A DNA stretch of 64,000 nt, taken from positions 20,401 to 84,400 of the forward strand of contig NZ_LLWK01000028.1 of NCBI RefSeq assembly GCF_001529295.1. The letters are read 5' to 3'. Below the pieces are notes generated by a model, which made no database searches, was not told where the DNA came from, and was given only the letters and a program-made list of their open reading frames with translations. How positions within the stretch are numbered: the stretch's first letter is position 1; each line of letters begins with the position of its first letter. Positions 1-64,000 of this stretch are shown here, in pieces. Made by a program: the position numbers and the translations under genes. Origin of the DNA: Flavobacterium sp. TAB 87. Its GTDB lineage: Bacteria > Bacteroidota > Bacteroidia > Flavobacteriales > Flavobacteriaceae.

Positions 1-543
1 TGTTTCTTCAATTATTAACTTCCGTTCCTTTCCTTCACCAAACTTTATATAGCCATAAGGTGGTTTTATTCCGATGTAACGGCCTTCTTTCGCTCTAGCG
101 GTATAGAGTCCTCCTCTAATCTTAATACTCCTGTTTATATTATCCTCTTCAGCAAGCAATAGTTGTAATCCTGCTCTGAAAAAACTTCCGGGAGTATCAT
201 AGTCGAATGTTATTCCCTCGGTTACACTGACGACCTGAATGTTGTATTTTCGCTGAAGCATTTTTACCATACTCATTGCTTCTCCAGCATCCCTACTAAA
301 TCTGTCCATTTGATCTACCAAAAGATAGTCAACAGTTTTAAAATGTTTACTGATAAACTCTTGAAGTTTAATAAAGTCAGGTCTATCAAATGTCTTAGCA
401 CTTCTCCCTCGATCAATAAAAGTATCAGTTAATTCAACATTGTTAAATTTCAACCATTGATCCGTATAAAGCTCCTGTCTTTCAATGGAACCATTACTTT
501 GTCCCAACTGACTAAACCTTAAGTATCTAATCGCTCTTTTCAT
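1..543 (-). CDS. Serine recombinase, 5' part (runs off the left edge)
   Basis: Reading the minus strand from an ATG at 543 gives 181 uninterrupted codons to the window edge. The N-terminal resolvase fold is clear: the region YLRFSQLGQ with the likely nucleophile Ser11, then SIERQE, FIDRGRSAKTFDRPDF and the conserved DQMDRFSRD. After about residue 120, FFRAGLQLLLAEEDN and RGGLYTARAKEGRYIGIKPPYGY match the start of the large-serine-recombinase 'recombinase' domain. Such enzymes integrate and excise mobile elements at short att sites, so this is a candidate integrase for the element. Its start overlaps the upstream small ORF by 17 nt, suggesting coupled translation. The C-terminal DNA-binding part lies outside the window. 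Confidence 0.9.
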   Translation of the reverse strand, partial: MKRAIRYLRFSQLGQSNGSIERQELYTDQWLKFNNVELTDTFIDRGRSAKTFDRPDFIKLQEFISKHFKTVDYLLVDQMDRFSRDAGEAMSMVKMLQRKYNIQVVSVTEGITFDYDTPGSFFRAGLQLLLAEEDNINRSIKIRGGLYTARAKEGRYIGIKPPYGYIKFGEGKERKLIIEET

Positions 544-676
544 TTAATTCATTTAATGTTATAGAAACAATAATTTCAATAAGTAAATTTACGAATTTTT
601 GCTCATTTAGCTTTTCAATATCAAACTTTAACTCATCTATCTTTCCATCAATCAAGCTCTTATCTTCCTGTTCCAT
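527..676 (-). CDS. Small acidic protein (49 aa) overlapping the recombinase start
   Basis: The minus strand from ATG 676 to TAG 527 encodes 49 residues beginning MEQEDKSLIDGKIDELKFDI. The composition is helical and charged, ending in a hydrophobic helix (VNLLIEIIVSITL). A textbook Shine-Dalgarno sequence, AAAGGAGGT, sits 5 nt upstream of the ATG. That is rare in Bacteroidota and is good evidence of translation. The stop overlaps the recombinase start by 17 nt, so the two are probably co-translated. I do not recognise the family. It could be a recombination accessory protein or simply a translational leader. Confidence 0.5.
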   Translation of the reverse strand: MEQEDKSLIDGKIDELKFDIEKLNEQKFVNLLIEIIVSITLNELNEKSD

Positions 677-1061
677 TATTTACCTCCTTTGCTCCTTATG
701 AAAATGAATTCTATTTTACTTTGTGAATTTTATAATAACGCACATAAATAAATTTACAGCAAGGCCAGTAAATCGGATGGGAATGTCAGGTCAGGGCTCT
801 TTTTGACTATTAGTGGCATTTAACATCAGTCGATATATTTCTATCACTCCTACTACTTAACTATTTCCTTTCCAAATTTCAGGACCGAAAAAATTAACTC
901 AATAAACAATCTATATAAATTGTTTCTTTCAATACTTAGTACTAATGAATATATTTCTCTTTCTTGTGGATAGATATCCTTTAACTATGCATTATTTACT
1001 TAATTTTTAAAATGCAGCTCAGACTTTAAGAACGCTCACATTTTTGTGCGCAGCACAATCC
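677..1061. other. Non-coding stretch, nothing recognised
   Basis: AT-rich DNA between the small ORF and the tandem repeats. I see no convincing ORF or RNA gene. It may hold the recombinase promoter and one attachment end, but no att core can be assigned from this sequence alone. Confidence 0.4.
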
Positions 1062-1510
1062 TCAAAGCACATATATAAATTCTGCTACGCTCCATTATAA
1101 AAGAGCTTAGTCGGATATCTGATAAAATAATCTTAAAAAATACTGGCGTTATACTATTCATTATTTTAAAAGATCCTTTTAACTCGATTTCGAAGCCAGG
1201 TATTATAATAAAATATAATTCAATTGAACTTTTAAAGTTGATCATCAAAGCACATTTATAACTTCGCTACGCTCCATTATAAAAGATTTTGTCGGATATC
1301 TGATAAAATAGTCTTAAAAAATACTGGCGTTATACCATTCATTTTTACTTAAGATCCTTTTATCTGGCTTTGGAACCAAAATATTATAATAAAATATTAT
1401 CGAATTGAACTTTTAAAGTTGATCATCAAAGCACATTTATAATTCCGCTAAGCTCCATTATAAAAGAGCTTTTTCAGATATCTGATAAAACAATTTTGAA
1501 AATTAATACC
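1062..1510. repeat. Tandem direct repeats of about 182 bp, roughly 2.5 copies
   Basis: Near-identical blocks begin at 1062, 1245 and 1426, giving periods of 183 and 181 bp. Each starts TCAAAGCACATWTATAA, followed by GCTACGCTCCATTATAAAAG (GCTAAGCTCC in the third copy). GATATCTGATAAAA and an AAGATCCTTTT box follow. The third copy diverges after about 1510. There is no credible reading frame. Such arrays near ssb and recombinase genes can be replication, partition or recombination sites; the function here is not known. Confidence 0.8.
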
Positions 1511-1727
1511 ACTAACTGCGTATAATTTTCAAGATCCTTTTCCATGGCTTATATATCCATTTTGTTATTCCCAAATATTATCAGATTAGAACCATCAGAC
1601 ATTATTTCTAGTCGATTATCTTCTTTCTTTACCATCACACTTAATGCGCTGGACAACCTTACTTCCATCCTATCTGTATTCAAAAGCCAATATGCTAATT
1701 GTCCCATTTCAAGAGCAAAGGTATACT

Positions 1728-1836
1728 AGTGTTTTTAACGCAAAAAAAAGGTCAAGCCCTACGGGTTTATCAAAAAATCTCCATCCGCCGAGGCGGATAG
1801 TATTTATTTGATAAAACCTTGTTTTTGCTAAACACT
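1728..1836. repeat. Long nested imperfect hairpin
   Basis: The outer arms are AGTGTTT at 1728 and its complement AAACACT ending at 1836, with A/T-rich extensions that also pair. Inside, GGTTTATC (1764) pairs with GATAAAACC (ending 1818). The tip is TCCGCCGAGGCGGA (1784-1797). It precedes ssb by about 175 nt. It could be a terminator, a single-strand origin or a recombination site. Confidence 0.6.
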
Positions 1837-2010
1837 AACCTTTTATGCTCTCGAAACGAAACATAGCATACTCCGACTCTTTGGACGAATAAAAAAAATG
1901 TCAACAATGAAATTTAATACCATTTACATTGGAATTAGAGTGAAACAAAACAGCTCCTCCTCTCATTACCGAATAAATTAATTTAAAAAATAATCCTAAA
2001 TATAAAAATC

Positions 2011-2403
2011 ATGAACATCATCGGAAGACTGACAAGGGATGCGGAAGTACGCACAACGTCACAAGAGAAACAAGTTGTAAACTTTTCGATAGCTATCAAT
2101 GACAGCTATCGCAACAAACAAGGCGAACGCATAGAGCAAACAAGTTATTTTGATTGCTCCTATTGGATAAGTCCAAATGTAGCGAAGATACTCACCAAAG
2201 GCGCTTTGGTAGAGCTTACAGGTAGAGCAAGCACTAGAGCGTGGACAGCTAATGACGGGGAATTAAGAGCAAGTTTAAATTTTCACACTACTACTATCAA
2301 ATTGCATGTAGGCGGTAAGAAAACAGACAATATACTTGAAATCTCAAATCAAGAAAAGAGGAAAGTTACAGAACAAGAAACGGTCGATGACCTACCTTTT
2401 TAA
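2011..2403 (+). CDS. ssb: Single-stranded DNA-binding protein (SSB), ICE-encoded
   Basis: A 130-residue protein with an OB fold: MNIIGRLTRDAEVR at the start, VVNFSIAIND, then TSYFDCSYW and ALVELTGRAS. It ends in the acidic tip DDLPF that recruits replication and repair partners in the SSB family. It coats the transferred single strand after conjugation and may support replication of the element. It lies 45 nt upstream of the DUF932 gene in the same direction, with a terminator after the pair. It is shorter than a chromosomal SSB because the linker is short. Product assignment is firm; the conjugation role comes from context. Confidence 0.93.
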   Translation: MNIIGRLTRDAEVRTTSQEKQVVNFSIAINDSYRNKQGERIEQTSYFDCSYWISPNVAKILTKGALVELTGRASTRAWTANDGELRASLNFHTTTIKLHVGGKKTDNILEISNQEKRKVTEQETVDDLPF

Positions 2404-2448
2404 CACCTTTTATTTAATCATTTTTCAACCTTTTAAAATTTTAATATC

Positions 2449-3522
2449 ATGGCACACAATTTAAATTTCAACGAAAGAACAGGACGTTATTCATTTTTTA
2501 GCGTACAAGAAAAAGCATGGCACGGTTTAGGACAAATCGTAAAAGACTATCCTACAAGTTCGGAAGCTATTAAACACGCTGGACTTGATTATGAGGTAAT
2601 AAAAAGCCCTCTTTTCACAAAAGGCTCAAATAGTATTGAAAATACAAACGCTAGCGAAATTAGATATAATGAGCTGGAAGTTCCTAATTATTTTGCTACT
2701 ATCCGCAATGACAATAATACGGTATTGGGTGTAGTAGGCAAAGAGTATCATATCGTACAAAATCGAGAGGCCTTTAGTTTTTTTGATTCTATTGTAGGAG
2801 GTACAGATGGAATCATGTACGAGACTGCAGGCGCATTGGGCAATGGGGAACGAATCTTTATTACTGCAAAATTACCTGACTATATTCGTGTGGGTAATGG
2901 TGACGATGTCACAGAAAAATACATTTTCCTTACCACTTCTCATGATGGTAGTGGAAGTATAACGGCAGCTTTTACTCCTGTTAGAATTGTTTGCCAAAAT
3001 ACGCTTAATGCTTCGCTTCGTAATATGAGCAATGTGGTACGCATTCGCCATACTTCGGGTGCTAAACAACGTTTGGATAACGCTCATAAAGTAATGGGAT
3101 TAGCAAACGAATTTAGTAATCAACTAGAGGGGATTTTTAATGAATGGGCAAAAGTAAGAGTAAATGACAACGAGGCAAAAAAATTGATACAATTAGCACT
3201 ATGTCCCAACAAGGAAACCTTACAGCATATTAAAAGCGGGAATGAGGACGAAATATCCACCGTTTTTAAAAACACGGTTGAAGATGCTTTTGCTTATGCT
3301 ATGACGAGCGACTCACAACAAATGGAAACTACAAAAGGCACTTTATTTGGAGCTTATAACGCAGTTACAGGCTACTACCAAAATGTACGTAGCTACAAGG
3401 ATAATGAAGCCAAATTACAATCTATCATTTTGGGCGGTACTGCACAGATAAAATCACAAAAAGCTTTTGAACTATGTGCCTCATTTCAAAAAATAGGTAC
3501 TGACGTTTTCAACTTCAATTAA
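2449..3522 (+). CDS. DUF932 (phage/plasmid-like TIGR03299) protein
   Basis: A 357-residue protein that starts MAHNLNFNERTGRYSFFSVQ and has AWHGLGQIV, both typical of the DUF932 family found on phages, plasmids and ICEs. Further family-like segments are LGVVGKEYHIVQNREAF, FTPVRIVCQNTLNASL and IRHTSGAKQRLDNA. The biochemical role is unknown. It is frequently next to ssb and anti-restriction genes on mobile DNA, so a DNA maintenance or establishment role is plausible but not shown. It is probably co-transcribed with ssb and followed directly by a strong terminator. Confidence 0.85.
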   Translation: MAHNLNFNERTGRYSFFSVQEKAWHGLGQIVKDYPTSSEAIKHAGLDYEVIKSPLFTKGSNSIENTNASEIRYNELEVPNYFATIRNDNNTVLGVVGKEYHIVQNREAFSFFDSIVGGTDGIMYETAGALGNGERIFITAKLPDYIRVGNGDDVTEKYIFLTTSHDGSGSITAAFTPVRIVCQNTLNASLRNMSNVVRIRHTSGAKQRLDNAHKVMGLANEFSNQLEGIFNEWAKVRVNDNEAKKLIQLALCPNKETLQHIKSGNEDEISTVFKNTVEDAFAYAMTSDSQQMETTKGTLFGAYNAVTGYYQNVRSYKDNEAKLQSIILGGTAQIKSQKAFELCASFQKIGTDVFNFN

Positions 3523-3535
3523 ACAAATTTTAAAA

Positions 3536-3580
3536 TTAAAGGCGACTACCCACTAAAGCAGTCGCCTTTAATTATTTTTC
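3536..3580 (+). terminator. Intrinsic terminator after ssb-DUF932
   Basis: TTAAAGGCGACT pairs with AGTCGCCTTTAA across a 12-nt loop and is followed by TTATTTTTCTTATTTTT. The near-perfect 12-bp stem starts 14 nt after the DUF932 stop. Confidence 0.9.
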
Positions 3581-3899
3581 TTATTTTTCAGAATAAAGTT
3601 TTTCTTTAAATCTTAAGGATTTTGGGACACAACCTTTTCCGGTTGCTTTACTCCAAAATTTGGCTGCAAAAAGACACTCCCTTCCCATGGTCGGGAAAGT
3701 CTTTTTGCAGGAAACGGTGCAACCATTTTAGTAAAACAGCAATAACGCAGCTATCCATTGCTCTTGCTATTTCACCAAAAAGGTCGCGTTTATTATATAG
3801 GATATTCATTATCCTATCTTTTTTACTGGACTTCTTTTCTTTCAACATAAGCGTCAAAAGAAAAGAAGCAAAAGAATGCCGCTTTATTTTCTTCTGGTT
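3581..3899. other. Non-coding stretch with one hairpin
   Basis: CTGCAAAAAGAC (3664-3675) pairs perfectly with GTCTTTTTGCAG (3699-3710), with a second inner pairing of TTCCC with CGGGAA. Open frames exist on both strands but have low-complexity composition and no recognisable family. I see nothing else. Confidence 0.5.
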
Positions 3900-4178
3900 T
3901 TAAACGTGTTTATACGAAACCTCTTCTTGAATCATCTTTTTACTATCTTTATTTTCTCTTGAATAGCTCCACAAAAAAAGTAGTCCAAAAATAATTAGAA
4001 TATAGGATATCCATTTTCCTGTACGTTCCAGAAATAAAATAAAGACTGATTTTTCATAACTTGAAAAACCTTCTGCACCCAAAGGACTTCTTCTATAAAA
4101 TTTTCTTCTGTTAATCCAATAACGAATCCCCAAACAACTTAGCAAAGCTAGAATACTTAAAACTAATGTTGCATACAT
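3900..4178 (-). CDS. Small two-helix membrane protein at the end of the tra region
   Basis: A 92-residue protein with one hydrophobic segment at the N-terminus (LVLSILALLSCLGI) and another near residues 58-72 (ISYILIIFGLLFLW). A basic loop (RRKFYRRSPLGAEGF) lies between them. Similar small proteins occur near tra genes in flavobacterial elements, where they carry unreliable transporter names. I see no transporter features. It lies about 215 nt downstream of traN on the same strand, beyond a probable weak terminator. Function unknown; membrane location is the only supported statement. Confidence 0.6.
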   Translation of the reverse strand: MYATLVLSILALLSCLGIRYWINRRKFYRRSPLGAEGFSSYEKSVFILFLERTGKWISYILIIFGLLFLWSYSRENKDSKKMIQEEVSYKHV

Positions 4179-4282
4179 AATCTGATTATTTTAATTTTCA
4201 GTTTCTAAATTTACTCAAAATTATTTTTTAAAAAGTTCAAGATATTGATTTAGAGCTAATTAATTAAGACAAATATGTCGAT

Positions 4283-4316
4283 CTAACAAAAAAAGGATCT
4301 GTCATTACGAGTGACA
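4283..4316 (-). terminator. Probable terminator downstream of traN
   Basis: On the minus strand TGTCA-CTCGTAA-TGACA is followed by GATCCTTTTTTTGTT. The short 5-bp stem with a good U-tract lies 78 nt after the traN stop. Confidence 0.5.
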
Positions 4317-4393
4317 CAGCCTGCTTTCCATTTTAATATTTTGAAATCTAATAGAAATTAATTTTCAAACAGTTCCCTTCAAAAGCATCTATT

Positions 4394-5296
4394 TCAGTCA
4401 TGTGACTTACTGTTCGTTATTAGTTTTGACTTGACCAAATCTGAATTTTTAAGTTTTAATACCTGATGTCTGTCACCGTTTTTTTCGTAAATTTCTATTA
4501 GCAGTACTTTATCATTGGCAATAGTAAATTGATCCAGCATAAATACATTTGGCTCTACTGTTTTACCTTTAATTGCGCCCAATGGCTTATAAACTTTCAG
4601 TGGATTCAACGTCCTTTCTTGTATAACTGTGCGTTTAGCTAGCTTTTTGTCCACTACTTTAAAAGCAACAAAATCGATATTAAAGGAGACATGACTGAAG
4701 TTAGTAAGCTGAGTATGGAAATAGAATTTGCCATCATCTATATAGAGTCCTTTCAATAAGAATTCGATACCAAAACTTCTAGCACCCTTATTTTTTATTA
4801 TACGTTTGTCTTTTTTATATATCGTTTCCATTAAATCGCTTACCAATGAAGGCGAATTCTTTCCGAGTTCCTCAAAAAGAACATCATTTGTAGGTGATCT
4901 ACTAATCCCTTTCTGCATTCCTAAAAGATTATAATTCAGATCCACAGCTATAGGATTGTAATCCACATTGAAATTATAAAAATGACCATCTTCGGTAATT
5001 ACTGAAAAGTTGGTTTCCTCTTCAAAATTGCGCACTGAAGCTTTTACCCGTAAAACATTTTCCGCATCTTCTGCTTTGCTTGCAATCAAATAATCACTTC
5101 CTAAATCTACGTATCGGATTGCAGCAGGAAATAGTAGATGTGAAGTTTTATTGTAAGTTACCTCTATTTTATATGGGTCGATTTTTTCTAAACTCAATTT
5201 TTGGGCATTATTAACAGTCACTTGCCCTTCTGATTCCGTACTGTATCCTAAAACTAAGACCAGTACTAGTATTAAAGCTTTTATTGTTGTTTTCAT
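4394..5296 (-). CDS. traN: Conjugative transposon protein TraN (VirB9-like)
   Basis: A Bacteroidota TraN (DUF4138) homologue by order and sequence. I prefer the ATG at 5296, which gives 300 aa starting MKTTIKALILVLVLVLGYS, a clean signal peptide. An upstream in-frame ATG at 5329, directly after the traM stop, would add 11 residues and spoil the signal. The mature protein is beta-rich and lacks membrane segments. In MPF-B systems TraN is the VirB9-like outer-membrane part of the core channel and works with TraM. Last gene of the tra operon proper. Confidence 0.88.
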   Translation of the reverse strand: MKTTIKALILVLVLVLGYSTESEGQVTVNNAQKLSLEKIDPYKIEVTYNKTSHLLFPAAIRYVDLGSDYLIASKAEDAENVLRVKASVRNFEEETNFSVITEDGHFYNFNVDYNPIAVDLNYNLLGMQKGISRSPTNDVLFEELGKNSPSLVSDLMETIYKKDKRIIKNKGARSFGIEFLLKGLYIDDGKFYFHTQLTNFSHVSFNIDFVAFKVVDKKLAKRTVIQERTLNPLKVYKPLGAIKGKTVEPNVFMLDQFTIANDKVLLIEIYEKNGDRHQVLKLKNSDLVKSKLITNSKSHD

Positions 5297-5329
5297 ATTT
5301 TTTTTATTAAGTTTTATCAAGGGGAGCAT

Positions 5330-6631
5330 TTAATTTTTTGAGACTAGAAACACTTGAAGCCCTGACTTCAATGTTACTTTTGGAGTTTTCATTTTTTTTG
5401 AAAAATAACCTGATATACCTTGTACCAGACCACGGCTCAAATCGCCTGCTATCTGTTGCCCAGGGGAGCTTGAAAGCATAATACTGCTTCCTGAACTTAG
5501 CCCCATATTGGCAGCCATGTCTTTTACAGCGCTCATTTCTGGGGAATAGGGTACAAATAATCCTTTTTGTCCATCTAATCCATAAATAGTAAGATTAACC
5601 GGAAGAATAGTACCATCCAACTCAATGGAAGTAATTTTCATTTGCAGCCTTCCTTGATTAAATTTTGAATTTGCCGTCAATACTGTCCCTTGTGGAATAA
5701 TACGGTTTTGCATTTTGGCAGGCTCTAACAAACGTAAACGAACATTACTTTCCACTGATACCACCTGTGTGGTTTGGATGACGGCACGAACACTATTTTT
5801 GCGTTGTGACTCTTGTTCTATTTTGCCAACTGTAAAGAATCCTCGATTGCGACTTTCGCTCCAATTGGCTATAAAAGTGCTATCAGGAAGATCTCTATGC
5901 AATGACGAAACCGCACTTTTACTTGCAGGAATAAGTGAAACAAACGACTCCATTTGGCTCAAAGAGCTAGCAATACTTCCCGTTTTCTCCTTTGATTGTT
6001 CCGTTGATGCTGTATTCGTAGGCAAGTATTTTGCAGCCATCTGATAGGATTTTTCCATTAGCTCCAATTGGGTATCTACTGGATTCATAGGCGCTTCGTC
6101 TTTTCTAGCCAGTTGTGCTTTTAATTCATCCAGTTGTTTCTGCAATTCTTGTGTCTCAGCAGTATCGTTTTCATAAAAAGTACCGAGTGTTTTTTGTGCA
6201 TTGCGATAACTATTCAGCGAAATATTGGCATTAGCTTCTTTTTCAATTTCAGGACCATTATCAACAGTTTCATGGGTGTTACCTTCACTCCAGTAATCAG
6301 AAAGCGAGCTTAGCGCATTTTGTTTTTCTTGATTTTTTTCGTCCATCAATTCTTGTTCATAGGCTTTTTGTTTATCATGTTGTAAACCGACAGTAGAAGC
6401 CTGAGGAACTGAATCATTAAGACCTACTGCTTCTTTCTTTTTTACGTCTTCCGATGGTTTAAAAATTAAATACATACAACCAAGAAATACTATAATCATC
6501 AACGCGAACAGGATTGGCTTTTTAAATTTTTCTAATTTATGATCTGAATGTTCTCGTACTGTATCTGTACTTTCATTTAAGTTACCATCCGTAACCAAGA
6601 CCGTGTTTTTTTTGTTTTCACTTTCTTTCAT
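5330..6631 (-). CDS. traM: Conjugative transposon protein TraM (VirB10-like)
   Basis: 433 aa with one membrane helix near residues 38-58 (KPILFALMIIVFLGCMYLIF), a cytoplasmic N-tail, a charged and helical middle (many E, K and Q; LQKQLDELKAQLARKDEAP), and a beta-rich C-terminal half (RLLEPAKMQNRIIPQGTVL, VNLTIYGLDGQKGLFVPYS). It ends in a Gly/Ser-rich stretch and a final beta region. This is the layout of VirB10/TraM proteins, which span the envelope and sense ATPase state. It overlaps the traL stop by 14 nt. Confidence 0.9.
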   Translation of the reverse strand: MKESENKKNTVLVTDGNLNESTDTVREHSDHKLEKFKKPILFALMIIVFLGCMYLIFKPSEDVKKKEAVGLNDSVPQASTVGLQHDKQKAYEQELMDEKNQEKQNALSSLSDYWSEGNTHETVDNGPEIEKEANANISLNSYRNAQKTLGTFYENDTAETQELQKQLDELKAQLARKDEAPMNPVDTQLELMEKSYQMAAKYLPTNTASTEQSKEKTGSIASSLSQMESFVSLIPASKSAVSSLHRDLPDSTFIANWSESRNRGFFTVGKIEQESQRKNSVRAVIQTTQVVSVESNVRLRLLEPAKMQNRIIPQGTVLTANSKFNQGRLQMKITSIELDGTILPVNLTIYGLDGQKGLFVPYSPEMSAVKDMAANMGLSSGSSIMLSSSPGQQIAGDLSRGLVQGISGYFSKKMKTPKVTLKSGLQVFLVSKN

Positions 6632-6905
6632 GTTTTCTATTTTTTATAATTAATAGTAATGAATCCCTTAGCGATGCTGTGGATTCGTTCTTTTTGATAA
6701 GAGCGTTTTCAATACGCTCCGCATCCAGCTTGCTACTGTGTTTTCCGGTTTCAAACCAAACGCTAAGTGTAACAACTACCGTAAGAATCAAATAACTGAT
6801 AAAACAATACAGAATGTACTTGTACTGTTTCTTTAAAGGAAATACTCTCCAGCCTGCATCAATCTGTATTAACCATAAGTGAATATTTGTTCGTAAATTT
6901 TCCAT
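6618..6905 (-). CDS. traL: TraL-like small membrane protein
   Basis: 95 aa: a short cytoplasmic N-terminus (MENLRTNIHLWLIQIDAGWR), one membrane helix (YILYCFISYLILTVVVTLSVW) and a charged helical tail. It sits between traK and traM, the traL position of CTnDOT-type elements. The name rests on synteny, size and topology, because the sequence is poorly conserved. Its stop overlaps the traM start by 14 nt. Confidence 0.7.
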   Translation of the reverse strand: MENLRTNIHLWLIQIDAGWRVFPLKKQYKYILYCFISYLILTVVVTLSVWFETGKHSSKLDAERIENALIKKNESTASLRDSLLLIIKNRKHERK

Positions 6906-6916
6906 CTTAGTTTATT

Positions 6917-7540
6917 TTAGCGTTCTATAATTTCTAAATCATTATTCTGCACTACAGTAAACTTTTCTATGTTGAAGCCTTGCGGATTAGTATCTGAACG
7001 AACCGAATTCACAAGATAGCAGGAGGTAATTAGATTGCGTTTAGTTACATTACTTGAGCGAATGATGATTTGTTTAGCATAGGTTTTTACAGCATAAGGA
7101 TAGGTTTCGAAGTTGCAAACCACACTATCTACTTCAAGTCGCTGTTGTACATTACCTGAAATAATCCGATTGTAATATCCCTTTTCCTCTAAGTCTTTGT
7201 AATAATTAAAAGCGCTCTTGTCTGCTAGATTAAAGGCTCTTTTCACATTATTTTCTATAGCATCCTTGTCAGGTGCGAGCGTAAAAAAAAGCTCATGAAA
7301 TCGGCGTACATGCTCACGAGCTTCTACAGGACGATTGATTGAGGCATCTTGCGCCAGCGCTAGCATTAATGATTTTCCGTTATCCAATACATAAACTTTT
7401 TGACGCTGCAATTCTGCAAATCGATACGATTCCCAAATTGCATATCCTGCTACTCCAACACAGAGTACTGCAAATACTATGGCATACAGTCTGATTTGCT
7501 TGAAGCTATTTTCGATGTTTCTTAATGTTTTAAATTCCAT
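6917..7540 (-). CDS. traK: Conjugative transposon protein TraK (VirB8-like)
   Basis: 207 aa. It has a cytoplasmic N-tail (MEFKTLRNIENSFKQIRLYA), a single membrane helix (IVFAVLCVGVAGYAIWESYR) and a periplasmic NTF2-like domain containing KVYVLDNGKSLMLA, REHVRRFHELFFTLAPD and YYNRIISGNVQQRLEVDSV. This is the Bacteroidota TraK signature. VirB8-type proteins scaffold the inner-membrane part of the type IV secretion channel. It lies 19 nt downstream of traJ. Confidence 0.9.
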   Translation of the reverse strand: MEFKTLRNIENSFKQIRLYAIVFAVLCVGVAGYAIWESYRFAELQRQKVYVLDNGKSLMLALAQDASINRPVEAREHVRRFHELFFTLAPDKDAIENNVKRAFNLADKSAFNYYKDLEEKGYYNRIISGNVQQRLEVDSVVCNFETYPYAVKTYAKQIIIRSSNVTKRNLITSCYLVNSVRSDTNPQGFNIEKFTVVQNNDLEIIER

Positions 7541-7559
7541 TTTTTTCGATTTTAAATTA

Positions 7560-8552
7560 TTACTGCATTAATCTACCGCCAATATTTCCGGCAACTGCTC
7601 CTGTGCCAGCCCCAACCATATTTCCTGTTTTGGTGGTAGTTTGGTTTAGGTTACGCATAAAGTTACCTGCTCCGCCAGCCTGAATAATCCAACCGGTCAC
7701 AGTAGGAATTGTGAAGTAGCCAATGATGCCAATAATCATAAAGATGATGTACACTGTACTGGATGAATCTGGAATAAAACTGGGATCGGATAAACTGTCA
7801 ATATCCTTCTGCAGTATTAACGACTGGAACTTGGACAACATCGCGCTAAAAAGATCAGAAACGGGCAACCAGAGATACACACTAATGTATCGGGTAAACC
7901 ACTGCGTCAGCGTGGACTGAAACCCATCCCAGACTGAAATAGCAAAAGCTATAGGTCCTAAAATTGATAGCACAATCAAGAAGAAAGTTCGTATCGTATC
8001 AATTACCAGTGCAGCAGCTTGAAAAAGCACTTCTAAAAACTCTCGAAAACTATCGCGAATCATTTTCTTGATACTATACATTTCTCTTTCAATATACATA
8101 CCCGATATGGTTGCCAAATCAGCAGGTGACCAACCTATTTCATCCAATTTCTTATCAAATTCTTCATTCGAAACTAAATAAGCTGTCTCAGGATTGCGCA
8201 GCATAGCCTCTCTTTCCAATTGGTCTTTTTGCTGTTGCAAAGCATTTAAATCCAGCACTTGGTTTTCTAATATACTATGTGTTCCTTTTACAATTGGACT
8301 AAGCACGCCGTTAAGCGTTCCTAAAACAATCGTTGGAAAAAACATAATACAGAGGCCTAATGCAAATGGCCTAAGTAACGGAAAAACGTCTATCGGTTCT
8401 GCACTACTGAGTGCCTGCCACACTTTTAACGCTACATAAAACAAAGCTCCCAATCCAGCTAAACCTTTTGCTACTGCTGCCATATCTGCTGATAGAGGCA
8501 GCATCTCATCATACAGCGAACGCAGTACTTCGTGAAGATTACTAAATTCCAT
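7560..8552 (-). CDS. traJ: Conjugative transposon protein TraJ (VirB6-like)
   Basis: 330 aa polytopic membrane protein with hydrophobic segments near residues 25-45, 65-85 (FALGLCIMFFPTIVLGTLNG), 175-205 (AALVIDTIRTFFLIVLSILGPIAFA split over two helices) and 270-295 (IIFMIIGIIGYFTIPTVTGW). It ends in a glycine-rich tail. Conserved TraJ features include the WxxFQSTLTQWFTRYISVYLWLPV-type amphipathic stretch. It forms the inner-membrane channel in the VirB6 role. It is 2 nt from the upstream DUF4141 gene, so the operon is continuous. Confidence 0.9.
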   Translation of the reverse strand: MEFSNLHEVLRSLYDEMLPLSADMAAVAKGLAGLGALFYVALKVWQALSSAEPIDVFPLLRPFALGLCIMFFPTIVLGTLNGVLSPIVKGTHSILENQVLDLNALQQQKDQLEREAMLRNPETAYLVSNEEFDKKLDEIGWSPADLATISGMYIEREMYSIKKMIRDSFREFLEVLFQAAALVIDTIRTFFLIVLSILGPIAFAISVWDGFQSTLTQWFTRYISVYLWLPVSDLFSAMLSKFQSLILQKDIDSLSDPSFIPDSSSTVYIIFMIIGIIGYFTIPTVTGWIIQAGGAGNFMRNLNQTTTKTGNMVGAGTGAVAGNIGGRLMQ

Positions 8553-8554
8553 GA

Positions 8555-9187
8555 TTACCAGTATTTTTGGTTAGCAGTTCCATAAAGCTCCAATACCCTT
8601 TGACTACTGTTTGCTTTCTTAGCTCGCAGATAACTAACCGAAATATTTTTATTCGTGAAATAGCGAACCAAATTATGATACTCTTTTACTTTTATATACA
8701 CACTGTCAATAATGTCCATTCGCTCCTTATCCGTAAGCGACAAGCTGGAAGAGCTTACAATTTGCTTTAGCTCTTTTAGAAGTTCAGTACTTTCATTCAG
8801 TAAGATGGAATACCCATTAGCAATAGCCGTTAATTCTTGTTCATTGAAATTAGTATCGTTCAACATTTTTCCAAAATTCTTTACATACATCTCAGAAACA
8901 TCACCAACAAGTAGTACAGTCTGTTGAACTTTTCGAGCATCCTTCACAAGGTTGTTTACTGCCTTTAGCTTATCATAGTATTCTTTTCCTTGATTATAGA
9001 CTTTTTGGACTTCTTTAAAGTTGTTAATCATATTAGTCGCAGTGCGCGAAGTCTGTATGATCTGTCTTGCTGAATTGACTATTCCTTGAGCCAAATTCGT
9101 AGGATCTGTTACCACCCATTGTGCCTTAGCAGTCGGTATCACAGCAAATAAAATTACTATGCACACCATAATTTTTAAATTTTTCAT
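8555..9187 (-). CDS. traI: DUF4141 conjugation protein (TraI position, VirB5-like)
   Basis: 210 aa with a signal peptide (MKNLKIMVCIVILFAVIPTA, then KAQW) and a mature part that starts VVTDPTNLAQGIVNSA, a DUF4141 hallmark. The rest is mostly helical (NNFKEVQKVYNQGKEYYDKL). It is periplasmic and probably a minor pilus or pilus-assembly component. It occupies the traI slot between traG and traJ. It is not the TraI relaxase of F-type plasmids. Confidence 0.85.
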   Translation of the reverse strand: MKNLKIMVCIVILFAVIPTAKAQWVVTDPTNLAQGIVNSARQIIQTSRTATNMINNFKEVQKVYNQGKEYYDKLKAVNNLVKDARKVQQTVLLVGDVSEMYVKNFGKMLNDTNFNEQELTAIANGYSILLNESTELLKELKQIVSSSSLSLTDKERMDIIDSVYIKVKEYHNLVRYFTNKNISVSYLRAKKANSSQRVLELYGTANQKYW

Positions 9188-9211
9188 TTTTACTCTTTTT
9201 TAAAATGTTTA

Positions 9212-11716
9212 CTATTTGTTTTCTTTTTCTCTTTTTTCAAGAGCTAATCTTTTGATGGCTTGCTCTACATTTCCATCCAGTTCTCCAGCAAGACGCATCA
9301 CTTCTAACTTTTCGGTTTCTTCTGTGGTATAGGCTAAATATTCTTCAAGACTCACTTCTGTAGCATATACTGCTGAATGCGTACCTCCTAATCCAATCCA
9401 AACTTCTTTGTATAACCTATTGGAATCATTGTTCATATTGATCGAAAGTACCTGTGCTTTTTCTTTTTCAGTCAGACCAAGCATGGCTTGGATATCATCA
9501 AATTTGTTCATGTACTTCCGTTGGTCAAGGAGTATCTTACAATCCGAATTATTGATGATACTTTCTTTCACAATTGGAGATTGGATGATATCATCTACTT
9601 CTTGGGTTACAACAATGGCTTCTCCAAAGAACTTCCGTACGGTTTTAAAAAGGTATTTGATGTACTCTGCCATTCCCTCTTTTGCAATAGCTTTCCAAGC
9701 TTCTTCAATCAGAATAAGCTTCCGAACTCCTTTCAAACGTCTCATCTTATTGATAAAAACTTCCATTATGATAATGGTCACAATTGGAAAGAGGATTTTA
9801 TGATCCTTAATGGCATCAATTTCGAAAACAATAAATCGTTTGGAAAGTAAGTCGAGTTGCTTTTCGGAATTTAGCAGATAATCATACTCACCGCCTTTGT
9901 AGTAAGGTTCTAATACATTCAGGAAGTTGGCAAGGTCAAAGTCTTTTTCACGCACCTGCTTTTCATGTAATACTTTTCTATAGTCCCCTTTTACAAATTC
10001 ATAAAATCCATTGAAGGACGGAAAATCGGCAGTCCGTTTAATCCTTTCAATATAACCGCTCACGGCGTTGGACAATGCGACTTCTTCTGAACGTGTTGGT
10101 GGTTCATCATCCCGTTTCCATAATGTCAGAATCAACGTTTTGACACTTTCTCTTTTCTCAATATCGAATACGCCATCATCGGTGTAAAATGGATTAAAGG
10201 CAATAGGATTATCCTCAGTGTAGGTGAAATAAACCCCATCTTCTCCTTTGGTTTTTCCTTTGATGAGTTCGCACAAACCTTGATACGAATTTCCCGTATC
10301 CACTAATAACACATGCGCACCTTGCTCGTAATATTGTCTGACCATGTGATTGGTGAAAAATGACTTTCCAGAGCCTGAAGGCCCCAAAATGAACTTATTC
10401 CTATTCGTGATAATACCCTTTTTCATTGGCAAATCAGAAATATCCAAGTGAATCGGTTTTCCTGTAAGTCGGTCAGCCATTTTAATTCCGAAAGGAGACG
10501 GTGAACTTTTATAATTCGTTTCCTCCGTAAAAAAACACAGCGCAGGTTCTATGAAAGTATAAAAACTTTCTTCACTCGGGAAATCTCCTGCATTGCCTGG
10601 CATTCCTGCCCAATAAAGCGTCGCAACATCGGTAGTGTTGTGCCTTGGTTTGCATTCCATCAACGCCAAAGCGCTACCTGTGTCGTTCTTTAACTGTTTT
10701 AGTTCAGCTGGATTGTCAGACCACGCCATCACGTTGAAATGAGCCCGAATAGAGGCATGTCCGAAAGAATGTGCTTCGTTCAAATAGCGTTCTATCCATT
10801 CTTTGTTGATTTGATTGGCTCTGCTATACCTTGCCAAAGAATGCATGTTTCTTGCTGATTTCTCAAATTTCCGAAGTTTGTCCTCACTGTTATCCAAAAA
10901 AAGATACTGGTTGTAGATGTGATTGCAAGACAACAATAATCCGACAGGTGCGGCAAAAGACAAGAGACAATCACTCCTATCGGTGGACAGTTTTTCATAT
11001 CGAGTTTCTGCAGAAACCGAACTAGGTAGATCATCGGTATCGGACAACGTATGCAGACAAAGTCTTTTGTTTCCAATACGAACTTCTTCCGCTCCCAAAG
11101 CAATATCTTGCATTGGTGTTCCCTCCTCTCTTGAAAGACTTAGGTATTGTTCCATTAATCCTTGTTTGTCATTTGTGCCAATGATGTCTTCCTCACTCAA
11201 TCGCTCCAATTTTATAAAACCGGAATCATTCACGATACGTTCAAATTGTGCTACCGATTCCATAAAACGCGAAATGGTTTCTTTATCTCTTATTTCTTTT
11301 GGAATAAGTACCCCTTTGCAAAGCGAAGAGAAATTACTCTGCATTCGCATGCGCTCTTTGGTCGTTTTTGTTAAAAACAGATAGCAATAATGATTGAGAA
11401 ACGGACGCTCATTAAAATGTTGCTGATATGATTTTGCTAAAAAACTCAAATCTTCTTTTGCAATATCCAGAGCATAATTTTCCCTGATGTACCAATCCTG
11501 TTTGTGTACCACTGTATAATCAGGCAAAGTTTTTACTGCCTTGTGCCAAGCGGAATGAATGGCTTCATATTCCGCAGAGGCTACTGTGAAAAGTTCTGGT
11601 AGCTGTACTCGAAAACATGCGGTGATATCAGCATCCTTTGAGATAATACAATTATGTTCTACTGCCAACAACGGAAACTTAGATTCCAATGTAGTTGCTT
11701 TTGATTTATTTCTCAT
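9212..11716 (-). CDS. traG: TraG conjugation ATPase (VirB4 family)
   Basis: 834 aa cytoplasmic ATPase that powers mating-pair formation. The Walker A motif GPSGSGKSFF has Lys451. Downstream are HVLLVDTGNSYQGLCELIKG, the Walker B region KLILIEEAWKAI, and the VTQEVDDI segment typical of VirB4 C-terminal domains. The N-terminal half is the VirB4/TraG N-domain (CFRVQLPELFTVASAEYEAI). The start overlaps the traF stop by 4 nt. Length matches CTnDOT-type TraG (about 830 aa). No damage is seen. Confidence 0.95.
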   Translation of the reverse strand: MRNKSKATTLESKFPLLAVEHNCIISKDADITACFRVQLPELFTVASAEYEAIHSAWHKAVKTLPDYTVVHKQDWYIRENYALDIAKEDLSFLAKSYQQHFNERPFLNHYCYLFLTKTTKERMRMQSNFSSLCKGVLIPKEIRDKETISRFMESVAQFERIVNDSGFIKLERLSEEDIIGTNDKQGLMEQYLSLSREEGTPMQDIALGAEEVRIGNKRLCLHTLSDTDDLPSSVSAETRYEKLSTDRSDCLLSFAAPVGLLLSCNHIYNQYLFLDNSEDKLRKFEKSARNMHSLARYSRANQINKEWIERYLNEAHSFGHASIRAHFNVMAWSDNPAELKQLKNDTGSALALMECKPRHNTTDVATLYWAGMPGNAGDFPSEESFYTFIEPALCFFTEETNYKSSPSPFGIKMADRLTGKPIHLDISDLPMKKGIITNRNKFILGPSGSGKSFFTNHMVRQYYEQGAHVLLVDTGNSYQGLCELIKGKTKGEDGVYFTYTEDNPIAFNPFYTDDGVFDIEKRESVKTLILTLWKRDDEPPTRSEEVALSNAVSGYIERIKRTADFPSFNGFYEFVKGDYRKVLHEKQVREKDFDLANFLNVLEPYYKGGEYDYLLNSEKQLDLLSKRFIVFEIDAIKDHKILFPIVTIIIMEVFINKMRRLKGVRKLILIEEAWKAIAKEGMAEYIKYLFKTVRKFFGEAIVVTQEVDDIIQSPIVKESIINNSDCKILLDQRKYMNKFDDIQAMLGLTEKEKAQVLSINMNNDSNRLYKEVWIGLGGTHSAVYATEVSLEEYLAYTTEETEKLEVMRLAGELDGNVEQAIKRLALEKREKENK

Positions 11717-12045
11717 AGTCCGTACAGTTTAGATTTCAACTTGAAATAACGATGTACAGGCTTGCGGCAGATAATGTATCGCGGATGTCGTTTTTTCGCT
11801 CCTACTTTCATCAAGCCATGTTCACCATACTTTTTGTTTAGTGAAAATGTTTGCCACACTAGTAATGACCCACCACCGATTCCTATAAACAGACACAGAT
11901 AAGAATTGACTCCTGTCATATACAAGATCATTATTAGGATAAGCATCCCAAGCAAACTGCCTACAAATAGGAACAAATATTGTGCTTTCAGTCCTTTGAA
12001 TTCAACCGTCCTTCCAATCCCTTTATTAATATTGTAAGTATTCAT
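11713..12045 (-). CDS. traF: TraF-like DUF4133 protein (VirB3-like)
   Basis: 110 aa with two adjacent membrane helices (YLFLFVGSLLGMLILIMILY and NSYLCLFIGIGGGSLLVW). The N-terminus INKGIGRTVEFKGLKAQY and the basic C-terminus RHPRYIICRKPVHRYFK are characteristic of DUF4133. VirB3-like proteins associate with the VirB4 ATPase, which here is encoded directly downstream with a 4-nt overlap. Confidence 0.9.
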   Translation of the reverse strand: MNTYNINKGIGRTVEFKGLKAQYLFLFVGSLLGMLILIMILYMTGVNSYLCLFIGIGGGSLLVWQTFSLNKKYGEHGLMKVGAKKRHPRYIICRKPVHRYFKLKSKLYGL

Positions 12046-12055
12046 AAGACAATAA

Positions 12056-12358
12056 TTAAAGGAAGAAGGAACGTAAGACAGTTGCCGCTACAATCAAAAA
12101 GATACAAGCACCAAACCAACTCGCTGCCGTCTTGCTAGTATCAGGATCACCACTACTAAACTTGTTGTACACCTTAACCCCGCCAATGAGACCCACTACT
12201 GCGCCAATAGCGTAGATAAGTTTTGTAGCAGGATCAAAATACGAAGTTACCATTTGCGTCGCTTCTGTAATTCCTGCTGTTCCGTTTCCTTGTGCCATTG
12301 CACCAAGTGTTGATAGTAGAGTCACTACCAACACTAGTTTTTTTCTTTGATTTCCCAT
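12056..12358 (-). CDS. traE: TraE-like DUF4134 protein (VirB2-like)
   Basis: 100 aa. It has an N-terminal signal-like helix (KLVLVVTLLSTLGAMAQGN), then two hydrophobic helices (LIYAIGAVVGLIGGVKVYNK and WFGACIFLIVAATVLRSFF) joined by the polar loop SSGDPDTSKTAAS. This is the DUF4134/TraE pattern, thought to be the pilin-like subunit. It is the first gene of the minus-strand mating operon. Its usual upstream neighbour traD is displaced by the GTPase cassette at 13.1-19.2 kb. Confidence 0.9.
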   Translation of the reverse strand: MGNQRKKLVLVVTLLSTLGAMAQGNGTAGITEATQMVTSYFDPATKLIYAIGAVVGLIGGVKVYNKFSSGDPDTSKTAASWFGACIFLIVAATVLRSFFL

Positions 12359-13029
12359 GATTTAAATAGTTTTTTTGTTCTCTATTCCTACGCTTTGCAG
12401 GATTTATGGACAAATATCTTTTGCAATTATTAAGGTTATTATAAAGTGGCAGTTAAGGGAATTCTTTGACTTTGAGTGGCATTTATAAATAGAATTTTAA
12501 TATCTTAATACTCTAATTACATGTAGGTTAACATAGTTCATCTTGTGGATGGTAATAAGGCTAAAATGATTTGGGCAGGTATAATGAGTAGCGTAAAAGG
12601 AAGTCGGAAAATTTAGAGAGGCGTATCAATGTTTTAGGAATTGAATATTAAGGTCAACTTTCACATTTAGTGGTTTAATATTAGATATAATATAATTGGA
12701 CATAATAATAAAATCTTAATTAGATGTTTTGAATAAATTCTAAATCATCTGTAAAATGATAAATTCCCACTATTTTTCTACTCTGCTATATTTCTTGGGT
12801 AAGTCTTACATCTTTTCCTATAGTTTTGTAAAATGTTTCTGCTTGTTAATACTTATATTATACTCTGCAAGTCCAAATTTAATTACGCCTTTTTTAAAAA
12901 AAACTGAAATTCTTAAATTGATAGTTCTTAAAGATTATCTTTCATGAATTAACTGAGTTAAGAATATTGAAAAGCATAAATTATTTGGATGATTTTATAA
13001 TGTGTCCTGATGTCTTTAACTTATTATGT
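12359..13029. other. Non-coding junction between traE and the GTPase cassette
   Basis: About 670 bp of AT-rich DNA. It should contain the minus-strand traE promoter, although I see only a poor -7 match. Two copies of GTGGCAKTTA (about 12447 and 12476) occur here, and a related GTGGCATTTAA lies near 812. The short plus-strand open frame at 12756-12947 has no family resemblance. This is probably one edge of the inserted cassette. Confidence 0.45.
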
Positions 13030-13037
13030 TATATTTG
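13030..13037 (+). promoter_or_regulatory. Candidate -7 element for the GTPase cassette
   Basis: TATATTTG fits the Bacteroidota -7 consensus TAnnTTTG exactly. It lies 55 nt before the TTG start of the first cassette gene. No good -33 TTTG is found at the usual spacing, so strength is uncertain. Confidence 0.45.
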
Positions 13038-13091
13038 TAGGTATATATAGTAAAATTTTCTATAAATAATAATTAAAAAAAATATGTTAAT

Positions 13092-14237
13092 TTGGAAATA
13101 GAAAAGTCATTTGATGAAGTGAGGGAATTAATTCCACAAATCAATCTACTCTTAATAACTGCAAATGAAATTGAAACTTTTCATGTTAGGCAAGCTTTAT
13201 TGCCTTTAAGTGAGGATGCCGATGTAATAAAAGTTCCTCATGGCCTGCAAACTTATTTTATTGGGATTTTTGGAGAGTATTTAGCTGTTCACGTTCAACT
13301 TGGTAAAATGGGTTCATCAAGTTATGCCGGAGCAATATTAACTGCTTTCGAATCTATTAATAATTGGAAACCCAAAGTAGTATTAATGATTGGTGTGGCT
13401 ATGGGTGTTGATGATAAAAAACAACGAATAGGAGATGTTTTACTTTCCGATACAATTATATCGTATGAAAATCAAAGGTTATCAAAAGGAGGAATTACAC
13501 AGCGTGGATCAATTGTAGATGGAGGTGCATTACTTTTAGATAGATTTAAAAATGTAACATGGACTAGTCCTATTGATGATGGTTTGTTTTCTAAAATTTT
13601 ATCCAGCCAAATACTTTCCGGCGAAAAACTTATAGATAATCTGAAGGAAAGAAATAAAATATTAAAGGTTTTTCCCCAAGCATCTGGAGCTGAAATGGAA
13701 GGCGCTGGAATCTATGCCGCTTGTAAAAGAGCTAGCATAAATGAATGGCTTTTAGTTAAGGGCATTTGTGATTACGGAGATGGAAATAAAGATGTAGATA
13801 AGGAACAAAGACAAAATTTGGCTGCACAAAGTGCAACGTCTTTATCCGTCAAAGTTTTTAGTTCGAAGTTCGGATTTGCAGATATTGGTTTAGAACCAGT
13901 GAAAAAAGTCAAGAAATCAAACAAAAGTCTGAGTAATATACAGTCCGATAAAATCGAAAATGAAATTGTTGCCATTGTTGAAGTAAATCAAAAACCAGAA
14001 ATTATGCATTCCGCAGTTCAACTAACCGTAGCAGCATTTCTAGAATTAAGTTCTTATCAAAAAGCAGAGGTAATTGATTCTCTTGATCTTTCTTTGAATA
14101 ATTTCATAAATTTAAGTGCTCACGAAATGAATAAGGAGCTTTTTCGTCAAGTTCGAGAGAGAAATCTTTTGCCAGCTTTATGGAACGCTATTAACAATAT
14201 AAAACCTTTTGAAAACAGTATTAATCCATTTGTATGA
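13092..14237 (+). CDS. Phosphorylase-superfamily protein with C-terminal adaptor domain
   Basis: 381 aa. Residues about 15-250 are a nucleoside phosphorylase/nucleosidase (PNP_UDP) fold: LLLITANEIETFHVRQAL, MIGVAMGVD (Gly101), QRIGDVLLSD, then EMEGAGIYAAC (Glu201 is the usual ribose-binding Glu of this fold) and GICDYGDGNKD (Asp227). A linker leads to a helical C-terminal domain (about 300-381) resembling effector-associated domains of conflict systems. Predicted to act on a nucleoside or nucleotide when released, i.e. a candidate toxic effector. The start is TTG at 13092: the nearby ATG at 13084 is out of frame and hits a stop after five codons. The stop overlaps the next gene by 4 nt. Confidence 0.8.
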   Translation: MEIEKSFDEVRELIPQINLLLITANEIETFHVRQALLPLSEDADVIKVPHGLQTYFIGIFGEYLAVHVQLGKMGSSSYAGAILTAFESINNWKPKVVLMIGVAMGVDDKKQRIGDVLLSDTIISYENQRLSKGGITQRGSIVDGGALLLDRFKNVTWTSPIDDGLFSKILSSQILSGEKLIDNLKERNKILKVFPQASGAEMEGAGIYAACKRASINEWLLVKGICDYGDGNKDVDKEQRQNLAAQSATSLSVKVFSSKFGFADIGLEPVKKVKKSNKSLSNIQSDKIENEIVAIVEVNQKPEIMHSAVQLTVAAFLELSSYQKAEVIDSLDLSLNNFINLSAHEMNKELFRQVRERNLLPALWNAINNIKPFENSINPFV

Positions 14238-15286
14238 GCAAAAATTACACCTGCGAAGATCACTTCCCAACTTGGTACAAAGCAATAGAAATAACATTAA
14301 CTCAAGAAATTCTCCAAAAAAGAATTAGTGCTATAGAAAAAATAATTGAAGAAGAAAATGCAGAATTATGGCTGGACATTGTCAAATTGGCACATGGAAT
14401 AGCTAATGGAAATCCAGAACATAAAGATCTTTTAGTAAGCATATTTAAAGAATTTGACCTTTCATTTCCTATCCAATCGAATAATAACATTATAAAGGTC
14501 TTATCAGAAATTTGTCTTTGTTTCTTATTTGAGTCTAGCAATGATTTAAGGCACATTATAAGCCTTGCAGTTATAAATCTTAACTTCTTTGAGCAATATT
14601 CTGCGACGGAAGTTCCTTTCTATGAATTAGCTTACAAAGCAAATGTCGTAGATGAAACAACAGATAACTTTGATGTTGACGGAACGGTAGAAAATTTAAG
14701 GGTAAAAGCAGAAGCTTTTGAAGAAGACGAGGATGGTGAAGAAGTAATGGAAAATGAGGACTCCCAAAATTTAATAAATTTACTAACTTACATCAGCAAG
14801 GAAAATAAAAAATTAAAGGAAGAAACAAATGTTCTATGGTGGCTATTTACACAGTATAGCACATCAAACAAAGCATATTTTTATGAACTTGGTTTGTCTA
14901 AAATAGTAGTTTCCAGTGCTTATGAGCTATTTCAAATCACTAAGTTTACTGGTTTTTTAATTTCTTCTAAGCATATTTTGCATAAAGCTTTAATGATAAG
15001 CAATGGTAATAAAAGTAAACTAAAAGAATTGTCGCTAGCAGATATTATTAATGACACAGTGCAAAAAGTAAAGGGAGAAATTCTATTACTTGGACAGCTC
15101 AATGAATTTACACCTTTTTTGCATGCTTTAAGTTTAGAGGAATCATTAGGAGATGTGCACATATGGAAAGGTGCATTCAATAAAAAATTTGGTGCTGGAA
15201 CTTGTGAAAAAAAGTTCAAACCAGAAGATTTAGCATTCCAATTTTATACTGAAATGATGTTTCTCAAATCCTTTCAATCTCTATAG
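14234..15286 (+). CDS. All-helical protein of the GTPase system (GASH-like)
   Basis: 350 aa with no catalytic motif. It is almost entirely predicted helix, with an acidic low-complexity patch near residues 164-180 (EAFEEDEDGEEVMENEDSQ). The segment LWWLFTQYSTSNKAYFYELG and the tail KPEDLAFQFYTEMMFLKS are the most ordered. Its place between the phosphorylase and the GTPases, and its composition, fit the 'GTPase-associated system all-helical' (GASH) proteins described with double-GTPase conflict systems. It likely scaffolds or senses. It shares an ATGA overlap with the upstream gene and is 1 nt from the next. Family assignment is mainly by context. Confidence 0.65.
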   Translation: MSKNYTCEDHFPTWYKAIEITLTQEILQKRISAIEKIIEEENAELWLDIVKLAHGIANGNPEHKDLLVSIFKEFDLSFPIQSNNNIIKVLSEICLCFLFESSNDLRHIISLAVINLNFFEQYSATEVPFYELAYKANVVDETTDNFDVDGTVENLRVKAEAFEEDEDGEEVMENEDSQNLINLLTYISKENKKLKEETNVLWWLFTQYSTSNKAYFYELGLSKIVVSSAYELFQITKFTGFLISSKHILHKALMISNGNKSKLKELSLADIINDTVQKVKGEILLLGQLNEFTPFLHALSLEESLGDVHIWKGAFNKKFGAGTCEKKFKPEDLAFQFYTEMMFLKSFQSL

Positions 15287-15287
15287 T

Positions 15288-16304
15288 ATGAGTGAAGTAA
15301 AAGCATGCTCGCAAGTTGGTTGTGATATTCGAAATGACGGTAAGTGTTTGGAAGGACTTGATCAAGAATGTCCTCATTTTTATTGGGATGACAATGCGGA
15401 TGATGAAGAGATCGCAGAAAATGAAAGTCCATCAGTGGTAAAAAAGTCTTCAACGAAAATCGAAGTTTTTAAAGGTGCAGAACTGAGTCTTAAAGAAATG
15501 TTATCAATAACTCAAAGATACCCATGCGATTTTGTGACAATTTTAGGGGATTTAGATTGTGGAAAAACTACTCTTTTGGCAACGATTTTTGACCTCTTTC
15601 AAATTGGACAATTTAAAAAGCACTTATTTGCGGGATCATTAACTCAAAAAGCATTTGAGGTAAGAAGTCATCTTTCTAGAATGTCATCGGGTTCAATCAA
15701 AGCAGATACAGAGCGAACAAAAACTCTTGATTTTAGAATTTTGCATATAGCAATTTCGAATTTCGATTTATCTTTAAAAAAGCATTTTTTACTATCTGAT
15801 ATATCTGGTGAAACTATTCAGCTGGCAAGAAGTTCTGGATCAGCAATGAAAGAGTACCTTGGAGTGGTAAAACTAGCTAACCATATAATTTATATAATCG
15901 ATGGGGAGAAACTAGCAGGTTCCGAAAAAACCGCAGCATTACATGATGCTCAATTATTTATTCAATCAGCATTAGATAATAAAATCTTTAATAGTGAGAC
16001 AGTTCTGAATGTCCTTATTTCAAAATGGGACCTTTTAGAAAACTTGGCCACTTTTAATTTAGAGGAGTTAGTTGTAAATAAAATTAATAAACGTTTTTCA
16101 GCAAAGCTAAAGGCAATCAACTATAAAAGAATAGCTTCTAGGCCACATGACGAAAACTTGACAGCAGTTGATATGGGATTTGGATTACAAGATTTAATTG
16201 AGGACTTGATGAACTTTCCTTTACTTCAAAAAAGGTTAACTTTGCAATCGGAAGTTTCAGAACGATTTATCAATAACTATAAAGTAAATGAAAATGAACG
16301 ATAA
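15288..16304 (+). CDS. Double-GTPase system GTPase, first copy (with Cys-rich N-terminus)
   Basis: 338 aa. The N-terminus has a possible zinc site (Cys7, Cys12, Cys20, Cys28, His30), then an acidic linker. The P-loop is GDLDCGKTT (Gly87-Thr95 region, Lys93). The likely Walker B/G3 region is LLSDISGET, and VLISKWDLL provides a WD-type G4 motif in place of NKxD. These fit the TRAFAC-like double-GTPase (DO-GTPase) families. The partner GTPase is encoded next with a 17-nt overlap, so the two probably form an obligate pair that switches the system on. Confidence 0.8.
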   Translation: MSEVKACSQVGCDIRNDGKCLEGLDQECPHFYWDDNADDEEIAENESPSVVKKSSTKIEVFKGAELSLKEMLSITQRYPCDFVTILGDLDCGKTTLLATIFDLFQIGQFKKHLFAGSLTQKAFEVRSHLSRMSSGSIKADTERTKTLDFRILHIAISNFDLSLKKHFLLSDISGETIQLARSSGSAMKEYLGVVKLANHIIYIIDGEKLAGSEKTAALHDAQLFIQSALDNKIFNSETVLNVLISKWDLLENLATFNLEELVVNKINKRFSAKLKAINYKRIASRPHDENLTAVDMGFGLQDLIEDLMNFPLLQKRLTLQSEVSERFINNYKVNENER

Positions 16305-17148
16305 AGGTATATTGTTTTCTGGTTTGCCTGAATCAGGTAAAACTACGTTTTTAGCTGCTTTATGGTATTATGTTTTCAATGCTGTTGATGAAGGAGAATT
16401 TGAGTGTGATAGTCTTGAAAATAGTGAATTAGAGTACCTGAATCTGATTAGTAGGAATTGGGCAAGCTGCAATAGTGTTATTCGAACAAATCAAAGTAAA
16501 ATTGAACATGTTAATATTAAACTTGTTAATAAATTTACCGGAAGTTCCATGATATTAAATATCCCGGACATTTCTGGTGAAACTTTTAAAACACAGTTTA
16601 CTGACAGAGAATGGAACGAAGAATTTGATAATCTGCTGCAAAATGTTCACGGCATTTTACTTTTTATTGATCCAAGGGATGTGAAAAACAAGCCAAGGTT
16701 TATATATCACGAAAATCAAAATTTTAAATATTTTGGAGAGGATATGATTAATACTACCTCGGAACAGCCATGGACAGAGGATTTAGTTCCAAGTCAAGTT
16801 AAATTAGTTGATTTTTTACAAATGGTTGATTTTAATACACCAGATGTTTTACGCAAAATTTCGGTTGTTATATCTTGTTGGGACTTAACGGATGGTAAAG
16901 AAGACCCTGAAATTTGGTGCAAAAATGAGTTACCACTTTTACATCAATATCTCACAACGAACAAAGATCTTTTTAAAGTAAAATACTATGGGGTAAGTTC
17001 CCAGCGAGGAGATTATGAAAATTCTAATATTAAAGACTCTCTTCTTTCTAAAGATGCACTTGAACGAATTAAAATTGTTGAAGGTTCAGAAATTTCAAAT
17101 AATATTTTAAGTCCGATACTTTGGATAACGAATGAAGATACAGATTGA
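16288..17148 (+). CDS. Double-GTPase system GTPase, second copy
   Basis: 286 aa. The P-loop GLPESGKTT lies at residues 12-20 directly after the start, with no N-terminal extension. NIPDISGETF is the G3-like region and VVISCWDLTDG the G4-like motif, parallel to ISKWD in the upstream gene. This shows that the two are distant paralogues. It overlaps the previous gene by 17 nt and the next by 17 nt, a fixed stoichiometry arrangement. Predicted role: nucleotide-dependent sensor or switch in a conflict system. Confidence 0.8.
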   Translation: MKMNDKGILFSGLPESGKTTFLAALWYYVFNAVDEGEFECDSLENSELEYLNLISRNWASCNSVIRTNQSKIEHVNIKLVNKFTGSSMILNIPDISGETFKTQFTDREWNEEFDNLLQNVHGILLFIDPRDVKNKPRFIYHENQNFKYFGEDMINTTSEQPWTEDLVPSQVKLVDFLQMVDFNTPDVLRKISVVISCWDLTDGKEDPEIWCKNELPLLHQYLTTNKDLFKVKYYGVSSQRGDYENSNIKDSLLSKDALERIKIVEGSEISNNILSPILWITNEDTD

Positions 17149-19213
17149 TCAAACGCTCCATGGCTACCAAAATGGCCATCAATTACTAATGTCATCTTCG
17201 CCACTGTCTAGTGAAGCGAAGAAGGTTCTATTGGTCCAGTCTGATTTATCAGGTTCAAATATTGATGATGGATTTAAAGTATATATTAGTGGATACCCAT
17301 TAGCAACTCACTACGCATTTAGTAAAACGTGGTATGCAGATGAAATGAAAAGACCTGGATGTGTTTGGACGCACACTTTATTAATTCAATTTTCGGATTT
17401 AGGAAAAATACCAGATTTAGATCAACTATTGGCGTATTTTGTTCGTCCATTGAAAGATGATTATGGAGATTATTCAATGCCTATATTGTTTGAAAAGGAT
17501 GAATTTAAAAACTCAAGTACGTTTTTTGATAACTATTTAACTGCTAAACCGTTATTAACTGCTCTATACGATTATCCTGAAAAAACTATTATTTGTCCAG
17601 CCTATAATTCTATGGATTTTGAAAAGGATATAGTACAGGTGTGGAGTAATCAATGGCCCCGATTAAGAAGGAATTTTTCTTTTTGTACAGGATCATTAAA
17701 TTTAAAAATTATTGATGGTGCTGAATTTGATTTTCAAATTGTACCTGCACGAAATATAAGCTCAATAGAAAAGCAAAGTTTGAACTGCTATACTATAAAT
17801 AAAGAAAATGACCAAATAGAGGATAAATGGTCTGATCTTTTTTGTAATAGTTCAAAAAATAAGTTGCGCAAATTTCTTTGGTTTTATGGATCAGATATTA
17901 ATGGTTTAAGAAGAAATTACAAACCTTTGCTTCAATTATTTATGTTTTCAAATATAAAAGATTCTCCATTCTTTTCTATTAATAAGTTAGTTTCAGATGT
18001 ATTCGCGGATAATGAAGGCCTATTAATCAAAAAAGAGGTTTATAATGATGGACAACTTTTTAATTTCGAAGAGAAAGATCTTTTGCATTACTTTGCTTCA
18101 CAAATAAATACTGTTAATAACATCAATATAAGTGAAAGGTTGCTAAGTGCTGTTAAATCTGGTAAGATTACTATTGATGAATTTATTGATTTTTATTTTA
18201 GTTTTGGACCTGAATTAATTAGCCAAAATATTTGGAATACCATATCAATTGAACCATCAGAAATTATTAATCTCATACTGAGAGATTCTCGTTTAATTTC
18301 AGTGTTTTCAAAAAAAATACCTGAAATTGCGACTAAATACAAAACATGGAAGTTGCCCAATGCCGTTCAGTTGCAACTGATAGAAGTGTTAGAAAATTCA
18401 ATTAATGTTAACTGGGAAAAAATAATTCAGTCAATATTAGAATCTAAAAGTTCGATTCTTTTCCATTTGTTAAGGAATAATGATCCAAGATTATATTATT
18501 TAATAAAAATTTGTAACAATAATAAATTTATTAATTGTTCACCAGATGTTGTATCATTAGTTTTTAATAATAAAACCGTTTTAAAGGATTTTATTCGGAA
18601 GAATGTTGAGATATTGAGTGAGCAATTTTGCTGTAAGATATTTCAGAATCTAAACTATCATCATCTACATTCTATAAACTTAGATTCGAGTCAATGGATA
18701 ATTATTTACAAAAAAATTAATGATGACCATACGAGAATTTTCGCATCATGTGCATTACTTTCTATTGGTTTTAATAGAAAAATTTCCAATCCAGTACCAA
18801 TAATTTCAGCATGTTTTAATGACGTTTATAATTTTGCCAAAAATTCAAAGATTAATTATAATGAATGGCAAATGATTCCTATCGATGCATTTGAGCAAGA
18901 TGATCAAGACACTTTGTCCTCATTTTTTAGCTATTTATTTGCACCAAAGAAACCTGATGTGCCGAGCTGGGATTACTGTGAATTATTGATTAGAACATTA
19001 GTAAATAAATTTATTAAATTTCGTTGGCCATTAAATTACTTTCTTGACAGTCTGAAGACATTTGAAACAACTAAAAGTGCATTTAGTTATGCTCTAGGTT
19101 TTAAAAAAGGGAGAAAATTTCTTAAAGATATTTTGGTTAATACCGATAAAAGAAAGATAACTATAAGCAGAGATCAGATTAAGTTAGTCAATTATTTGAG
19201 AAAGGAATTATAG
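17132..19213 (+). CDS. GTPase-associated protein 1 (GAP1-N2 type)
   Basis: 693 aa starting with the very characteristic IDQTLHGYQNGHQLL, the GAP1-N2 N-terminal signature, followed by YPLATHYAFSKTWYADEMKR and VWTHTLLIQF. The middle and C-terminal parts are large, mostly helical and Asn/Ile-rich without enzymatic motifs (compare GAP1-M and GAP1-C regions). GAP1 proteins accompany the double GTPases and are thought to recognise the trigger or regulate the GTPase cycle; this has not been shown here. Last gene of the five-gene cassette, with a 17-nt overlap to the GTPase upstream. Confidence 0.85.
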   Translation: MKIQIDQTLHGYQNGHQLLMSSSPLSSEAKKVLLVQSDLSGSNIDDGFKVYISGYPLATHYAFSKTWYADEMKRPGCVWTHTLLIQFSDLGKIPDLDQLLAYFVRPLKDDYGDYSMPILFEKDEFKNSSTFFDNYLTAKPLLTALYDYPEKTIICPAYNSMDFEKDIVQVWSNQWPRLRRNFSFCTGSLNLKIIDGAEFDFQIVPARNISSIEKQSLNCYTINKENDQIEDKWSDLFCNSSKNKLRKFLWFYGSDINGLRRNYKPLLQLFMFSNIKDSPFFSINKLVSDVFADNEGLLIKKEVYNDGQLFNFEEKDLLHYFASQINTVNNINISERLLSAVKSGKITIDEFIDFYFSFGPELISQNIWNTISIEPSEIINLILRDSRLISVFSKKIPEIATKYKTWKLPNAVQLQLIEVLENSINVNWEKIIQSILESKSSILFHLLRNNDPRLYYLIKICNNNKFINCSPDVVSLVFNNKTVLKDFIRKNVEILSEQFCCKIFQNLNYHHLHSINLDSSQWIIIYKKINDDHTRIFASCALLSIGFNRKISNPVPIISACFNDVYNFAKNSKINYNEWQMIPIDAFEQDDQDTLSSFFSYLFAPKKPDVPSWDYCELLIRTLVNKFIKFRWPLNYFLDSLKTFETTKSAFSYALGFKKGRKFLKDILVNTDKRKITISRDQIKLVNYLRKEL

Positions 19214-19319
19214 GTTTTACAAGCAAAATTTTCTAAGTCTAAGTGATTTTATGTTCTTAAAAATCAAAGAGCTGCAATGTTTTATTTTACTTCGTACTAT
19301 AAGTTGGAATTAAAATTTT

Positions 19320-19559
19320 ATAAAGTTAGATAAATTCTGGATTATCGAAGAATTTACGAAGTCTAGAGATTTGTTTTGTTCGATTTTTCCTAAAGACTCA
19401 ACAATTCTGGAAAATGAGCTACAAACCACGTGAATAAATGAAGTTGAGAAAATTATTTATACGTTTAATAAGGGGTTAGACCTGAATAAAAATGAAACGA
19501 CACAGGATATTTCTTCTTTGTCCCATTATGTGACCACGATTGGCTTTGAACTAAATTAA
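19320..19559 (+). pseudogene. Remnant of an unidentified gene 3' end
   Basis: One frame reads FIKLDKFWIIEEFTKSRDLF, then a segment ending LENELQTT, a TGA where Trp (TGG) would fit, and then INEVEKIIYTFNKGLDL down to SHYVTTIGFELN and a stop at 19557-19559. The composition is protein-like on both sides of the TGA, suggesting a decayed coding sequence. I cannot name the family. Together with 19214-19319, where nothing is seen, it fills the gap between the GTPase cassette and traD. Confidence 0.4.
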
Positions 19560-19576
19560 TTTTATTTACAAATTAC

Positions 19577-20206
19577 TCACACAAACTCCCCAATATCAAA
19601 CCCCTCCAAATCATTTTTATGCAAAAAAGAAGAACCAAAATCCGTTTTTGAAAGTGTACTGTCTAATAGCATGGCTATTTTTTGAGAAGCATCTTCGATA
19701 GAATTTTCCAATAGGTCGAATAATTCGGTTCCTTGTATTTTCTGAAGTAGGACTGTTGCTGTTTCCTGTTGAGAGGGTCTCATTTTCTCTTTTTTTAACA
19801 ACTTTTTTACAGTGCTTAATTCTTCGAAGGTAACCCCTTGGGCAAAACCATTATCGCCATCGGATAATCCATAGCTATTCCATTCTTCTTCTTCCTCCTC
19901 AAAATCAGGTACATTCCCAAAAACTTCATCCAGCTCTTCTGTTAGCATTTGTGAATCGACTTTTTCTTCGTCGATATCAATATCAAAATTACCATTAGTT
20001 TGTTCCTGCTTTTGCTTTTGACTTTCAGCGGCATTGCTTGGCACTAAAAGGCTTCTTTGAGGCTTGGGTTGTCCCATAATATCAGGTAGCTTCGGATTGT
20101 TTTTATCCTGTATTGGCTTTTGCTCCTGATATTTCTTGATGACAATTTTGTCCTTTGCCAATAGGATAATGACGATAATCAGACAAATAACGATTACTGT
20201 TTCCAT
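19577..20206 (-). CDS. TraD-like conjugation protein (N-terminal membrane anchor)
   Basis: 209 aa from the ATG at 20206, which gives an immediate membrane helix (TVIVICLIIVIILLA) and no overlap with the upstream gene. An in-frame ATG at 20239 would add 11 residues and overlap that gene by 26 nt. After the helix come a basic and Gln-rich linker, an acidic stretch (FDIDIDEEKVDSQ, DFEEEEEEW) and a conserved C-terminal helical domain (FEELSTVKKLLKKEKMRPSQ; FDIGEFV end). This matches proteins called TraD in CTnDOT-like elements. Role in transfer unknown. A decayed copy of its 3' half lies at 46.3-46.7 kb. Confidence 0.75.
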   Translation of the reverse strand: METVIVICLIIVIILLAKDKIVIKKYQEQKPIQDKNNPKLPDIMGQPKPQRSLLVPSNAAESQKQKQEQTNGNFDIDIDEEKVDSQMLTEELDEVFGNVPDFEEEEEEWNSYGLSDGDNGFAQGVTFEELSTVKKLLKKEKMRPSQQETATVLLQKIQGTELFDLLENSIEDASQKIAMLLDSTLSKTDFGSSFLHKNDLEGFDIGEFV

Positions 20207-20213
20207 AACATCA

Positions 20214-20639
20214 TTATAAAATTGGTTTGTATTTATCATTAAAACTCTTGATTATCTGCTCTCCAAATTCCTTAAAATGATAATCCAGCAAATTGTCTAA
20301 ATACGCATAGATAGTGATCTTGTCTTCGCCTATCACCTGAACGATACGGGAAAGTTTTTCGTGAAAATTGGGTCTGATATAGACCGTTTTTCCGTCACGA
20401 GCATTGGTATCGATTCTTTTGAAAAAGATACTTTCGTAAGCATCTTCGCCTCCCCTTTTGCCCCTACTCTTTTCCTTACTTATAGATTTTTCTTTTGGAA
20501 ACTCTTTAGAATTGCTGTTTTCTATTTCCTTTTCTACTGGAATTTGTAATCCTTCCTTTTTTATACCATCAACCATCAGGTTCATCATCAACTCCTCATT
20601 AATTTCGGGAGTGTTTTGTTTCTTGTTTTCTTTCTCCAT
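20214..20639 (-). CDS. DUF3408 conjugation-region protein (TraB position)
   Basis: 141 aa: a charged, disordered first half (NSNSKEFPKEKSISKEKSRG) and a DUF3408 domain from about residue 68 (YESIFFKRIDTNARDGKTVY, IRPNFHEKLSRIVQVIGEDK, ITIYAYLDNLLDYHFKEFGE). DUF3408 proteins resemble ribbon-helix-helix DNA binders and follow the ParA-like gene in Bacteroidota elements, so this may be the ParB-like partner. It is 4 nt downstream of the ParA gene. Confidence 0.85.
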   Translation of the reverse strand: MEKENKKQNTPEINEELMMNLMVDGIKKEGLQIPVEKEIENSNSKEFPKEKSISKEKSRGKRGGEDAYESIFFKRIDTNARDGKTVYIRPNFHEKLSRIVQVIGEDKITIYAYLDNLLDYHFKEFGEQIIKSFNDKYKPIL

Positions 20640-20643
20640 TAGA

Positions 20644-21411
20644 TTACAATTGAATGATTTTTAAAAATTCGTTCATAAATTGATCTAACTGACAAGCTTT
20701 CATCAAACGTTCATCAGGAGGCATTACAGTAGAACGAAATACGGTTTTGCTATTCTCTTCGCTTTCTTTGCGGAAGCGAGTACTGTTCTTGATTTGGCTT
20801 TGCATAAGACTTAATCCCAACTGCTCGATAAGTTGGTTGTAAACATTGTACAAAGGGGTACTTTCCCTGCCATCGACCTGATTCCAAAATAGATTAATAG
20901 TTTCAATAGAAGTTGCTCCTTTTTTCATAATTACATCTTTTAAAAGTTGTGTAAAAATGAGCGTACTCTCCATTACCAAGCGGTCAGCCGTAATAGGAGT
21001 AAAAATGTGGTGCATTCCCGCCAAAGCATTCAGGATACCGGGAGTGTTTACCGTTCCAGGGAGATCAAAGAATATTACATCTATCGCAACATTAGAGGTA
21101 TTTAGAAATTCTTGTGCCGCTTCCAATACGCTTTCCGCTTTGTGCTGAATAATTGGATAGGCTTTTTTGTTGATAGTCGTGAATTGTTTATACGCTAGCT
21201 TTTTCAAATGCTCATTTTCCATTACCATCGCAAGGTCCCGAGATTTCATTTTTATCAAACTGTGCTGTGGAAAATCGGCATCAAATACGGCAACATTGTA
21301 ACCCAATCGATAGTGCATGGTACTTGCAACCAAGGTCGTAAAGGTACTTTTTCCGACACCGCCTTTTTGAGAAGAAAAGGCGATAAATTTTGTTTTGTGA
21401 TTTGCATTCAT
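20644..21411 (-). CDS. traA: ParA-family ATPase (TraA position)
   Basis: 255 aa with the deviant Walker A KGGVGKST (Lys16 and Lys21), VAVFDADFPQHSL, and IFFDLPGTVNTPGI as Walker B. This is a ParA/MinD-type ATPase. First gene of the minus-strand set ParA, DUF3408, TraD. In CTnDOT-type elements it is traA; such proteins may partition the excised circle or position the transfer machinery. The GTAC-rich region just upstream (21450-21763) is a candidate binding or partition site. Confidence 0.9.
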   Translation of the reverse strand: MNANHKTKFIAFSSQKGGVGKSTFTTLVASTMHYRLGYNVAVFDADFPQHSLIKMKSRDLAMVMENEHLKKLAYKQFTTINKKAYPIIQHKAESVLEAAQEFLNTSNVAIDVIFFDLPGTVNTPGILNALAGMHHIFTPITADRLVMESTLIFTQLLKDVIMKKGATSIETINLFWNQVDGRESTPLYNVYNQLIEQLGLSLMQSQIKNSTRFRKESEENSKTVFRSTVMPPDERLMKACQLDQFMNEFLKIIQL

Positions 21412-21449
21412 ATTTCTATTGTTTTAACTTTTTATATATTCAATTACTT

Positions 21450-21763
21450 GTACATGTACATCTTCACTTATTTGCATAGTACAGTACATCTATTCCTCGC
21501 TACCTATGGTTTTAAGTAGTCAATTAGTTACTTAACAAAGTATCTATACATTTATCTGTGCCTTTAAATCTATAGGTAAATAGATAAATATTGACCCGCA
21601 GATGTACTTAGAAACCTAAATAGGTCTGTACTTAATCTTATAGTTAGGTAGTACAATCCATAGCTAATTATAGCTATATGAAAGTACTTTTCTACAGTAC
21701 TACATGCGTAGTTATGTTGTTACTCCCGTACCTAAATATGTATTTATGTTTGTTTATGAGTAC
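21450..21763. repeat. GTAC-rich intergenic region
   Basis: GTAC occurs at 21450, 21456, 21479, 21484, 21604, 21628, 21651, 21684, 21697, 21728 and 21760. That is 11 copies in 314 bp of AT-rich DNA, where about one would be expected by chance. Many sit in AGTACW or TGTACW contexts, and three are paired (6, 5 and 13 nt apart). It lies between divergent parA and mob genes. Candidate partition site or operator array. Confidence 0.65.
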
Positions 21764-22020
21764 AAATAAAGGAGCTAATACATCTATGTTTTAGCAGAAG
21801 GTATTTATTGGCTTTTACTGGCATTGTTTGGCAATGCTTCCTAATACAACATTTTAAAATTCTATTATTTACTTTGTTTAAATACAAATTAAATGAACCA
21901 ATGAAAGGATCAAATCAATATTTGGCTAAGAACTGGAACGGCCTTAAGCCGTTTATTCCCTGCTCTACTAAATCCTGTTCCGCCGAGAGGCGGACGGATT
22001 ATCTGTTCACCAGAACAGAG

Positions 22021-22072
22021 CAAGTTGTGTTTTGAGGCACTCGAAATGAATTCCGTGCCTCAAAACAACTTG
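22021..22072. repeat. oriT-like inverted repeat upstream of mobA
   Basis: CAAGTTGTGTTTTGAGGCAC (22021-22040) pairs with GTGCCTCAAAACAACTTG (22055-22072), 18 bp with a 2-nt bulge and a 14-nt loop. Smaller GC-rich hairpins flank it: CCGCC-GAGA-GGCGG at 21980, TGTTC-ACCA-GAACA near 22004 and CCCC-TGCGGC-GGGG near 22075. Position 60-110 nt before the mob operon is where Bacteroidota elements keep oriT. The nick site itself is not identified. Stable hairpins could also terminate transcription. Confidence 0.6.
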
Positions 22073-22134
22073 CCCCCTGCGGCGGGGCTAAAAACTCCCT
22101 CCGAAGTCGGGGTTTTCTAAAAATTACAAATGGA

Positions 22135-22584
22135 ATGATGATGGAAGCTCAAGAAGATAATAAACGAAACAAAGTCGGTAGGAATCCCAAAAAGGATCCT
22201 AGCATCCATCGCTATGTTTTTCGTTTAACGGATCAGGAAAATGCTAAATTCCTTTCTCTTTTTGAAGCTTCAGGAGCAGACAATAAAGCTCGTTTTATTA
22301 CTTCCGTGCTGTTTGAAAAGCAAATAAAAACGGTAAAAGTAGATATGGCAGCAATGGATTATTACATGCGATTGACCACTTTGTATGGTCAGTTTCGTGC
22401 CGTTGGCGTTAATTACAATCAAATTGTCAAGATATTGTACCGTAATTTTTCCGAAAAAAAAGCAGCCGCTTATCTCTTCAAATTAGAGAAACAAACAATA
22501 GAACTAGCGCATTTATGTCGTGCCATTATGCAATTGACTGAAGAATTTGAAGCTAAACATTTGATTAAAAAAGAAGAAATATGA
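22135..22584 (+). CDS. mobA: MobA-type relaxosome accessory protein
   Basis: 149 aa: a basic N-terminus (KRNKVGRNPKKDPSIHRYVF), a ribbon-helix-helix-like region (RLTDQENAKFLSLFEASGAD) and a helical C-terminal part with GVNYNQIVKILYRNF, the MobC-superfamily pattern GxNxNQI. It likely binds oriT and helps the relaxase. The next gene overlaps by 4 nt. Symbol follows CTnDOT-style naming (mobA accessory, mobB relaxase, mobC coupling protein). Confidence 0.85.
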   Translation: MMMEAQEDNKRNKVGRNPKKDPSIHRYVFRLTDQENAKFLSLFEASGADNKARFITSVLFEKQIKTVKVDMAAMDYYMRLTTLYGQFRAVGVNYNQIVKILYRNFSEKKAAAYLFKLEKQTIELAHLCRAIMQLTEEFEAKHLIKKEEI

Positions 22585-23885
22585 TAGCAAAAATAGGTCG
22601 TGGAGCAAATCTAATTGGAGCACTTTCTTACAATCAGCTGAAAGTAGATCAAGAAAATGGGGAAGTATTAGCAACTCATAGAATAAGAGAAACAGTTAAT
22701 GGAAACTATACCGTCAATCAATTATATAGCTCATTTGAACCGTATCTAATCGCTAACAAACGAACAGAAAAACCAGTTTTGAATATCTCTCTCAATCCAA
22801 ATCCCAAAGACAACGTAAGTGATGAAGACTTTAAAAAGATTGCAAAAGAGTATATGGAACTTATGGGCTATGGAGATCAGCCCTATGTCGTATTCAAACA
22901 TACAGATATTGAACGCACTCACATTCATATTGTTTCGACCTGTGTAGATCGTTACGGTAAAAAACTACCTGATTCCTATGAAAAATTACGTTCGATGCAA
23001 GCTTGCCGTTCATTAGAACAGCAATTCCAATTACAACCTGCAACTGCAAAAAATCGAAATCCAAAAGAAGCAATTTTCAAACCAGTTGACTACAAAGAAG
23101 CTAATGTAAAGAGCCAAATAGCATCAGTAGTGAGGCATCTGCCAAAGTATTACCAGTATCAAAGTTTAGGAGCGTATAACGCTTTAATTTCTCTTTTTAA
23201 TATAACCGCTGAAGAAGTAAAAGGAGAGCTCAATGGCATACCAAAGCAAGGCCTTGTCTATTTTGCATTGAATGAAATGGGACAAAAAGCAACTAATCCA
23301 TTTAAATCCTCTCTTTTTGGAAAACAAGCTGGAATGGATGGTTTACAAGAATATTTCGAAAAATCGAAAGAAAAAATGAAAACTGAACCTGCAAAAGAAA
23401 TCCTAAAAAAAACGATCGAAGTTGCGATTCATACCTCTTATGATGAAACCGATTTTAAGAAACAGCTACTAGAACAAGGAGTTAATACGGTCGTTCGAAG
23501 AAATGAGCAAGGACGTATTTACGGAATGACTTTTATCGACCATGAATCACGTACCGTTTGGAATGGATCACAATTGGGCAAAAATTTATCTGCTACTATT
23601 TTTAACGACTGTTGGAAAGAAACAACATCTCATAAACCTCAGGAAACTATAAAAAGTTCATCGTTCGAATCTAAAAATGAAACCAAGATAGAAACAGAAA
23701 AACCACATTCACTTTTTGATTTTGTTGATAGAAATCAGTCAACCCATTCTGTTACTAATTTTGGACTTACAGAAAGCCTTGCTAGTTTATTGCCCGACTC
23801 ACAAGATGAAGATTACGAAGAACAGGCATTTGCGAATCAAATGAAGAAAAAGGCGAAACGAAGAAATTATCGAGGAAAGAAATAG
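22581..23885 (+). CDS. mobB: Relaxase (MobA/VirD2 family; MobB of CTnDOT-type elements)
   Basis: 434 aa. The N-terminal relaxase domain has the candidate nicking Tyr17 (GALSYNQLKV) and the metal-binding histidines His107, His114 and His116 (FKHTDIERTHIHIVS). After about residue 150 a helical linker follows, and TVVRRNEQGRIYGMTFIDHE is a typical relaxase C-terminal module. The tail is basic (KKKAKRRNYRGKK). It nicks oriT and pilots the strand into the recipient. It overlaps mobA by 4 nt. Confidence 0.93.
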   Translation: MIAKIGRGANLIGALSYNQLKVDQENGEVLATHRIRETVNGNYTVNQLYSSFEPYLIANKRTEKPVLNISLNPNPKDNVSDEDFKKIAKEYMELMGYGDQPYVVFKHTDIERTHIHIVSTCVDRYGKKLPDSYEKLRSMQACRSLEQQFQLQPATAKNRNPKEAIFKPVDYKEANVKSQIASVVRHLPKYYQYQSLGAYNALISLFNITAEEVKGELNGIPKQGLVYFALNEMGQKATNPFKSSLFGKQAGMDGLQEYFEKSKEKMKTEPAKEILKKTIEVAIHTSYDETDFKKQLLEQGVNTVVRRNEQGRIYGMTFIDHESRTVWNGSQLGKNLSATIFNDCWKETTSHKPQETIKSSSFESKNETKIETEKPHSLFDFVDRNQSTHSVTNFGLTESLASLLPDSQDEDYEEQAFANQMKKKAKRRNYRGKK

Positions 23886-23947
23886 ATTCTTAAGTTCTTC
23901 TACAGACAAATAGTGCCACTAAAAGCCATTTTAAGTCACTTCATTTT

Positions 23948-26002
23948 ATGGATTTCTCTTATCTATTAAATTCACTTGCTGAAATTTTAACTAGTTTAAA
24001 CATGCAAGGAGAAGACGATTTAAGAGGGCTCGCCAAAATAATGGCTTTCATGCGTGCGGTAAGCATTCTATTATTATTGATGCACTTTTACTGGTTTTGC
24101 TATAGCTTTTTCTTAGAAAAAGGTTGGACCCTAGAAATCATTAATAAAATACTAGGCAATTTTCAGCGGACTGCAAGTCTGTTTTCTCACACCCTTTACA
24201 CCAAGATTTTTGCTTTGGTGTTGTTAGCTTTAAGCTGTTTGGGAACGAAAGGAGTAAAAAACGAAAAAATTAGTTGGTCTAAAATATCCGTTGTCTTAAT
24301 TATTGGTTTTATTCTTTTTTTTTTCAATACACCATTACTCAAGCTATCCGCAAGCCTAGCTACTTCTTTATATATCGTGACCACCTCATCAGGTTATATT
24401 TCGTTAATGATGGCTGGCGTTTGGATTAGCCGTTTGCTTCGTACCAATCTCATGAACGATGTATTTAATAACGAAAATGAAAGTTTCATGCAGGAAACCA
24501 AATTGATGCAAAATGAATATTCCGTTAATCTGCCTACGCAATTTTATTGTAAGGGCAAATGGAATAAAGGATGGATTAATGTGGTAAACCCTTTTCGAGC
24601 TTCTATTGTTTTGGGAACACCTGGATCGGGTAAAAGTTATGCAATTATAAATAACTATATCAAACAGCATATCGAAAAAGGATTTTCAATGTATATCTAT
24701 GATTTTAAATTCGATGATCTTTCCACTATTGCTTACAATCATTTACTAAAGCATAGCGATAAGTACAAGGTAAAACCAAAGTTCTATATTATCAACTTTG
24801 ATGACCCTAGTAGAAGCCATCGCTGTAATCCTATAAATCCGGATTTCATGACGGATATCTCAGATGCTTACGAATCGGCTTATACGATTATGTTAAACCT
24901 CAACCGAAGTTGGATACAAAAACAAGGAGATTTCTTTGTCGAATCTCCAATTATATTACTAGCCGCTATAATCTGGTACCTGAAAATTTATGATAATGGA
25001 AAGTACTGTACTTTTCCGCATGCTATTGAATTACTGAACAAGAAATATGTTGATGTATTTACCATCCTTACTTCCTACCCTGATCTCGAAAACTATTTAT
25101 CGCCGTTTATGGATGCTTGGCAAGGTGGTGCTCAGGATCAGTTGCAAGGGCAAATCGCTTCCGCAAAAATTCCTTTGTCTAGAATGATTTCACCTCAACT
25201 GTATTGGGTGATGACTGGAGATGATTTTTCGCTGGACATTAATAATCCAGATGAACCTAAAATTCTTTGCGTTGGAAACAATCCCGACAGACAAAACATC
25301 TATTCGGCGGCCTTAGGCTTGTATAATTCGCGAATTATAAAACTCATCAATAAGAAAGGTAAATTAAAAAGTTCAGTTATAATCGATGAATTACCAACGA
25401 TCTACTTTAGAGGATTGGATAACCTGATTGCCACAGCTAGAAGTAATAAAGTAGCGGTCTGCTTGGGATTTCAAGACTATTCGCAACTGACACGAGATTA
25501 TGGCGATAAGGAAAGTAAGGTGATCCAAAATACAGTGGGTAATATCTTTAGTGGACAAGTTGTAGGAGATACTGCGAAAAGCTTATCGGAACGCTTTGGG
25601 AAAGTATTACAAAAACGTCAAAGTCTAACCATTAATCGAAACGATAAATCAACTTCGATTTCCACACAATTAGACAGCCTGATTCCAGCTTCTAAAATCT
25701 CTACACTTACGCAAGGAATCTTTGTAGGAGCTGTTGCAGATAACTTTGACGAACGTATTGAACAGAAAATTTTCCATTCTGAAATTGTAGTCGATAATGA
25801 GAAAGTAGCTGCAGAAACAAAGGCTTATAAGAAGATACCCGTTATCTTATCTTTCGTTGATGAAAATGGAGAAGATAAAATGAAAGCAGAAATTGAGGCT
25901 AATTATAAACAGATAAAACGGGATATTGTTCTGATTATTGAAACCGAACTGGAACGCATCAAAAATGATCCTGATTTGCAGCATTTGGTACAGGAGGGGT
26001 AA
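23948..26002 (+). CDS. mobC: Type IV coupling protein (VirD4/TraG type; MobC)
   Basis: 684 aa. N-terminal membrane helices lie near residues 35-55, 80-95, 110-128 and 140-158. The Walker A motif is GTPGSGKS at 223-230 (Lys229). Downstream are MYIYDFKFDDLSTIAYNHL, SVIIDELPTIYFRGL (Walker B) and VCLGFQDYSQLTRDYG, standard for Bacteroidota coupling proteins. It moves the relaxase-DNA complex from oriT to the Tra channel. It follows mobB by 62 nt. Confidence 0.93.
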   Translation: MDFSYLLNSLAEILTSLNMQGEDDLRGLAKIMAFMRAVSILLLLMHFYWFCYSFFLEKGWTLEIINKILGNFQRTASLFSHTLYTKIFALVLLALSCLGTKGVKNEKISWSKISVVLIIGFILFFFNTPLLKLSASLATSLYIVTTSSGYISLMMAGVWISRLLRTNLMNDVFNNENESFMQETKLMQNEYSVNLPTQFYCKGKWNKGWINVVNPFRASIVLGTPGSGKSYAIINNYIKQHIEKGFSMYIYDFKFDDLSTIAYNHLLKHSDKYKVKPKFYIINFDDPSRSHRCNPINPDFMTDISDAYESAYTIMLNLNRSWIQKQGDFFVESPIILLAAIIWYLKIYDNGKYCTFPHAIELLNKKYVDVFTILTSYPDLENYLSPFMDAWQGGAQDQLQGQIASAKIPLSRMISPQLYWVMTGDDFSLDINNPDEPKILCVGNNPDRQNIYSAALGLYNSRIIKLINKKGKLKSSVIIDELPTIYFRGLDNLIATARSNKVAVCLGFQDYSQLTRDYGDKESKVIQNTVGNIFSGQVVGDTAKSLSERFGKVLQKRQSLTINRNDKSTSISTQLDSLIPASKISTLTQGIFVGAVADNFDERIEQKIFHSEIVVDNEKVAAETKAYKKIPVILSFVDENGEDKMKAEIEANYKQIKRDIVLIIETELERIKNDPDLQHLVQEG

Positions 26003-26161
26003 TTGAAAAGAATATCGACTATTTAGCAGACTTATATATAATCTTCAAATAGTGTAACTAAGCATTCTGTTTATATAAGACCATTCAAGAAACAATCGCA
26101 AAATGTTTGTTATTATGTGCAAATTTATTGTTTGTGTTCATATTAACGAACGTTTGTAAAA

Positions 26162-26452
26162 ATGAGTGCGAAAAAACAAATCTTGTTCCCTAAACACCAA
26201 CTCCTTCTAGAGCAAATGGGTGAGAATATCAAACTATCTCGAAAAAGAAGAAAATTAACTGCTATACAAGTTTCTGAAAGAGCCGATATTGAAAGAACCA
26301 CATTATATCAAATAGAAAAAGGAAATTCTAGTGTGGCAATAGGTGCTTATTTCAATGTACTAAGAGTATTAGGGTTACAAGATGATTTTTTAAAACTAGC
26401 CGCGGATGATGAACTAGGAAGAAAACTTCAATATCTAGACTTACTAAAATAA
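26162..26452 (+). CDS. hipB: XRE-family HTH antitoxin/regulator (HipB-like)
   Basis: 96 aa with an XRE helix-turn-helix: MGENIKLSRKRRKLTAIQVS, then ERADIERTTLYQIEKGNSS. Next to a hipA-type kinase gene, it is the HipB antitoxin and autoregulator. AACG-AA-CGTT (about 26145-26154) just upstream of the ATG is a possible operator. Its partner kinase gene is damaged, so it may now be an orphan regulator. Confidence 0.85.
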   Translation: MSAKKQILFPKHQLLLEQMGENIKLSRKRRKLTAIQVSERADIERTTLYQIEKGNSSVAIGAYFNVLRVLGLQDDFLKLAADDELGRKLQYLDLLK

Positions 26453-26545
26453 TCAATTTGCCTCATAATTCCCCTCCAATGGAGGGCTGCCCATTAGACA
26501 TGGTGGAAAAAAATATTTAAAAACAATACTCAACACGTCTCCAGC

Positions 26546-27788
26546 CTAAACCGATATTTACGTTTATTCGTATTGGCAACAAATGCAGAAACCTAAAATA
26601 AGAGGTGTTGAAAGAACTAAACAAGCCAAAGAAAAAAAGGCATTTAGTTTTGAATATGATAAAACTTGGTTAAAAACCGAACAAAAATTTCTCTTAGATA
26701 CAGACATACAATTATTCGGTGGTCTGTAATAAACCAATCAAAAACAAAATTTCGGAATCTTTCTAGACAGTATGCCAGACAATTGGGGACGTACCTTAAT
26801 GAAACGTCGCGAAACCCAACAAGCTAGAGAACATAATGAAAAACGAAAAACACTTTATGATATTGATTTTCTATTGGGTGTATATGACGAAAGTCGTATG
26901 GGAGCGTTACTATTTAAAACTGACCCAAATGGAGATTTCTTAGACAACAACAAAACCAGTTCTACTCCACCTTGGTCTTCCATTCGAGAATTACAAAATG
27001 CAGCTTCTCTATTCGAAAATGATAACGACGATGAAGAAGTGAATAAATGGCTAACAATACTCATGGCACCAGGTTCTTCTTTGGGTGGAGCAAGACCAAA
27101 AGCAAATATTTTAGATAATGATAAAAGCCTTTGGATTGCCAAATTCCCATCCAAGACAGATACCATAGACAAAGCAGCTTGGGAATTTTTAGCGTATCAA
27201 ATAGCAATTAATGCTGGAATCAATATGGCACCCTGCCGTATCGATAAAATCATGGGAAACCATCACACTTTTTTCACGAAACGCTTTGACAGAGAAAATG
27301 GTACGAGAATTCATTTTGCATCAGCCATGACCATGACAGGCAACAATGAAGATACTATAAGAGATAATCCTGCTAGCTATTTAGATATAGCCGAATTCAT
27401 CAGCAATCATGGGGCAAATGTAGAAGCTAATCTGTACCAATTATGGAGAAGATTAGTCTTCAATATAGCTATTTCTAATACTGACGACCATTTACGCAAC
27501 CATGGATTTATCCTAAGCAATCAAGGTTGGATTCTATCTCCAGCTTACGACCTCAATCCCTCTATTAACAAATATGGTTTAGCCCTCAATATTGATATCG
27601 ATAATAACGAACTCGATTTCGAATTGGCTAGAAGTGTGGGAGAGTATTATAGATCAAATAATTCTCAAATGGACAAGATCTTTGCTGATATACATAATGC
27701 GTTAATAGACTGGAAATTGATAGCTAAAGAAATTGGGATTTCTAGATCAGAACAGGAATTGATGACAAAGGCTTTTCTATTTAATTAG
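26546..27788 (+). pseudogene. hipA: hipA-type kinase gene with a broken 5' end
   Basis: The intact part, 26772-27788 (338 aa), holds the HipA kinase core: GARPKANI, WIAKFPS, FFTKRFDREN, catalytic SNTDDHLRNHGF and SPAYDLNPS. Upstream in the same frame lie the expected N-terminal pieces IYVYSYWQQMQKPKI (about 26556) and KAFSFEYDKTWL, but they are interrupted. Tandem TAA TAA codons sit at 26727-26732 where about two residues are expected. TNQKQNFGIFLDS then follows in frame. No start codon remains (CCTAAACCGATA where ATG-AAA-CCG-ATA would fit). The N-subdomain is therefore lost unless translation restarts at 26583 or 26772. A split HipS/HipT-like arrangement is a less likely reading. Confidence 0.75.
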
Positions 27789-27960
27789 TTTCATATAATA
27801 CTAAGTTGTTTTGTAAATTTGTTTCCTAATAAATATACAAAAAAACCTTTCGTAAGAATGACCAGTTTCAAAATTCCAGTCAAAATTTGAATAGGTTCAT
27901 TTGGTTAATTTTTCTAGATTTACAAATTACTACTTTAAATTGGTTAGTCTAAATTAAAAT

Positions 27961-28971
27961 ATGTCAACTACAAAATATCAAATTATTAGGTATAATAGAT
28001 TAGATCGATGCTTTCAAAACTTTGGAAAAGAATATACTATTGATGCTCTTTTAGCTAATGTAAACCAAGCGATTATTGACTATGATTCTAAAAGTGCAGG
28101 AATACAACTTAGAACTTTAAGAAAAGACATTGCATTTATGCGTTCGGAAGCGGGATACAATGCACCTATAGAAACTTATAAAAGCAGTAATGGAATTAAT
28201 TATTATCGATATGATGATAAAATTTTTTCTATAAATAAAAGTCCTTTAAATGATACTGAAGCTGAACAATTAAAAAATGCTATTTCTATTTTAAGCCGTT
28301 TTGAAGGCAGTCCAGAATTTGAATGGGTAAATGAAATTGCTCCTTTACTTAATGATAAATTTGGATTAAAAAGTCAAGAAAAGAAAGTAATGTCTTTGGA
28401 ATCTAATATTGATTACAGCGGTTACGATTATATTACCCCATTATTTAATGCGATCATTAATAAAACTGTAGTTAAAATAAATTACGAGCCATTTGGCAAA
28501 GAACCTTTTGATGTGATATTTCATCCTTATTTTTTAAAACAATATAACAATCGTTGGTTTGTATTAGGTTATAATGAGTTTAACCAAAGTCTTCATTGGA
28601 ACTTAGCCTTAGATAGAATAAAAGGTGAAATCTCAACTACTTCTTATAAATATAATATCGACACAACGGACTGGGAAGAATATTTTGAGGAGATAATTGG
28701 AGTTACAAAACCTATAGGAAACAAAGTGACAGAAGTTAAATTATTATTCAGCAAAGAGCAAGCTCCTTATATTAAAACAAAACCGATACATAGTACACAA
28801 AAAATTAAAATACAGGAGGATGGTACTTTAGAAGTTCGGATCAATGTTATTCTAAATTATGAATTAGAAACTAGAATACTTTCCTTTGGAGAAAAGGTAA
28901 AAGTTGTAGAGCCAGCTGTATTACTCAATATTATTTTAAATAGAATAAATAGGCAATTTGAAAGTTATTAA
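27961..28971 (+). CDS. WYL-domain transcriptional regulator
   Basis: 336 aa. The N-terminal part looks like a helix-turn-helix (IIRYNRLDRCFQNFGKEYTI; GIQLRTLRKDIAFM). A WYL domain lies at about 165-235 (VVKINYEPFG, FHPYFLKQYNNRWFVLGYN, LALDRIKGEI), followed by a C-terminal WCX-like extension. WYL regulators commonly control defence loci such as CBASS (CapW) and BREX. Here it opens the defence island. A palindrome starts 5 nt after its stop, and the same palindrome precedes the CBASS genes. Likely a ligand-responsive repressor of both operons. Confidence 0.88.
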   Translation: MSTTKYQIIRYNRLDRCFQNFGKEYTIDALLANVNQAIIDYDSKSAGIQLRTLRKDIAFMRSEAGYNAPIETYKSSNGINYYRYDDKIFSINKSPLNDTEAEQLKNAISILSRFEGSPEFEWVNEIAPLLNDKFGLKSQEKKVMSLESNIDYSGYDYITPLFNAIINKTVVKINYEPFGKEPFDVIFHPYFLKQYNNRWFVLGYNEFNQSLHWNLALDRIKGEISTTSYKYNIDTTDWEEYFEEIIGVTKPIGNKVTEVKLLFSKEQAPYIKTKPIHSTQKIKIQEDGTLEVRINVILNYELETRILSFGEKVKVVEPAVLLNIILNRINRQFESY

Positions 28972-28976
28972 TGAAC

Positions 28977-28995
28977 TGTGCACTCATAATGCACA
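28977..28995. promoter_or_regulatory. Candidate WYL operator, copy 1
   Basis: TGTGCACTCATAATGCACA has perfect 6-bp arms around a 7-nt centre. It lies 45 nt before the methyltransferase-kinase start. The 28-nt context ACTGTGCACTCATAATGCAC plus AAATAGTT recurs, with small changes, at 43224. Confidence 0.7.
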
Positions 28996-29039
28996 AATAG
29001 TTAAGACCTTTGAACTGTAATTAAAAAACAATTGATTTT

Positions 29040-31640
29040 ATGGCGAAAGTAGTATACTCAAACCCAGTGGAAGTTATCTCATTCAAAATTTTTGGTATTT
29101 TCGATGCTTTTAGAACAAATCCTAAATTAAGTCATTTAGAGGATTCTGTACCAGTTGTTCTTTTGCTTGTATCATTATATAAAGATGGTGTAATTTGTGA
29201 AAAAACGTTCACTAATAATTTCAGTCTTTCAGATCTTAAAACACTCATTTTTGAGTCAAATCTAGATAAAGAGACTAAGGATACTTATTTATTGATTTTT
29301 GATGTACTTAGTGATTCTTTGTCAAAAGTATTTAGTCAACCACTTGGTTATCTAAACTTTCATCTTTTTCAAAACGGGAAAGAAATGCTTTCAGAAAATT
29401 TTTCAAATGTAATAGACGACATTATTTATAAGATTTCTAAATCGCAAGGGCGTCATGCGGGTGAATTTATTCAACCTTTAGAATTGACTCGATTAATGTG
29501 TGGCTTAGCAAACTTAAGTATGAATTCAAAAGTATTCAATCCTTTTGCAGGTTTAGCTTCGTTTGATATTTATCTTAATAAAAATCAAGAATTTTTTGGC
29601 CAAGAGCTAAATAAAAAGACCTGGGCACTTGGTGCTTTAAGACTTATGGCTTACGGTAAACGAGTAAGTTCAGAATATATTTGCGAGGATTCTATTTTAA
29701 ATTGGCCTAAAAATACAGAAAAGTTTGATTTGATTATTTCGAATCCTCCTTACGGTGTTAGATTTGGCAATAATTATAAAGGTGTTGAGCATGAATTTAG
29801 GACTATTGAACAATTTTTAATTAAAAATGGAGTAGATTCTTTATCTGAAAATGGCAAATTAATTGTCCTTTTACCACAAGGTTTTTTATTTAGAGGAATG
29901 CAAGAAGAACGATTAAGAACGTTGCTAATTGAAGAAGATTTAATAGACACTATTATTTCCTTACCCGGAGGCTTGTTATTAAATACGGGAATACCATTAA
30001 TTATTTTAGTTCTTGATAGAAACAAGAAACTACCTGGTAGAGTAAAATTTGTTGATGCTAAGAATTTTGTCAATCTTAAAGGACCAAGAGAAAAGGTATT
30101 GAATGACCAAGAATTACTTAGTCAAATAATGGACACTTCAATTATCGATTATTCTGACAATCAAAACGTGGTTAATGAACCTTCTGAAACATATAATTCA
30201 ACTAGTTCAGCAAAGATTAATTATTTAGTTCGTTTGGTTGACAACAGTCAAATAAAAGAAAATGATTACAATCTGAGTGTTACACGCTATTTCCAAGAAC
30301 ATATTGAAGGTGTAAAACTTAGAGATATTATTGAACCATACAGAGGGCTACGAGGAAATCTTCCTGAAACTGGAAAGCTAATTCGTATTCGTGATTTAAA
30401 AGATGATAATGTAAATTTTTTATTAGATGATAAAGCTGTTGAAGAAACAGAATTGAATAGACACATGATTCACCAAATTGATGAATCATGTTTATTATTG
30501 GCAATACGTTGGAAAACATTAAAGCCTACTTTTTTTGAGTATAAGGGTAGCCCAATTTTCAAAAGTCAGGATATTTTTTCAGCCAAAATTAAACAAGTAA
30601 AAATTGATGAAGTTAACATAGCTTATTTAATCAATGAGCTTCAATCAGAATATGTTCAGAAGCAATTGGATTCATATCGCTTGGGTGCTACTATTCCTTT
30701 TATTCGTCAGGTTGATTTACTCAATGTGGTAATTAAATTACCTTCATTGGAGGAACAACATGCAAAAGTTAGTGGAATTATTGAACTTTCTTCAAAACTA
30801 AAGGAACTTGAGGTAGAGAAAGAAAATTTATTAAAAGGTATTAAAAAAGAAGAAACCGAAAGTTCAACTTCTTTAAGTCATATTTTAGGAAAACCTTTAT
30901 TAAGTATAGGATCTTCTCTTGAAATAATTCAAAATACTTTATCTAAAGTATATCCAGAATGGAAAGATTTATTAATTAGTGAAACCAAACAATTTTATAT
31001 GATTGATGCATTTGAATCCATTTCTAAAAATGTCAAATATATTCAAGAACTAGCAGATGAAAATACTGCTTTAGTAAGTGTATATTCATTCAATTTAATA
31101 GAAATTAATTTTCTGAAATTTCTATCTGAATTCGTCAAAAATGAAAAGAAAAGTCTAAAAAACAATATTGACATTAAACTAGATATTCATGAAGATATAA
31201 AAGAACAAATGAACAATAAAGTTTTCGTTTTTGGTAACGAACAAAAACTAAAAATTGTTTTGATAAACCTTATCGATAATGCTAAAAATCATGCTTTCAT
31301 AGAGCCAGACATGGAAAATAAAATAAATATTGAAATACTTCCTTTTACCAGAAATGAAAGAGAGGCCTATTTGTTAAATTATGATATTAATGGACGAAAA
31401 TCATATGTTGAGATAAGAATTTCAAATACAGGAAAACCTTTTCCAAAAGATTTTACATTAGAAGACTACACAAGAAAAAATTTTGCTGTTGGAAAAACTC
31501 GTAACAGAGGTTTGGGTGGTTATGAAGTTAATGAGATAATTAAAGCTCACAATGAAGGAAAAAAAGCGCTGAATATATCTTCTTCAGAAGATGATAAAAA
31601 ATACAGTTCAACTGTTTCATTTTTAATACCAATAATTTAA
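29040..31640 (+). CDS. DNA methyltransferase-specificity-histidine kinase fusion
   Basis: 866 aa with three parts. (1) Residues about 135-370 are an HsdM-like N6-adenine methyltransferase: GRHAGEFIQPLELTRLMCGL, VFNPFAGLASFD (SAM site) and catalytic NPPY at 235-238. (2) Residues about 400-595 resemble half an HsdS target-recognition unit, ending in a helix (HAKVSGIIELSSKLKELEVE). (3) The C-terminus is a GHKL histidine kinase: a candidate phospho-His614 in SLSHILGKPLLSIG, N-box NLIDNAKNHA (Asn743, Asn747), RISNTGKPFP and RGLGGYEVNEII (G boxes). The receiver gene starts 2 nt after its stop. I infer DNA-state sensing coupled to phosphotransfer. All key residues are present. Confidence 0.85.
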   Translation: MAKVVYSNPVEVISFKIFGIFDAFRTNPKLSHLEDSVPVVLLLVSLYKDGVICEKTFTNNFSLSDLKTLIFESNLDKETKDTYLLIFDVLSDSLSKVFSQPLGYLNFHLFQNGKEMLSENFSNVIDDIIYKISKSQGRHAGEFIQPLELTRLMCGLANLSMNSKVFNPFAGLASFDIYLNKNQEFFGQELNKKTWALGALRLMAYGKRVSSEYICEDSILNWPKNTEKFDLIISNPPYGVRFGNNYKGVEHEFRTIEQFLIKNGVDSLSENGKLIVLLPQGFLFRGMQEERLRTLLIEEDLIDTIISLPGGLLLNTGIPLIILVLDRNKKLPGRVKFVDAKNFVNLKGPREKVLNDQELLSQIMDTSIIDYSDNQNVVNEPSETYNSTSSAKINYLVRLVDNSQIKENDYNLSVTRYFQEHIEGVKLRDIIEPYRGLRGNLPETGKLIRIRDLKDDNVNFLLDDKAVEETELNRHMIHQIDESCLLLAIRWKTLKPTFFEYKGSPIFKSQDIFSAKIKQVKIDEVNIAYLINELQSEYVQKQLDSYRLGATIPFIRQVDLLNVVIKLPSLEEQHAKVSGIIELSSKLKELEVEKENLLKGIKKEETESSTSLSHILGKPLLSIGSSLEIIQNTLSKVYPEWKDLLISETKQFYMIDAFESISKNVKYIQELADENTALVSVYSFNLIEINFLKFLSEFVKNEKKSLKNNIDIKLDIHEDIKEQMNNKVFVFGNEQKLKIVLINLIDNAKNHAFIEPDMENKINIEILPFTRNEREAYLLNYDINGRKSYVEIRISNTGKPFPKDFTLEDYTRKNFAVGKTRNRGLGGYEVNEIIKAHNEGKKALNISSSEDDKKYSSTVSFLIPII

Positions 31641-31642
31641 TT

Positions 31643-32824
31643 ATGAGTAAAATATATAAAATACTTTGGATAGATGATGAACATGATGACGATGCATTAT
31701 TACCATTTATTCTTCAAGCTGAAGCTCAGGGCATTATATTAGAAGGATATGGTTCCTTTAAAGAAGGTTTTTATGCGCTTGAATCAAATATAAATAATTA
31801 CGATCTTATTCTTCTTGATGCATTATTTTTTGAAGATGAAACATCAGAAACTCCTAACCCTGCAGGTTTAGGCTCTGCTATTCAGAAAATACATGAATTA
31901 AGAAGCAGAAAAACATTTCCATATTTTGTATTGTCTGGACAAACTCATTTTACGGATGTTACCAATCCTATACTTGAAGCTTTCAAGATTAGATGTTACA
32001 ACAAAAAGAATCCCGATGATGTTAAAGAGTTGTTAATCAATATTAAGACTGAAGCGGATAATCAAATTGTAACTCAAATTAAGCATGAAAATCAATTACT
32101 TTTTAATGTTTTAAAAGAATATCCCGACGAAGTTAGAGACACATTTATTACTATTTTCAGAAATCAAAAAGAAGGTAATAATCAATTTGATGATCAATTA
32201 TACTTTACGCAATTAAGAATTATTTTAGAACATTTATTTAGAAAAGCAAACGATATTGGAATACTGCACGATGCCTGTGTTCAAAAAGGAAATAATCAAG
32301 TTAACTTAACAGAGTCAAGTTTGTTTTTAGCTGGTTTTGATACAAAACATTTGAATGTTAACTGTGCCATAACCCATTTTCCGAAGTTAATCGCTGAAAA
32401 TGTAAAAAACATAATTTATACCACAGGAGCTGCATCTCACACTTCTAATGTCAATGTAACTCAAAATATCGATATACAAGCTTACAGAAAGGACATAATA
32501 TCACCATACCTCTTATATTCTTTAGCTTTCCAATTAATGGATGTTTTATTATGGTTTGATAGCTATAGCAAAACCAATGATGATATTGCATTAAATCGAT
32601 CATTGTGGAAAAGTTTTAATAGAGACCAATTTGGTAACAAAATTGAGATAGAAAAAATAACAAACATTACTCATAGCGGTTGGGGAACAGTTGAAATCAA
32701 TAACGGAACTAAAAAAATTAGTATACACAAAGATGCTATTACGCAAAGTAATTTGGCTGTCGGAGATCAAATTAAGTTCAATGTTAAAGACTCTTCTTTA
32801 GCACAAAACATAACAAAAATTTAA
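31643..32824 (+). CDS. Response-regulator-like protein with cold-shock-like C-terminus
   Basis: 393 aa. The N-terminal receiver domain has Asp11/Asp12 (ILWIDDE), the likely phospho-acceptor Asp59 (DLILLDALF) and the Ser of FVLSGQ. Residues about 150-330 are helical, with no known family recognised. The last 60 residues (SGWGTVEINNGTKKISIHKD and VGDQIKFNVKD) look like a cold-shock/OB fold that could bind nucleic acid. There is no DNA-binding HTH, so the output is probably not ordinary transcription control. Almost certainly the partner of the kinase fused to the methyltransferase 2 nt upstream. Confidence 0.8.
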   Translation: MSKIYKILWIDDEHDDDALLPFILQAEAQGIILEGYGSFKEGFYALESNINNYDLILLDALFFEDETSETPNPAGLGSAIQKIHELRSRKTFPYFVLSGQTHFTDVTNPILEAFKIRCYNKKNPDDVKELLINIKTEADNQIVTQIKHENQLLFNVLKEYPDEVRDTFITIFRNQKEGNNQFDDQLYFTQLRIILEHLFRKANDIGILHDACVQKGNNQVNLTESSLFLAGFDTKHLNVNCAITHFPKLIAENVKNIIYTTGAASHTSNVNVTQNIDIQAYRKDIISPYLLYSLAFQLMDVLLWFDSYSKTNDDIALNRSLWKSFNRDQFGNKIEIEKITNITHSGWGTVEINNGTKKISIHKDAITQSNLAVGDQIKFNVKDSSLAQNITKI

Positions 32825-32843
32825 AATAAATACAATAATACCC

Positions 32844-34562
32844 ATGATAACAGGCGACCTCAAATCATCAATAGACGCAATATGGAGCACCTTTTGGACA
32901 GGAGGAGTTACCAACACCATAACAATCGTAGAGCAACTTACATACCTCATCTTCATTAAAGATTTAGACGAGTCAGAGGTAAGAAACGAGTTAAAAGCAC
33001 GACACGGTTTCAAATACACACCTATTTTTAACCAAGAACAACAACAGTTCCGTTGGAAAAATATAAAAGAACTAGATGTAAATGCACGACATAATCTCTT
33101 TACCAATACAGTTGATGGAATTTTTCCATTCATTCGTTCCTTAGGGAAAGAAACAAGTCTTTTCGCTACCCACATGAAAGGAGCGACATTTGGCATTTCT
33201 AAACCTGCTGTATTGGACCAAGTAATGGAGAAGCTAGAAAATATCGACATGTCTAAGCAAGACACAAAAGGAGATATTTACGAATACCTATTGTCAAAAT
33301 TAGAAGGCGGTGGAACAGCTGGACAATTCCGTACACCACGACACATTATTAAATTAATGGTAGAGCTGATGCAACCTACTTTAGAAGACACAGTGTGTGA
33401 TCCATCAGTAGGGACTGCGGGGTTTTTAGTAGCTGCCAAAGAATACATCGACAAACACAACGACGTCACTAAATTGGACCGATACGCAAACCACATCAAT
33501 ACAAAGATGTTCAACGGTACAGAATTCGATGCGACGATGTTGCGTATTGCTTCTATGAACTTATACCTGCACGGTGTTGAAGAACCAAATATTATAGATG
33601 TCGATGCTGTTTCTAAAGACAATACAATTTCAAATGCCTATACCTTAGTATTAGCAAATCCTCCGTTTAAAGGAACAATCGACAAAGAAAGTATTGCTCC
33701 GGGATTAAAAAATGTTACCGATACCTCGAAAACCGAATTGTTATTTTTAGCCCTTATGCTTCGACAATTAAAAACCGGTGGTCGTGCAGCAGTAATTGTA
33801 CCTGATGGTGTATTATTCGGAAGCGGAAAAGCGTACAAAAGTATTAGAGAAGAAATCATAGCTAATAACAAACTAGAAGCAGTTATCTCAATGCCTAGTG
33901 GAGTTTTTAAACCTTATGCCGGAGTAAGCACTGCCATAATCATTTTTACAAAAACAGGAACTGGTGGAACTGATAATGTTTGGTTCTACGATATGCTTGC
34001 CGATGGAAAATCATTAGACGACAAACGTAGTTTATTAGTAGACGAAGACTTATTCATGGATTTTGCCTTTGGTGATGCCTTTTCAAAAAGAAAAGAAATT
34101 ATTAAAGATGCAGATGCAAGTACTCCAAAAAAAGGAGACAACGACAGTGAAGATGAGTTTGACTTTTTGCCTAATAAAAAAGAAAAACAAGATACCCTAC
34201 ACGCTAAATTCAATTTACCGCAAATTCTTGATCATTACCGTTATTTAAAAAGTGATTATTTCAAAAAAATGCACGGTAAAAACGGAGAAGTGTTACATGT
34301 TCATGATGTACCAGAAAATTTAGGATGGGACAAGTTTATGAACGGTACGTGTACCCACGATTACAGCGACAGAACCTCTCAAAGTTTCTTAGTGCCTTTT
34401 AAAGAAATAAAAGAAAACGATTGGGATTTATCGATAAACTCATACAAGAAAATAGTGTATGAAGAAGTCGTATACGATGCGCCTAAAATTATTATCGATA
34501 GAATATTAGAAACTGAAAAGGAAAGAGCAAAATTAATGTCTAATCTAAAAAGTAATTTATAG
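32844..34562 (+). CDS. hsdM: Type I restriction-modification methyltransferase HsdM
   Basis: 572 aa. HsdM N-terminal helical region (DAIWSTFWTGGVTNTITIVE), GQFRTPRHIIKLMVELM, SAM-binding DPSVGTAGFLV, and the catalytic NPPF at 272-275 (LANPPFKGT). It modifies adenine with HsdS as the specificity subunit. This is a second, conventional methyltransferase, clearly different from the kinase-fused one 1.2 kb upstream. It starts 19 nt after the receiver gene and shares its last base with the hsdS GTG start. Confidence 0.95.
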   Translation: MITGDLKSSIDAIWSTFWTGGVTNTITIVEQLTYLIFIKDLDESEVRNELKARHGFKYTPIFNQEQQQFRWKNIKELDVNARHNLFTNTVDGIFPFIRSLGKETSLFATHMKGATFGISKPAVLDQVMEKLENIDMSKQDTKGDIYEYLLSKLEGGGTAGQFRTPRHIIKLMVELMQPTLEDTVCDPSVGTAGFLVAAKEYIDKHNDVTKLDRYANHINTKMFNGTEFDATMLRIASMNLYLHGVEEPNIIDVDAVSKDNTISNAYTLVLANPPFKGTIDKESIAPGLKNVTDTSKTELLFLALMLRQLKTGGRAAVIVPDGVLFGSGKAYKSIREEIIANNKLEAVISMPSGVFKPYAGVSTAIIIFTKTGTGGTDNVWFYDMLADGKSLDDKRSLLVDEDLFMDFAFGDAFSKRKEIIKDADASTPKKGDNDSEDEFDFLPNKKEKQDTLHAKFNLPQILDHYRYLKSDYFKKMHGKNGEVLHVHDVPENLGWDKFMNGTCTHDYSDRTSQSFLVPFKEIKENDWDLSINSYKKIVYEEVVYDAPKIIIDRILETEKERAKLMSNLKSNL

Positions 34563-35806
34563 TGATAGTTGATTTAAATTACGTTCCAAAAGGTTGGAAA
34601 AAAATTAAAATACCTAAAGTCTTATTTTTTCAAGAAGGACCAGGTGTTAGAAATTGGCAGTTTACAGAGACAGGTGTCAAATTACTTAATGTTGGTAATA
34701 TCAATCTAGGAAAGATTGATTTAAGCAAAACAAGTATTCACTTATCCGATGAAGAAGCTAATGGAAAATACAAGCATTTTCTAGTGGATGATGGCGATTT
34801 ATTAATTGCTTGCTCTGGCATTGTTGTAGATAATTTTCATAACAAAATTGCTTTTGCTAAAAAAGAACATTTACCACTGTGTTTAAATACAAGTACAATG
34901 CGTTTTAAAGCATTGAATGATAAGGTAGATTTAAATTATTTCAAATATTATTTACAAACAGTTCATTTTACGGCACAATTAAGAAAATTAATTACAGGTT
35001 CTGCACAACTTAATTTTGGTCCAAGCCATATCAAGAAAATTGACTTGTTATTACCTCCACTAGAAACACAAAAACACATCGCACAAATTCAAGACGATGC
35101 AGCTGCTTTACGCGATAAAACAGAGCAACTTCTTAAAGAATATGATGCTTTAGCACAATCTATCTTTTTAGACATGTTTGGAGATCCAGTTATTAATCCT
35201 CAAAATTGGGAAAAAAGAAAGTTGAAAAATGGTATTATTAATCTCCAATCAGGTTTAAGTTTATCTGGTGAGGAAAGAGACTTGAAAGAAGGAGAAATTG
35301 CAGTATTGAAAATAAGTGCAATTACAACTGGTGAATTTATTAATACTGAATATAAAGTTGTTGATAAAACCAACATCAGTAAATTCCTTGTTTTTCCTAA
35401 AAAAGGAGATTTATTATTTTCCAGAGCTAATACAAAAGAAAAAGTTGGTGCTATTGCAACTGTAGATAGAGATTATAATAATATTTTTATTCCAGATAAA
35501 TTATGGAGAATAGATACTAACCATCTTTTGAATAAAACGTTTTTAAAATTTATATTATCACATAGTGGTTTTAGATATAATATTGAGAAAGTATCTACTG
35601 GAACATCTGGATCAATGGTTAATATTTCAATGTCAAAATTTCTTAAAATTGAAGCTCCTTTTCCACCCATAGATCTCCAAAAGCAATTCGCAGAAAAAAT
35701 AATATTAATCGAAAAGCAAAAAGAATTAGCAAAACAAGAGCTTCAAGAAAGCCACGATTTGTTTAATTGTTTGTTGCAAAAAGCGTTTAAAGGAGAATTA
35801 GTGTAA
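34562..35806 (+). CDS. hsdS: Type I specificity subunit HsdS
   Basis: 414 aa from a GTG start that overlaps the hsdM stop by 1 nt. It has two target-recognition domains: TRD1 about 1-165 (VPKGWKKIKIPKVLF; HIKKIDLLLPPLETQKHIAQ) and TRD2 about 215-380 (NWEKRKLKNGIINLQSGLSL; APFPPIDLQKQFAEKI). They are separated by central and C-terminal conserved helices (LLKEYDALAQSIFLDMFGDP; CLLQKAFKGELV). Standard length. The two half-sites it recognises cannot be predicted from sequence. Confidence 0.93.
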   Translation: MIVDLNYVPKGWKKIKIPKVLFFQEGPGVRNWQFTETGVKLLNVGNINLGKIDLSKTSIHLSDEEANGKYKHFLVDDGDLLIACSGIVVDNFHNKIAFAKKEHLPLCLNTSTMRFKALNDKVDLNYFKYYLQTVHFTAQLRKLITGSAQLNFGPSHIKKIDLLLPPLETQKHIAQIQDDAAALRDKTEQLLKEYDALAQSIFLDMFGDPVINPQNWEKRKLKNGIINLQSGLSLSGEERDLKEGEIAVLKISAITTGEFINTEYKVVDKTNISKFLVFPKKGDLLFSRANTKEKVGAIATVDRDYNNIFIPDKLWRIDTNHLLNKTFLKFILSHSGFRYNIEKVSTGTSGSMVNISMSKFLKIEAPFPPIDLQKQFAEKIILIEKQKELAKQELQESHDLFNCLLQKAFKGELV

Positions 35807-35825
35807 AATCATAATTAAAAAAAAA

Positions 35826-37910
35826 ATGAAAATGAAAGACACTTTCTCTTTACAAGATATTGCAAACTGGCAATTAGATTCCGGAAACTCAACTGTTGAA
35901 TTGCCTTCTATTCAGCGTGGCTTTGTTTGGAAACCCAAACAAGTAGAAGATTTATGGGATTCTCTTTTACGAGGCTATCCTATTGGTTCTTTTTTGTTTT
36001 CAAAAACAAGCGACAAGCTCCATTTAATGGATGGCCAACAAAGAGCAACATCTATTTTTTTAGGGCATTTCAACCCCTACAATGCGACAGATGCTACCAA
36101 AGCATGGTCAATAAAAGGGGAATTACCCGTTTTATGGTTGGATATTAAGCATTTAGCAAAGCCAACCACAAGCAAATATTTATTCCGTTTAACAACCCGC
36201 TCACATCCCTGGGGATATCAGGCAAATAACAATGATGCAAAATTAACCGTATCAGAAAGACGCAAAGCATTAGAACTATTCAAGCAACATCCTGATAATA
36301 CTGGTGGCTATACTTCGTTTAAAAACACCACAACCTTTCCGTTTGATGCTGCGCATCCAATACCTCTAACTTTTATTTTGGAGGCAAAAAACACGGATGA
36401 AGTGATAGAAATGGTAGAACAATATTTACCAGATTATTTTGCTACCTTAAGAGGGAACTTTCAAGATAAAAGTGAATTTATTACTTTACTCAAAACAGAA
36501 TTAAAACCAGAGTTAGACAATATTTTTGAGAATGTAAAACATCTTAATCAATTACTGATTAAGTCAAACATTATTGAAGATCGAGTTTTACAAGAAGAAA
36601 ACGAGACCGAAAACCCCACTCTTTTTGTAAGGATAAATTCTTCAGGAACCACTTTAAACGGTGACGACTTAATCTATTCGATTTACAAAGCAATTTTTCC
36701 AGAAGCCAAAACTTTGATGGAAAATATAGGGTTAGATTTTATTGCACCTACACAAGTCCTTTCATTAGCATCTCGTATAGTTGCTTCTGATTTAAGTGAA
36801 AATGCCTTTGTAAAAAAAATTAATGTTAGAGATTTTCAACGTAGAATAAAAAACGAAGAATTTAAAGAAGGCTTAAAAAATCAAATTCAAACACAACAAT
36901 TAAAAGAGTTATTCGCTCAAGCAATAGGTATTCTATCCTGTGAAGATAATTCCTTGTTTGACGGTAAAATTCCTCCAGTCATTATCAAACAGTTCATCAA
37001 GAGAAATCAAGATTTGTTTTTATTTTTAGTGTATTGGTTACACATCAACAAGATAGAGCTAACCGATCAGACTAAACTTAAAATGGTGGCTAAGCTAATG
37101 GCATTTGCTTGGTTTGATTTTGACAATATTCCTCGTTTATGGAACGAAAAAATCAGCAATAAGAACTTCTGGGAGGAACCACTGAATGAATTAATGTGGT
37201 GGGATGATAAGTATGGTATACACTTTCTAATCAAACCAGATTTATTGCGAGAATATTATTTACAACCAAAGGTTGAGAACAGGTTTATAACTGAGGATAA
37301 AGATAGATGGGGACTTTTGGAGGAAGGCGCCGGTTCTAAAATAATAAAGTATTACAATAATGTGAAAACGCAAAGCTATGATTTCGCAATTGCGAATGAA
37401 TATTTCTATAATTTCATTGGAAGAATCCAACATAACAGGCAACTAATTTTATTAGCGCAAAGACAATATATAAATACCACTTTTGGTGACTATAACCAAA
37501 TGGATGATATGGATGACACTAATGTTCCTTGGGACTGGGACCATATATATCCAAACGAATGGGTTTATCGAAAAGAGTACTGCAATAGAAGTATCAGAGA
37601 TTGGAATAACACAAATGGTAATTTCCGTGCGATGTCGCTAGAACAAAACAGAAGTGAAAGTAATTCAGCTTCTCCAAAAGAGCGACTTGATCTTGCAGAA
37701 ATTAGAGAATGTTCATTTGTAAAAGAGGACTGGCAGTATTGGCAGAATTTAGAAAAAAGAATTTGGGATAATAAAGTAGAAAATCATTTTCGAGCAATAA
37801 CTACACGTATGATTAATATTTATGAGATATTCTGGAATGATTTTAAAATAGAAGAATTAATTGATTCAAATACCATCCCAAATAAAGTCTCAGAAAACAT
37901 AGCTAATTAA
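35826..37910 (+). CDS. DUF262-DUF1524 (GmrSD-like) protein inside the type I operon
   Basis: 694 aa. N-terminal DUF262 (ParB/Srx-like NTPase fold): LPSIQRGFVWKPKQVEDLWD, LLRGYPIGSFLF and LMDGQQRATS. C-terminal DUF1524-type HNH nuclease: WDWDHIYPNEW and NTNGNFRAMSLEQNRSES. This is the architecture of type IV restriction enzymes such as GmrSD, which cut modified phage DNA, and of SspE-like proteins. Its position between hsdS and hsdR, 19 nt after hsdS and 2 nt before the next gene, points to co-expression with the type I system, widening coverage to modified invaders. Confidence 0.85.
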   Translation: MKMKDTFSLQDIANWQLDSGNSTVELPSIQRGFVWKPKQVEDLWDSLLRGYPIGSFLFSKTSDKLHLMDGQQRATSIFLGHFNPYNATDATKAWSIKGELPVLWLDIKHLAKPTTSKYLFRLTTRSHPWGYQANNNDAKLTVSERRKALELFKQHPDNTGGYTSFKNTTTFPFDAAHPIPLTFILEAKNTDEVIEMVEQYLPDYFATLRGNFQDKSEFITLLKTELKPELDNIFENVKHLNQLLIKSNIIEDRVLQEENETENPTLFVRINSSGTTLNGDDLIYSIYKAIFPEAKTLMENIGLDFIAPTQVLSLASRIVASDLSENAFVKKINVRDFQRRIKNEEFKEGLKNQIQTQQLKELFAQAIGILSCEDNSLFDGKIPPVIIKQFIKRNQDLFLFLVYWLHINKIELTDQTKLKMVAKLMAFAWFDFDNIPRLWNEKISNKNFWEEPLNELMWWDDKYGIHFLIKPDLLREYYLQPKVENRFITEDKDRWGLLEEGAGSKIIKYYNNVKTQSYDFAIANEYFYNFIGRIQHNRQLILLAQRQYINTTFGDYNQMDDMDDTNVPWDWDHIYPNEWVYRKEYCNRSIRDWNNTNGNFRAMSLEQNRSESNSASPKERLDLAEIRECSFVKEDWQYWQNLEKRIWDNKVENHFRAITTRMINIYEIFWNDFKIEELIDSNTIPNKVSENIAN

Positions 37911-37912
37911 AA

Positions 37913-39121
37913 ATGATAAATATAGATTTTAAATTTCGCGCTGTTGGCCAAGGTGCTTTTTATACTGGTATTTTTAAACACTTCAATGGCAAACAGTTTT
38001 CATTTGTTTACGATTGTGGAACGGACTCATCGCGACAATATATAGAGAAAGAGATAACAAACTTTGTAAGTGAAACTAATAATCAAAAAATTGACATTCT
38101 TTTTATTTCTCATTTCCATAGAGATCATATCAATAAAATTGGAGAATTATTAAATCAAACTGGAGGGGCAAATTTAGCAATACTACCCTACTTAACTCCT
38201 GACGAATTAGTATTAGCTTATATCGATATCAATTTATCTGGAGGCATCGATCCTGATACCTTAGCTTTCATTCAAAATCCAGCAGGATTTTTACAAGAAA
38301 GAAAAGTAGATAAAATAATTTTTATCCACCCAAGTGATGAAGGTGATTCTGATTCTGAAGACGAACCGCAAGAAATAAAAACAGATCTTGATTCTCCAGA
38401 TTTTGATTTTATAATCTCAAACACTTTAAAACCTAATAATGATATTTTAGAAAATAATCCAAAAGTGGAACATTATTATGACAAAGGTAACTTCTCAATT
38501 GTAGGTTTCTGGGAATTCAAGTTTTTTAATAAAACAAGAGATATTACTACTCTCAATAACTTATGCCAAGAAGTGCAAAATCTTTTAAGTTTACCAACAT
38601 TTAATTTAAGTGATCTAGCAGATTATATAACAAATAATGAAAATACTTTTGAAACTGATTTCAATCAAATCTATTCTCGAAATTTTGGATATGGTCAATT
38701 AATCAATGATACTAGTATAGTAATCTATCATGGAGCAATAAAAACAAGAAAGTACCGAAAATGGTTTGGAAGATTACCAGGATGGTTTGGAAGTGGATTC
38801 ACAGGTACTTTATTAACTGGAGCCATACGGTTTAATCAAGATAGTTTAAATCAAATTCAAAGTAAGTGGTTAAATCAAAAATATTTTAAAAAAACAAGTG
38901 TTTTTCAAATTCCACACCATGGAGCAAATAACTATATTGAATCAACAGTGATATCCTCTTATCCAAATGTTAAATGGTGGGTAATAAATTTTGGTTTAGG
39001 AAACACACATAAACATCCTAGACAAGAAATTATCGATATAATTGAAAATCACAAGATCCAAGGAAATATCTTTCCTAATACACAAATAAACACAGTAGAA
39101 TATAAAGGACTATACAGATAA
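37913..39121 (+). CDS. MBL-fold metallohydrolase in the restriction operon
   Basis: 402 aa. The metal-binding motif SHFHRDHINK follows FVYDCGTDS and IDILFISH. A C-terminal PHHGANNY and VINFGLGNTHKHPR complete the metallo-beta-lactamase site, similar to ComEC-type nuclease domains. There is no signal peptide, so it is cytoplasmic. A long insertion (about 110-260) is specific to this protein. The substrate may be nucleic acid or nucleotide; not determinable here. It is translationally packed with neighbours (2 and 3 nt), so it belongs to the same defence operon. Confidence 0.8.
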   Translation: MINIDFKFRAVGQGAFYTGIFKHFNGKQFSFVYDCGTDSSRQYIEKEITNFVSETNNQKIDILFISHFHRDHINKIGELLNQTGGANLAILPYLTPDELVLAYIDINLSGGIDPDTLAFIQNPAGFLQERKVDKIIFIHPSDEGDSDSEDEPQEIKTDLDSPDFDFIISNTLKPNNDILENNPKVEHYYDKGNFSIVGFWEFKFFNKTRDITTLNNLCQEVQNLLSLPTFNLSDLADYITNNENTFETDFNQIYSRNFGYGQLINDTSIVIYHGAIKTRKYRKWFGRLPGWFGSGFTGTLLTGAIRFNQDSLNQIQSKWLNQKYFKKTSVFQIPHHGANNYIESTVISSYPNVKWWVINFGLGNTHKHPRQEIIDIIENHKIQGNIFPNTQINTVEYKGLYR

Positions 39122-39124
39122 CAA

Positions 39125-39688
39125 ATGAGTAACATCGAACAATCCTATCCAGAAGACTTACAAGAAATACTCAATTACGCAGAGGAATTGTCAATATCAA
39201 TTATAGATAAACTGAACCATTTTGATGCTAAAAAAGTCAATGACTTTTATACTGTCACAAATGAAAAAATAATCAGGAATAAAGCTTTATTTAATGAACT
39301 AGGATATATTCCAAATACAATTTCAAGTAACAGCAAAAACGAACAACCCAACGAATTCAAAGGTTTATATATTTTTGGTGAAAAAACAAATGGAATAATA
39401 GTTCCAGTATATGTTGGAATTAGCCGTACCATTTTCAGAAGATTAAGACAACACGCTTGGGGTAAAAATCACAACGAGTGTACTCTTGCCTATTTGAAAA
39501 CAAAACACAGTAATAAAGCTATTACCAGAAAAATAGTAACAAGTGATGATATGCTTCCGGCAAAAAGCAAAATTCAAAATTACACAGTAGTTTTAATCCC
39601 TGTTCCAAATGATTATGATTTATATTTTCTAGAAGTAGTTTTAGCAGGAAAATACAAGACAAAATGGAATAGTTTCAGAACACATTAG
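39125..39688 (+). CDS. GIY-YIG nuclease-domain protein
   Basis: 187 aa. A helical N-terminus is followed by a GIY-YIG-like core: GLYIFGEKTNG for the GIY strand, VPVYVGISRTIFRRLRQHAW for YIG plus the Arg helix, and a late Glu in LYFLEVVLAGKYKTKWN that could be the metal-binding residue. It may cut DNA. It lies 3 nt after the MBL gene and 12 nt before hsdR. Small GIY-YIG proteins of this type are seldom annotated; the fold assignment is by motif only. Confidence 0.7.
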   Translation: MSNIEQSYPEDLQEILNYAEELSISIIDKLNHFDAKKVNDFYTVTNEKIIRNKALFNELGYIPNTISSNSKNEQPNEFKGLYIFGEKTNGIIVPVYVGISRTIFRRLRQHAWGKNHNECTLAYLKTKHSNKAITRKIVTSDDMLPAKSKIQNYTVVLIPVPNDYDLYFLEVVLAGKYKTKWNSFRTH

Positions 39689-39700
39689 TATATTAGCTTT

Positions 39701-42700
39701 ATGGAAACAAACTTTCAATTTTTAGCAGAGGAATGGGCTGACTTTCACCAAAGAAGTGTAAAAGCAGAACAATCGGTAGTTACAGATCCGCGTACTTCAT
39801 TGACATATTCTCGTATGGCATTAGAAATTGCTATCAATTGGATGTTTACAAATGATGAAGAACTTACGCTTCCTTATGACACTACCTTAAACTCTTTGAT
39901 GAAACAAAGAGAGTTTCAAGAACAGTTTCCGCATAAATTATACAATGAAATCGATTTAATTCGAAAAGCAGGAAACTTAGCGATACACAACAAACAGGTT
40001 ACAAAAGCAGATGCGGAGAAAATAATAGAAAACCTTTTCTATTTTTCAAGATGGTTTGCGCAATCCTATGCTCAGAATAATGTAGATACCATTCCAATGT
40101 TCAATTGGGAATTAATTCCTACCGAAGGACAAGAAGCACTTTCTAAAAAAGACTATAAAAAAGTTGAAGATAAATTTGAAACCGATCTTGGAAAGTTCAA
40201 ATCAAAACTAAAACAAGAAGCAGAAAAAAATACAGCCTTAGCCAGCGAAAATGAACTATTTAAAAAACAAATAGAAGCATTACAAGCACAAATTGAGACA
40301 AATAAAAAAGAGGCAAATACAGCCGACATCACAAATCATCCTCGTAACGAAGACGAAACACGTAAATATTTTATAGATGTATCTCTTCGTGAAGCAGGTT
40401 GGGATTTATCAGGAAGTAAAGACAAGGAGTTTAAGGTACAATTCATGCCTAAATCAACAAATGTTTCCGAAACAGGTTATGTAGATTATGTACTTTGGGA
40501 CGATGATGGTTTACCATTAGCAATAGTCGAAGCTAAAAAAACAATGGAAAGTGCGACAAAAGGTGAAAATCAAGCCCAATTGTATGCCGAATGTATTGAA
40601 GAAATGTACGGTCGCCGTCCGGTGATGTATTATTCAAACGGTTTTGAAACCTACTTATGGGATGATCAATTCTATAAAAAATCAAGAATAGTCCATGGTT
40701 TTTACACCAAAAAAGAACTACAAACTTTAATGTTTCGCCGAGAAAACCGAGAAGACATTAGAGAGCAACCAATTGATACGACCATAACAGACAGAGCATA
40801 CCAATTAAGAGCCATCCGTTCAGTAGCTGCACATTTTGCAGGAAATGATAAAGCAAACGGCAAACTTCTTGGAACACATAGAGCTGCCTTATTAGTCTTA
40901 GCTACAGGAACTGGTAAAACTCGAATTAGTATTGCTATCTCTAAATTGTTATTAGAAGCCAATTGGGCAAAAAGAATATTGTTTTTAGCCGATAGAAAAA
41001 GTTTAGTCAGTCAAGCTAAAAATAACTTTGTCAAATTAATGCCAGAACATTCTAGTGTCAATTTATTACAAGAAAAGGACAACGTCGAAGCTCGTATTGC
41101 TTTTTCAACCTACCCTACCATGATGGGTCTTATCGATGGTTCTAAAGAAAAAGACAAACGTTTTTATGGTGTAGGTCATTTTGATTTAATCATTGTAGAT
41201 GAAGCACACCGTTCTATTTATAAAAAATACCAAGCTATATTTGATTATTTCGATGCCTTATTTTTAGGATTAACAGCAACTCCTATAGAAATTATCGATA
41301 AAAATACCTATGCCAGTTTTGGATTAGCTGATAAAGCACCAACGGACGCTTATACCTTTGAAGAAGCGGTTGCTAATAAACATTTAGTGCCTTACAATAC
41401 AATAGAAGTGCCGACTAAATTTTTGAGACAAGGTATCCATTATGACGATCTAACAGAAGAAGAGAAAGAAGAATTTGAAGAAGAAATTTTAGACGGTGAA
41501 GAAGCAACAGGCCAAGAAATCATTCCGGCAAACGAATTAAATACTTGGTTGTTTAATAAAGATACAGCAATTAAAACGCTGCAATATCTTTTAGATAAAG
41601 GAATAAAAAAAAGAGGTGGTGATGAAATAGGGAAAACTATAATCTTTGCCAGAAATAGAAAACATGCTCAATTCTTAAAAAACATGTTCCTTGAATTAGA
41701 TCCAGAACGTTATGGAAATGATTACGTAAAACTAATAACCCATGGAGAACCAAAAGCGGAAGAATTTATTCAACGCTTTTGTGATGAAGAAAAAGAAAGG
41801 TTGCCACAAATCGCCATTTCAGTAGACATGATGGACACAGGAATTGATGCTCCTAGTTGTGTGAATTTGATGTTCTACAAACCAGTTAAGTCCAAAGCTA
41901 AATTTTGGCAAATGATAGGAAGAGGTTCTCGTTTACGTCCAAATTTATTTGGAGAAAACCAAGACAAAGAGAACTTTTTGATTTTTGACTTGTATGGAAA
42001 TTTTGAATACTTTAAAGAAAATTCAAAAGGTATTGAAACTGGATCGCAAAAAAGTTTAACTGAAATTGTTTTTAGTTTAAAATTGCAATTAGCCTTATAC
42101 CTAAAAGAAGATAATTTTAAAGAGGACCACGAACTTCAAGAATATAGTGAACGACTTTTAAATGAATTGTATAACTCCATTATTGAATTAAACAAAGAAC
42201 GTTTCGATGTGAAAATGAAAATCGAAACGGTGATGGATTTCTCAAAAAGAGAAGTATGGAATCATTTAGATAAGAAAGAGTGCAAAACAATTTTAGATAT
42301 TTTAGCTCCATTAGTAAGATCGTCAAAAGCAGACTCAGACACCGCTCGTTTCTATGATAAGATGATATATACACTTATGATAGAACGCGTTGAAACACCT
42401 AACACGGAAGAGTTTTTAGCAACCTTAAACGTTCCAATTACAAAAGCAGCCATCATCTCCAAAAAGCTATTGAAGAAAACCTCAATACCAGAAATAATTG
42501 ACAATCTAGAAATAGTAAAACTACCTTTGGATGAAGATTTTTGGAAAAGTAGTGGTTTAAATCATTTAGAAAAAATCCGTGCAGGCATTCGTGAATTAGT
42601 AAAATACATGGATCCTGTGGACCAAAGATATGTCACAACTAATTTTGAAGATGCAATTCTGGAAGCTGAAATTATAACTTCAGCTTTTGGAGAGGAAAAA

Positions 42701-43186
42701 TCAGAATCTTATACCAATCCTTTCGCTAATAACACACATCGTTTAGAAGAAATTATTAGAGAAAACAAAAACAACATTACCATCGGCAGAATCCAAAACG
42801 GAGAACCTATTACCGAAGAGGAATTAAAATCATTAGAAAAGCTACTTTTTTCGAATAAAATCCAAAAGGAACAAGTCGAGAAAGAAATAGGACATCGTTT
42901 AGATTTAGTAGCATTTATAGTTGGTTTAATAGGCTTATCTCCAGAAAAAGTGAATGCCTCTTTTGCAGACTTTATTAATAAATACCAATTAACAGCAGTC
43001 CAAATTCAATTTTTAGATACCATCAAATTGTTTCTTACAAACAATGGTAAAATAGATCCTTCAAAATTATACGACTCCCCTTTTAAAAGCTACCACAGTC
43101 TAGGTATAGACGGGGTTTTTAATGAAGAGCAATCAACTAATATTTTTGGTATTCTAGATACTTATAACAGAAATAATTTGGGATAA
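39701..43186 (+). CDS. hsdR: Type I restriction endonuclease/translocase HsdR
   Basis: 1161 aa. The N-terminal region (about 1-130) resembles DUF4145, followed by a coiled linker. The PD-(D/E)xK nuclease core has Asp262 (GYVDYVLWDDDG) and Glu277-Ala-Lys279 (AIVEAKKT). The SF2 motor has Walker A ATGTGKT (Lys406) and DEAH 500-503. GMIGRGSRL-type motif VI appears as QMIGRGSRLRPN. A C-terminal HsdM/S-binding domain follows. It cleaves DNA unmodified at the HsdS target after translocation. All catalytic residues are present. Last gene of the operon; the CBASS pair follows after 101 nt. Confidence 0.95.
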   Translation: METNFQFLAEEWADFHQRSVKAEQSVVTDPRTSLTYSRMALEIAINWMFTNDEELTLPYDTTLNSLMKQREFQEQFPHKLYNEIDLIRKAGNLAIHNKQVTKADAEKIIENLFYFSRWFAQSYAQNNVDTIPMFNWELIPTEGQEALSKKDYKKVEDKFETDLGKFKSKLKQEAEKNTALASENELFKKQIEALQAQIETNKKEANTADITNHPRNEDETRKYFIDVSLREAGWDLSGSKDKEFKVQFMPKSTNVSETGYVDYVLWDDDGLPLAIVEAKKTMESATKGENQAQLYAECIEEMYGRRPVMYYSNGFETYLWDDQFYKKSRIVHGFYTKKELQTLMFRRENREDIREQPIDTTITDRAYQLRAIRSVAAHFAGNDKANGKLLGTHRAALLVLATGTGKTRISIAISKLLLEANWAKRILFLADRKSLVSQAKNNFVKLMPEHSSVNLLQEKDNVEARIAFSTYPTMMGLIDGSKEKDKRFYGVGHFDLIIVDEAHRSIYKKYQAIFDYFDALFLGLTATPIEIIDKNTYASFGLADKAPTDAYTFEEAVANKHLVPYNTIEVPTKFLRQGIHYDDLTEEEKEEFEEEILDGEEATGQEIIPANELNTWLFNKDTAIKTLQYLLDKGIKKRGGDEIGKTIIFARNRKHAQFLKNMFLELDPERYGNDYVKLITHGEPKAEEFIQRFCDEEKERLPQIAISVDMMDTGIDAPSCVNLMFYKPVKSKAKFWQMIGRGSRLRPNLFGENQDKENFLIFDLYGNFEYFKENSKGIETGSQKSLTEIVFSLKLQLALYLKEDNFKEDHELQEYSERLLNELYNSIIELNKERFDVKMKIETVMDFSKREVWNHLDKKECKTILDILAPLVRSSKADSDTARFYDKMIYTLMIERVETPNTEEFLATLNVPITKAAIISKKLLKKTSIPEIIDNLEIVKLPLDEDFWKSSGLNHLEKIRAGIRELVKYMDPVDQRYVTTNFEDAILEAEIITSAFGEEKSESYTNPFANNTHRLEEIIRENKNNITIGRIQNGEPITEEELKSLEKLLFSNKIQKEQVEKEIGHRLDLVAFIVGLIGLSPEKVNASFADFINKYQLTAVQIQFLDTIKLFLTNNGKIDPSKLYDSPFKSYHSLGIDGVFNEEQSTNIFGILDTYNRNNLG

Positions 43187-43225
43187 GAACTAATTCTTTA
43201 CAGCTCAAAAACATTTTTATTTCAC

Positions 43226-43244
43226 TGTGCACTTATAATGCATA
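43226..43244. promoter_or_regulatory. Candidate WYL operator, copy 2
   Basis: TGTGCACTTATAATGCATA differs from the copy at 28977 at only two of 19 positions. It lies 43 nt before the Cap5 start, almost the same distance as copy 1 from its gene (44 nt). The right arm is slightly degenerate (TGCATA instead of TGCACA). Confidence 0.7.
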
Positions 43245-43287
43245 GTTGGTTCTTTTCTTTACAGTATAATTATTAAATACTGTAATA

Positions 43288-44442
43288 ATGAATAAAAATT
43301 TAGTTGTAAGAGCACGAAAAGCAATACCTCAAGGTACTGCTAGAAAACTTTGGGTGAAATCTGGCGGTCGGTGCCAATATGATGGCTGTAATATTCCACT
43401 TTGGAAAGACAGCTTAATGCAAAAGGATTTGAACAAGTCCTATATATCTCATATTGTAGCTGCAAGTGAAGAGGGGCCTCGTGGTGATGCTATTTTGTCT
43501 CAACAACTAGAAACCAACTTTGATAATTTATTACTTCTTTGTGATGAATGTCATCGTAGGATTGATAAGCATGAAGTAGAAAATCATACAAGAAAGTCAC
43601 TGACTGCAATGAAACTAAAGCAGGAACGAAATATCGAACTATTAACCGGTTTAACACCTGAAAAAAAAAGTCAAATCGTATCCTTTACCGCTAAAATCGG
43701 GTCTTTTGAACCTACAATTAACTTTAACAACTGTATTGAAGCAATTCTTCCAAATTATTACCCAGTTAGTGATAATATTATTCAACTTGGTTCATCGAAT
43801 TTAGCTATTACGGATAACAAACAAAATTACTGGGAAATTCATTCAAACCAACTAGAGGAAATGGTAAAACAACTTATAAAACCATTAATCAATCAAGAGA
43901 AAAAGCCTCACTTCTCAATCTTCGCTTTAGCACCTCAACCATTGTTAATTAAACTTGGAACATTATTTTCGGAATTATCAATTTGTGAAATATATCAGTT
44001 CCATCGTGAGCCAAAGCAATCATGGCAATGGGACAATGAAGTGCAGGCTACAGAAGTCAAATTATATGAACCTACCGAAATTCTTTCTACGGCGGCATTA
44101 GTAATAAACTTAAGTGATAATGTTACTGACGATAGAATATTTGAAGCTTTAGGTAGAGATGTTTCAATTTGGAAAATTACTGTTGACAACCCTAATCGTA
44201 ATATTCTTAATAGTAGACAAACACTTATTAATTTTAGAAATCAAGTAAGAAATGCATACAGTAAAATTAAACTGCAGTATGCAATGCATCAGCCCATTCA
44301 TATTTTTCCAGTTATGCCAAATTCATGTGCAATTGAAACCGGTAGGGTTTGGATGGAAAAAGCAGATTTACCATTAATTATATACGACCAAAACTCCATA
44401 AATAAAGGTTTCAACAAAACAATAGAAATTAAAAACAAATAA
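43288..44442 (+). CDS. cap5: CBASS effector Cap5 (HNH nuclease + SAVED)
   Basis: 384 aa. The HNH domain holds a zinc tetrad of Cys29, Cys34, Cys85 and Cys88, with catalytic His55 in YISHIVAAS, Asn77/Asn80 (ETNFDNLLLLCDECH) and His89. Residues about 150-384 form a SAVED domain that binds cyclic oligonucleotides (HFSIFALAPQPLLIKLGTL; IHIFPVMPNSCAIETGRVWM). On ligand binding Cap5 degrades double-stranded DNA and kills the infected cell. The CD-NTase gene follows 2 nt downstream. It is downstream of a copy of the island palindrome. Confidence 0.92.
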   Translation: MNKNLVVRARKAIPQGTARKLWVKSGGRCQYDGCNIPLWKDSLMQKDLNKSYISHIVAASEEGPRGDAILSQQLETNFDNLLLLCDECHRRIDKHEVENHTRKSLTAMKLKQERNIELLTGLTPEKKSQIVSFTAKIGSFEPTINFNNCIEAILPNYYPVSDNIIQLGSSNLAITDNKQNYWEIHSNQLEEMVKQLIKPLINQEKKPHFSIFALAPQPLLIKLGTLFSELSICEIYQFHREPKQSWQWDNEVQATEVKLYEPTEILSTAALVINLSDNVTDDRIFEALGRDVSIWKITVDNPNRNILNSRQTLINFRNQVRNAYSKIKLQYAMHQPIHIFPVMPNSCAIETGRVWMEKADLPLIIYDQNSINKGFNKTIEIKNK

Positions 44443-44444
44443 CG

Positions 44445-46007
44445 ATGTTCGAATTAACTAACAGACCAAACAAAACAAATGACTTGCTAGAAAATATTGG
44501 GCAAGTATTGGATATTACACAAGCACAGCACGAACTTGTTGAACAACGATATACTGCTGTTGCCAATCAACTTTCTAAAGAAGGATCCACCTTAAGTCGT
44601 TACAAGCCAGAAATTTTACCTCAAGGTTCATTCCTATTGGGCACAATGATTAGACCAATTATGGAAGACGATGAACTTGATGTGGATTTAGTATGCCGTC
44701 TAACTGGTAAAGGTTTTGATTGGGCTCAAATGCATTTAAAGAATGCTGTAAAAAAACAACTCATTGACAAAAATGACAATTATAACAGAATGTTAGATGA
44801 AGAAGGAAATCGTTGCTGGACTCTTACCTATGCAGAAGATAAATTTCATTTAGATATACTTCCTGCTTTAGTGGGTAATAACAATCATATTAATTTAAGC
44901 GAACGCTCATTTAGTAAATTAGATAAAACCGATTTAGAAAACATATCTGTTCGTATAACAGACAGAAGAGAAGAAAACTATCCATCGGAAACAAATCCCA
45001 ACTATTGGTTGAAAAGCAATCCTTTTGGTTATGCAGCTTGGTTCAAAGAAAGAAGTAATTTAAATTTATTAAAATCAGTTTTATTAAGTGAAAGTGTTAC
45101 ACCATTGCCAGGATATAAAAAAGAGAAAGCCCCTCTACTTAGGGTGGTTCAAATTCTAAAAAGACATAGAGATATTATGTATGGTGGTGATTGTGATAAG
45201 CCAATTTCTATCATTATAACAACATTGGCCGCAATGGCATATCAAAAAGAAACTAATGTTATCAATGCCTTAATTAATATCCTAAATACAATGCACTTAC
45301 ACATGAAGGAAGTTTATAGTGCAAAACACAATAAAAATATTTGGTGGATTAGTAATCCAGTGAATGAGGTTAATGAAAACTTTGCCGACAAGTGGCCAAA
45401 TGAAAAACAAAAACAAGATAACTTCTTTTCATGGTTAGAAAAAGCTAAAGCTGATTTTGGAGCATTACAAAATATGGATCCATCAGATGCATACAGAACT
45501 TTAAAAAATATATTAGGAACTAGGGCAGTTAACGAAGCAGTAAGAAACTTAGGATATGATGAATTAATAACTGAAAATTTAAAACCAGTAAACTATTCCG
45601 CTCAAATGCTTTCAGTGCCTCATAGAGTTCGTCCTTTATGGAATTTAAACTTAAGATACTATTGTAATATTTCTGGTGTTTACACAGATGCAACAGATGG
45701 CAATAAACGGAAAAACATAACATCTTCTACATTATTACCAAAAGGCTGTTTTGTTACTTTCAATGCTATGGATACCGATGTGCCAAAACCTTATGATGTA
45801 TATTGGCAGGTGGTTAATAATGGCTTAGAAGCCACAAATGGAAATTGTTTAAGGGGACATATTTTTAAAGCTCAAACTGCTGGACGAGGCGGTTTAATTT
45901 ATAAAGATGCTACAGCATTTTCTGGTTTACATTGGGCAGAATGTTTTATAGTTAAAAACGGAGTTTGTGTTGCGCGTAGCTCAGAATTTTTTGTGAATAT
46001 TAGATAA
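44445..46007 (+). CDS. CBASS CD-NTase (cyclic oligonucleotide synthase)
   Basis: 520 aa. The nucleotidyltransferase core has QGSFLLGT (Gly61-Ser62), DELDVDLV (Asp79 and Asp81) and a third carboxylate Asp137 (KFHLDILPAL), all intact. A helical middle follows. The last ~125 residues are a beta-rich domain (LNLRYYCNISGVYTDATDG; GLHWAECFIVKNGVCVARSS) matching the AGS-C/SMODS-associated sensor domain. It senses phage and makes the signal for Cap5. No Cap2/Cap3 genes are present, so this is a minimal (type I-like) CBASS. Product identity cannot be told from sequence. Confidence 0.9.
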   Translation: MFELTNRPNKTNDLLENIGQVLDITQAQHELVEQRYTAVANQLSKEGSTLSRYKPEILPQGSFLLGTMIRPIMEDDELDVDLVCRLTGKGFDWAQMHLKNAVKKQLIDKNDNYNRMLDEEGNRCWTLTYAEDKFHLDILPALVGNNNHINLSERSFSKLDKTDLENISVRITDRREENYPSETNPNYWLKSNPFGYAAWFKERSNLNLLKSVLLSESVTPLPGYKKEKAPLLRVVQILKRHRDIMYGGDCDKPISIIITTLAAMAYQKETNVINALINILNTMHLHMKEVYSAKHNKNIWWISNPVNEVNENFADKWPNEKQKQDNFFSWLEKAKADFGALQNMDPSDAYRTLKNILGTRAVNEAVRNLGYDELITENLKPVNYSAQMLSVPHRVRPLWNLNLRYYCNISGVYTDATDGNKRKNITSSTLLPKGCFVTFNAMDTDVPKPYDVYWQVVNNGLEATNGNCLRGHIFKAQTAGRGGLIYKDATAFSGLHWAECFIVKNGVCVARSSEFFVNIR

Positions 46008-46282
46008 AAATAAAGACTATGGCATTTCCCTTTTACATTTTGATTGCATAGTTAAAATTATAAAATATACTATGAAAATAAAGACTAAAATCATTTGAAA
46101 TTTAGCTAGCTATTTAAAAAAAAAGATATAAAGAATGTAAGTTGTCTCAAAAGAAATAGTAAATCAATTTTTATTGGGAGCGGATGCTAGGTTAACTTCG
46201 TTCCCAAATGCTAATAGAGTACAACAAAGATTCCAAGGTCACACAAATATATAAAAGCATTATAATTTAATAGGCTAATCAA
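46008..46282. other. Non-coding stretch after CBASS
   Basis: AT-rich junction between the defence island and the traD remnant. No gene, clear terminator or repeat is seen. It probably contains the right edge of the island insertion. Confidence 0.4.
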
Positions 46283-46690
46283 ACGAAATCCCCAATATCA
46301 AAATCTTCCAAATTATTTTTTTGCATAAAAGAAGAACCAGAATCCGTTTGTGCAGAAAGTGTACCATCTAGCAGCTTGGCTATTTTTTGAGAAGCATCTT
46401 CGATAGAATTTCACAATAAGTCGAGTAATTCGGTTCCTTATATTTTCTGAAGTAGGACTGTTGCTGTTTCCTTTTGAGATGGTTTCATTTTCCCTTTTTT
46501 TAATAACTATTTTACAGTGCTTAAATCTTCAAAAGGTAACCGCGTGGGCAAAACCGTTATCGCCATCGGATATTCCATAACTATTCCATTCTTCTTCCAC
46601 CTCCCCAAAATCAGGTACATTTCTAAAAACTTCATCCAGTTCTACTTGTGGAATTTGTTCATCGACATTTTCTTCGTCGATTTCAAGTTT
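46283..46690 (-). pseudogene. Decayed second copy of the traD-like gene (3' half)
   Basis: Base-by-base this stretch follows 19577-20000 closely over about 400 bp. It includes CCCCAATATCAAA, GGCTATTTTTTGAGAAGCAT, CTGAAGTAGGACTGTTGCTG and ATCGCCATCGGAT. On the minus strand the codon CAA in KIQGTELFD has become TAA, and further changes break the frame. The 5' half (membrane helix) is absent. It has the same orientation as the intact gene, so the two form a direct repeat about 26.7 kb apart that brackets the parA-mob-defence segment. Confidence 0.9.
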
Positions 46691-46731
46691 GTTTTCTTAC
46701 TTCATTAACTGCAGAGACAAATCAAGAGTTT

Positions 46732-48813
46732 TTATCTCATTTTTTTCTTTTCTGGAAAAATAAAAGCGGTCTCTCCTACTTCATTCATAAAGATAAATGC
46801 ATCAAATTTCTTTCCAGATTTACTGATCATCCCTTTTAAGAGGCTTGTCTTGCCTTTAGTAATTAGTGATTCTAAATCCATCAGATTGAGTTGTAATCCA
46901 CATATATTTCGAAACTGAACCCAATTACAATTTTCACCCTTGCATTTTACCAACTTATCCCGAATCGCTAATTTCTGAACTTTACATCTTGGACAAGTTA
47001 GTTCTGGTTCATTTTCAACTTCAATAGATAAAGCAAGTAGTTCTTGTGTTATCATTATTGTAAAAGCCTCAATTTCTTTTTGAAATGTTACTATATCCTC
47101 TTCATTGTCTTCTATTTTTTGCAAGGCTAGTTCCCACTCGGAAGTCATAGCAGCATTAGAAATCTTCATTTCTTTTACCAATTCGTAAACTTTTAGTCCT
47201 TTTTCTGTGGGCAGAAGTAATTTTTTATCGCGTTTCACATAATCTCTTTTAAAAAGTGTTTCAATAATAGCTGCTCTAGTGGCAGGCGTACCAATTCCTA
47301 TATCTTGCAATACTTTACGTTCTTGTTCATTACCAATCTGATTTCCTGCATTTTCCATTGCTGAGAGTAAACTTGCTTCCGTATAAAGAGCAGGTGGTTT
47401 AGTTTTCTTCTCCAATACTCTTGCTGACTTAATCTTGACTTCATCACCAATTTTTAGATTTGGTAAATCTTGAAGAGGATCCTTTTCTTCATCTGAAAAA
47501 CTGCCTTTTATAGCTCTCCAACCTGCATCAATAATTTTAATCCCATTTAATTCAAATTCATAGTGTATAACTTGGAAGACAACATTAGTTATCTCTTTGA
47601 TACAAACAGGAGAAACTGCTTCAAGTAAACGATAAGCGATCATTTCATAAATAGCTTTTTCCTTTGCAGACAAAGCCGAAGGAATCTTATCTGTTATCAA
47701 TAAACCATGGTGATCGGTTACCTTTAAATCGTTGACAATTCGTTTATTTAAACGTCCTATCTTCATTTTAGCAACTACTCCTTTAAATTTATCTGTCTCT
47801 TCCAAAATCCAGATAAGCTTAGATACTTCTACCCACATATCTTCTGGAATATACTTGCTCCCGGTGCGAGGGTAACTAATGAATTTTTTCTCGTATAGGC
47901 TTTGAGCGATATTTTGCGTTTCCTCAGCAGTTAAATTTAATTTAATGTTAGACTCTTTTTGTAATGCTGTAAGATCGAATAGCAATGGTGGCTGTTCATT
48001 GACTGTTTTTATTTCTATGGCAATTACCGTGGCTGTCCCATGTCGCTGTAGCGATTTCAATGCGTCTTCAGCTTGTTTACTGCCTTCCCATTTTATTGTG
48101 GAAAGACTTTTGAAATCTGTAAACTCTTTACGATGTTCCAATTCAATTTGCCAATATTGCTTGATAACAAATGACTTGTTTTCTAAAAATCGTTTACAAA
48201 TGATTGCAAGTGTTGGTGTCTGAACCCTTCCCAAAGAATAAATACCGCCTCCACTTGCAATTGTTAATGCTTGTGAAGCATTAATTCCTACTAACCAGTC
48301 TGCACGGCTTCTACCTACTGCTGCTTGATACAGACCATCGAAATCCTTCCCTGGTTTCAAGTTATCAAACCCATTGAGAATGGCTTTTTCAGTTAGCGAA
48401 CTAATCCAAAAACGCTCAAAAGGCTTACTGCAATTAAGATATTCATAGATGTAACGAAAAATAAGTTCACCTTCTCGTCCTGCATCGGTGGCAACAATGA
48501 TACTTTCACAATTTTTAAAAAGTTGATCAATTGTTTTCAGTTGTTTCATTGCTCCTGTATCACGAACATAGCTTTTATCTTTTTTTACCTTACGAGCAGT
48601 TAGTAAGAATGGATTAGGTAAAATAGGTAAAGCCTCTCTTTGAAATCCAGTAACACCATAATCTTCTGGCATTGCCAATGACACTAAATGTCCGAACGCC
48701 CAGGTTACCTGATACCCATTTCCTGTCAGATAACCCTCTTTCTTCTCAATAGCTCCTAACAAGATGGCTATCTCTCGAGCAACACTTGGTTTTTCTGCAA
48801 TTACTACTTTCAT
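46732..48813 (-). CDS. topB: DNA topoisomerase III (type IA), ICE-encoded
   Basis: 693 aa. TOPRIM domain at the start (MKVVIAEKPSVAREIAILLG; VATDAGREGELIFRYI), LGRVQTPTLAII, and the active-site Tyr314 in FISYPRTGSKYIPE. It ends with a four-Cys zinc-finger-like segment (CPRCKVQKLAIRDKLVKCKG, then CNW) and a KKFDAFIFMNE domain. It relaxes or decatenates DNA and is common on Bacteroidota conjugative elements. It lies 21 nt downstream of the DUF3945 gene, same strand. Confidence 0.95.
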   Translation of the reverse strand: MKVVIAEKPSVAREIAILLGAIEKKEGYLTGNGYQVTWAFGHLVSLAMPEDYGVTGFQREALPILPNPFLLTARKVKKDKSYVRDTGAMKQLKTIDQLFKNCESIIVATDAGREGELIFRYIYEYLNCSKPFERFWISSLTEKAILNGFDNLKPGKDFDGLYQAAVGRSRADWLVGINASQALTIASGGGIYSLGRVQTPTLAIICKRFLENKSFVIKQYWQIELEHRKEFTDFKSLSTIKWEGSKQAEDALKSLQRHGTATVIAIEIKTVNEQPPLLFDLTALQKESNIKLNLTAEETQNIAQSLYEKKFISYPRTGSKYIPEDMWVEVSKLIWILEETDKFKGVVAKMKIGRLNKRIVNDLKVTDHHGLLITDKIPSALSAKEKAIYEMIAYRLLEAVSPVCIKEITNVVFQVIHYEFELNGIKIIDAGWRAIKGSFSDEEKDPLQDLPNLKIGDEVKIKSARVLEKKTKPPALYTEASLLSAMENAGNQIGNEQERKVLQDIGIGTPATRAAIIETLFKRDYVKRDKKLLLPTEKGLKVYELVKEMKISNAAMTSEWELALQKIEDNEEDIVTFQKEIEAFTIMITQELLALSIEVENEPELTCPRCKVQKLAIRDKLVKCKGENCNWVQFRNICGLQLNLMDLESLITKGKTSLLKGMISKSGKKFDAFIFMNEVGETAFIFPEKKKMR

Positions 48814-48834
48814 TGATTTGACTCTTTAGAATAA

Positions 48835-50262
48835 TTACATTTTTCGACCTTTTGATTTAGCTACCGCTTTTGGCTTCTCCTGTCTTTCTTGCTGTTTGGT
48901 ACTGTCAGGATTGTTCTGTCCGCTTTTCAAAGGCTCTTTAATATTCTTAGTTGCCTCATTGGTTTTACCTTCTGAATTAACAGCAACTTGTGTTTTACTT
49001 TCTTCTTTTGGTGTTGCTTTCTCTTTTAATTTATTTGAATTATCAAAAGAAAAACCAGTTTTGGCTGTTTCTTTATCGAATGTAATATACCCTTGATACT
49101 CCTTACCTTTCTTGTCAAGCAAACCACTTACATAAACGGTTTGTCCGTCTTTAAGTTTCTGATGTTGTTGTTCGTCAAGTTCTTTTCCTCGAAATTCTTT
49201 TGGTACATCTTGTTGTTTACTTTGTGATTGTTTATTGGGATCTGCTCTATCAAAAAGAAATTCAACATAACGTTTATCCGCATTAAATTGAACTGATGCA
49301 TTGAAAGGCTCGCCTTTTTTGGAAATCATATCTTCGATATACAAAGATTTACCTTCTGTCAACGTCTGCTTTTGCTGCTCGTTTAGTTTTACTCCCTTTA
49401 TTTCTTCTGGGATTTTGATATGTTCTGTGCGCAGTGCAATAACTTCTTTGGTCAAACGATCAAGACTAATTATAGAGGGTATTGTTTCACCCGATTTGGG
49501 ATTAATCAAATCAACTACTGTGCCCATGTTTCCAGTTTTGAGCAAGTTTTCCTTATCTTCTTTTGTAAATTCATGTCCAAAGAATTTGTAGTTTAATTGA
49601 GGTTCTTTTCGGATGCCATGAATAGCAAGAACCACTTTTCCGTTTTCTTTTTCTTGTAGTGATAGCCTAGCGTCCATTCGCGTGATGGAGGATCCTAAAT
49701 CAAGAGTTACAGGAACTAATTCACTAGTTTTATAGCCTTTTAACAGTGGCTCTAGTACGTTCATTTTTTCGAGACGTTCTTTACCTAATCCTAGATTACA
49801 CATCGCTTTCCAATCAATTTGTTCTAATTTGTAGCGATACTCGCCAACCTCGGGTGTTGATTGTTTGGTTTCCATATTATTTTTAATTTCAAGTTTATAA
49901 TCTAATTTTATCTCGTGTTGTTTAAATTGCTTTCCTCCCATTTTCGTAGGTTTATCAAATTCTTTCTGCATTCTTTTCGCTATGTGTATTGCTTGGTTTT
50001 GAGGAACTTTAAAAAAGATTAACTGTGTAGGATCTTTTAACTGCCGATAAAAGTTTGAGAAAAAATTTGAAAACAAATCACCTTGTCTATCCACACGCAG
50101 GAACTGGCTTTCACTTTTTTTATCCGGGATTACTGATTGTAGTTCATTATCTTTTCCAATTCCCTTAAGTATCCTTACTTCCTTTTTATTGGTATCAGAT
50201 ACCAACAAAACATCCGAAAATTGCTCCCCTGATTTTGGATTACTTACAGTTTCTTCTCTCAT
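48835..50262 (-). CDS. DUF3945/DUF4099 mobile-element protein
   Basis: 475 aa. Two copies of a DUF3945-like repeat are visible: GVKLNEQQKQTLTEGKSLYI and then a related FRGKELDEQQHQKLKDGQTV, each followed by a beta segment (ASVQFNADKRYVEFLF; GYITFDKETAKTGFSF). The preceding region (WKAMCNLGLGKERLEKMNVL; LLKGYKTSELVPVTLDLGSS) is DUF4099-like. The tail is Lys-rich and disordered. The family always travels with topB on Bacteroidota ICEs; function unknown. Probably co-transcribed with topB. Confidence 0.85.
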   Translation of the reverse strand: MREETVSNPKSGEQFSDVLLVSDTNKKEVRILKGIGKDNELQSVIPDKKSESQFLRVDRQGDLFSNFFSNFYRQLKDPTQLIFFKVPQNQAIHIAKRMQKEFDKPTKMGGKQFKQHEIKLDYKLEIKNNMETKQSTPEVGEYRYKLEQIDWKAMCNLGLGKERLEKMNVLEPLLKGYKTSELVPVTLDLGSSITRMDARLSLQEKENGKVVLAIHGIRKEPQLNYKFFGHEFTKEDKENLLKTGNMGTVVDLINPKSGETIPSIISLDRLTKEVIALRTEHIKIPEEIKGVKLNEQQKQTLTEGKSLYIEDMISKKGEPFNASVQFNADKRYVEFLFDRADPNKQSQSKQQDVPKEFRGKELDEQQHQKLKDGQTVYVSGLLDKKGKEYQGYITFDKETAKTGFSFDNSNKLKEKATPKEESKTQVAVNSEGKTNEATKNIKEPLKSGQNNPDSTKQQERQEKPKAVAKSKGRKM

Positions 50263-50361
50263 CTCTATGCTTTTTAAAATTTACTTCATCGAAAATAAAT
50301 AGTTAAAACCACATTGTTCACAGACTGACTTTAGATGGTAGATTTTGTCTTTTGTTGGCTT

Positions 50362-50655
50362 TTAATTTTGTCTAGGAGCATTAAAACTGTCTCGAATAAA
50401 CTGATGAACATCAGATAGTTTATAGTAAATTTTTCCACTTATTGTATAATATGGTAGCTTACCAGTTGAGCGATATCGCTGAAGGGAACGGTTGCTAATC
50501 TTTAACATTTGGAGGAGATCCTGATTGTCTAGTAATTCTTCACCATCAATGTTATTTCGCTTCTTTTGATTTTCATTAGTATGTTCGTTCAAAATATCAA
50601 AACGATCCATGATACGTTCCATCCACGCTATAAATTCCATTCTATCTATATTCAT
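50362..50655 (-). CDS. Excisionase-like helix-turn-helix protein
   Basis: 97 aa. A MerR/excisionase-type (HTH_17) domain: LLDNQDLLQMLKISNRSLQR, YRSTGKLPYYTISGKIYYK and LSDVHQFIRD. Such proteins on Bacteroidota ICEs (Xis2c/RteC-region type) help excision or regulate tra genes. It is located upstream of the DUF3945-topB pair, same strand, with a 99-nt gap. Which of these roles it has cannot be told. Confidence 0.85.
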   Translation of the reverse strand: MNIDRMEFIAWMERIMDRFDILNEHTNENQKKRNNIDGEELLDNQDLLQMLKISNRSLQRYRSTGKLPYYTISGKIYYKLSDVHQFIRDSFNAPRQN

Positions 50656-51458
50656 AGTGATATGTTGTTAATGAATTAAAAATTTTAAATTTCAATATAT
50701 TTTTTTTCAAGAATGCATTTAAGAAATGTGCATAATTAAATTAACATTGCTATTAGTTTAACAAATTAAAATTTGGGTTTTAATTAGCTGATAAAGCGGT
50801 AAAAGAATTATTTATTGATGGAGTAAATTTTATAAAAAAAAATGGATGAATTTCACAAGTACTTCACAAGTTGTGACAGGTTTATTTTAAGGTTAGAAAT
50901 AATATTTAAATTGAAGTCAGTAGTAAAACATATTTTTTGCAAAAAATTTAGCCTAGAATAAATAAATTATAAACTCTTTAAATGGTCTAAAAACAATGAT
51001 TCAAATTTAAAGTGTGTCATTATTTTACCAGGTTAGAATGATAATCAATACTGCAATTACAATAAATTATTACACATTTTGAGCAACCAAAAAATCAATG
51101 TGCATTTAAAGAAAATTACTGATATTTTTTAAATTGAAAAAGAGCACATCTTCTGCATTGCCAAACATAGTTTTACAACTACGTTAACATGCACAAACGG
51201 AGTTGTTGGTTAATACGTTAGTATAATTATTGGGCGCAAAAACGTACATACCACAAAACGAAAGCTGATATTTAAGATCAAAAACAAATTGGAGATATGA
51301 TGATTTTAAGAGAAAGACTTAAACTAAATGGAACACAAAGTATGTAGAATAAAATATTATGTAGTCTTGCTATTTAACTTATACTTAATATCGTTTTTCT
51401 TTAAATTATTTAAATCTTGTGATAGCGCGTTTTTTTTTTTAACTACTAAAATTTCCCC
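50656..51458. other. Non-coding stretch with two repeat structures
   Basis: About 800 bp, AT-rich. TTCACAAGT occurs twice (50852 and 50863), the second within the palindrome CACAAGTTGTG. ACAACTACGTT (51175) pairs with AACGGAGTTGT (51196), 10 of 11 bp over a 10-nt loop. No gene is seen. The region marks the change from ICE-type genes to the SusC/SusD module and may hold an element boundary. Confidence 0.45.
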
Positions 51459-51484
51459 TATTCAATTCCCGAATTACACACTAC
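51459..51484 (+). repeat. Left copy of an imperfect 26-bp direct repeat
   Basis: TATTCAATTCCCGAATTACA followed by CACTAC; the partner at 62776-62801 reads TATTCAATTCGGGAATCACA followed by CACTAT. 22 of 26 positions agree. It contains a near-palindrome (ATTCAATTCCCGAAT). It brackets the AraC-to-XRE segment. Confidence 0.6.
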
Positions 51485-51487
51485 AGT

Positions 51488-51520
51488 TTTAGCTTCAAAT
51501 AATTTATTTTGATAGGTTTG
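51488..51520 (+). promoter_or_regulatory. Candidate promoter of the AraC-type regulator
   Basis: TAGGTTTG at 51513-51520 fits the Bacteroidota -7 element exactly. TTTA at 51488, 21 nt before it, is a partial -33 match. The coding start is 51 nt downstream. Confidence 0.5.
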
Positions 51521-51570
51521 CACAGGTTTTCCCTTTTCTTCAACCGGCAAATCACTTCAAATTATATAAT

Positions 51571-52469
51571 ATGTCAGAACAATTTAATCAGGACCGGATT
51601 AAACGTATTTACCAAATGCTGTTCGAAATGGCAACTGGAAATATGACCTTCCGCATCCATGATAATAGTAATGATGAATTAAAAAATAATGCTGAAGCAT
51701 TAAATAAAATTGCTGAAGAACTTCAAAAAATAAATGCGGAATCAGGATACATAACCGCTTGCTACCAATACCACAATCTAATTCAGTTAACCTTTGTATT
51801 GGATAATGATTTTGTTTTATTGAGTTTTAATAATGAAGTGCCGCTCACTCTTAAGTACAATCCGGATACAATTGTCAATACCGACTTTGGTAAATTAATC
51901 GCTCAGCAATCGAAAGATATTTGGAACGGTATTCTTGATGAATTAAATAAAACTCTAATTACAACACTACTTTGCAATTAATTTTCATTACTGGTGATAA
52001 TCATCTAATGCCCTCATTTTGTACAATATCACGATTATTATATAGCGATGAAATAATTGTAAGTTCAGTATCAACCCTACTTGAAGACATGCGTAGCATT
52101 AACGATCGTCTCTCTAGTTCAAAAATTCGTAGACAGAAAGAAGTTACTTCGATTCAAAATCTACATGATTATATTTTAAGTCATCTGGATGAACCATTAC
52201 CTACTTTACACTACTTGGCTCAAATGTTTGCTATTGAAGACCACATATTAAAAAATGGTTTTAGAACCTTATTTAAAACCAGTGTCTATAACTTTTATCA
52301 AGAAGAACGCTTAAAAAGAGCACATCTAATGATCCGGCAAACATCCGTTTCTTTAAAAGAAATTGCATATCTGAATGGCTTTAAGGGCTATCTCAATTTT
52401 TATAAAGCCTTCAAAAAAAGATTTGGCTACAAACCAAGTGACATTTCAAGACCTGAAGAAGATCTTTAA
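51571..52469 (+). pseudogene. AraC-family regulator, probably split by a frameshift
   Basis: The first frame (51571-51981, 136 aa) carries an N-terminal sensor-like part (FNQDRIKRIYQMLFEMATGN; LTFVLDNDFVLLSFNNEVPL). The second frame (51972-52469) continues without an ATG (TTG at 51972) with QLIFITGDNHLMPSFCTISR and an intact AraC HTH (LKEIAYLNGFKGYLNFYKAF, KKRFGYKPSDI). Joined across a one-base slip near 51965-51980, they form one ~300-aa protein of the length usual for this kind of regulator. Translational coupling of two polypeptides is the alternative. It likely controls the downstream membrane protein/peptide/SusCD module. Confidence 0.65.
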
Positions 52470-52574
52470 CCCTAATACTTTTGCTCTGTTTTATTTTTTG
52501 AATAACGAAATGCCTGATTTGCATAATGTTATATGTTTTTTATTTAGAATTTTACCTTATTAAAAACTCTAATA

Positions 52575-54077
52575 ATGAAAGTTACAAATAACATCAGAAG
52601 AAACTATATAGATACCATAGGCTACTTGCTCATTATCCTTTTCTCCTATGCTGCTTTTAGTAAAATATTGGACTATCAGACCTTCACCATACAACTCGGA
52701 CAATCGCCATTGCTTAGTGCTTTTGCCGGTTGGGTCGCTTGGTTGATTCCTTCTGTAGAGTTATTAATCGCTGGATTGCTTATGTTTAAACCTACTCGAT
52801 TGCTTGCATTGGTTACTTCTTTCGCTTTAATGATGATGTTCTCCGCCTACATCTACATCATTCTGCATTTCAGCGAATTTGTACCATGTTCCTGTGGTGG
52901 TATACTTGAAAAAATGACTTGGAACCAACACCTAATATTCAATCTTATCATTTGCCTTATTACTATTCTTGCAATCATTTTTTCTTTGCAGGACTTACAG
53001 CAACAAAACAAAGGGTGGAGACTACGACATAGTTTAGTACTTATTTTTACAGTAAGCATTTTTGCGATTGGTATTGTATTATTATTAGTTGTAAAATCAG
53101 AGCAGATCATCCATAAGGAAAATAATTTTATCCGTAGATATCCACCTCATCTTTATAATAAATCGGCACAATTTAATTTAAAATATGACGGTTACTACTT
53201 TGCCGGGATGGTAAATGATACAATATATTTAGGTAACTTTCTTTCCCCACTTTCAATAATAGCGATAAATAGCAACTTAAAAAAAATTGGTAATTACAGC
53301 ATTGAACTCGACAACTACAATCTGCCCTACCGAACTGCTCAGGTTCGTATTTCACCACCCTATTTTTTCCTAACAGATGGCACAGTTCCCTGCATTTTCA
53401 AAGGAAAAATAAGAACTTGGAAAGCAAAGCAACTTCAGGAAGTTAAAGCTCATTTTTCGGTGTTTGAACCTATAGATTCCATAACAGCTGCGATAAGAAG
53501 TAGAAACCCTAAAACGAATGAAAGCATTTTGGGTCTACTAACGTTTTCAAATGGCAATACATCAGTGTCATGGAATGATGGCCTTTTACAAAAACAAATA
53601 GATGGTGTTTTTGATTGTGACGGGATCCTTCGGTACAACCTCAAAAACCAGAAACTTATTTATACCTACTATTATCGCAATCAATTTATTGTAGCCGACA
53701 AAAGTATAAAAGATTTTTATCGTGACAATACAATTGACACGACCACCTTAGCCAAAATTAAAATCGCTTCATTAGGCAACGGCGTCAGAAAATTGGCACA
53801 ACCATCTTTAATGGTCAATAAACTGAGTAGCACAGTAGGAAATCAACTGTTTATCAATTCCAATCTTCGAGCTCATTTTGAATCCTTAAAACTATGGAAA
53901 CAATCGTCCGCGATTGATGTCTACAACTTAAAGACAAAGACCTACGAGTACAGCTTCCATGTCTACAACATTAACAATAAAAAACCACAAGCAATGTATG
54001 CAACAAAGGATAAAGTATACTTCATATTCGATAAAGTTTTGGTAGCATATCAAATAGATAAGTCCGTGAGACGATAA
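52575..54077 (+). CDS. MauE/DoxX-like membrane protein with large extracytoplasmic domain
   Basis: 500 aa. Five hydrophobic segments in the first ~170 residues (near 13-30, 48-70, 76-98, 117-138 and 150-170) form a MauE/DoxX-like unit, with the cysteine pair Cys105-x-Cys107 (FVPCSCGGI) at a membrane boundary, suggestive of thiol redox work. Residues about 190-500 are extracytoplasmic and beta-rich (FLTDGTVPCIFKGKIRTWKA; IDVYNLKTKTYEYSFHVYN), possibly propeller-like. Its place before a secreted four-Cys peptide suggests help with disulfide formation or handling of that peptide. Confidence 0.75.
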   Translation: MKVTNNIRRNYIDTIGYLLIILFSYAAFSKILDYQTFTIQLGQSPLLSAFAGWVAWLIPSVELLIAGLLMFKPTRLLALVTSFALMMMFSAYIYIILHFSEFVPCSCGGILEKMTWNQHLIFNLIICLITILAIIFSLQDLQQQNKGWRLRHSLVLIFTVSIFAIGIVLLLVVKSEQIIHKENNFIRRYPPHLYNKSAQFNLKYDGYYFAGMVNDTIYLGNFLSPLSIIAINSNLKKIGNYSIELDNYNLPYRTAQVRISPPYFFLTDGTVPCIFKGKIRTWKAKQLQEVKAHFSVFEPIDSITAAIRSRNPKTNESILGLLTFSNGNTSVSWNDGLLQKQIDGVFDCDGILRYNLKNQKLIYTYYYRNQFIVADKSIKDFYRDNTIDTTTLAKIKIASLGNGVRKLAQPSLMVNKLSSTVGNQLFINSNLRAHFESLKLWKQSSAIDVYNLKTKTYEYSFHVYNINNKKPQAMYATKDKVYFIFDKVLVAYQIDKSVRR

Positions 54078-54167
54078 TATAAAGAAATACCCTTTTAGGT
54101 ATCAGGAATTAGATCGAACACCTGTAGAAAAGAGTAGATCAAATGAATAACTTTAATTTTTAACATT

Positions 54168-54443
54168 ATGAAAAATGTAAAATTTTTTTTGTCAGTAGCG
54201 CTTTGTACCGCTGCGGCAGCCGGAGCGTTCGCAACAACTGCATCTAAAGACGCTGTTAAATCAAGTGCTGCAACCTTAGAGCCAGGTTACATCAAACAAG
54301 GACCACAATGTGTCTTTAAAAACAACTGTTCGGTTGAACCAACATTGGTACTCTGTACAGAAACGCAAACAGGCGGAGCACAGATTTTCGGTATGGACAG
54401 CAATAATGACTGTACTGTGGAATTGTTTAGACAACCTAACTAA
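54168..54443 (+). CDS. DUF6520-type secreted four-cysteine peptide
   Basis: 91 aa. Signal peptide (MKNVKFFLSVALCTAAAAGA, cleavage near Ala22-Thr23), then a 69-residue mature part with Cys48, Cys54, Cys63 and Cys82, enough for two disulfides. The layout matches small DUF6520 proteins of flavobacteria. Function unknown. It follows the MauE-like gene by 90 nt and ends at a strong terminator, so it is probably the main product of that operon. Confidence 0.75.
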   Translation: MKNVKFFLSVALCTAAAAGAFATTASKDAVKSSAATLEPGYIKQGPQCVFKNNCSVEPTLVLCTETQTGGAQIFGMDSNNDCTVELFRQPN

Positions 54444-54460
54444 AAAGTTGGAAAGTCAAA

Positions 54461-54500
54461 AAAAAGGCAGTTCCTTTTCGAGGGAACTGCCTTTAATTTT
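54461..54500. terminator. Bidirectional terminator between DUF6520 and S9 peptidase genes
   Basis: AAAAAGGCAGTTCC pairs with GGGAACTGCCTTT across TTTTCGA and is followed by AATTTTTAAAA; the preceding A-run serves the opposite strand. It lies between convergent genes ending at 54443 and 54511. Confidence 0.9.
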
Positions 54501-54510
54501 TAAAAATAAC

Positions 54511-57126
54511 TTATTCAATACCCTTCTTTATCCATTCCGATGGCTGTGCATCCTTTAAAAAAGTGGCAAGCCATTGTTCATATTTATGCGTAAAATCGAT
54601 TTGACCCCTACCCTGAGTTAAAACATGCCTGTTTTCGGGATAGATAAGCATGATCTCCTTCTTACCTAATCGTCGTAAAGCATTGTAAAATGCTATGCTT
54701 TGATGGTAATGAACTTGCAGGTCCAACTCACCGGTCCATATTAAAATTGGCGCGCTAATCTGTTGTGCATGCATAATCGGTGAGTTTCGCAAATAACCAT
54801 CCATATCTTCATAGAACGATTTACCCATACGCCACATATCATACTCATATCGCCAGATTTCAGGCCTGCCATTATTCCAGCCAATCGAAAAATAACTACT
54901 AATCAAATCAGTCACACCGGCTCCAACAATGATCGTTGCAAAAATAGGTGTTTGGGTAGCAATATAACTGACCTCATAACCTCCAAATGAATGACCCGTC
55001 AAAGCAATTTTATCAGCGTGTACTAAGCCCATCTGAATCACAGCCTTAGTCGCGGAGACAACACAATCTGTGGCACTACTACCTACATGACCCATTTCAT
55101 AGGATATATCGGGGTACAGGACAAAGTATCCTTGAGCAGTTAAATTACTGATATTGGCTCCTCCTCCATTATATAAACTCGGATTGACATAGTTATGTAA
55201 ATGTTGACTCAACTTTTCATAAATATAAACGACCATGGGGTATTTTTTACTCGAATCGTAATCAGCTGGATAGTACAAAGCTCCTTGTAGCTGCTTATTT
55301 TTTGAATTAGTATAGCTAATAAGCTTTGAATTACCCCAATGATAAGCTACTTGTTGCGGATTACTTTTGAAAACCATTGTAGGAGTTGCCGATCTTTTGC
55401 TAATTGTCATTATCGCTGGTGCGGTATTATAATCTTCTACTTTGTAATAAAGGGTTTCACAGTCTTTGCTAAATCCAAACTCGGTAATACTTTTGTCAGC
55501 AAAAACTAAAGGATCCTCAACACCTTTCCATCGATAATAACCTGATTGTCTAGTAATTTTGCCATCAGCTTTTAGATAAATACCAGCTTCTAAATTAATT
55601 TTAGGAAAAATGAATCCATCAAAATTCATAAGTCGATCGTTCTGCCCCAAAGCTTTAGCGAGCCGAAATACAATTTGCTGCTCTCTTCCTTTAGTCAATC
55701 GTTCTGTTTTCAAGTTCTTTAAATTAACTGACCATAAATCATATTCATCATAAATAAGTATGCATGAATCATCAGCTGTCCATCCCGCAATTCCATAAGC
55801 ATGGTGCCCTGCTCTATCATTTGACACTTCATAAATCTTTTGAAAAATACCTGCACTAACATTTATATGTCTCCCCGTCGCTAGTTCATAAACCCACCAA
55901 TGGGAATCGCTACGATAAGTAATAAATTTACCACCGTAAGATGAGGTGACATCTCCCATAATACAACTTTTATCATGTAAAAAAAGCGTTTGTTTACCAG
56001 TGTTCAAATTAGTAACATACCAGTCGATTTTATTATGAAAATCAAACTGCGGCTTTTGCACAGTAGGATTATAGGTAATCGCATACTGCTGGTCGCCACT
56101 TAGCATAATTTTTGGCTGTGAAGTGGTAGTAAGCAGTCTAAATTGACCGCTATCCGGAAACCAAACCGCACATTTTGGTGCAATATCCAAACGACCCTCC
56201 TTTTGAACCTGACTATAAGTCCAAGAATCATTTCCATTCCATACCTGTACTATCGGTTTTTCCGCATTTGATTTGGCAGTTTCGCTATTAAAAAAGAACA
56301 CCCGTTTGCCATCCTCTGATATAACAAAGCGAGTCCATAAAGGGGGTAATATGCTACTGCCTTTAGCAAAATCCGAAACTGTATTAGCATCAAAGCCATA
56401 CAACTTACTGTCTTTAAAGCGATACAAATACAAGTTCTTGGTATTACGAACATCTAGATTATCTTTATAGCTTTTCACAAAAGCAAAAGCATTTCCTTCT
56501 CCTTGCCAAATTATATTATTAAAACTGGCTTCAGCATCAGAAGCTAGTGATTGAACTTGAACTTTACCGCCATCAAAAAGGCAATAATTTAAGGAGGATA
56601 TCTCTTTATCTATTGTATAAACCAAAGCAGTACCAGACGGATTTAGGGAAAACTCCGCTACATCTTCTATTTTATTAACAACACTACCATTAATTGGGCC
56701 AATAGAAAGTTGGTTCAAATCAGATAAGGTTATTAGAGTTAATCCGTCACTTGAAAAAGCACTTTGCTTTACGTTCTTTATTACTCTGGTACTACCATTT
56801 TTTAGATTTACTATCGTAAATACTTTATCAGGAAGCATACACTTAAACCAACTGTCATTAGCAAACCTACCCTCATAACCTTTCGGAAAGCTATAGGTTT
56901 TGGTTGCCGTTTTATTCCTTACAAAAAGTGTATCATTCTTACTTTCATAGGCTAAATGATAACTCACCCAGCCCCCCTTGGCAGAGACCTCTTTCATTTC
57001 CATCGTACTCCATAACTGGTAATCAGCCTCGGTAAGGTGTTTTTTGAGTACAACCTGCCCCAATACCGAGCAGGAAAATAAAATAACTAATAAAACAAAT
57101 AGATTTTTTATATTAGTAGCCTTCAT
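54511..57126 (-). CDS. S9-family prolyl oligopeptidase-like peptidase, secreted
   Basis: 871 aa from the ATG at 57126, which gives the signal peptide MKATNIKNLFVLLVILFSCS; an ATG at 57138 is also possible. The first ~600 residues are a propeller-like domain. The C-terminal alpha/beta hydrolase has the nucleophile Ser in LTGHSFGGYEV, Asp in ILIWTGELDLQVHYHQ and His in YPENRHVLTQ. It is periplasmic. It overlaps the susD stop by 14 nt, so it is translated with the SusCD pair and probably trims peptides that the pair imports. Confidence 0.9.
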   Translation of the reverse strand: MKATNIKNLFVLLVILFSCSVLGQVVLKKHLTEADYQLWSTMEMKEVSAKGGWVSYHLAYESKNDTLFVRNKTATKTYSFPKGYEGRFANDSWFKCMLPDKVFTIVNLKNGSTRVIKNVKQSAFSSDGLTLITLSDLNQLSIGPINGSVVNKIEDVAEFSLNPSGTALVYTIDKEISSLNYCLFDGGKVQVQSLASDAEASFNNIIWQGEGNAFAFVKSYKDNLDVRNTKNLYLYRFKDSKLYGFDANTVSDFAKGSSILPPLWTRFVISEDGKRVFFFNSETAKSNAEKPIVQVWNGNDSWTYSQVQKEGRLDIAPKCAVWFPDSGQFRLLTTTSQPKIMLSGDQQYAITYNPTVQKPQFDFHNKIDWYVTNLNTGKQTLFLHDKSCIMGDVTSSYGGKFITYRSDSHWWVYELATGRHINVSAGIFQKIYEVSNDRAGHHAYGIAGWTADDSCILIYDEYDLWSVNLKNLKTERLTKGREQQIVFRLAKALGQNDRLMNFDGFIFPKINLEAGIYLKADGKITRQSGYYRWKGVEDPLVFADKSITEFGFSKDCETLYYKVEDYNTAPAIMTISKRSATPTMVFKSNPQQVAYHWGNSKLISYTNSKNKQLQGALYYPADYDSSKKYPMVVYIYEKLSQHLHNYVNPSLYNGGGANISNLTAQGYFVLYPDISYEMGHVGSSATDCVVSATKAVIQMGLVHADKIALTGHSFGGYEVSYIATQTPIFATIIVGAGVTDLISSYFSIGWNNGRPEIWRYEYDMWRMGKSFYEDMDGYLRNSPIMHAQQISAPILIWTGELDLQVHYHQSIAFYNALRRLGKKEIMLIYPENRHVLTQGRGQIDFTHKYEQWLATFLKDAQPSEWIKKGIE

Positions 57127-58513
57127 TCTGTGGCGCAAGATTAGGGTTAATCAATAATTCCGATTGGGGTACTGGCCAAAAAACATCCGTACTATTCCAT
57201 CCTCCTTTAACCACTGACAATTTTGTATCCAATTTTCCGTTACGTTGCAAATCAAAAAAGCGGTGCCCAGTTTCTGTAAACAATTCAAATCTTCGCTCCA
57301 TAAGTACGGCTTCAATTATTTCTGAACTAGTCACCGCCACAGTATTACCAAGTCCTGCTGTACTGCGAACAAAGTTCAAGTCTTCTTTTGCTCCAATTAA
57401 ATCTCCCTGCTGCGCTCGTGCTTCCGCTCGGATTAAATATTGCTCAGCAAGTCGCAGCATCACTGAATATTCGGTCGAAGTACCTGTTCCGATACCTTGC
57501 TTGTACTTGTAGGCATGATACCAGGCAGCAGTACCTTTGTTAATAATTCTAATCCAACGGTTTTTACGCTGATCACCTACTTCAAAGGAATTATACAGTT
57601 CAGTACTGAGCGAAACGCTTGATGGCGGTCCGGCATTAAATACAAACAAAGCTCCCTCCTGTGTATTAGTTGTACCACTACTGGAAGCAAATTGCCAAAT
57701 AGTGCTGCTGCATCCTTTCAGAAACACCTTGTCTAAATTTCCTTCCCAGACATAGAGACCTGTTTCATTTAAGACAGCCGAAGCTGCATTACTAGCTTCA
57801 GACCACTGCCTGTTATATAAATACAGTCTTGCTAATAAAGCCTTAGCGGCAAATTGGTTTGGTCTAACGCGTCCTATGCTTATGTAGGACTTCGGCAATA
57901 AAGCAGCAGCAGCCTCCAAATCAGCAATACAAAGAGCGTAGACTTCTGCCTGAGGCAATCTCTTCACGCTACTATTTTTCTGATAATCAGTAGTTTTTAT
58001 ATAAGGACAACCTCCGTAAACACCATCTAAATAGGAATGTAATAACGCTCGAACAAACAATGCTTCGCCCATAAGCTGCTGCTTTTCGACCGTACTAAGA
58101 GTAGTAGAATGGCTAACACCTTCAATCACGGCATTGGTGGCATAAATTTGGCTATAGGCACTTGTCCACAATTCCTGTACAAAAGAATTGGTGGCCGTCA
58201 GCCCATTGTTGTAAAAAGGTTCTGCAGTAGTAATTCCGGTTTGATAACACACCAATTCATCAGTGTATTGACCTAACAAATGAGAAAGCCCAACAGACTT
58301 GCCCGTTAATAGACCACCATCTCTCATTTTACCATAGATATCCTTCATAGCAGCGGTCGCAGTAGTATAATCTGCAAAAACGGCTTCACTGGTCAGTTGA
58401 GAGTTCGGCTGTTCCACATCCACAAAAGAATCGCAGGAAATAACGACACTTTGTACTAAGCAACATAGTATGGCAGATCCAATAAATCTAATTATATTTT
58501 GTTTATTTTTCAT
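57113..58513 (-). CDS. susD: SusD/RagB-family outer-membrane lipoprotein
   Basis: 466 aa. Lipobox VVISC with Cys27, then SFVDVEQPNSQLTSEAVFAD, TPR-like helices (LMGEALFVRALLHSYLDGVY; AAKALLARLYLYNRQWSEAS) and the C-terminal ERRFELFTETGHRFFDLQRN. SusD binds the substrate at the surface and caps the SusC pore. 10 nt separate it from susC. With a peptidase as third gene, a peptide ligand is more likely than a glycan, but this is inference. Confidence 0.93.
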   Translation of the reverse strand: MKNKQNIIRFIGSAILCCLVQSVVISCDSFVDVEQPNSQLTSEAVFADYTTATAAMKDIYGKMRDGGLLTGKSVGLSHLLGQYTDELVCYQTGITTAEPFYNNGLTATNSFVQELWTSAYSQIYATNAVIEGVSHSTTLSTVEKQQLMGEALFVRALLHSYLDGVYGGCPYIKTTDYQKNSSVKRLPQAEVYALCIADLEAAAALLPKSYISIGRVRPNQFAAKALLARLYLYNRQWSEASNAASAVLNETGLYVWEGNLDKVFLKGCSSTIWQFASSSGTTNTQEGALFVFNAGPPSSVSLSTELYNSFEVGDQRKNRWIRIINKGTAAWYHAYKYKQGIGTGTSTEYSVMLRLAEQYLIRAEARAQQGDLIGAKEDLNFVRSTAGLGNTVAVTSSEIIEAVLMERRFELFTETGHRFFDLQRNGKLDTKLSVVKGGWNSTDVFWPVPQSELLINPNLAPQNEGY

Positions 58514-58523
58514 AATAGCTTTT

Positions 58524-61500
58524 TTAAAATTTAATTTCGGCTCCTAAACTGATAACTCGTAGTGGAGGCAAATAATTAAAACTTCTGAACTCAGGATCAC
58601 CGTCATCATACGAGGTAATTGTCAACAAATTTTGGGCCTGCAAGGATAGTTTACATTGCAATCCTTTCAAATAAGTGGGTACACTATAAGAAACAGCAAC
58701 GTTCCTAAGGCGGATATACGACGCATCACTCACTGCGGCATTACTATAGGCATAACGTCCGTAGGCAGTCACTGCGGCACTATTCAAACCAGTAGTGTAA
58801 ATTTGCATAGTAGCATTGTCTCCTGGCTGTTGCCAACCCCCATTTGCCGTAAGGGGTTGGTTGCCAAAAGCACCTGGAGCCGAATACTGCGAAGCAGCAT
58901 TCCAATTCAATTGCTTTACAAACTGGAAAAGAAAGTCCAATTGAAACCGTTTATAACGCAACTGATTTTGTACTCCGCCATAGTATTCCGGGCTGAAATC
59001 CCTGATTGTCTGGGCATCATCTGCAAAAGATAAAGCACCATCGCCATTCACATCTTCAAACTCATAGATACCCGTTTGTGGGTTCACACCGCTAAAATGA
59101 TATAATTTCTGAATATTGATGGATTCCCCTATCACATATTGATTACGGTAACTGCTGGTTGCAAGACCGGGAAAAGCAATCAGCTTGTTTTTTGGAAAAG
59201 TGATATTAATATCAGTGGTCCATCCAAAAGAATCCTTCTGGATATTCAGCGTGCGCAATGTCAATTCTAATCCTGTATTCTGAACCGTAGCATCAAGATT
59301 AGATTGTATGGTGGTAAAACCAGTAGTCGAAGGCAGCGGCATACCTATAAGTTGATTGGAGGAACGGTTGTGGTACCAACCCGCAGTCGTGAAAATTCTG
59401 TCGTTTAGAAAACCAAGTTCGATCGCTGCTTCTATTTTTTGGTTACTTTCCCAACTAAAGTTAGGATTAAACAGTCGTATAGGTCTCAATCCCACAGTAC
59501 CATCATAAACACTCGTTGATGATTGATAAGTATCCAAATATTGATAATCACCTATCTGGTCATTTCCGGTAACACCAAAACTGCCGCGTACTTTTCCGAA
59601 GCTCAGAAGAGAAAAATCCTCTCTAATTACTTTTTCCTCAGAGAATAACCAAGCCATACCTACAGCGCCAAAATTAGCAAATTGCTTACCTGGTCCAAAT
59701 CGGCTTGAACCATCACGACGACCGGTCAGATTCACAAAGTATTTATCCTGCCATGAAAAATTCACTCTGCCAAACAAAGCCTGATACATATAAAGAATTT
59801 CATCGTCAAAATTAGTTCTACTCAAACTCGCTGAAGCCAAGTTATATAGCAAACTGTTACTGGTGAAACCGGATCCAAATTGGACCAATCGATTGGTAGT
59901 TTCGTTCTGAAAAGTACCTCCCACGAGCACATCAAACTTTCCTTTACCGAGCTGTTTTTGCCATTGCAACTGCGGCTCAATTACCCATGATTGCCGAGCA
60001 GTGGTCGTAAGATAGATGGAAGAATAAGAAGCAGCGGCCTGATAAATGGGATCATAAATGGTCGAAGGATTACTCCGGGTTTCATGATGCTGCAAATCCG
60101 TAAAACCAAAACTGGTCTTAGCGGTAAATCCATAGTCTAATTGATAGGAAAACAATCCATTAGTTACCAGACTATTCGTTTTTGACAATGCCTTTGCATA
60201 AAGTGCCGCTAACGGATTTTCCCAACTGCTATTTTCCCAGTTCAGGGTACCATCAGCATTATAAAGAGCGGGAGCATTAGGAGCTAAATTTCGAGATATG
60301 CGTGTTAAATCTCTTGCGGGCTGGTCATTATCTTGAATATCATAACTGCCGGAGAATGTCACTTTAAATTTTTTATCAATACTCTCATGATCTAAACTTA
60401 GATGTACTCCACCTTTTTTATAATCAAAGTCCCCAGGGTATACCGTACCCTGACTATAGGTATTTCCACTAAGCAAAAAGTGTGTCTGTGCCGAACCTCC
60501 CGAAACGGATAATTGCATCGTCTTTATTTCAGCAGTACCACCGGTTAATTCCTTTTGCCAATCAGTATTTTGATTACGGTCCCATGTACCGTTTACATCG
60601 TAAGCATTAAAAGGATAAGTAGTGATTCCATCGTTGGCAAAGGCCTGTTCCCGCATCATCAAATATTCAGGAGTGCCCATTAAATCGGTCGTTCTGGTAA
60701 TTTGCCCTACAGCGGTAGTGCTACTGACCGCAAATTGAGTCTTCCCCGCTTTCCCTTTTTTAGTGGTAATAAGTACTACTCCATTAGCACCACGCGAACC
60801 ATAAATAGCTGTCGCATCAGCATCTTTCAACACTTCGACACTGGCAATAGCACTAGGCGTAATCGTATTAAGCGGACTGGTAGCACTCGGCAATGAAGTC
60901 GAAGTTTGCCTATCCCCTATCGCATCCGAGCTAAAAGGAACCCCATCAATAATATACAATGGTGCATTACCAGTACTGCGTAAACTGTTGATTCCGCGAA
61001 TTCTAATGTCAAAGCCACCACCTGGAGCTCCTGTCTGTTGAGTTATATCAACCCCCGCCATCCTACCCTGCATCGCTGCGAGTACATTCGTTACAGGCTG
61101 CGTTTCAATATCATTAGCAGTGATTCTGGCTATACTACCCGTGCGTTCGCTTTCTTTAACGGAATAATAACCAGCATTGACTTTTACTTCTTGCAGGTTT
61201 GTGGCATCTTCCTGAAATCGTACATTAATTATAGTGCTAGTATTTACGGGCATTTCTATAGTCTTGTAGCCCATAAAGGAAAAAACCAGTGTATCTGTAG
61301 CGGAAGCAGTTATCTCATACTTCCCATCAAAATCGGTAATAACAGCCGTTTTCGTTCCTTTAATAGAAACGGTTACTCCCGGCATTGACCCTCGATTGTC
61401 AGTAACAGTTCCGGTAATTTGTTTAATCTGAACTTGTTTCAGATTCTCCTTTCGCAAGCTATTGTAAGGTTTAAAAATAGTCGAAGGGATTACGGTTTTT

Positions 61501-61589
61501 TTTGCAAGAACAAGGTTAGTATTCAGTATTATGCAAATAGGCATATACCACAATACCGCCCTAACTCTGATTAATGAAATTTTTTTCAT
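58524..61589 (-). CDS. susC: SusC/RagA-family TonB-dependent transporter
   Basis: 1021 aa. Signal peptide, a CarboxypepD_reg-like domain near residues 57-135 (GTVTDNRGSMPGVTVSIKGT; FSFMGYKTIEMPVN), a plug domain (MQGRMAGVDITQQTGAPGGG; VLKDADATAIYGSRGANGVV) and a beta-barrel ending LRVISLGAEIKF. It imports the ligand captured by SusD using TonB energy. First gene of the minus-strand susC-susD-S9 operon. Length is normal. Confidence 0.95.
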   Translation of the reverse strand: MKKISLIRVRAVLWYMPICIILNTNLVLAKKTVIPSTIFKPYNSLRKENLKQVQIKQITGTVTDNRGSMPGVTVSIKGTKTAVITDFDGKYEITASATDTLVFSFMGYKTIEMPVNTSTIINVRFQEDATNLQEVKVNAGYYSVKESERTGSIARITANDIETQPVTNVLAAMQGRMAGVDITQQTGAPGGGFDIRIRGINSLRSTGNAPLYIIDGVPFSSDAIGDRQTSTSLPSATSPLNTITPSAIASVEVLKDADATAIYGSRGANGVVLITTKKGKAGKTQFAVSSTTAVGQITRTTDLMGTPEYLMMREQAFANDGITTYPFNAYDVNGTWDRNQNTDWQKELTGGTAEIKTMQLSVSGGSAQTHFLLSGNTYSQGTVYPGDFDYKKGGVHLSLDHESIDKKFKVTFSGSYDIQDNDQPARDLTRISRNLAPNAPALYNADGTLNWENSSWENPLAALYAKALSKTNSLVTNGLFSYQLDYGFTAKTSFGFTDLQHHETRSNPSTIYDPIYQAAASYSSIYLTTTARQSWVIEPQLQWQKQLGKGKFDVLVGGTFQNETTNRLVQFGSGFTSNSLLYNLASASLSRTNFDDEILYMYQALFGRVNFSWQDKYFVNLTGRRDGSSRFGPGKQFANFGAVGMAWLFSEEKVIREDFSLLSFGKVRGSFGVTGNDQIGDYQYLDTYQSSTSVYDGTVGLRPIRLFNPNFSWESNQKIEAAIELGFLNDRIFTTAGWYHNRSSNQLIGMPLPSTTGFTTIQSNLDATVQNTGLELTLRTLNIQKDSFGWTTDINITFPKNKLIAFPGLATSSYRNQYVIGESINIQKLYHFSGVNPQTGIYEFEDVNGDGALSFADDAQTIRDFSPEYYGGVQNQLRYKRFQLDFLFQFVKQLNWNAASQYSAPGAFGNQPLTANGGWQQPGDNATMQIYTTGLNSAAVTAYGRYAYSNAAVSDASYIRLRNVAVSYSVPTYLKGLQCKLSLQAQNLLTITSYDDGDPEFRSFNYLPPLRVISLGAEIKF

Positions 61590-61631
61590 AATTTTGGTAT
61601 AGTTAAATGAAACGTTAGTTTTGTTAGCATT

Positions 61632-61675
61632 GGTCCTCTTTTCAGTTGTCCAGACAGTGAGAGGGCCTTTTTTTA
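61632..61675 (+). terminator. Terminator-like hairpin upstream of susC
   Basis: GGTCCTCT pairs (one G-T) with AGAGGGCC over a 20-nt loop, followed by TTTTTTTAT on the plus strand. Read on the minus strand it is a leader hairpin 43 nt before susC. Confidence 0.45.
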
Positions 61676-61779
61676 TGTGTGTGCCACGAAGGCGCTACGG
61701 TTTAAAGGGTTTATTTTTTCATAGGCGTTTTTTTAGAGTTAGTGTTTGTACTAAATAAGCTTTAGCTATTTTTAAATCT

Positions 61780-61869
61780 TTAAAAACAGTTGCAACCATA
61801 TAACCACAGGCATACTATTGCTATTAAAGCCACTATTAATGCAATTTGCATTTGTTTGTAGTATTTCAT
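61780..61869 (-). CDS. Possible 29-aa single-helix membrane peptide
   Basis: The minus strand from ATG 61869 to TAA 61780 reads MKYYKQMQIALIVALIAIVC, then LWLYGCNCF: a short basic N-terminus, one ideal membrane helix and a Cys-x-Cys end. It lies in the susC upstream region on the same strand. There is no homologue I can name; too short to be sure it is translated. Confidence 0.35.
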   Translation of the reverse strand: MKYYKQMQIALIVALIAIVCLWLYGCNCF

Positions 61870-61927
61870 TTATTGTTCAATTGTTTAAAAGGTTAATTTT
61901 TTTGTTTGTTATAGACTAAAAAACAAT

Positions 61928-61994
61928 CTGCACCTCGTGATAACCAACTCAAATTCAATTATGTCCATTTGATTCAAAAGGTGTTTCGGTGCAG
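61928..61994. repeat. Inverted repeat in the susC upstream region
   Basis: CTGCACC (61928-61934) and GGTGCAG (61988-61994) are perfect complements 53 nt apart. T-runs lie on both outer sides, so it could end transcripts from either direction. Confidence 0.4.
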
Positions 61995-62044
61995 GTATTT
62001 TTTTAAGCATTATATTGTTGTCAATCGGATAAGTCAATTTGGGA

Positions 62045-62052
62045 CAAAGATA
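62045..62052 (-). promoter_or_regulatory. Candidate -7 element upstream of the susC operon
   Basis: On the minus strand TATCTTTG matches TAnnTTTG. A transcript from here would have a ~450-nt leader covering the 29-aa ORF and two hairpins before susC. No good -33 element is seen. Confidence 0.3.
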
Positions 62053-62174
62053 AAATACAGACATAGGACTTAGATAGTAATAATTATTAAATCATAGGCT
62101 CACGGGCTTTACTGGTTAGAATAGATAAAAAATGAATGCGAGGCTTTGAAAATGAGGAAGATTGGCTTAAAACC

Positions 62175-62289
62175 AGCTGAGGTATAGCCATAAAAAATGG
62201 CATGGAACTCAGCTTACTGCCTTAGAGGTACTGGTATACCCGGGAACAATAAGTGAGCCCACGCCATGGGACGTGAGCATCTTACTTAT
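62175..62289. ncRNA. Candidate structured RNA, strand unknown
   Basis: Two strong hairpins lie in a row. AGCTGAG (62175) pairs with CTCAGCT (62208), enclosing GCCAT-AAAAA-ATGGC. TAAGTGAGC (62250) pairs with GCATCTTACTTA (62278), enclosing CACG-CCATGGGA-CGTG. The segment is richer in GC than its surroundings and has no ORF. It could be a small RNA or a leader; it does not match a riboswitch I know. Confidence 0.4.
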
Positions 62290-62407
62290 CATTTCGTTCC
62301 TTTTAAAATTACCAGTTTTCTAAGACGAAATTCTAAGCGAATGCTTCAAAATTGTATTTGAAGAATCGCAAATATATAAATTCAAAAACAAATATAGTTA
62401 AAAATAA

Positions 62408-62437
62408 TTAACCACACATATATGTGTAGGGTTAATA
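62408..62437. promoter_or_regulatory. Operator-like palindrome before the XRE gene
   Basis: ATTAACC, then ACACATATATGTGT (perfect 14-bp palindrome), AG, then GGTTAAT: a near-perfect 30-bp inverted repeat ending 7 nt before the XRE ATG. Typical of an autoregulated repressor. Confidence 0.65.
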
Positions 62438-62444
62438 TTTTTTT

Positions 62445-62696
62445 ATGCTGCAAATTTATCGTGTGGAAGAAAAGGAACTAAATAAGGTAATGATAGCTCT
62501 TGGAGCGATGATTAGGAAAATTAGAGAACAGACAACTGACTTTTCTCAGTCCAAATTAGCCGTTGAAATTGGTATGTCAGAAAATCAGGTTAGTAGAATT
62601 GAAAGAGGGGAAACAAACCCAACAGTTAAAACTCTTCTTATAATTGCGAAAGCTTTAAAAGTTGAAATTAAAGATTTATTTGAAAATGGAAATTAG
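62445..62696 (+). CDS. XRE-family HTH regulator
   Basis: 83 aa. Helix-turn-helix IRKIREQTTDFSQSKLAVEI, then GMSENQVSRIERGETNPTVK and TLLIIAKALKVEIKDLFEN, a Cro/C1-type protein common in Bacteroidota. The ATG at 62445 is used here; the second Met (62490, MIALGAMIRKIRE) would give a more usual N-terminus and leave a normal leader behind the operator. Likely autorepressed by the palindrome at 62408. Confidence 0.85.
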   Translation: MLQIYRVEEKELNKVMIALGAMIRKIREQTTDFSQSKLAVEIGMSENQVSRIERGETNPTVKTLLIIAKALKVEIKDLFENGN

Positions 62697-62724
62697 ATTT
62701 CGATAAAAGAAAGGAATTAGAGAT

Positions 62725-62751
62725 AAAAAAAGATGCTAGGCATCTTTTTTT
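62725..62751 (+). terminator. Terminator of the XRE gene
   Basis: AAAAAAAGATGC-TAG-GCATCTTTTTTT: perfect stem with a 3-nt loop and a long T-run, 29 nt after the stop. Confidence 0.88.
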
Positions 62752-62775
62752 TTATTAAAAACACTTGAACTATAG

Positions 62776-62801
62776 TATTCAATTCGGGAATCACACACTA
62801 T
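62776..62801 (+). repeat. Right copy of the imperfect 26-bp direct repeat
   Basis: TATTCAATTCGGGAATCACA followed by CACTAT, the partner of 51459-51484, 11.3 kb away in the same orientation. Confidence 0.6.
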
Positions 62802-62862
62802 ACTATTTGTAACTATCTCAATAGAGCTATTAGTTTGACACTTAATCAAATTTATAGTAGGG

Positions 62863-62982
62863 ATGAACTGGTATGAAATAATAGGGATAGTTGTGATTTA
62901 TGTAATTGGCGTTTTTATAGGTATAAAGGTCAATGACATTAGAAAAAATTATCAACATAATGATAGCTGGAAGAGCAGGTAA
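62863..62982 (+). CDS. Possible 39-aa single-helix membrane protein
   Basis: Starts MNWYEIIGIVVIYVIGVFIG, then a polar tail IKVNDIRKNYQHNDSWKSR. One membrane helix with an N-out/C-in charge pattern. AGTAGGG lies just upstream. A weak hairpin with T-rich tail follows (about 62988-63013). No family recognised. Confidence 0.4.
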   Translation: MNWYEIIGIVVIYVIGVFIGIKVNDIRKNYQHNDSWKSR

Positions 62983-63071
62983 AAATGAAAGATGCTGTGA
63001 GGTGTCTTTTATTGTTTTAAGACTAGTTGATAATTTATAAATAAAATACTATATATTTGAGAATCACAAAA

Positions 63072-63159
63072 AACGCTGTCGAATAGCGCCTAACCTACGT
63101 GATTTGGGTAGATTGGCTCTTTAATGTAGCGTGTATATACAAGTTATAGCCAATGCGTT
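63072..63159. repeat. Left imperfect palindrome of a cassette-like segment
   Basis: AACGC (63072) faces GCGTT (63155). Inside, ATTGGCT (63112) pairs with AGCCAAT (63148). GTTATAGC at 63143 is the exact complement of GCTATAAC at 63824, on the far side of the next two genes. GCCTAAC at 63088 fits the integron attC core pattern RYYYAAC. Confidence 0.4.
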
Positions 63160-63197
63160 AAAAAATCGTATCATAATCAACATCAATTCTAAACATC

Positions 63198-63542
63198 ATG
63201 AGAGAAAAAGACCAAGAAAAAATAAACAGCGACTTGAAGAAAGTCGTTAATGACCATCTTTTAAATGGTTTCAAAAATCGCCAACATCGCTTAGTTGATA
63301 CGGTTAAAGAAGTCCGTATCCTTAATAGTGAAATCATCCAAGACGAAAATGATAGAGATCACATTTTAGTTAAAAATATTCAAGTTGGTGCTCGGGTATT
63401 CGTGATATTCGGAGATGATGCAAAAAGCTCAGATAATATTCTTGTAAAAAACCAAGGACCTCTGAGTTTTAGATATAATAAAGAAATAGATAACTTTGAA
63501 TTAGAGGAAGCCACAGCCAAATTCTATGATGCAACAAACTAA
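63198..63542 (+). CDS. Hypothetical protein (114 aa)
   Basis: A helical, charged first third (KINSDLKKVVNDHLLNGFKN) is followed by a beta-rich part (VRILNSEIIQDENDRDHILV; VGARVFVIFGDDAKSSDNIL). No signal peptide or membrane segment, and I do not recognise the family. It is paired with the next gene (8-nt gap) and the pair is bounded by inverted sequences, so they look like cargo captured together. Confidence 0.6.
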   Translation: MREKDQEKINSDLKKVVNDHLLNGFKNRQHRLVDTVKEVRILNSEIIQDENDRDHILVKNIQVGARVFVIFGDDAKSSDNILVKNQGPLSFRYNKEIDNFELEEATAKFYDATN

Positions 63543-63550
63543 ATTTTAAT

Positions 63551-63811
63551 ATGCCAATTCCAAAAAATATTGAGCGTGAACATATTTTCCAAGCGATAAT
63601 TAGAATAAAAAGAGAAGGAATTCCAGCGTTACGCGAAGCCAAAGAATGGGCGATGAAATATGAAAATGAAACTTATCCATGCAAACTATTAATATCGTGG
63701 GGAAATTTTTATGCGAATGAAGAAGAACTAAATCCAAATCCTAGGAACTTTCAAACATATATGGCTCAAGAATATTTGCGAAATTTAGGTTTTGAAATCA
63801 TCCATATTTAA
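63551..63811 (+). CDS. Small protein resembling the ScoMcrA-type N-terminal head domain
   Basis: 86 aa. MPIPKNIEREHIFQAIIRIK, then NETYPCKLLISWGNFYANEE and QEYLRNLGFEIIHI follow the pattern 'IPxxIxxxHIxxAI ... Y-P-x-K-x-x-I-S ... LGFEI' of the N-terminal head domain found on some type IV (McrA-like) restriction enzymes. Here it stands alone without a nuclease part. If correct it may be a recognition module or an inhibitor. The assignment is by remembered pattern only. Confidence 0.5.
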   Translation: MPIPKNIEREHIFQAIIRIKREGIPALREAKEWAMKYENETYPCKLLISWGNFYANEEELNPNPRNFQTYMAQEYLRNLGFEIIHI

Positions 63812-63823
63812 ATATTCGCACTA

Positions 63824-63943
63824 GCTATAACAGCGGTTTTGCGAGATTGCGAAATAAGTGCAAAATTCAAGTTTATCGTTCGCAAGAAATTTTATCTTAG
63901 CCGAAAAATCTCGATTACGAAGTTCGCAACCTCGCAAAGCCGC
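63824..63943. repeat. attC-like long imperfect palindrome
   Basis: GCGGTTTTGCGAGATTGCGAA (63833-63853 shown as 21-nt arm; 19 positions pair) faces the complementary arm at 63923-63943, with further pairing inside. The outer part starts GCTATAAC (63824) and ends near AAACGT. Size and shape resemble integron attC/VCR sites. It closes the two-gene segment. Confidence 0.5.
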
Positions 63944-64000
63944 GAAACGTCAGGCTGTGAAAAAACTTCTTTTTCCTCTAATATGCCCTCACATTGGTAT

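Follow-up and report, generated by a model that had tools for sequence, protein, structure and literature searches.

Why is a histidine kinase fused to a DNA methyltransferase, and what could such a protein do next to a restriction operon? The question is raised by a window of 64,000 nucleotides from Flavobacterium sp. TAB 87 (contig NZ_LLWK01000028.1), in which the gene for an 866-aa methyltransferase/half-HsdS/histidine kinase fusion (MK) is followed by the gene for a 393-aa receiver protein (RR). The re-checked ORF coordinates (29040-31640, then 31643-32824) leave an intergenic gap of 2 nt and agree with the preliminary description of this DNA, as does Asp59 in the receiver gene. A complete type I restriction-modification (R-M) operon with its own HsdM and HsdS (32844-43186) lies downstream of RR (Table 1). 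Both this operon and the WYL gene upstream of MK (from 27961) were omitted from the preliminary description.

Table 1. Genes, domains and key residues of the cassette and of the linked type I R-M operon (positions in the window).
Feature	Position	Strand	Basis or remark
WYL-WCX regulator-like gene, cassette gene 1 of 3	27961-28971	+	Pfam WYL 33.4 bits, WCX 50 bits, both above cut-off
MK, 866-aa methyltransferase/half-HsdS/histidine kinase fusion	29040-31640	+	ORF, Pfam, PADLOC, structure and profile matches
MK residues 1-110, HsdM-N-like helical part	29040-29369	+	Least conserved part; pairwise identity averages 25%
MK residues 111-420, N6_Mtase domain	29370-30299	+	
MK motif I	29538-29561	+	
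MK motif IV, NPPY	29742-29753	+	
MK residues 425-570, single HsdS-type recognition domain	30312-30749	+	PADLOC specificity model, HsdS structures in profile search
MK residues 571-700, HsdS-like coil and DHp helices	30750-31139	+	
MK phospho-acceptor His614	30879-30881	+	Conserved; aligns with H-box of solved kinases
MK residues 701-866, HATPase_c catalytic domain	31140-31637	+	
RR, 393-aa receiver protein	31643-32824	+	ORF, homologues, model
RR residues 1-139, receiver domain	31643-32059	+	
RR Asp59	31817-31819	+	
RR residues 141-320, helical output domain	32063-32602	+	Helical in model; no family above cut-off
RR Arg192	32216-32218	+	47/47
RR His266	32438-32440	+	47/47
RR residues 325-393, OB/cold-shock-like fold	32615-32821	+	AlphaFold model, Foldseek
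HsdM of linked type I R-M	32844-34562	+	
HsdS with two recognition domains, linked R-M	34562-35806	+	
GmrSD_N (DUF262) accessory protein within operon	35826-37910	+	
Metallo-beta-lactamase-fold accessory protein	37913-39121	+	
GIY-YIG accessory protein	39125-39688	+	
HsdR carrying N-terminal DUF4145	39701-43186	+	

The three activities first read from the sequence are indeed joined in one polypeptide, since N6_Mtase, HsdS models and HATPase_c are all detected on MK. N6_Mtase is the strongest domain by score (Pfam E 4e-42), and domain and structure comparison reveal a SAM motif and a type I fold in this part; the N-terminal helical part gives no HsdM_N match in Pfam. The half-HsdS is recognised by PADLOC type I specificity models at residues 442-596 (best E 2.6e-10), and positions 489-567 of the MK family profile match the HsdS structures 5ybb_D and 3okg_A. 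MK is without a separate two-domain HsdS, a single recognition domain being fused in. HATPase_c scores 24.0 bits on full-length MK (E 5.7e-5), below the cut-off of 26.4 bits, and 27.0 bits on the excised kinase segment, so that the window's own sequence passes the profile search narrowly; the domain is found at E <= 0.01 in 41 of 42 kinase segments of the family. The structure model of MK is poor at about residues 597-614, up to and including His614 (pLDDT < 50 at 601-614). Full-length relatives of the same architecture occur on many independent contigs and on an annotated Myroides plasmid, and MK is therefore not an assembly fusion.

The kinase is of the GHKL type with His614, as proposed, and keeps its signature H, N and G boxes. 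His614, Asn747, Asn796, Gly798, Gly824 and Gly826 are identical in all 120 homologues listed (120 of 2100 matches, window included, a set biased to closer relatives), and in alignments with solved sensor kinases His614 falls on the H of their H-box. Among 46 locus members, window included, His614 is present in 46 and the other five sites in 45/45, with one gapped. GHKL kinases usually carry Asp where MK has Asn796; this Asn is unvarying, and the solved kinase 3a0t likewise shows 'NSG' there. On the receiver side, Asp59 is kept in 118 of the 120 matches listed (2 gaps) and Lys121 in 119 (1 gap), and Asp12, Asp59 and Lys121 are present in 47/47 loci. All kinase sites and the three receiver residues are also retained in 11/11 further sampled loci, one of which (L106) is the same locus as L026. 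The proposed composition is supported: kinase and receiver are built like a two-component system whose input resembles a methyltransferase and whose output contains no HTH.

Kinase and receiver genes stay together in other genomes. RR directly follows MK in 46 of 47 related loci, the exception being a contig end, and in all seven MK carriers among 395 sampled Bacteroidota genomes. Detection of HATPase_c, conservation of the His and Asp residues and linkage of the receiver gene, the three points on which the preliminary description could have failed, thus all hold, the first of them narrowly for the window's own sequence. A WYL gene lies immediately upstream of MK in 38 of the 47 loci, and a second N6-methyltransferase gene is no more than nine genes away in 37; five of the ten loci without one (L015, L033, L034, L047 and L049) extend for several kb past RR, and the rest end soon. 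The annotated Myroides plasmid shows the order WYL-MK-RR-M-S-...-R, the same as the window, and HsdR labels across the loci are partial (23 genes). The suspected link of the pair to restriction is thus borne out, with type I R-M and WYL genes as regular companions, and this companionship argues for a guard or controller of R-M and not for a stand-alone system. One divergent kinase-receiver pair lies within a type III CRISPR operon (L100), and a search with its kinase at E 1e-3 returned this protein alone.

Kinase and receiver domains are inherited together, more tightly than either is with the domain fused to it. In Spearman comparisons of pairwise domain identities across 45 loci (CA, DHp, TRD and MT of MK; REC and MID of RR), CA-REC reaches 0.90 and DHp-REC 0.89, with a range of 0.89-0.91 over all comparisons of kinase and receiver domains. 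The fused pairs give 0.44 for REC-MID, 0.55 for TRD-DHp and 0.38 for MT-DHp, and in each of 300 bootstraps CA-REC exceeds both of REC-MID and TRD-DHp. Since the kinase and receiver parts are adjacent in the DNA, linkage contributes to this pattern. The loci also provide naturally occurring combinations of kinase, receiver and output, some matched and some swapped. Co-adaptation of the cassette to the local HsdM was not seen: in the 33 loci that have all of MK, RR, HsdM and WYL (loci missing one were dropped), eight domains do not covary with the HsdM next to them (r -0.07 to 0.14), and WYL alone gives r 0.29. The cassette therefore looks portable.

The recognition domain of MK does not diversify like HsdS. 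In 20 loci with an alignable HsdS, it is nearly as conserved as the MK methyltransferase (40% vs 43% identity), and the two HsdS recognition domains show 22% and 20%. The idea that MK has the specificity of the local HsdS was rejected, because this HsdS is best or tied best in just 2 of 27 loci; the MK recognition domain is not closest to it in the other 25, and in 10 of the 27, the window among them, there is no match at all.

The catalytic motif of the methyltransferase behaves differently from the kinase residues. The window protein keeps NPPY and may still methylate, and yet [N/D]PP[YF] is not kept as a family trait across MK relatives. The catalytic Asn235 is retained in 29 of 46 locus members (the others carrying T6 S3 H3 A2 Y1 F1 I1) and in 73 of the 120 listed homologues, where T occurs in 32 and S in 14, whereas neighbouring N6-methyltransferases of the same loci keep the catalytic Asn in 40/40 (a set that includes the HsdM of the window and a gene from L054, a locus that was dropped). 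On a 99-row tree, at least 17 changes between Asn and another residue are found at position 235, and His614 is present in 99/99. Thr or Ser at the motif IV Asn position may belong to N4-cytosine-type methylases, so that a known catalytic residue is clearly missing in only 8 of the 46 members. These eight have His, Ala, Tyr, Phe or Ile at position 235, which to our knowledge fit no methylase, and presumably cannot mark their own sites. SAM motif I is well kept in the 46 members (N167 in 45, P168 in 46, G171 in 45 and S174 in 44), but decays in several of the further loci, and this speaks against a signal role of SAM throughout the family. Modification status or bound DNA had been proposed as the sensed input; the methyltransferase-like input stands, whereas own-site modification is not supported as a family-wide rule, Asn being absent in 17 of 46.

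The output of the receiver protein consists of two parts. A cold-shock-like end of RR, as previously suggested, is weak by sequence (Pfam CSD on the window RR, E 0.052, 13.9 bits, below cut-off; S1CSD-TOTE-2 in 3 of 76 relatives, best E 4e-6) and appears as an OB fold in the AlphaFold model (pLDDT 86.9), which Foldseek matches to phage CspC at E 2.3e-3. This OB domain is missing from 7 of 47 RR proteins. The absence of an HTH output likewise agrees with the Pfam scans, which list none for the window RR or its relatives. For the middle domain, no Pfam family scores above its cut-off, and PDB searches with RR were filled by receiver matches, so that this domain was barely probed by fold. PF17878, a phage single-stranded DNA-binding family, is found below threshold in 9 of 42 members and in 7 of 10 rescanned (best match at E 4.3e-5 and 23.8 bits, with the cut-off at 27), and searching phage records with RR gave no match at E 1e-10. 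A HEPN fold was considered because R..E and G/S-S-H patterns resemble the DUF4145 part of HsdR, and Pfam, PDB profile searches and hhalign with controls gave no support for it. DUF4145 matches 1 of 42 members (E 0.18), and its hhalign score is no better than controls in a comparison for which eight loci were fetched and four left out for ORF length. The HEPN pattern R-x4-6-H ending at His266 occurs in 0/47; an R-x4-H is present at R192-H197 of the window RR, with a variable His found in 5 of 47.

The fused architecture, the constancy of the kinase and receiver residues, the co-inheritance of kinase and receiver, the loss of Asn in many relatives and the association with type I R-M point to a methyltransferase-shaped sensor that drives a phosphorelay, by which a predicted second-line effector would guard the linked type I R-M system; we give this reading an even chance. 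The methyltransferase part of MK would be the sensor, and two MK chains could form an M2S-like clamp, joined through the HsdS-like coil, which runs in the direction of the DHp helix. A changed filling of the DNA/SAM cleft, by DNA, by a DNA mimic or through loss of SAM, would alter autophosphorylation, and the phosphoryl group would pass from His614 of MK to Asp59 of RR. Phospho-RR would then work via the Arg192/His266 domain when restriction is under attack, in most members probably joined by an OB fold of the nucleic-acid-binding type, and the WYL protein probably controls how the cassette is expressed. Tentatively, the sensor may be a retired type I methyltransferase serving as bait: it would still have the shape for binding DNA and SAM at which phage anti-restriction is aimed (Ocr and ArdA mimics, SAM depletion), and its occupation or emptying would fire the phosphorelay towards a backup effector. 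A two-component system would in this way have been made into a guardian of restriction, with input, kinase-receiver core and output as exchangeable modules. If the sensor reading is true, an alarm line of their own is built into many type I R-M operons of Bacteroidota, and bacteria possess a cytoplasmic two-component receptor that reports the state of the DNA/SAM cleft, the target of anti-restriction proteins.

The same parts could also serve a controller instead of a guard, in which the phosphorelay adjusts how much of the linked R-M system is made or how active it is, e.g. by holding HsdR back after transfer to a new host, and RR binds mRNA or DNA. Such control would suit a cassette that opens the operon and, in most loci, has a WYL regulator-like gene, an OB/CSD-like fold in RR and a middle domain with sub-threshold similarity to a phage ssDNA-binding family in some relatives; the element moreover looks mobile, a setting in which delayed restriction would matter. 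This alternative is possible but doubtful, as the OB domain is dispensed with in some RR proteins, the most constant output residues (R192 and H266) sit in the middle domain, the RR output does not covary with HsdM, and one divergent pair resides in a type III CRISPR operon.

Alternatively, MK could be an active methylase whose kinase is stimulated by its own unmethylated sites on foreign DNA. The window and 28 further members of the 46 keep the motif IV Asn, motif I is conserved in these members, and a recognition domain this conserved would be able to read a single fixed site. Members lacking Asn, eight of them with residues unlike methylases, would however leave self DNA unprotected at this fixed site, and the local HsdS has recognition domains different from that of MK, which renders such a receptor unlikely. 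That MK is mainly an accessory modification enzyme, with kinase and receiver as ordinary feedback on it, would accord with N6_Mtase as the top-scoring domain and with the database names of many relatives (type I M protein or N-6 DNA methylase), but is highly improbable given that the methylation residue varies and the kinase residues are invariant.

How does the guard reading relate to known systems? Detocs provides an example of two-component logic in phage defence, with a receiver fused to a non-HTH output, and the RR receiver resembles it in this respect. In Detocs, a purine nucleoside phosphorylase forms the output, and the sensor is not known to be a methyltransferase; no purine nucleoside phosphorylase domain is listed by Pfam for RR or its homologues. 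The Vibrio vulnificus type I methyltransferase bound to Ocr (PDB 7eew) has 638 residues and no kinase domain. Second-line watch on R-M or its inhibitors is described for PrrC, encoded inside a type IC R-M locus, and PARIS (PMC12707154). These differ from MK-RR in that no kinase/receiver and no methyltransferase-shaped sensor is mentioned in the passages on them in that paper, the main text of which has no occurrence of histidine kinase, two-component or response regulator. HATPase and REC domains are named among predicted defence systems in a figure legend of PMC13092281. The earlier statement that no described system of this layout is known is in line with a literature search, conducted outside subscription papers, which showed neither a methyltransferase-kinase fusion with a receiver nor any receptor that puts a DNA methyltransferase fold ahead of a histidine kinase. 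PF19191 and PF19192 are not among the families listed for MK, RR and their relatives at E up to 0.1 (one scan listing 25 of 37 families) or for kinase segments at E 0.01, provided that the Pfam library has both models. The closest precedent is formed by the HEF_HK/Response_reg_2 pairs, soluble histidine-kinase-like and receiver-like genes that are tightly linked and enriched near R-M (PMC8011034). The likeness lies in a kinase-receiver gene pair beside R-M, as in MK-RR with its 46 of 47 linked loci and an N6-methyltransferase nearby in 37. The HEF_HK kinases mostly consist of HATPase_c_3, HEF_HK and HATPase_c, and the available text of that paper treats methylases as neighbouring genes and contains none of the terms 'fused', 'fusion' and 'HsdM'. 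MK-RR differs from these pairs by its input, a type I methyltransferase with a half-HsdS, and by its partner, a type I operon.

The gene for RR, a 393-aa protein with a receiver (REC), a helical middle/output domain (MID) and an OB part, follows that for MK, an 866-aa fusion of a methyltransferase, a half-HsdS recognition part (TRD) and a histidine kinase (DHp, CA), in 46/47 loci. The exception, L027, stops within the kinase gene; at L017 and L051 a split in the kinase gene puts the receiver two or three ORFs further on. Linkage in other genomes, the lack of which would have counted against the preliminary description, is confirmed. The species-genome scan had yielded 48 loci; L054, an ordinary methyltransferase, was removed from the counts. 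A WYL gene is located 5' of MK in the window and immediately 5' in 38/47 loci. RR is followed in the window by HsdM, HsdS, a GmrSD_N protein, an MBL protein, a GIY-YIG protein and HsdR. A second N6-methyltransferase gene lies at most nine genes away in 37/47 loci; of the other ten, five (L014, L017, L027, L042, L051) have sequence ending soon around the cassette, and at L015, L033, L034, L047 and L049, where it does not, none was found within nine genes. A 426-488 aa protein often lies between RR and HsdM (L010, L012, L025, L029, L035, L038, L043, L048), and is DUF2130 in both members scanned (L010, L029).

Among 395 evenly drawn Bacteroidota genomes, MK is present in seven (E <= 1e-60), with an adjoining receiver in 7/7, and RR in 12 (E <= 1.8e-10); at E <= 1e-3 there are 33 RR matches, the additional 21 being weak receiver-type matches. 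In all 12 carriers (the window and 11 further loci, of which L106 and the earlier L026 are a single locus), the gene directly 5' of RR encodes the family kinase domain. The weakest case is the 763-aa kinase-type protein of L100, assigned by its name to a Melioribacteraceae MAG; it scores 54 bits against the family kinase profile and 18.6 bits, less than the cut-off, against HATPase_c, and gave no methyltransferase match. An annotated Myroides plasmid carries, in order, WYL, an 'N-6 DNA methylase' (MK profile, 485 bits), a 'hypothetical protein' (RR profile, 211 bits), HsdM, HsdS, two more genes and HsdR.

Pairwise identities across 45 loci show that the receiver is tracked by both DHp (0.89) and CA (0.90), with partial values of 0.84 and 0.86 given the N, methyltransferase and recognition parts. 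The receiver follows its own output domain at 0.44, and DHp is followed by the recognition part at 0.55 and the methyltransferase at 0.38; CA-REC exceeds both REC-MID and TRD-DHp in 300/300 bootstraps over loci. Linkage contributes to this co-inheritance, since kinase and receiver are neighbours in the DNA, yet receiver and output domain are equally neighbours and part company. Pair profiles show exchange of modules: L021 resembles L037 in methyltransferase and RR output and the window in kinase and receiver. The points of exchange in these pairs lie close to TRD/DHp and REC/output rather than at the MK/RR gene border.

The MK kinase residues are unchanged across the homologue sets examined, and H614 is His in 99/99 rows of an MK tree. 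On that tree (a single one, by a quick method, built with motif IV left out), the state of the motif IV Asn, N or not N, changes at least 17 times. This position is 73 N, 32 T, 14 S and 1 H among 120 homologues listed of 2100, and 29 N, 6 T, 3 S, 3 H, 2 A, 1 Y, 1 F and 1 I in 45 loci plus the window (n = 46). The Asn is kept in 40/40 N6-methyltransferases around the same loci, including the window HsdM and one L054 gene. The 46 members retain motif I, which has decayed in some of the additional 11 loci.

In the 20 loci with HsdS close enough for alignment, mean pairwise identity is 40% for the MK recognition domain vs 43% for the methyltransferase, and 22% and 20% for the two HsdS domains. The recognition domain is thus almost as conserved as the methyltransferase, and in 25/27 loci it is not closest to the local HsdS; what the MK input reads therefore appears to be constant, unlike the changing sites of the R-M beside it. 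Over 33 loci, the cassette did not covary with local HsdM (r -0.07 to 0.14; WYL, 0.29).

MK is predicted to be a homodimer shaped like a type I methyltransferase, in which the HsdS-like coil would lead into the DHp helix, and a change in the DNA/SAM cleft would be reported through RR phosphorylation. The initial idea that modification status may be read is not borne out across the family. Members lacking the catalytic Asn are presumably unable to methylate a constant site of their own, and a simple sensor of self/non-self methylation does not account for them. These members would be accounted for by a guard directed at DNA-mimic or SAM-depleting anti-restriction, which is proposed here as a novel case.

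In the RR helical domain, Arg192 (47/47 loci, 11/11 further loci) and His266 (47/47, 10/11) suggest an active site or a binding site. No family scored above its cut-off in this domain, and a HEPN identity was tested without support. Sub-threshold matches to PF17878, a phage single-stranded DNA-binding protein, occur in the middle domains of L008, L009, L011, L016, L019, L020 and L022 (best 23.8 bits vs 27). The OB part is absent from 7/47 RRs. We infer that RR is a phosphorylation-gated effector handling nucleic acid.

The conjugation genes of the window suggest that the cargo sits in an integrative conjugative element.

Features of the window and of two divergent relatives
Sequence	Positions	Content	Reading
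Window	4394-12358, 20644-26002	Tra-like, ParA-like, mobilisation, coupling protein (by eye)	conjugation genes
Window	13092-19213	five co-directional genes, nucleoside-phosphorylase-like first, including P-loop GTPase-like proteins (by eye)	looks like another conflict cluster of the same mobile element
Window	26162-27788	HTH-like (by eye) and HipA_C proteins, adjoining cassette	HipBA-like pair
Window	29040-31640	MK	
Window	31643-32824	RR	
Window	43288-46007	directly behind HsdR; SAVED-domain protein (N-terminus HNH-like by eye), cGAS-like CD-NTase (77 bits, below model cut-off 150)	CBASS-type pair
L100 (G066)	589-9188	307-aa receiver homologue (Asp, Lys kept) and kinase-type partner, flanked by Csm5 and by a Csx1-type CARF-HEPN gene; Cas6 behind	kinase-receiver pair within a type III-A-like CRISPR operon
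L101	2695-5508	diverged methyltransferase-kinase; weak N-terminal HARE-HTH match (24.4 bits, under 25.9 cut-off)	

Kinase-like and receiver-like genes close to R-M have been described (PMC8011034); they are separate genes there, and 'fused' and 'fusion' are absent from the available portion of that text. Excerpts of other reports describe a CRISPR effector with a REC domain and without a kinase (PMC11229360) and CRISPR expression controlled by a BarA/UvrY-like global pair (PMC8523701). PrrC and PARIS are presented as R-M guards, with cofactor depletion as a possible signal, in the available part of PMC12707154.
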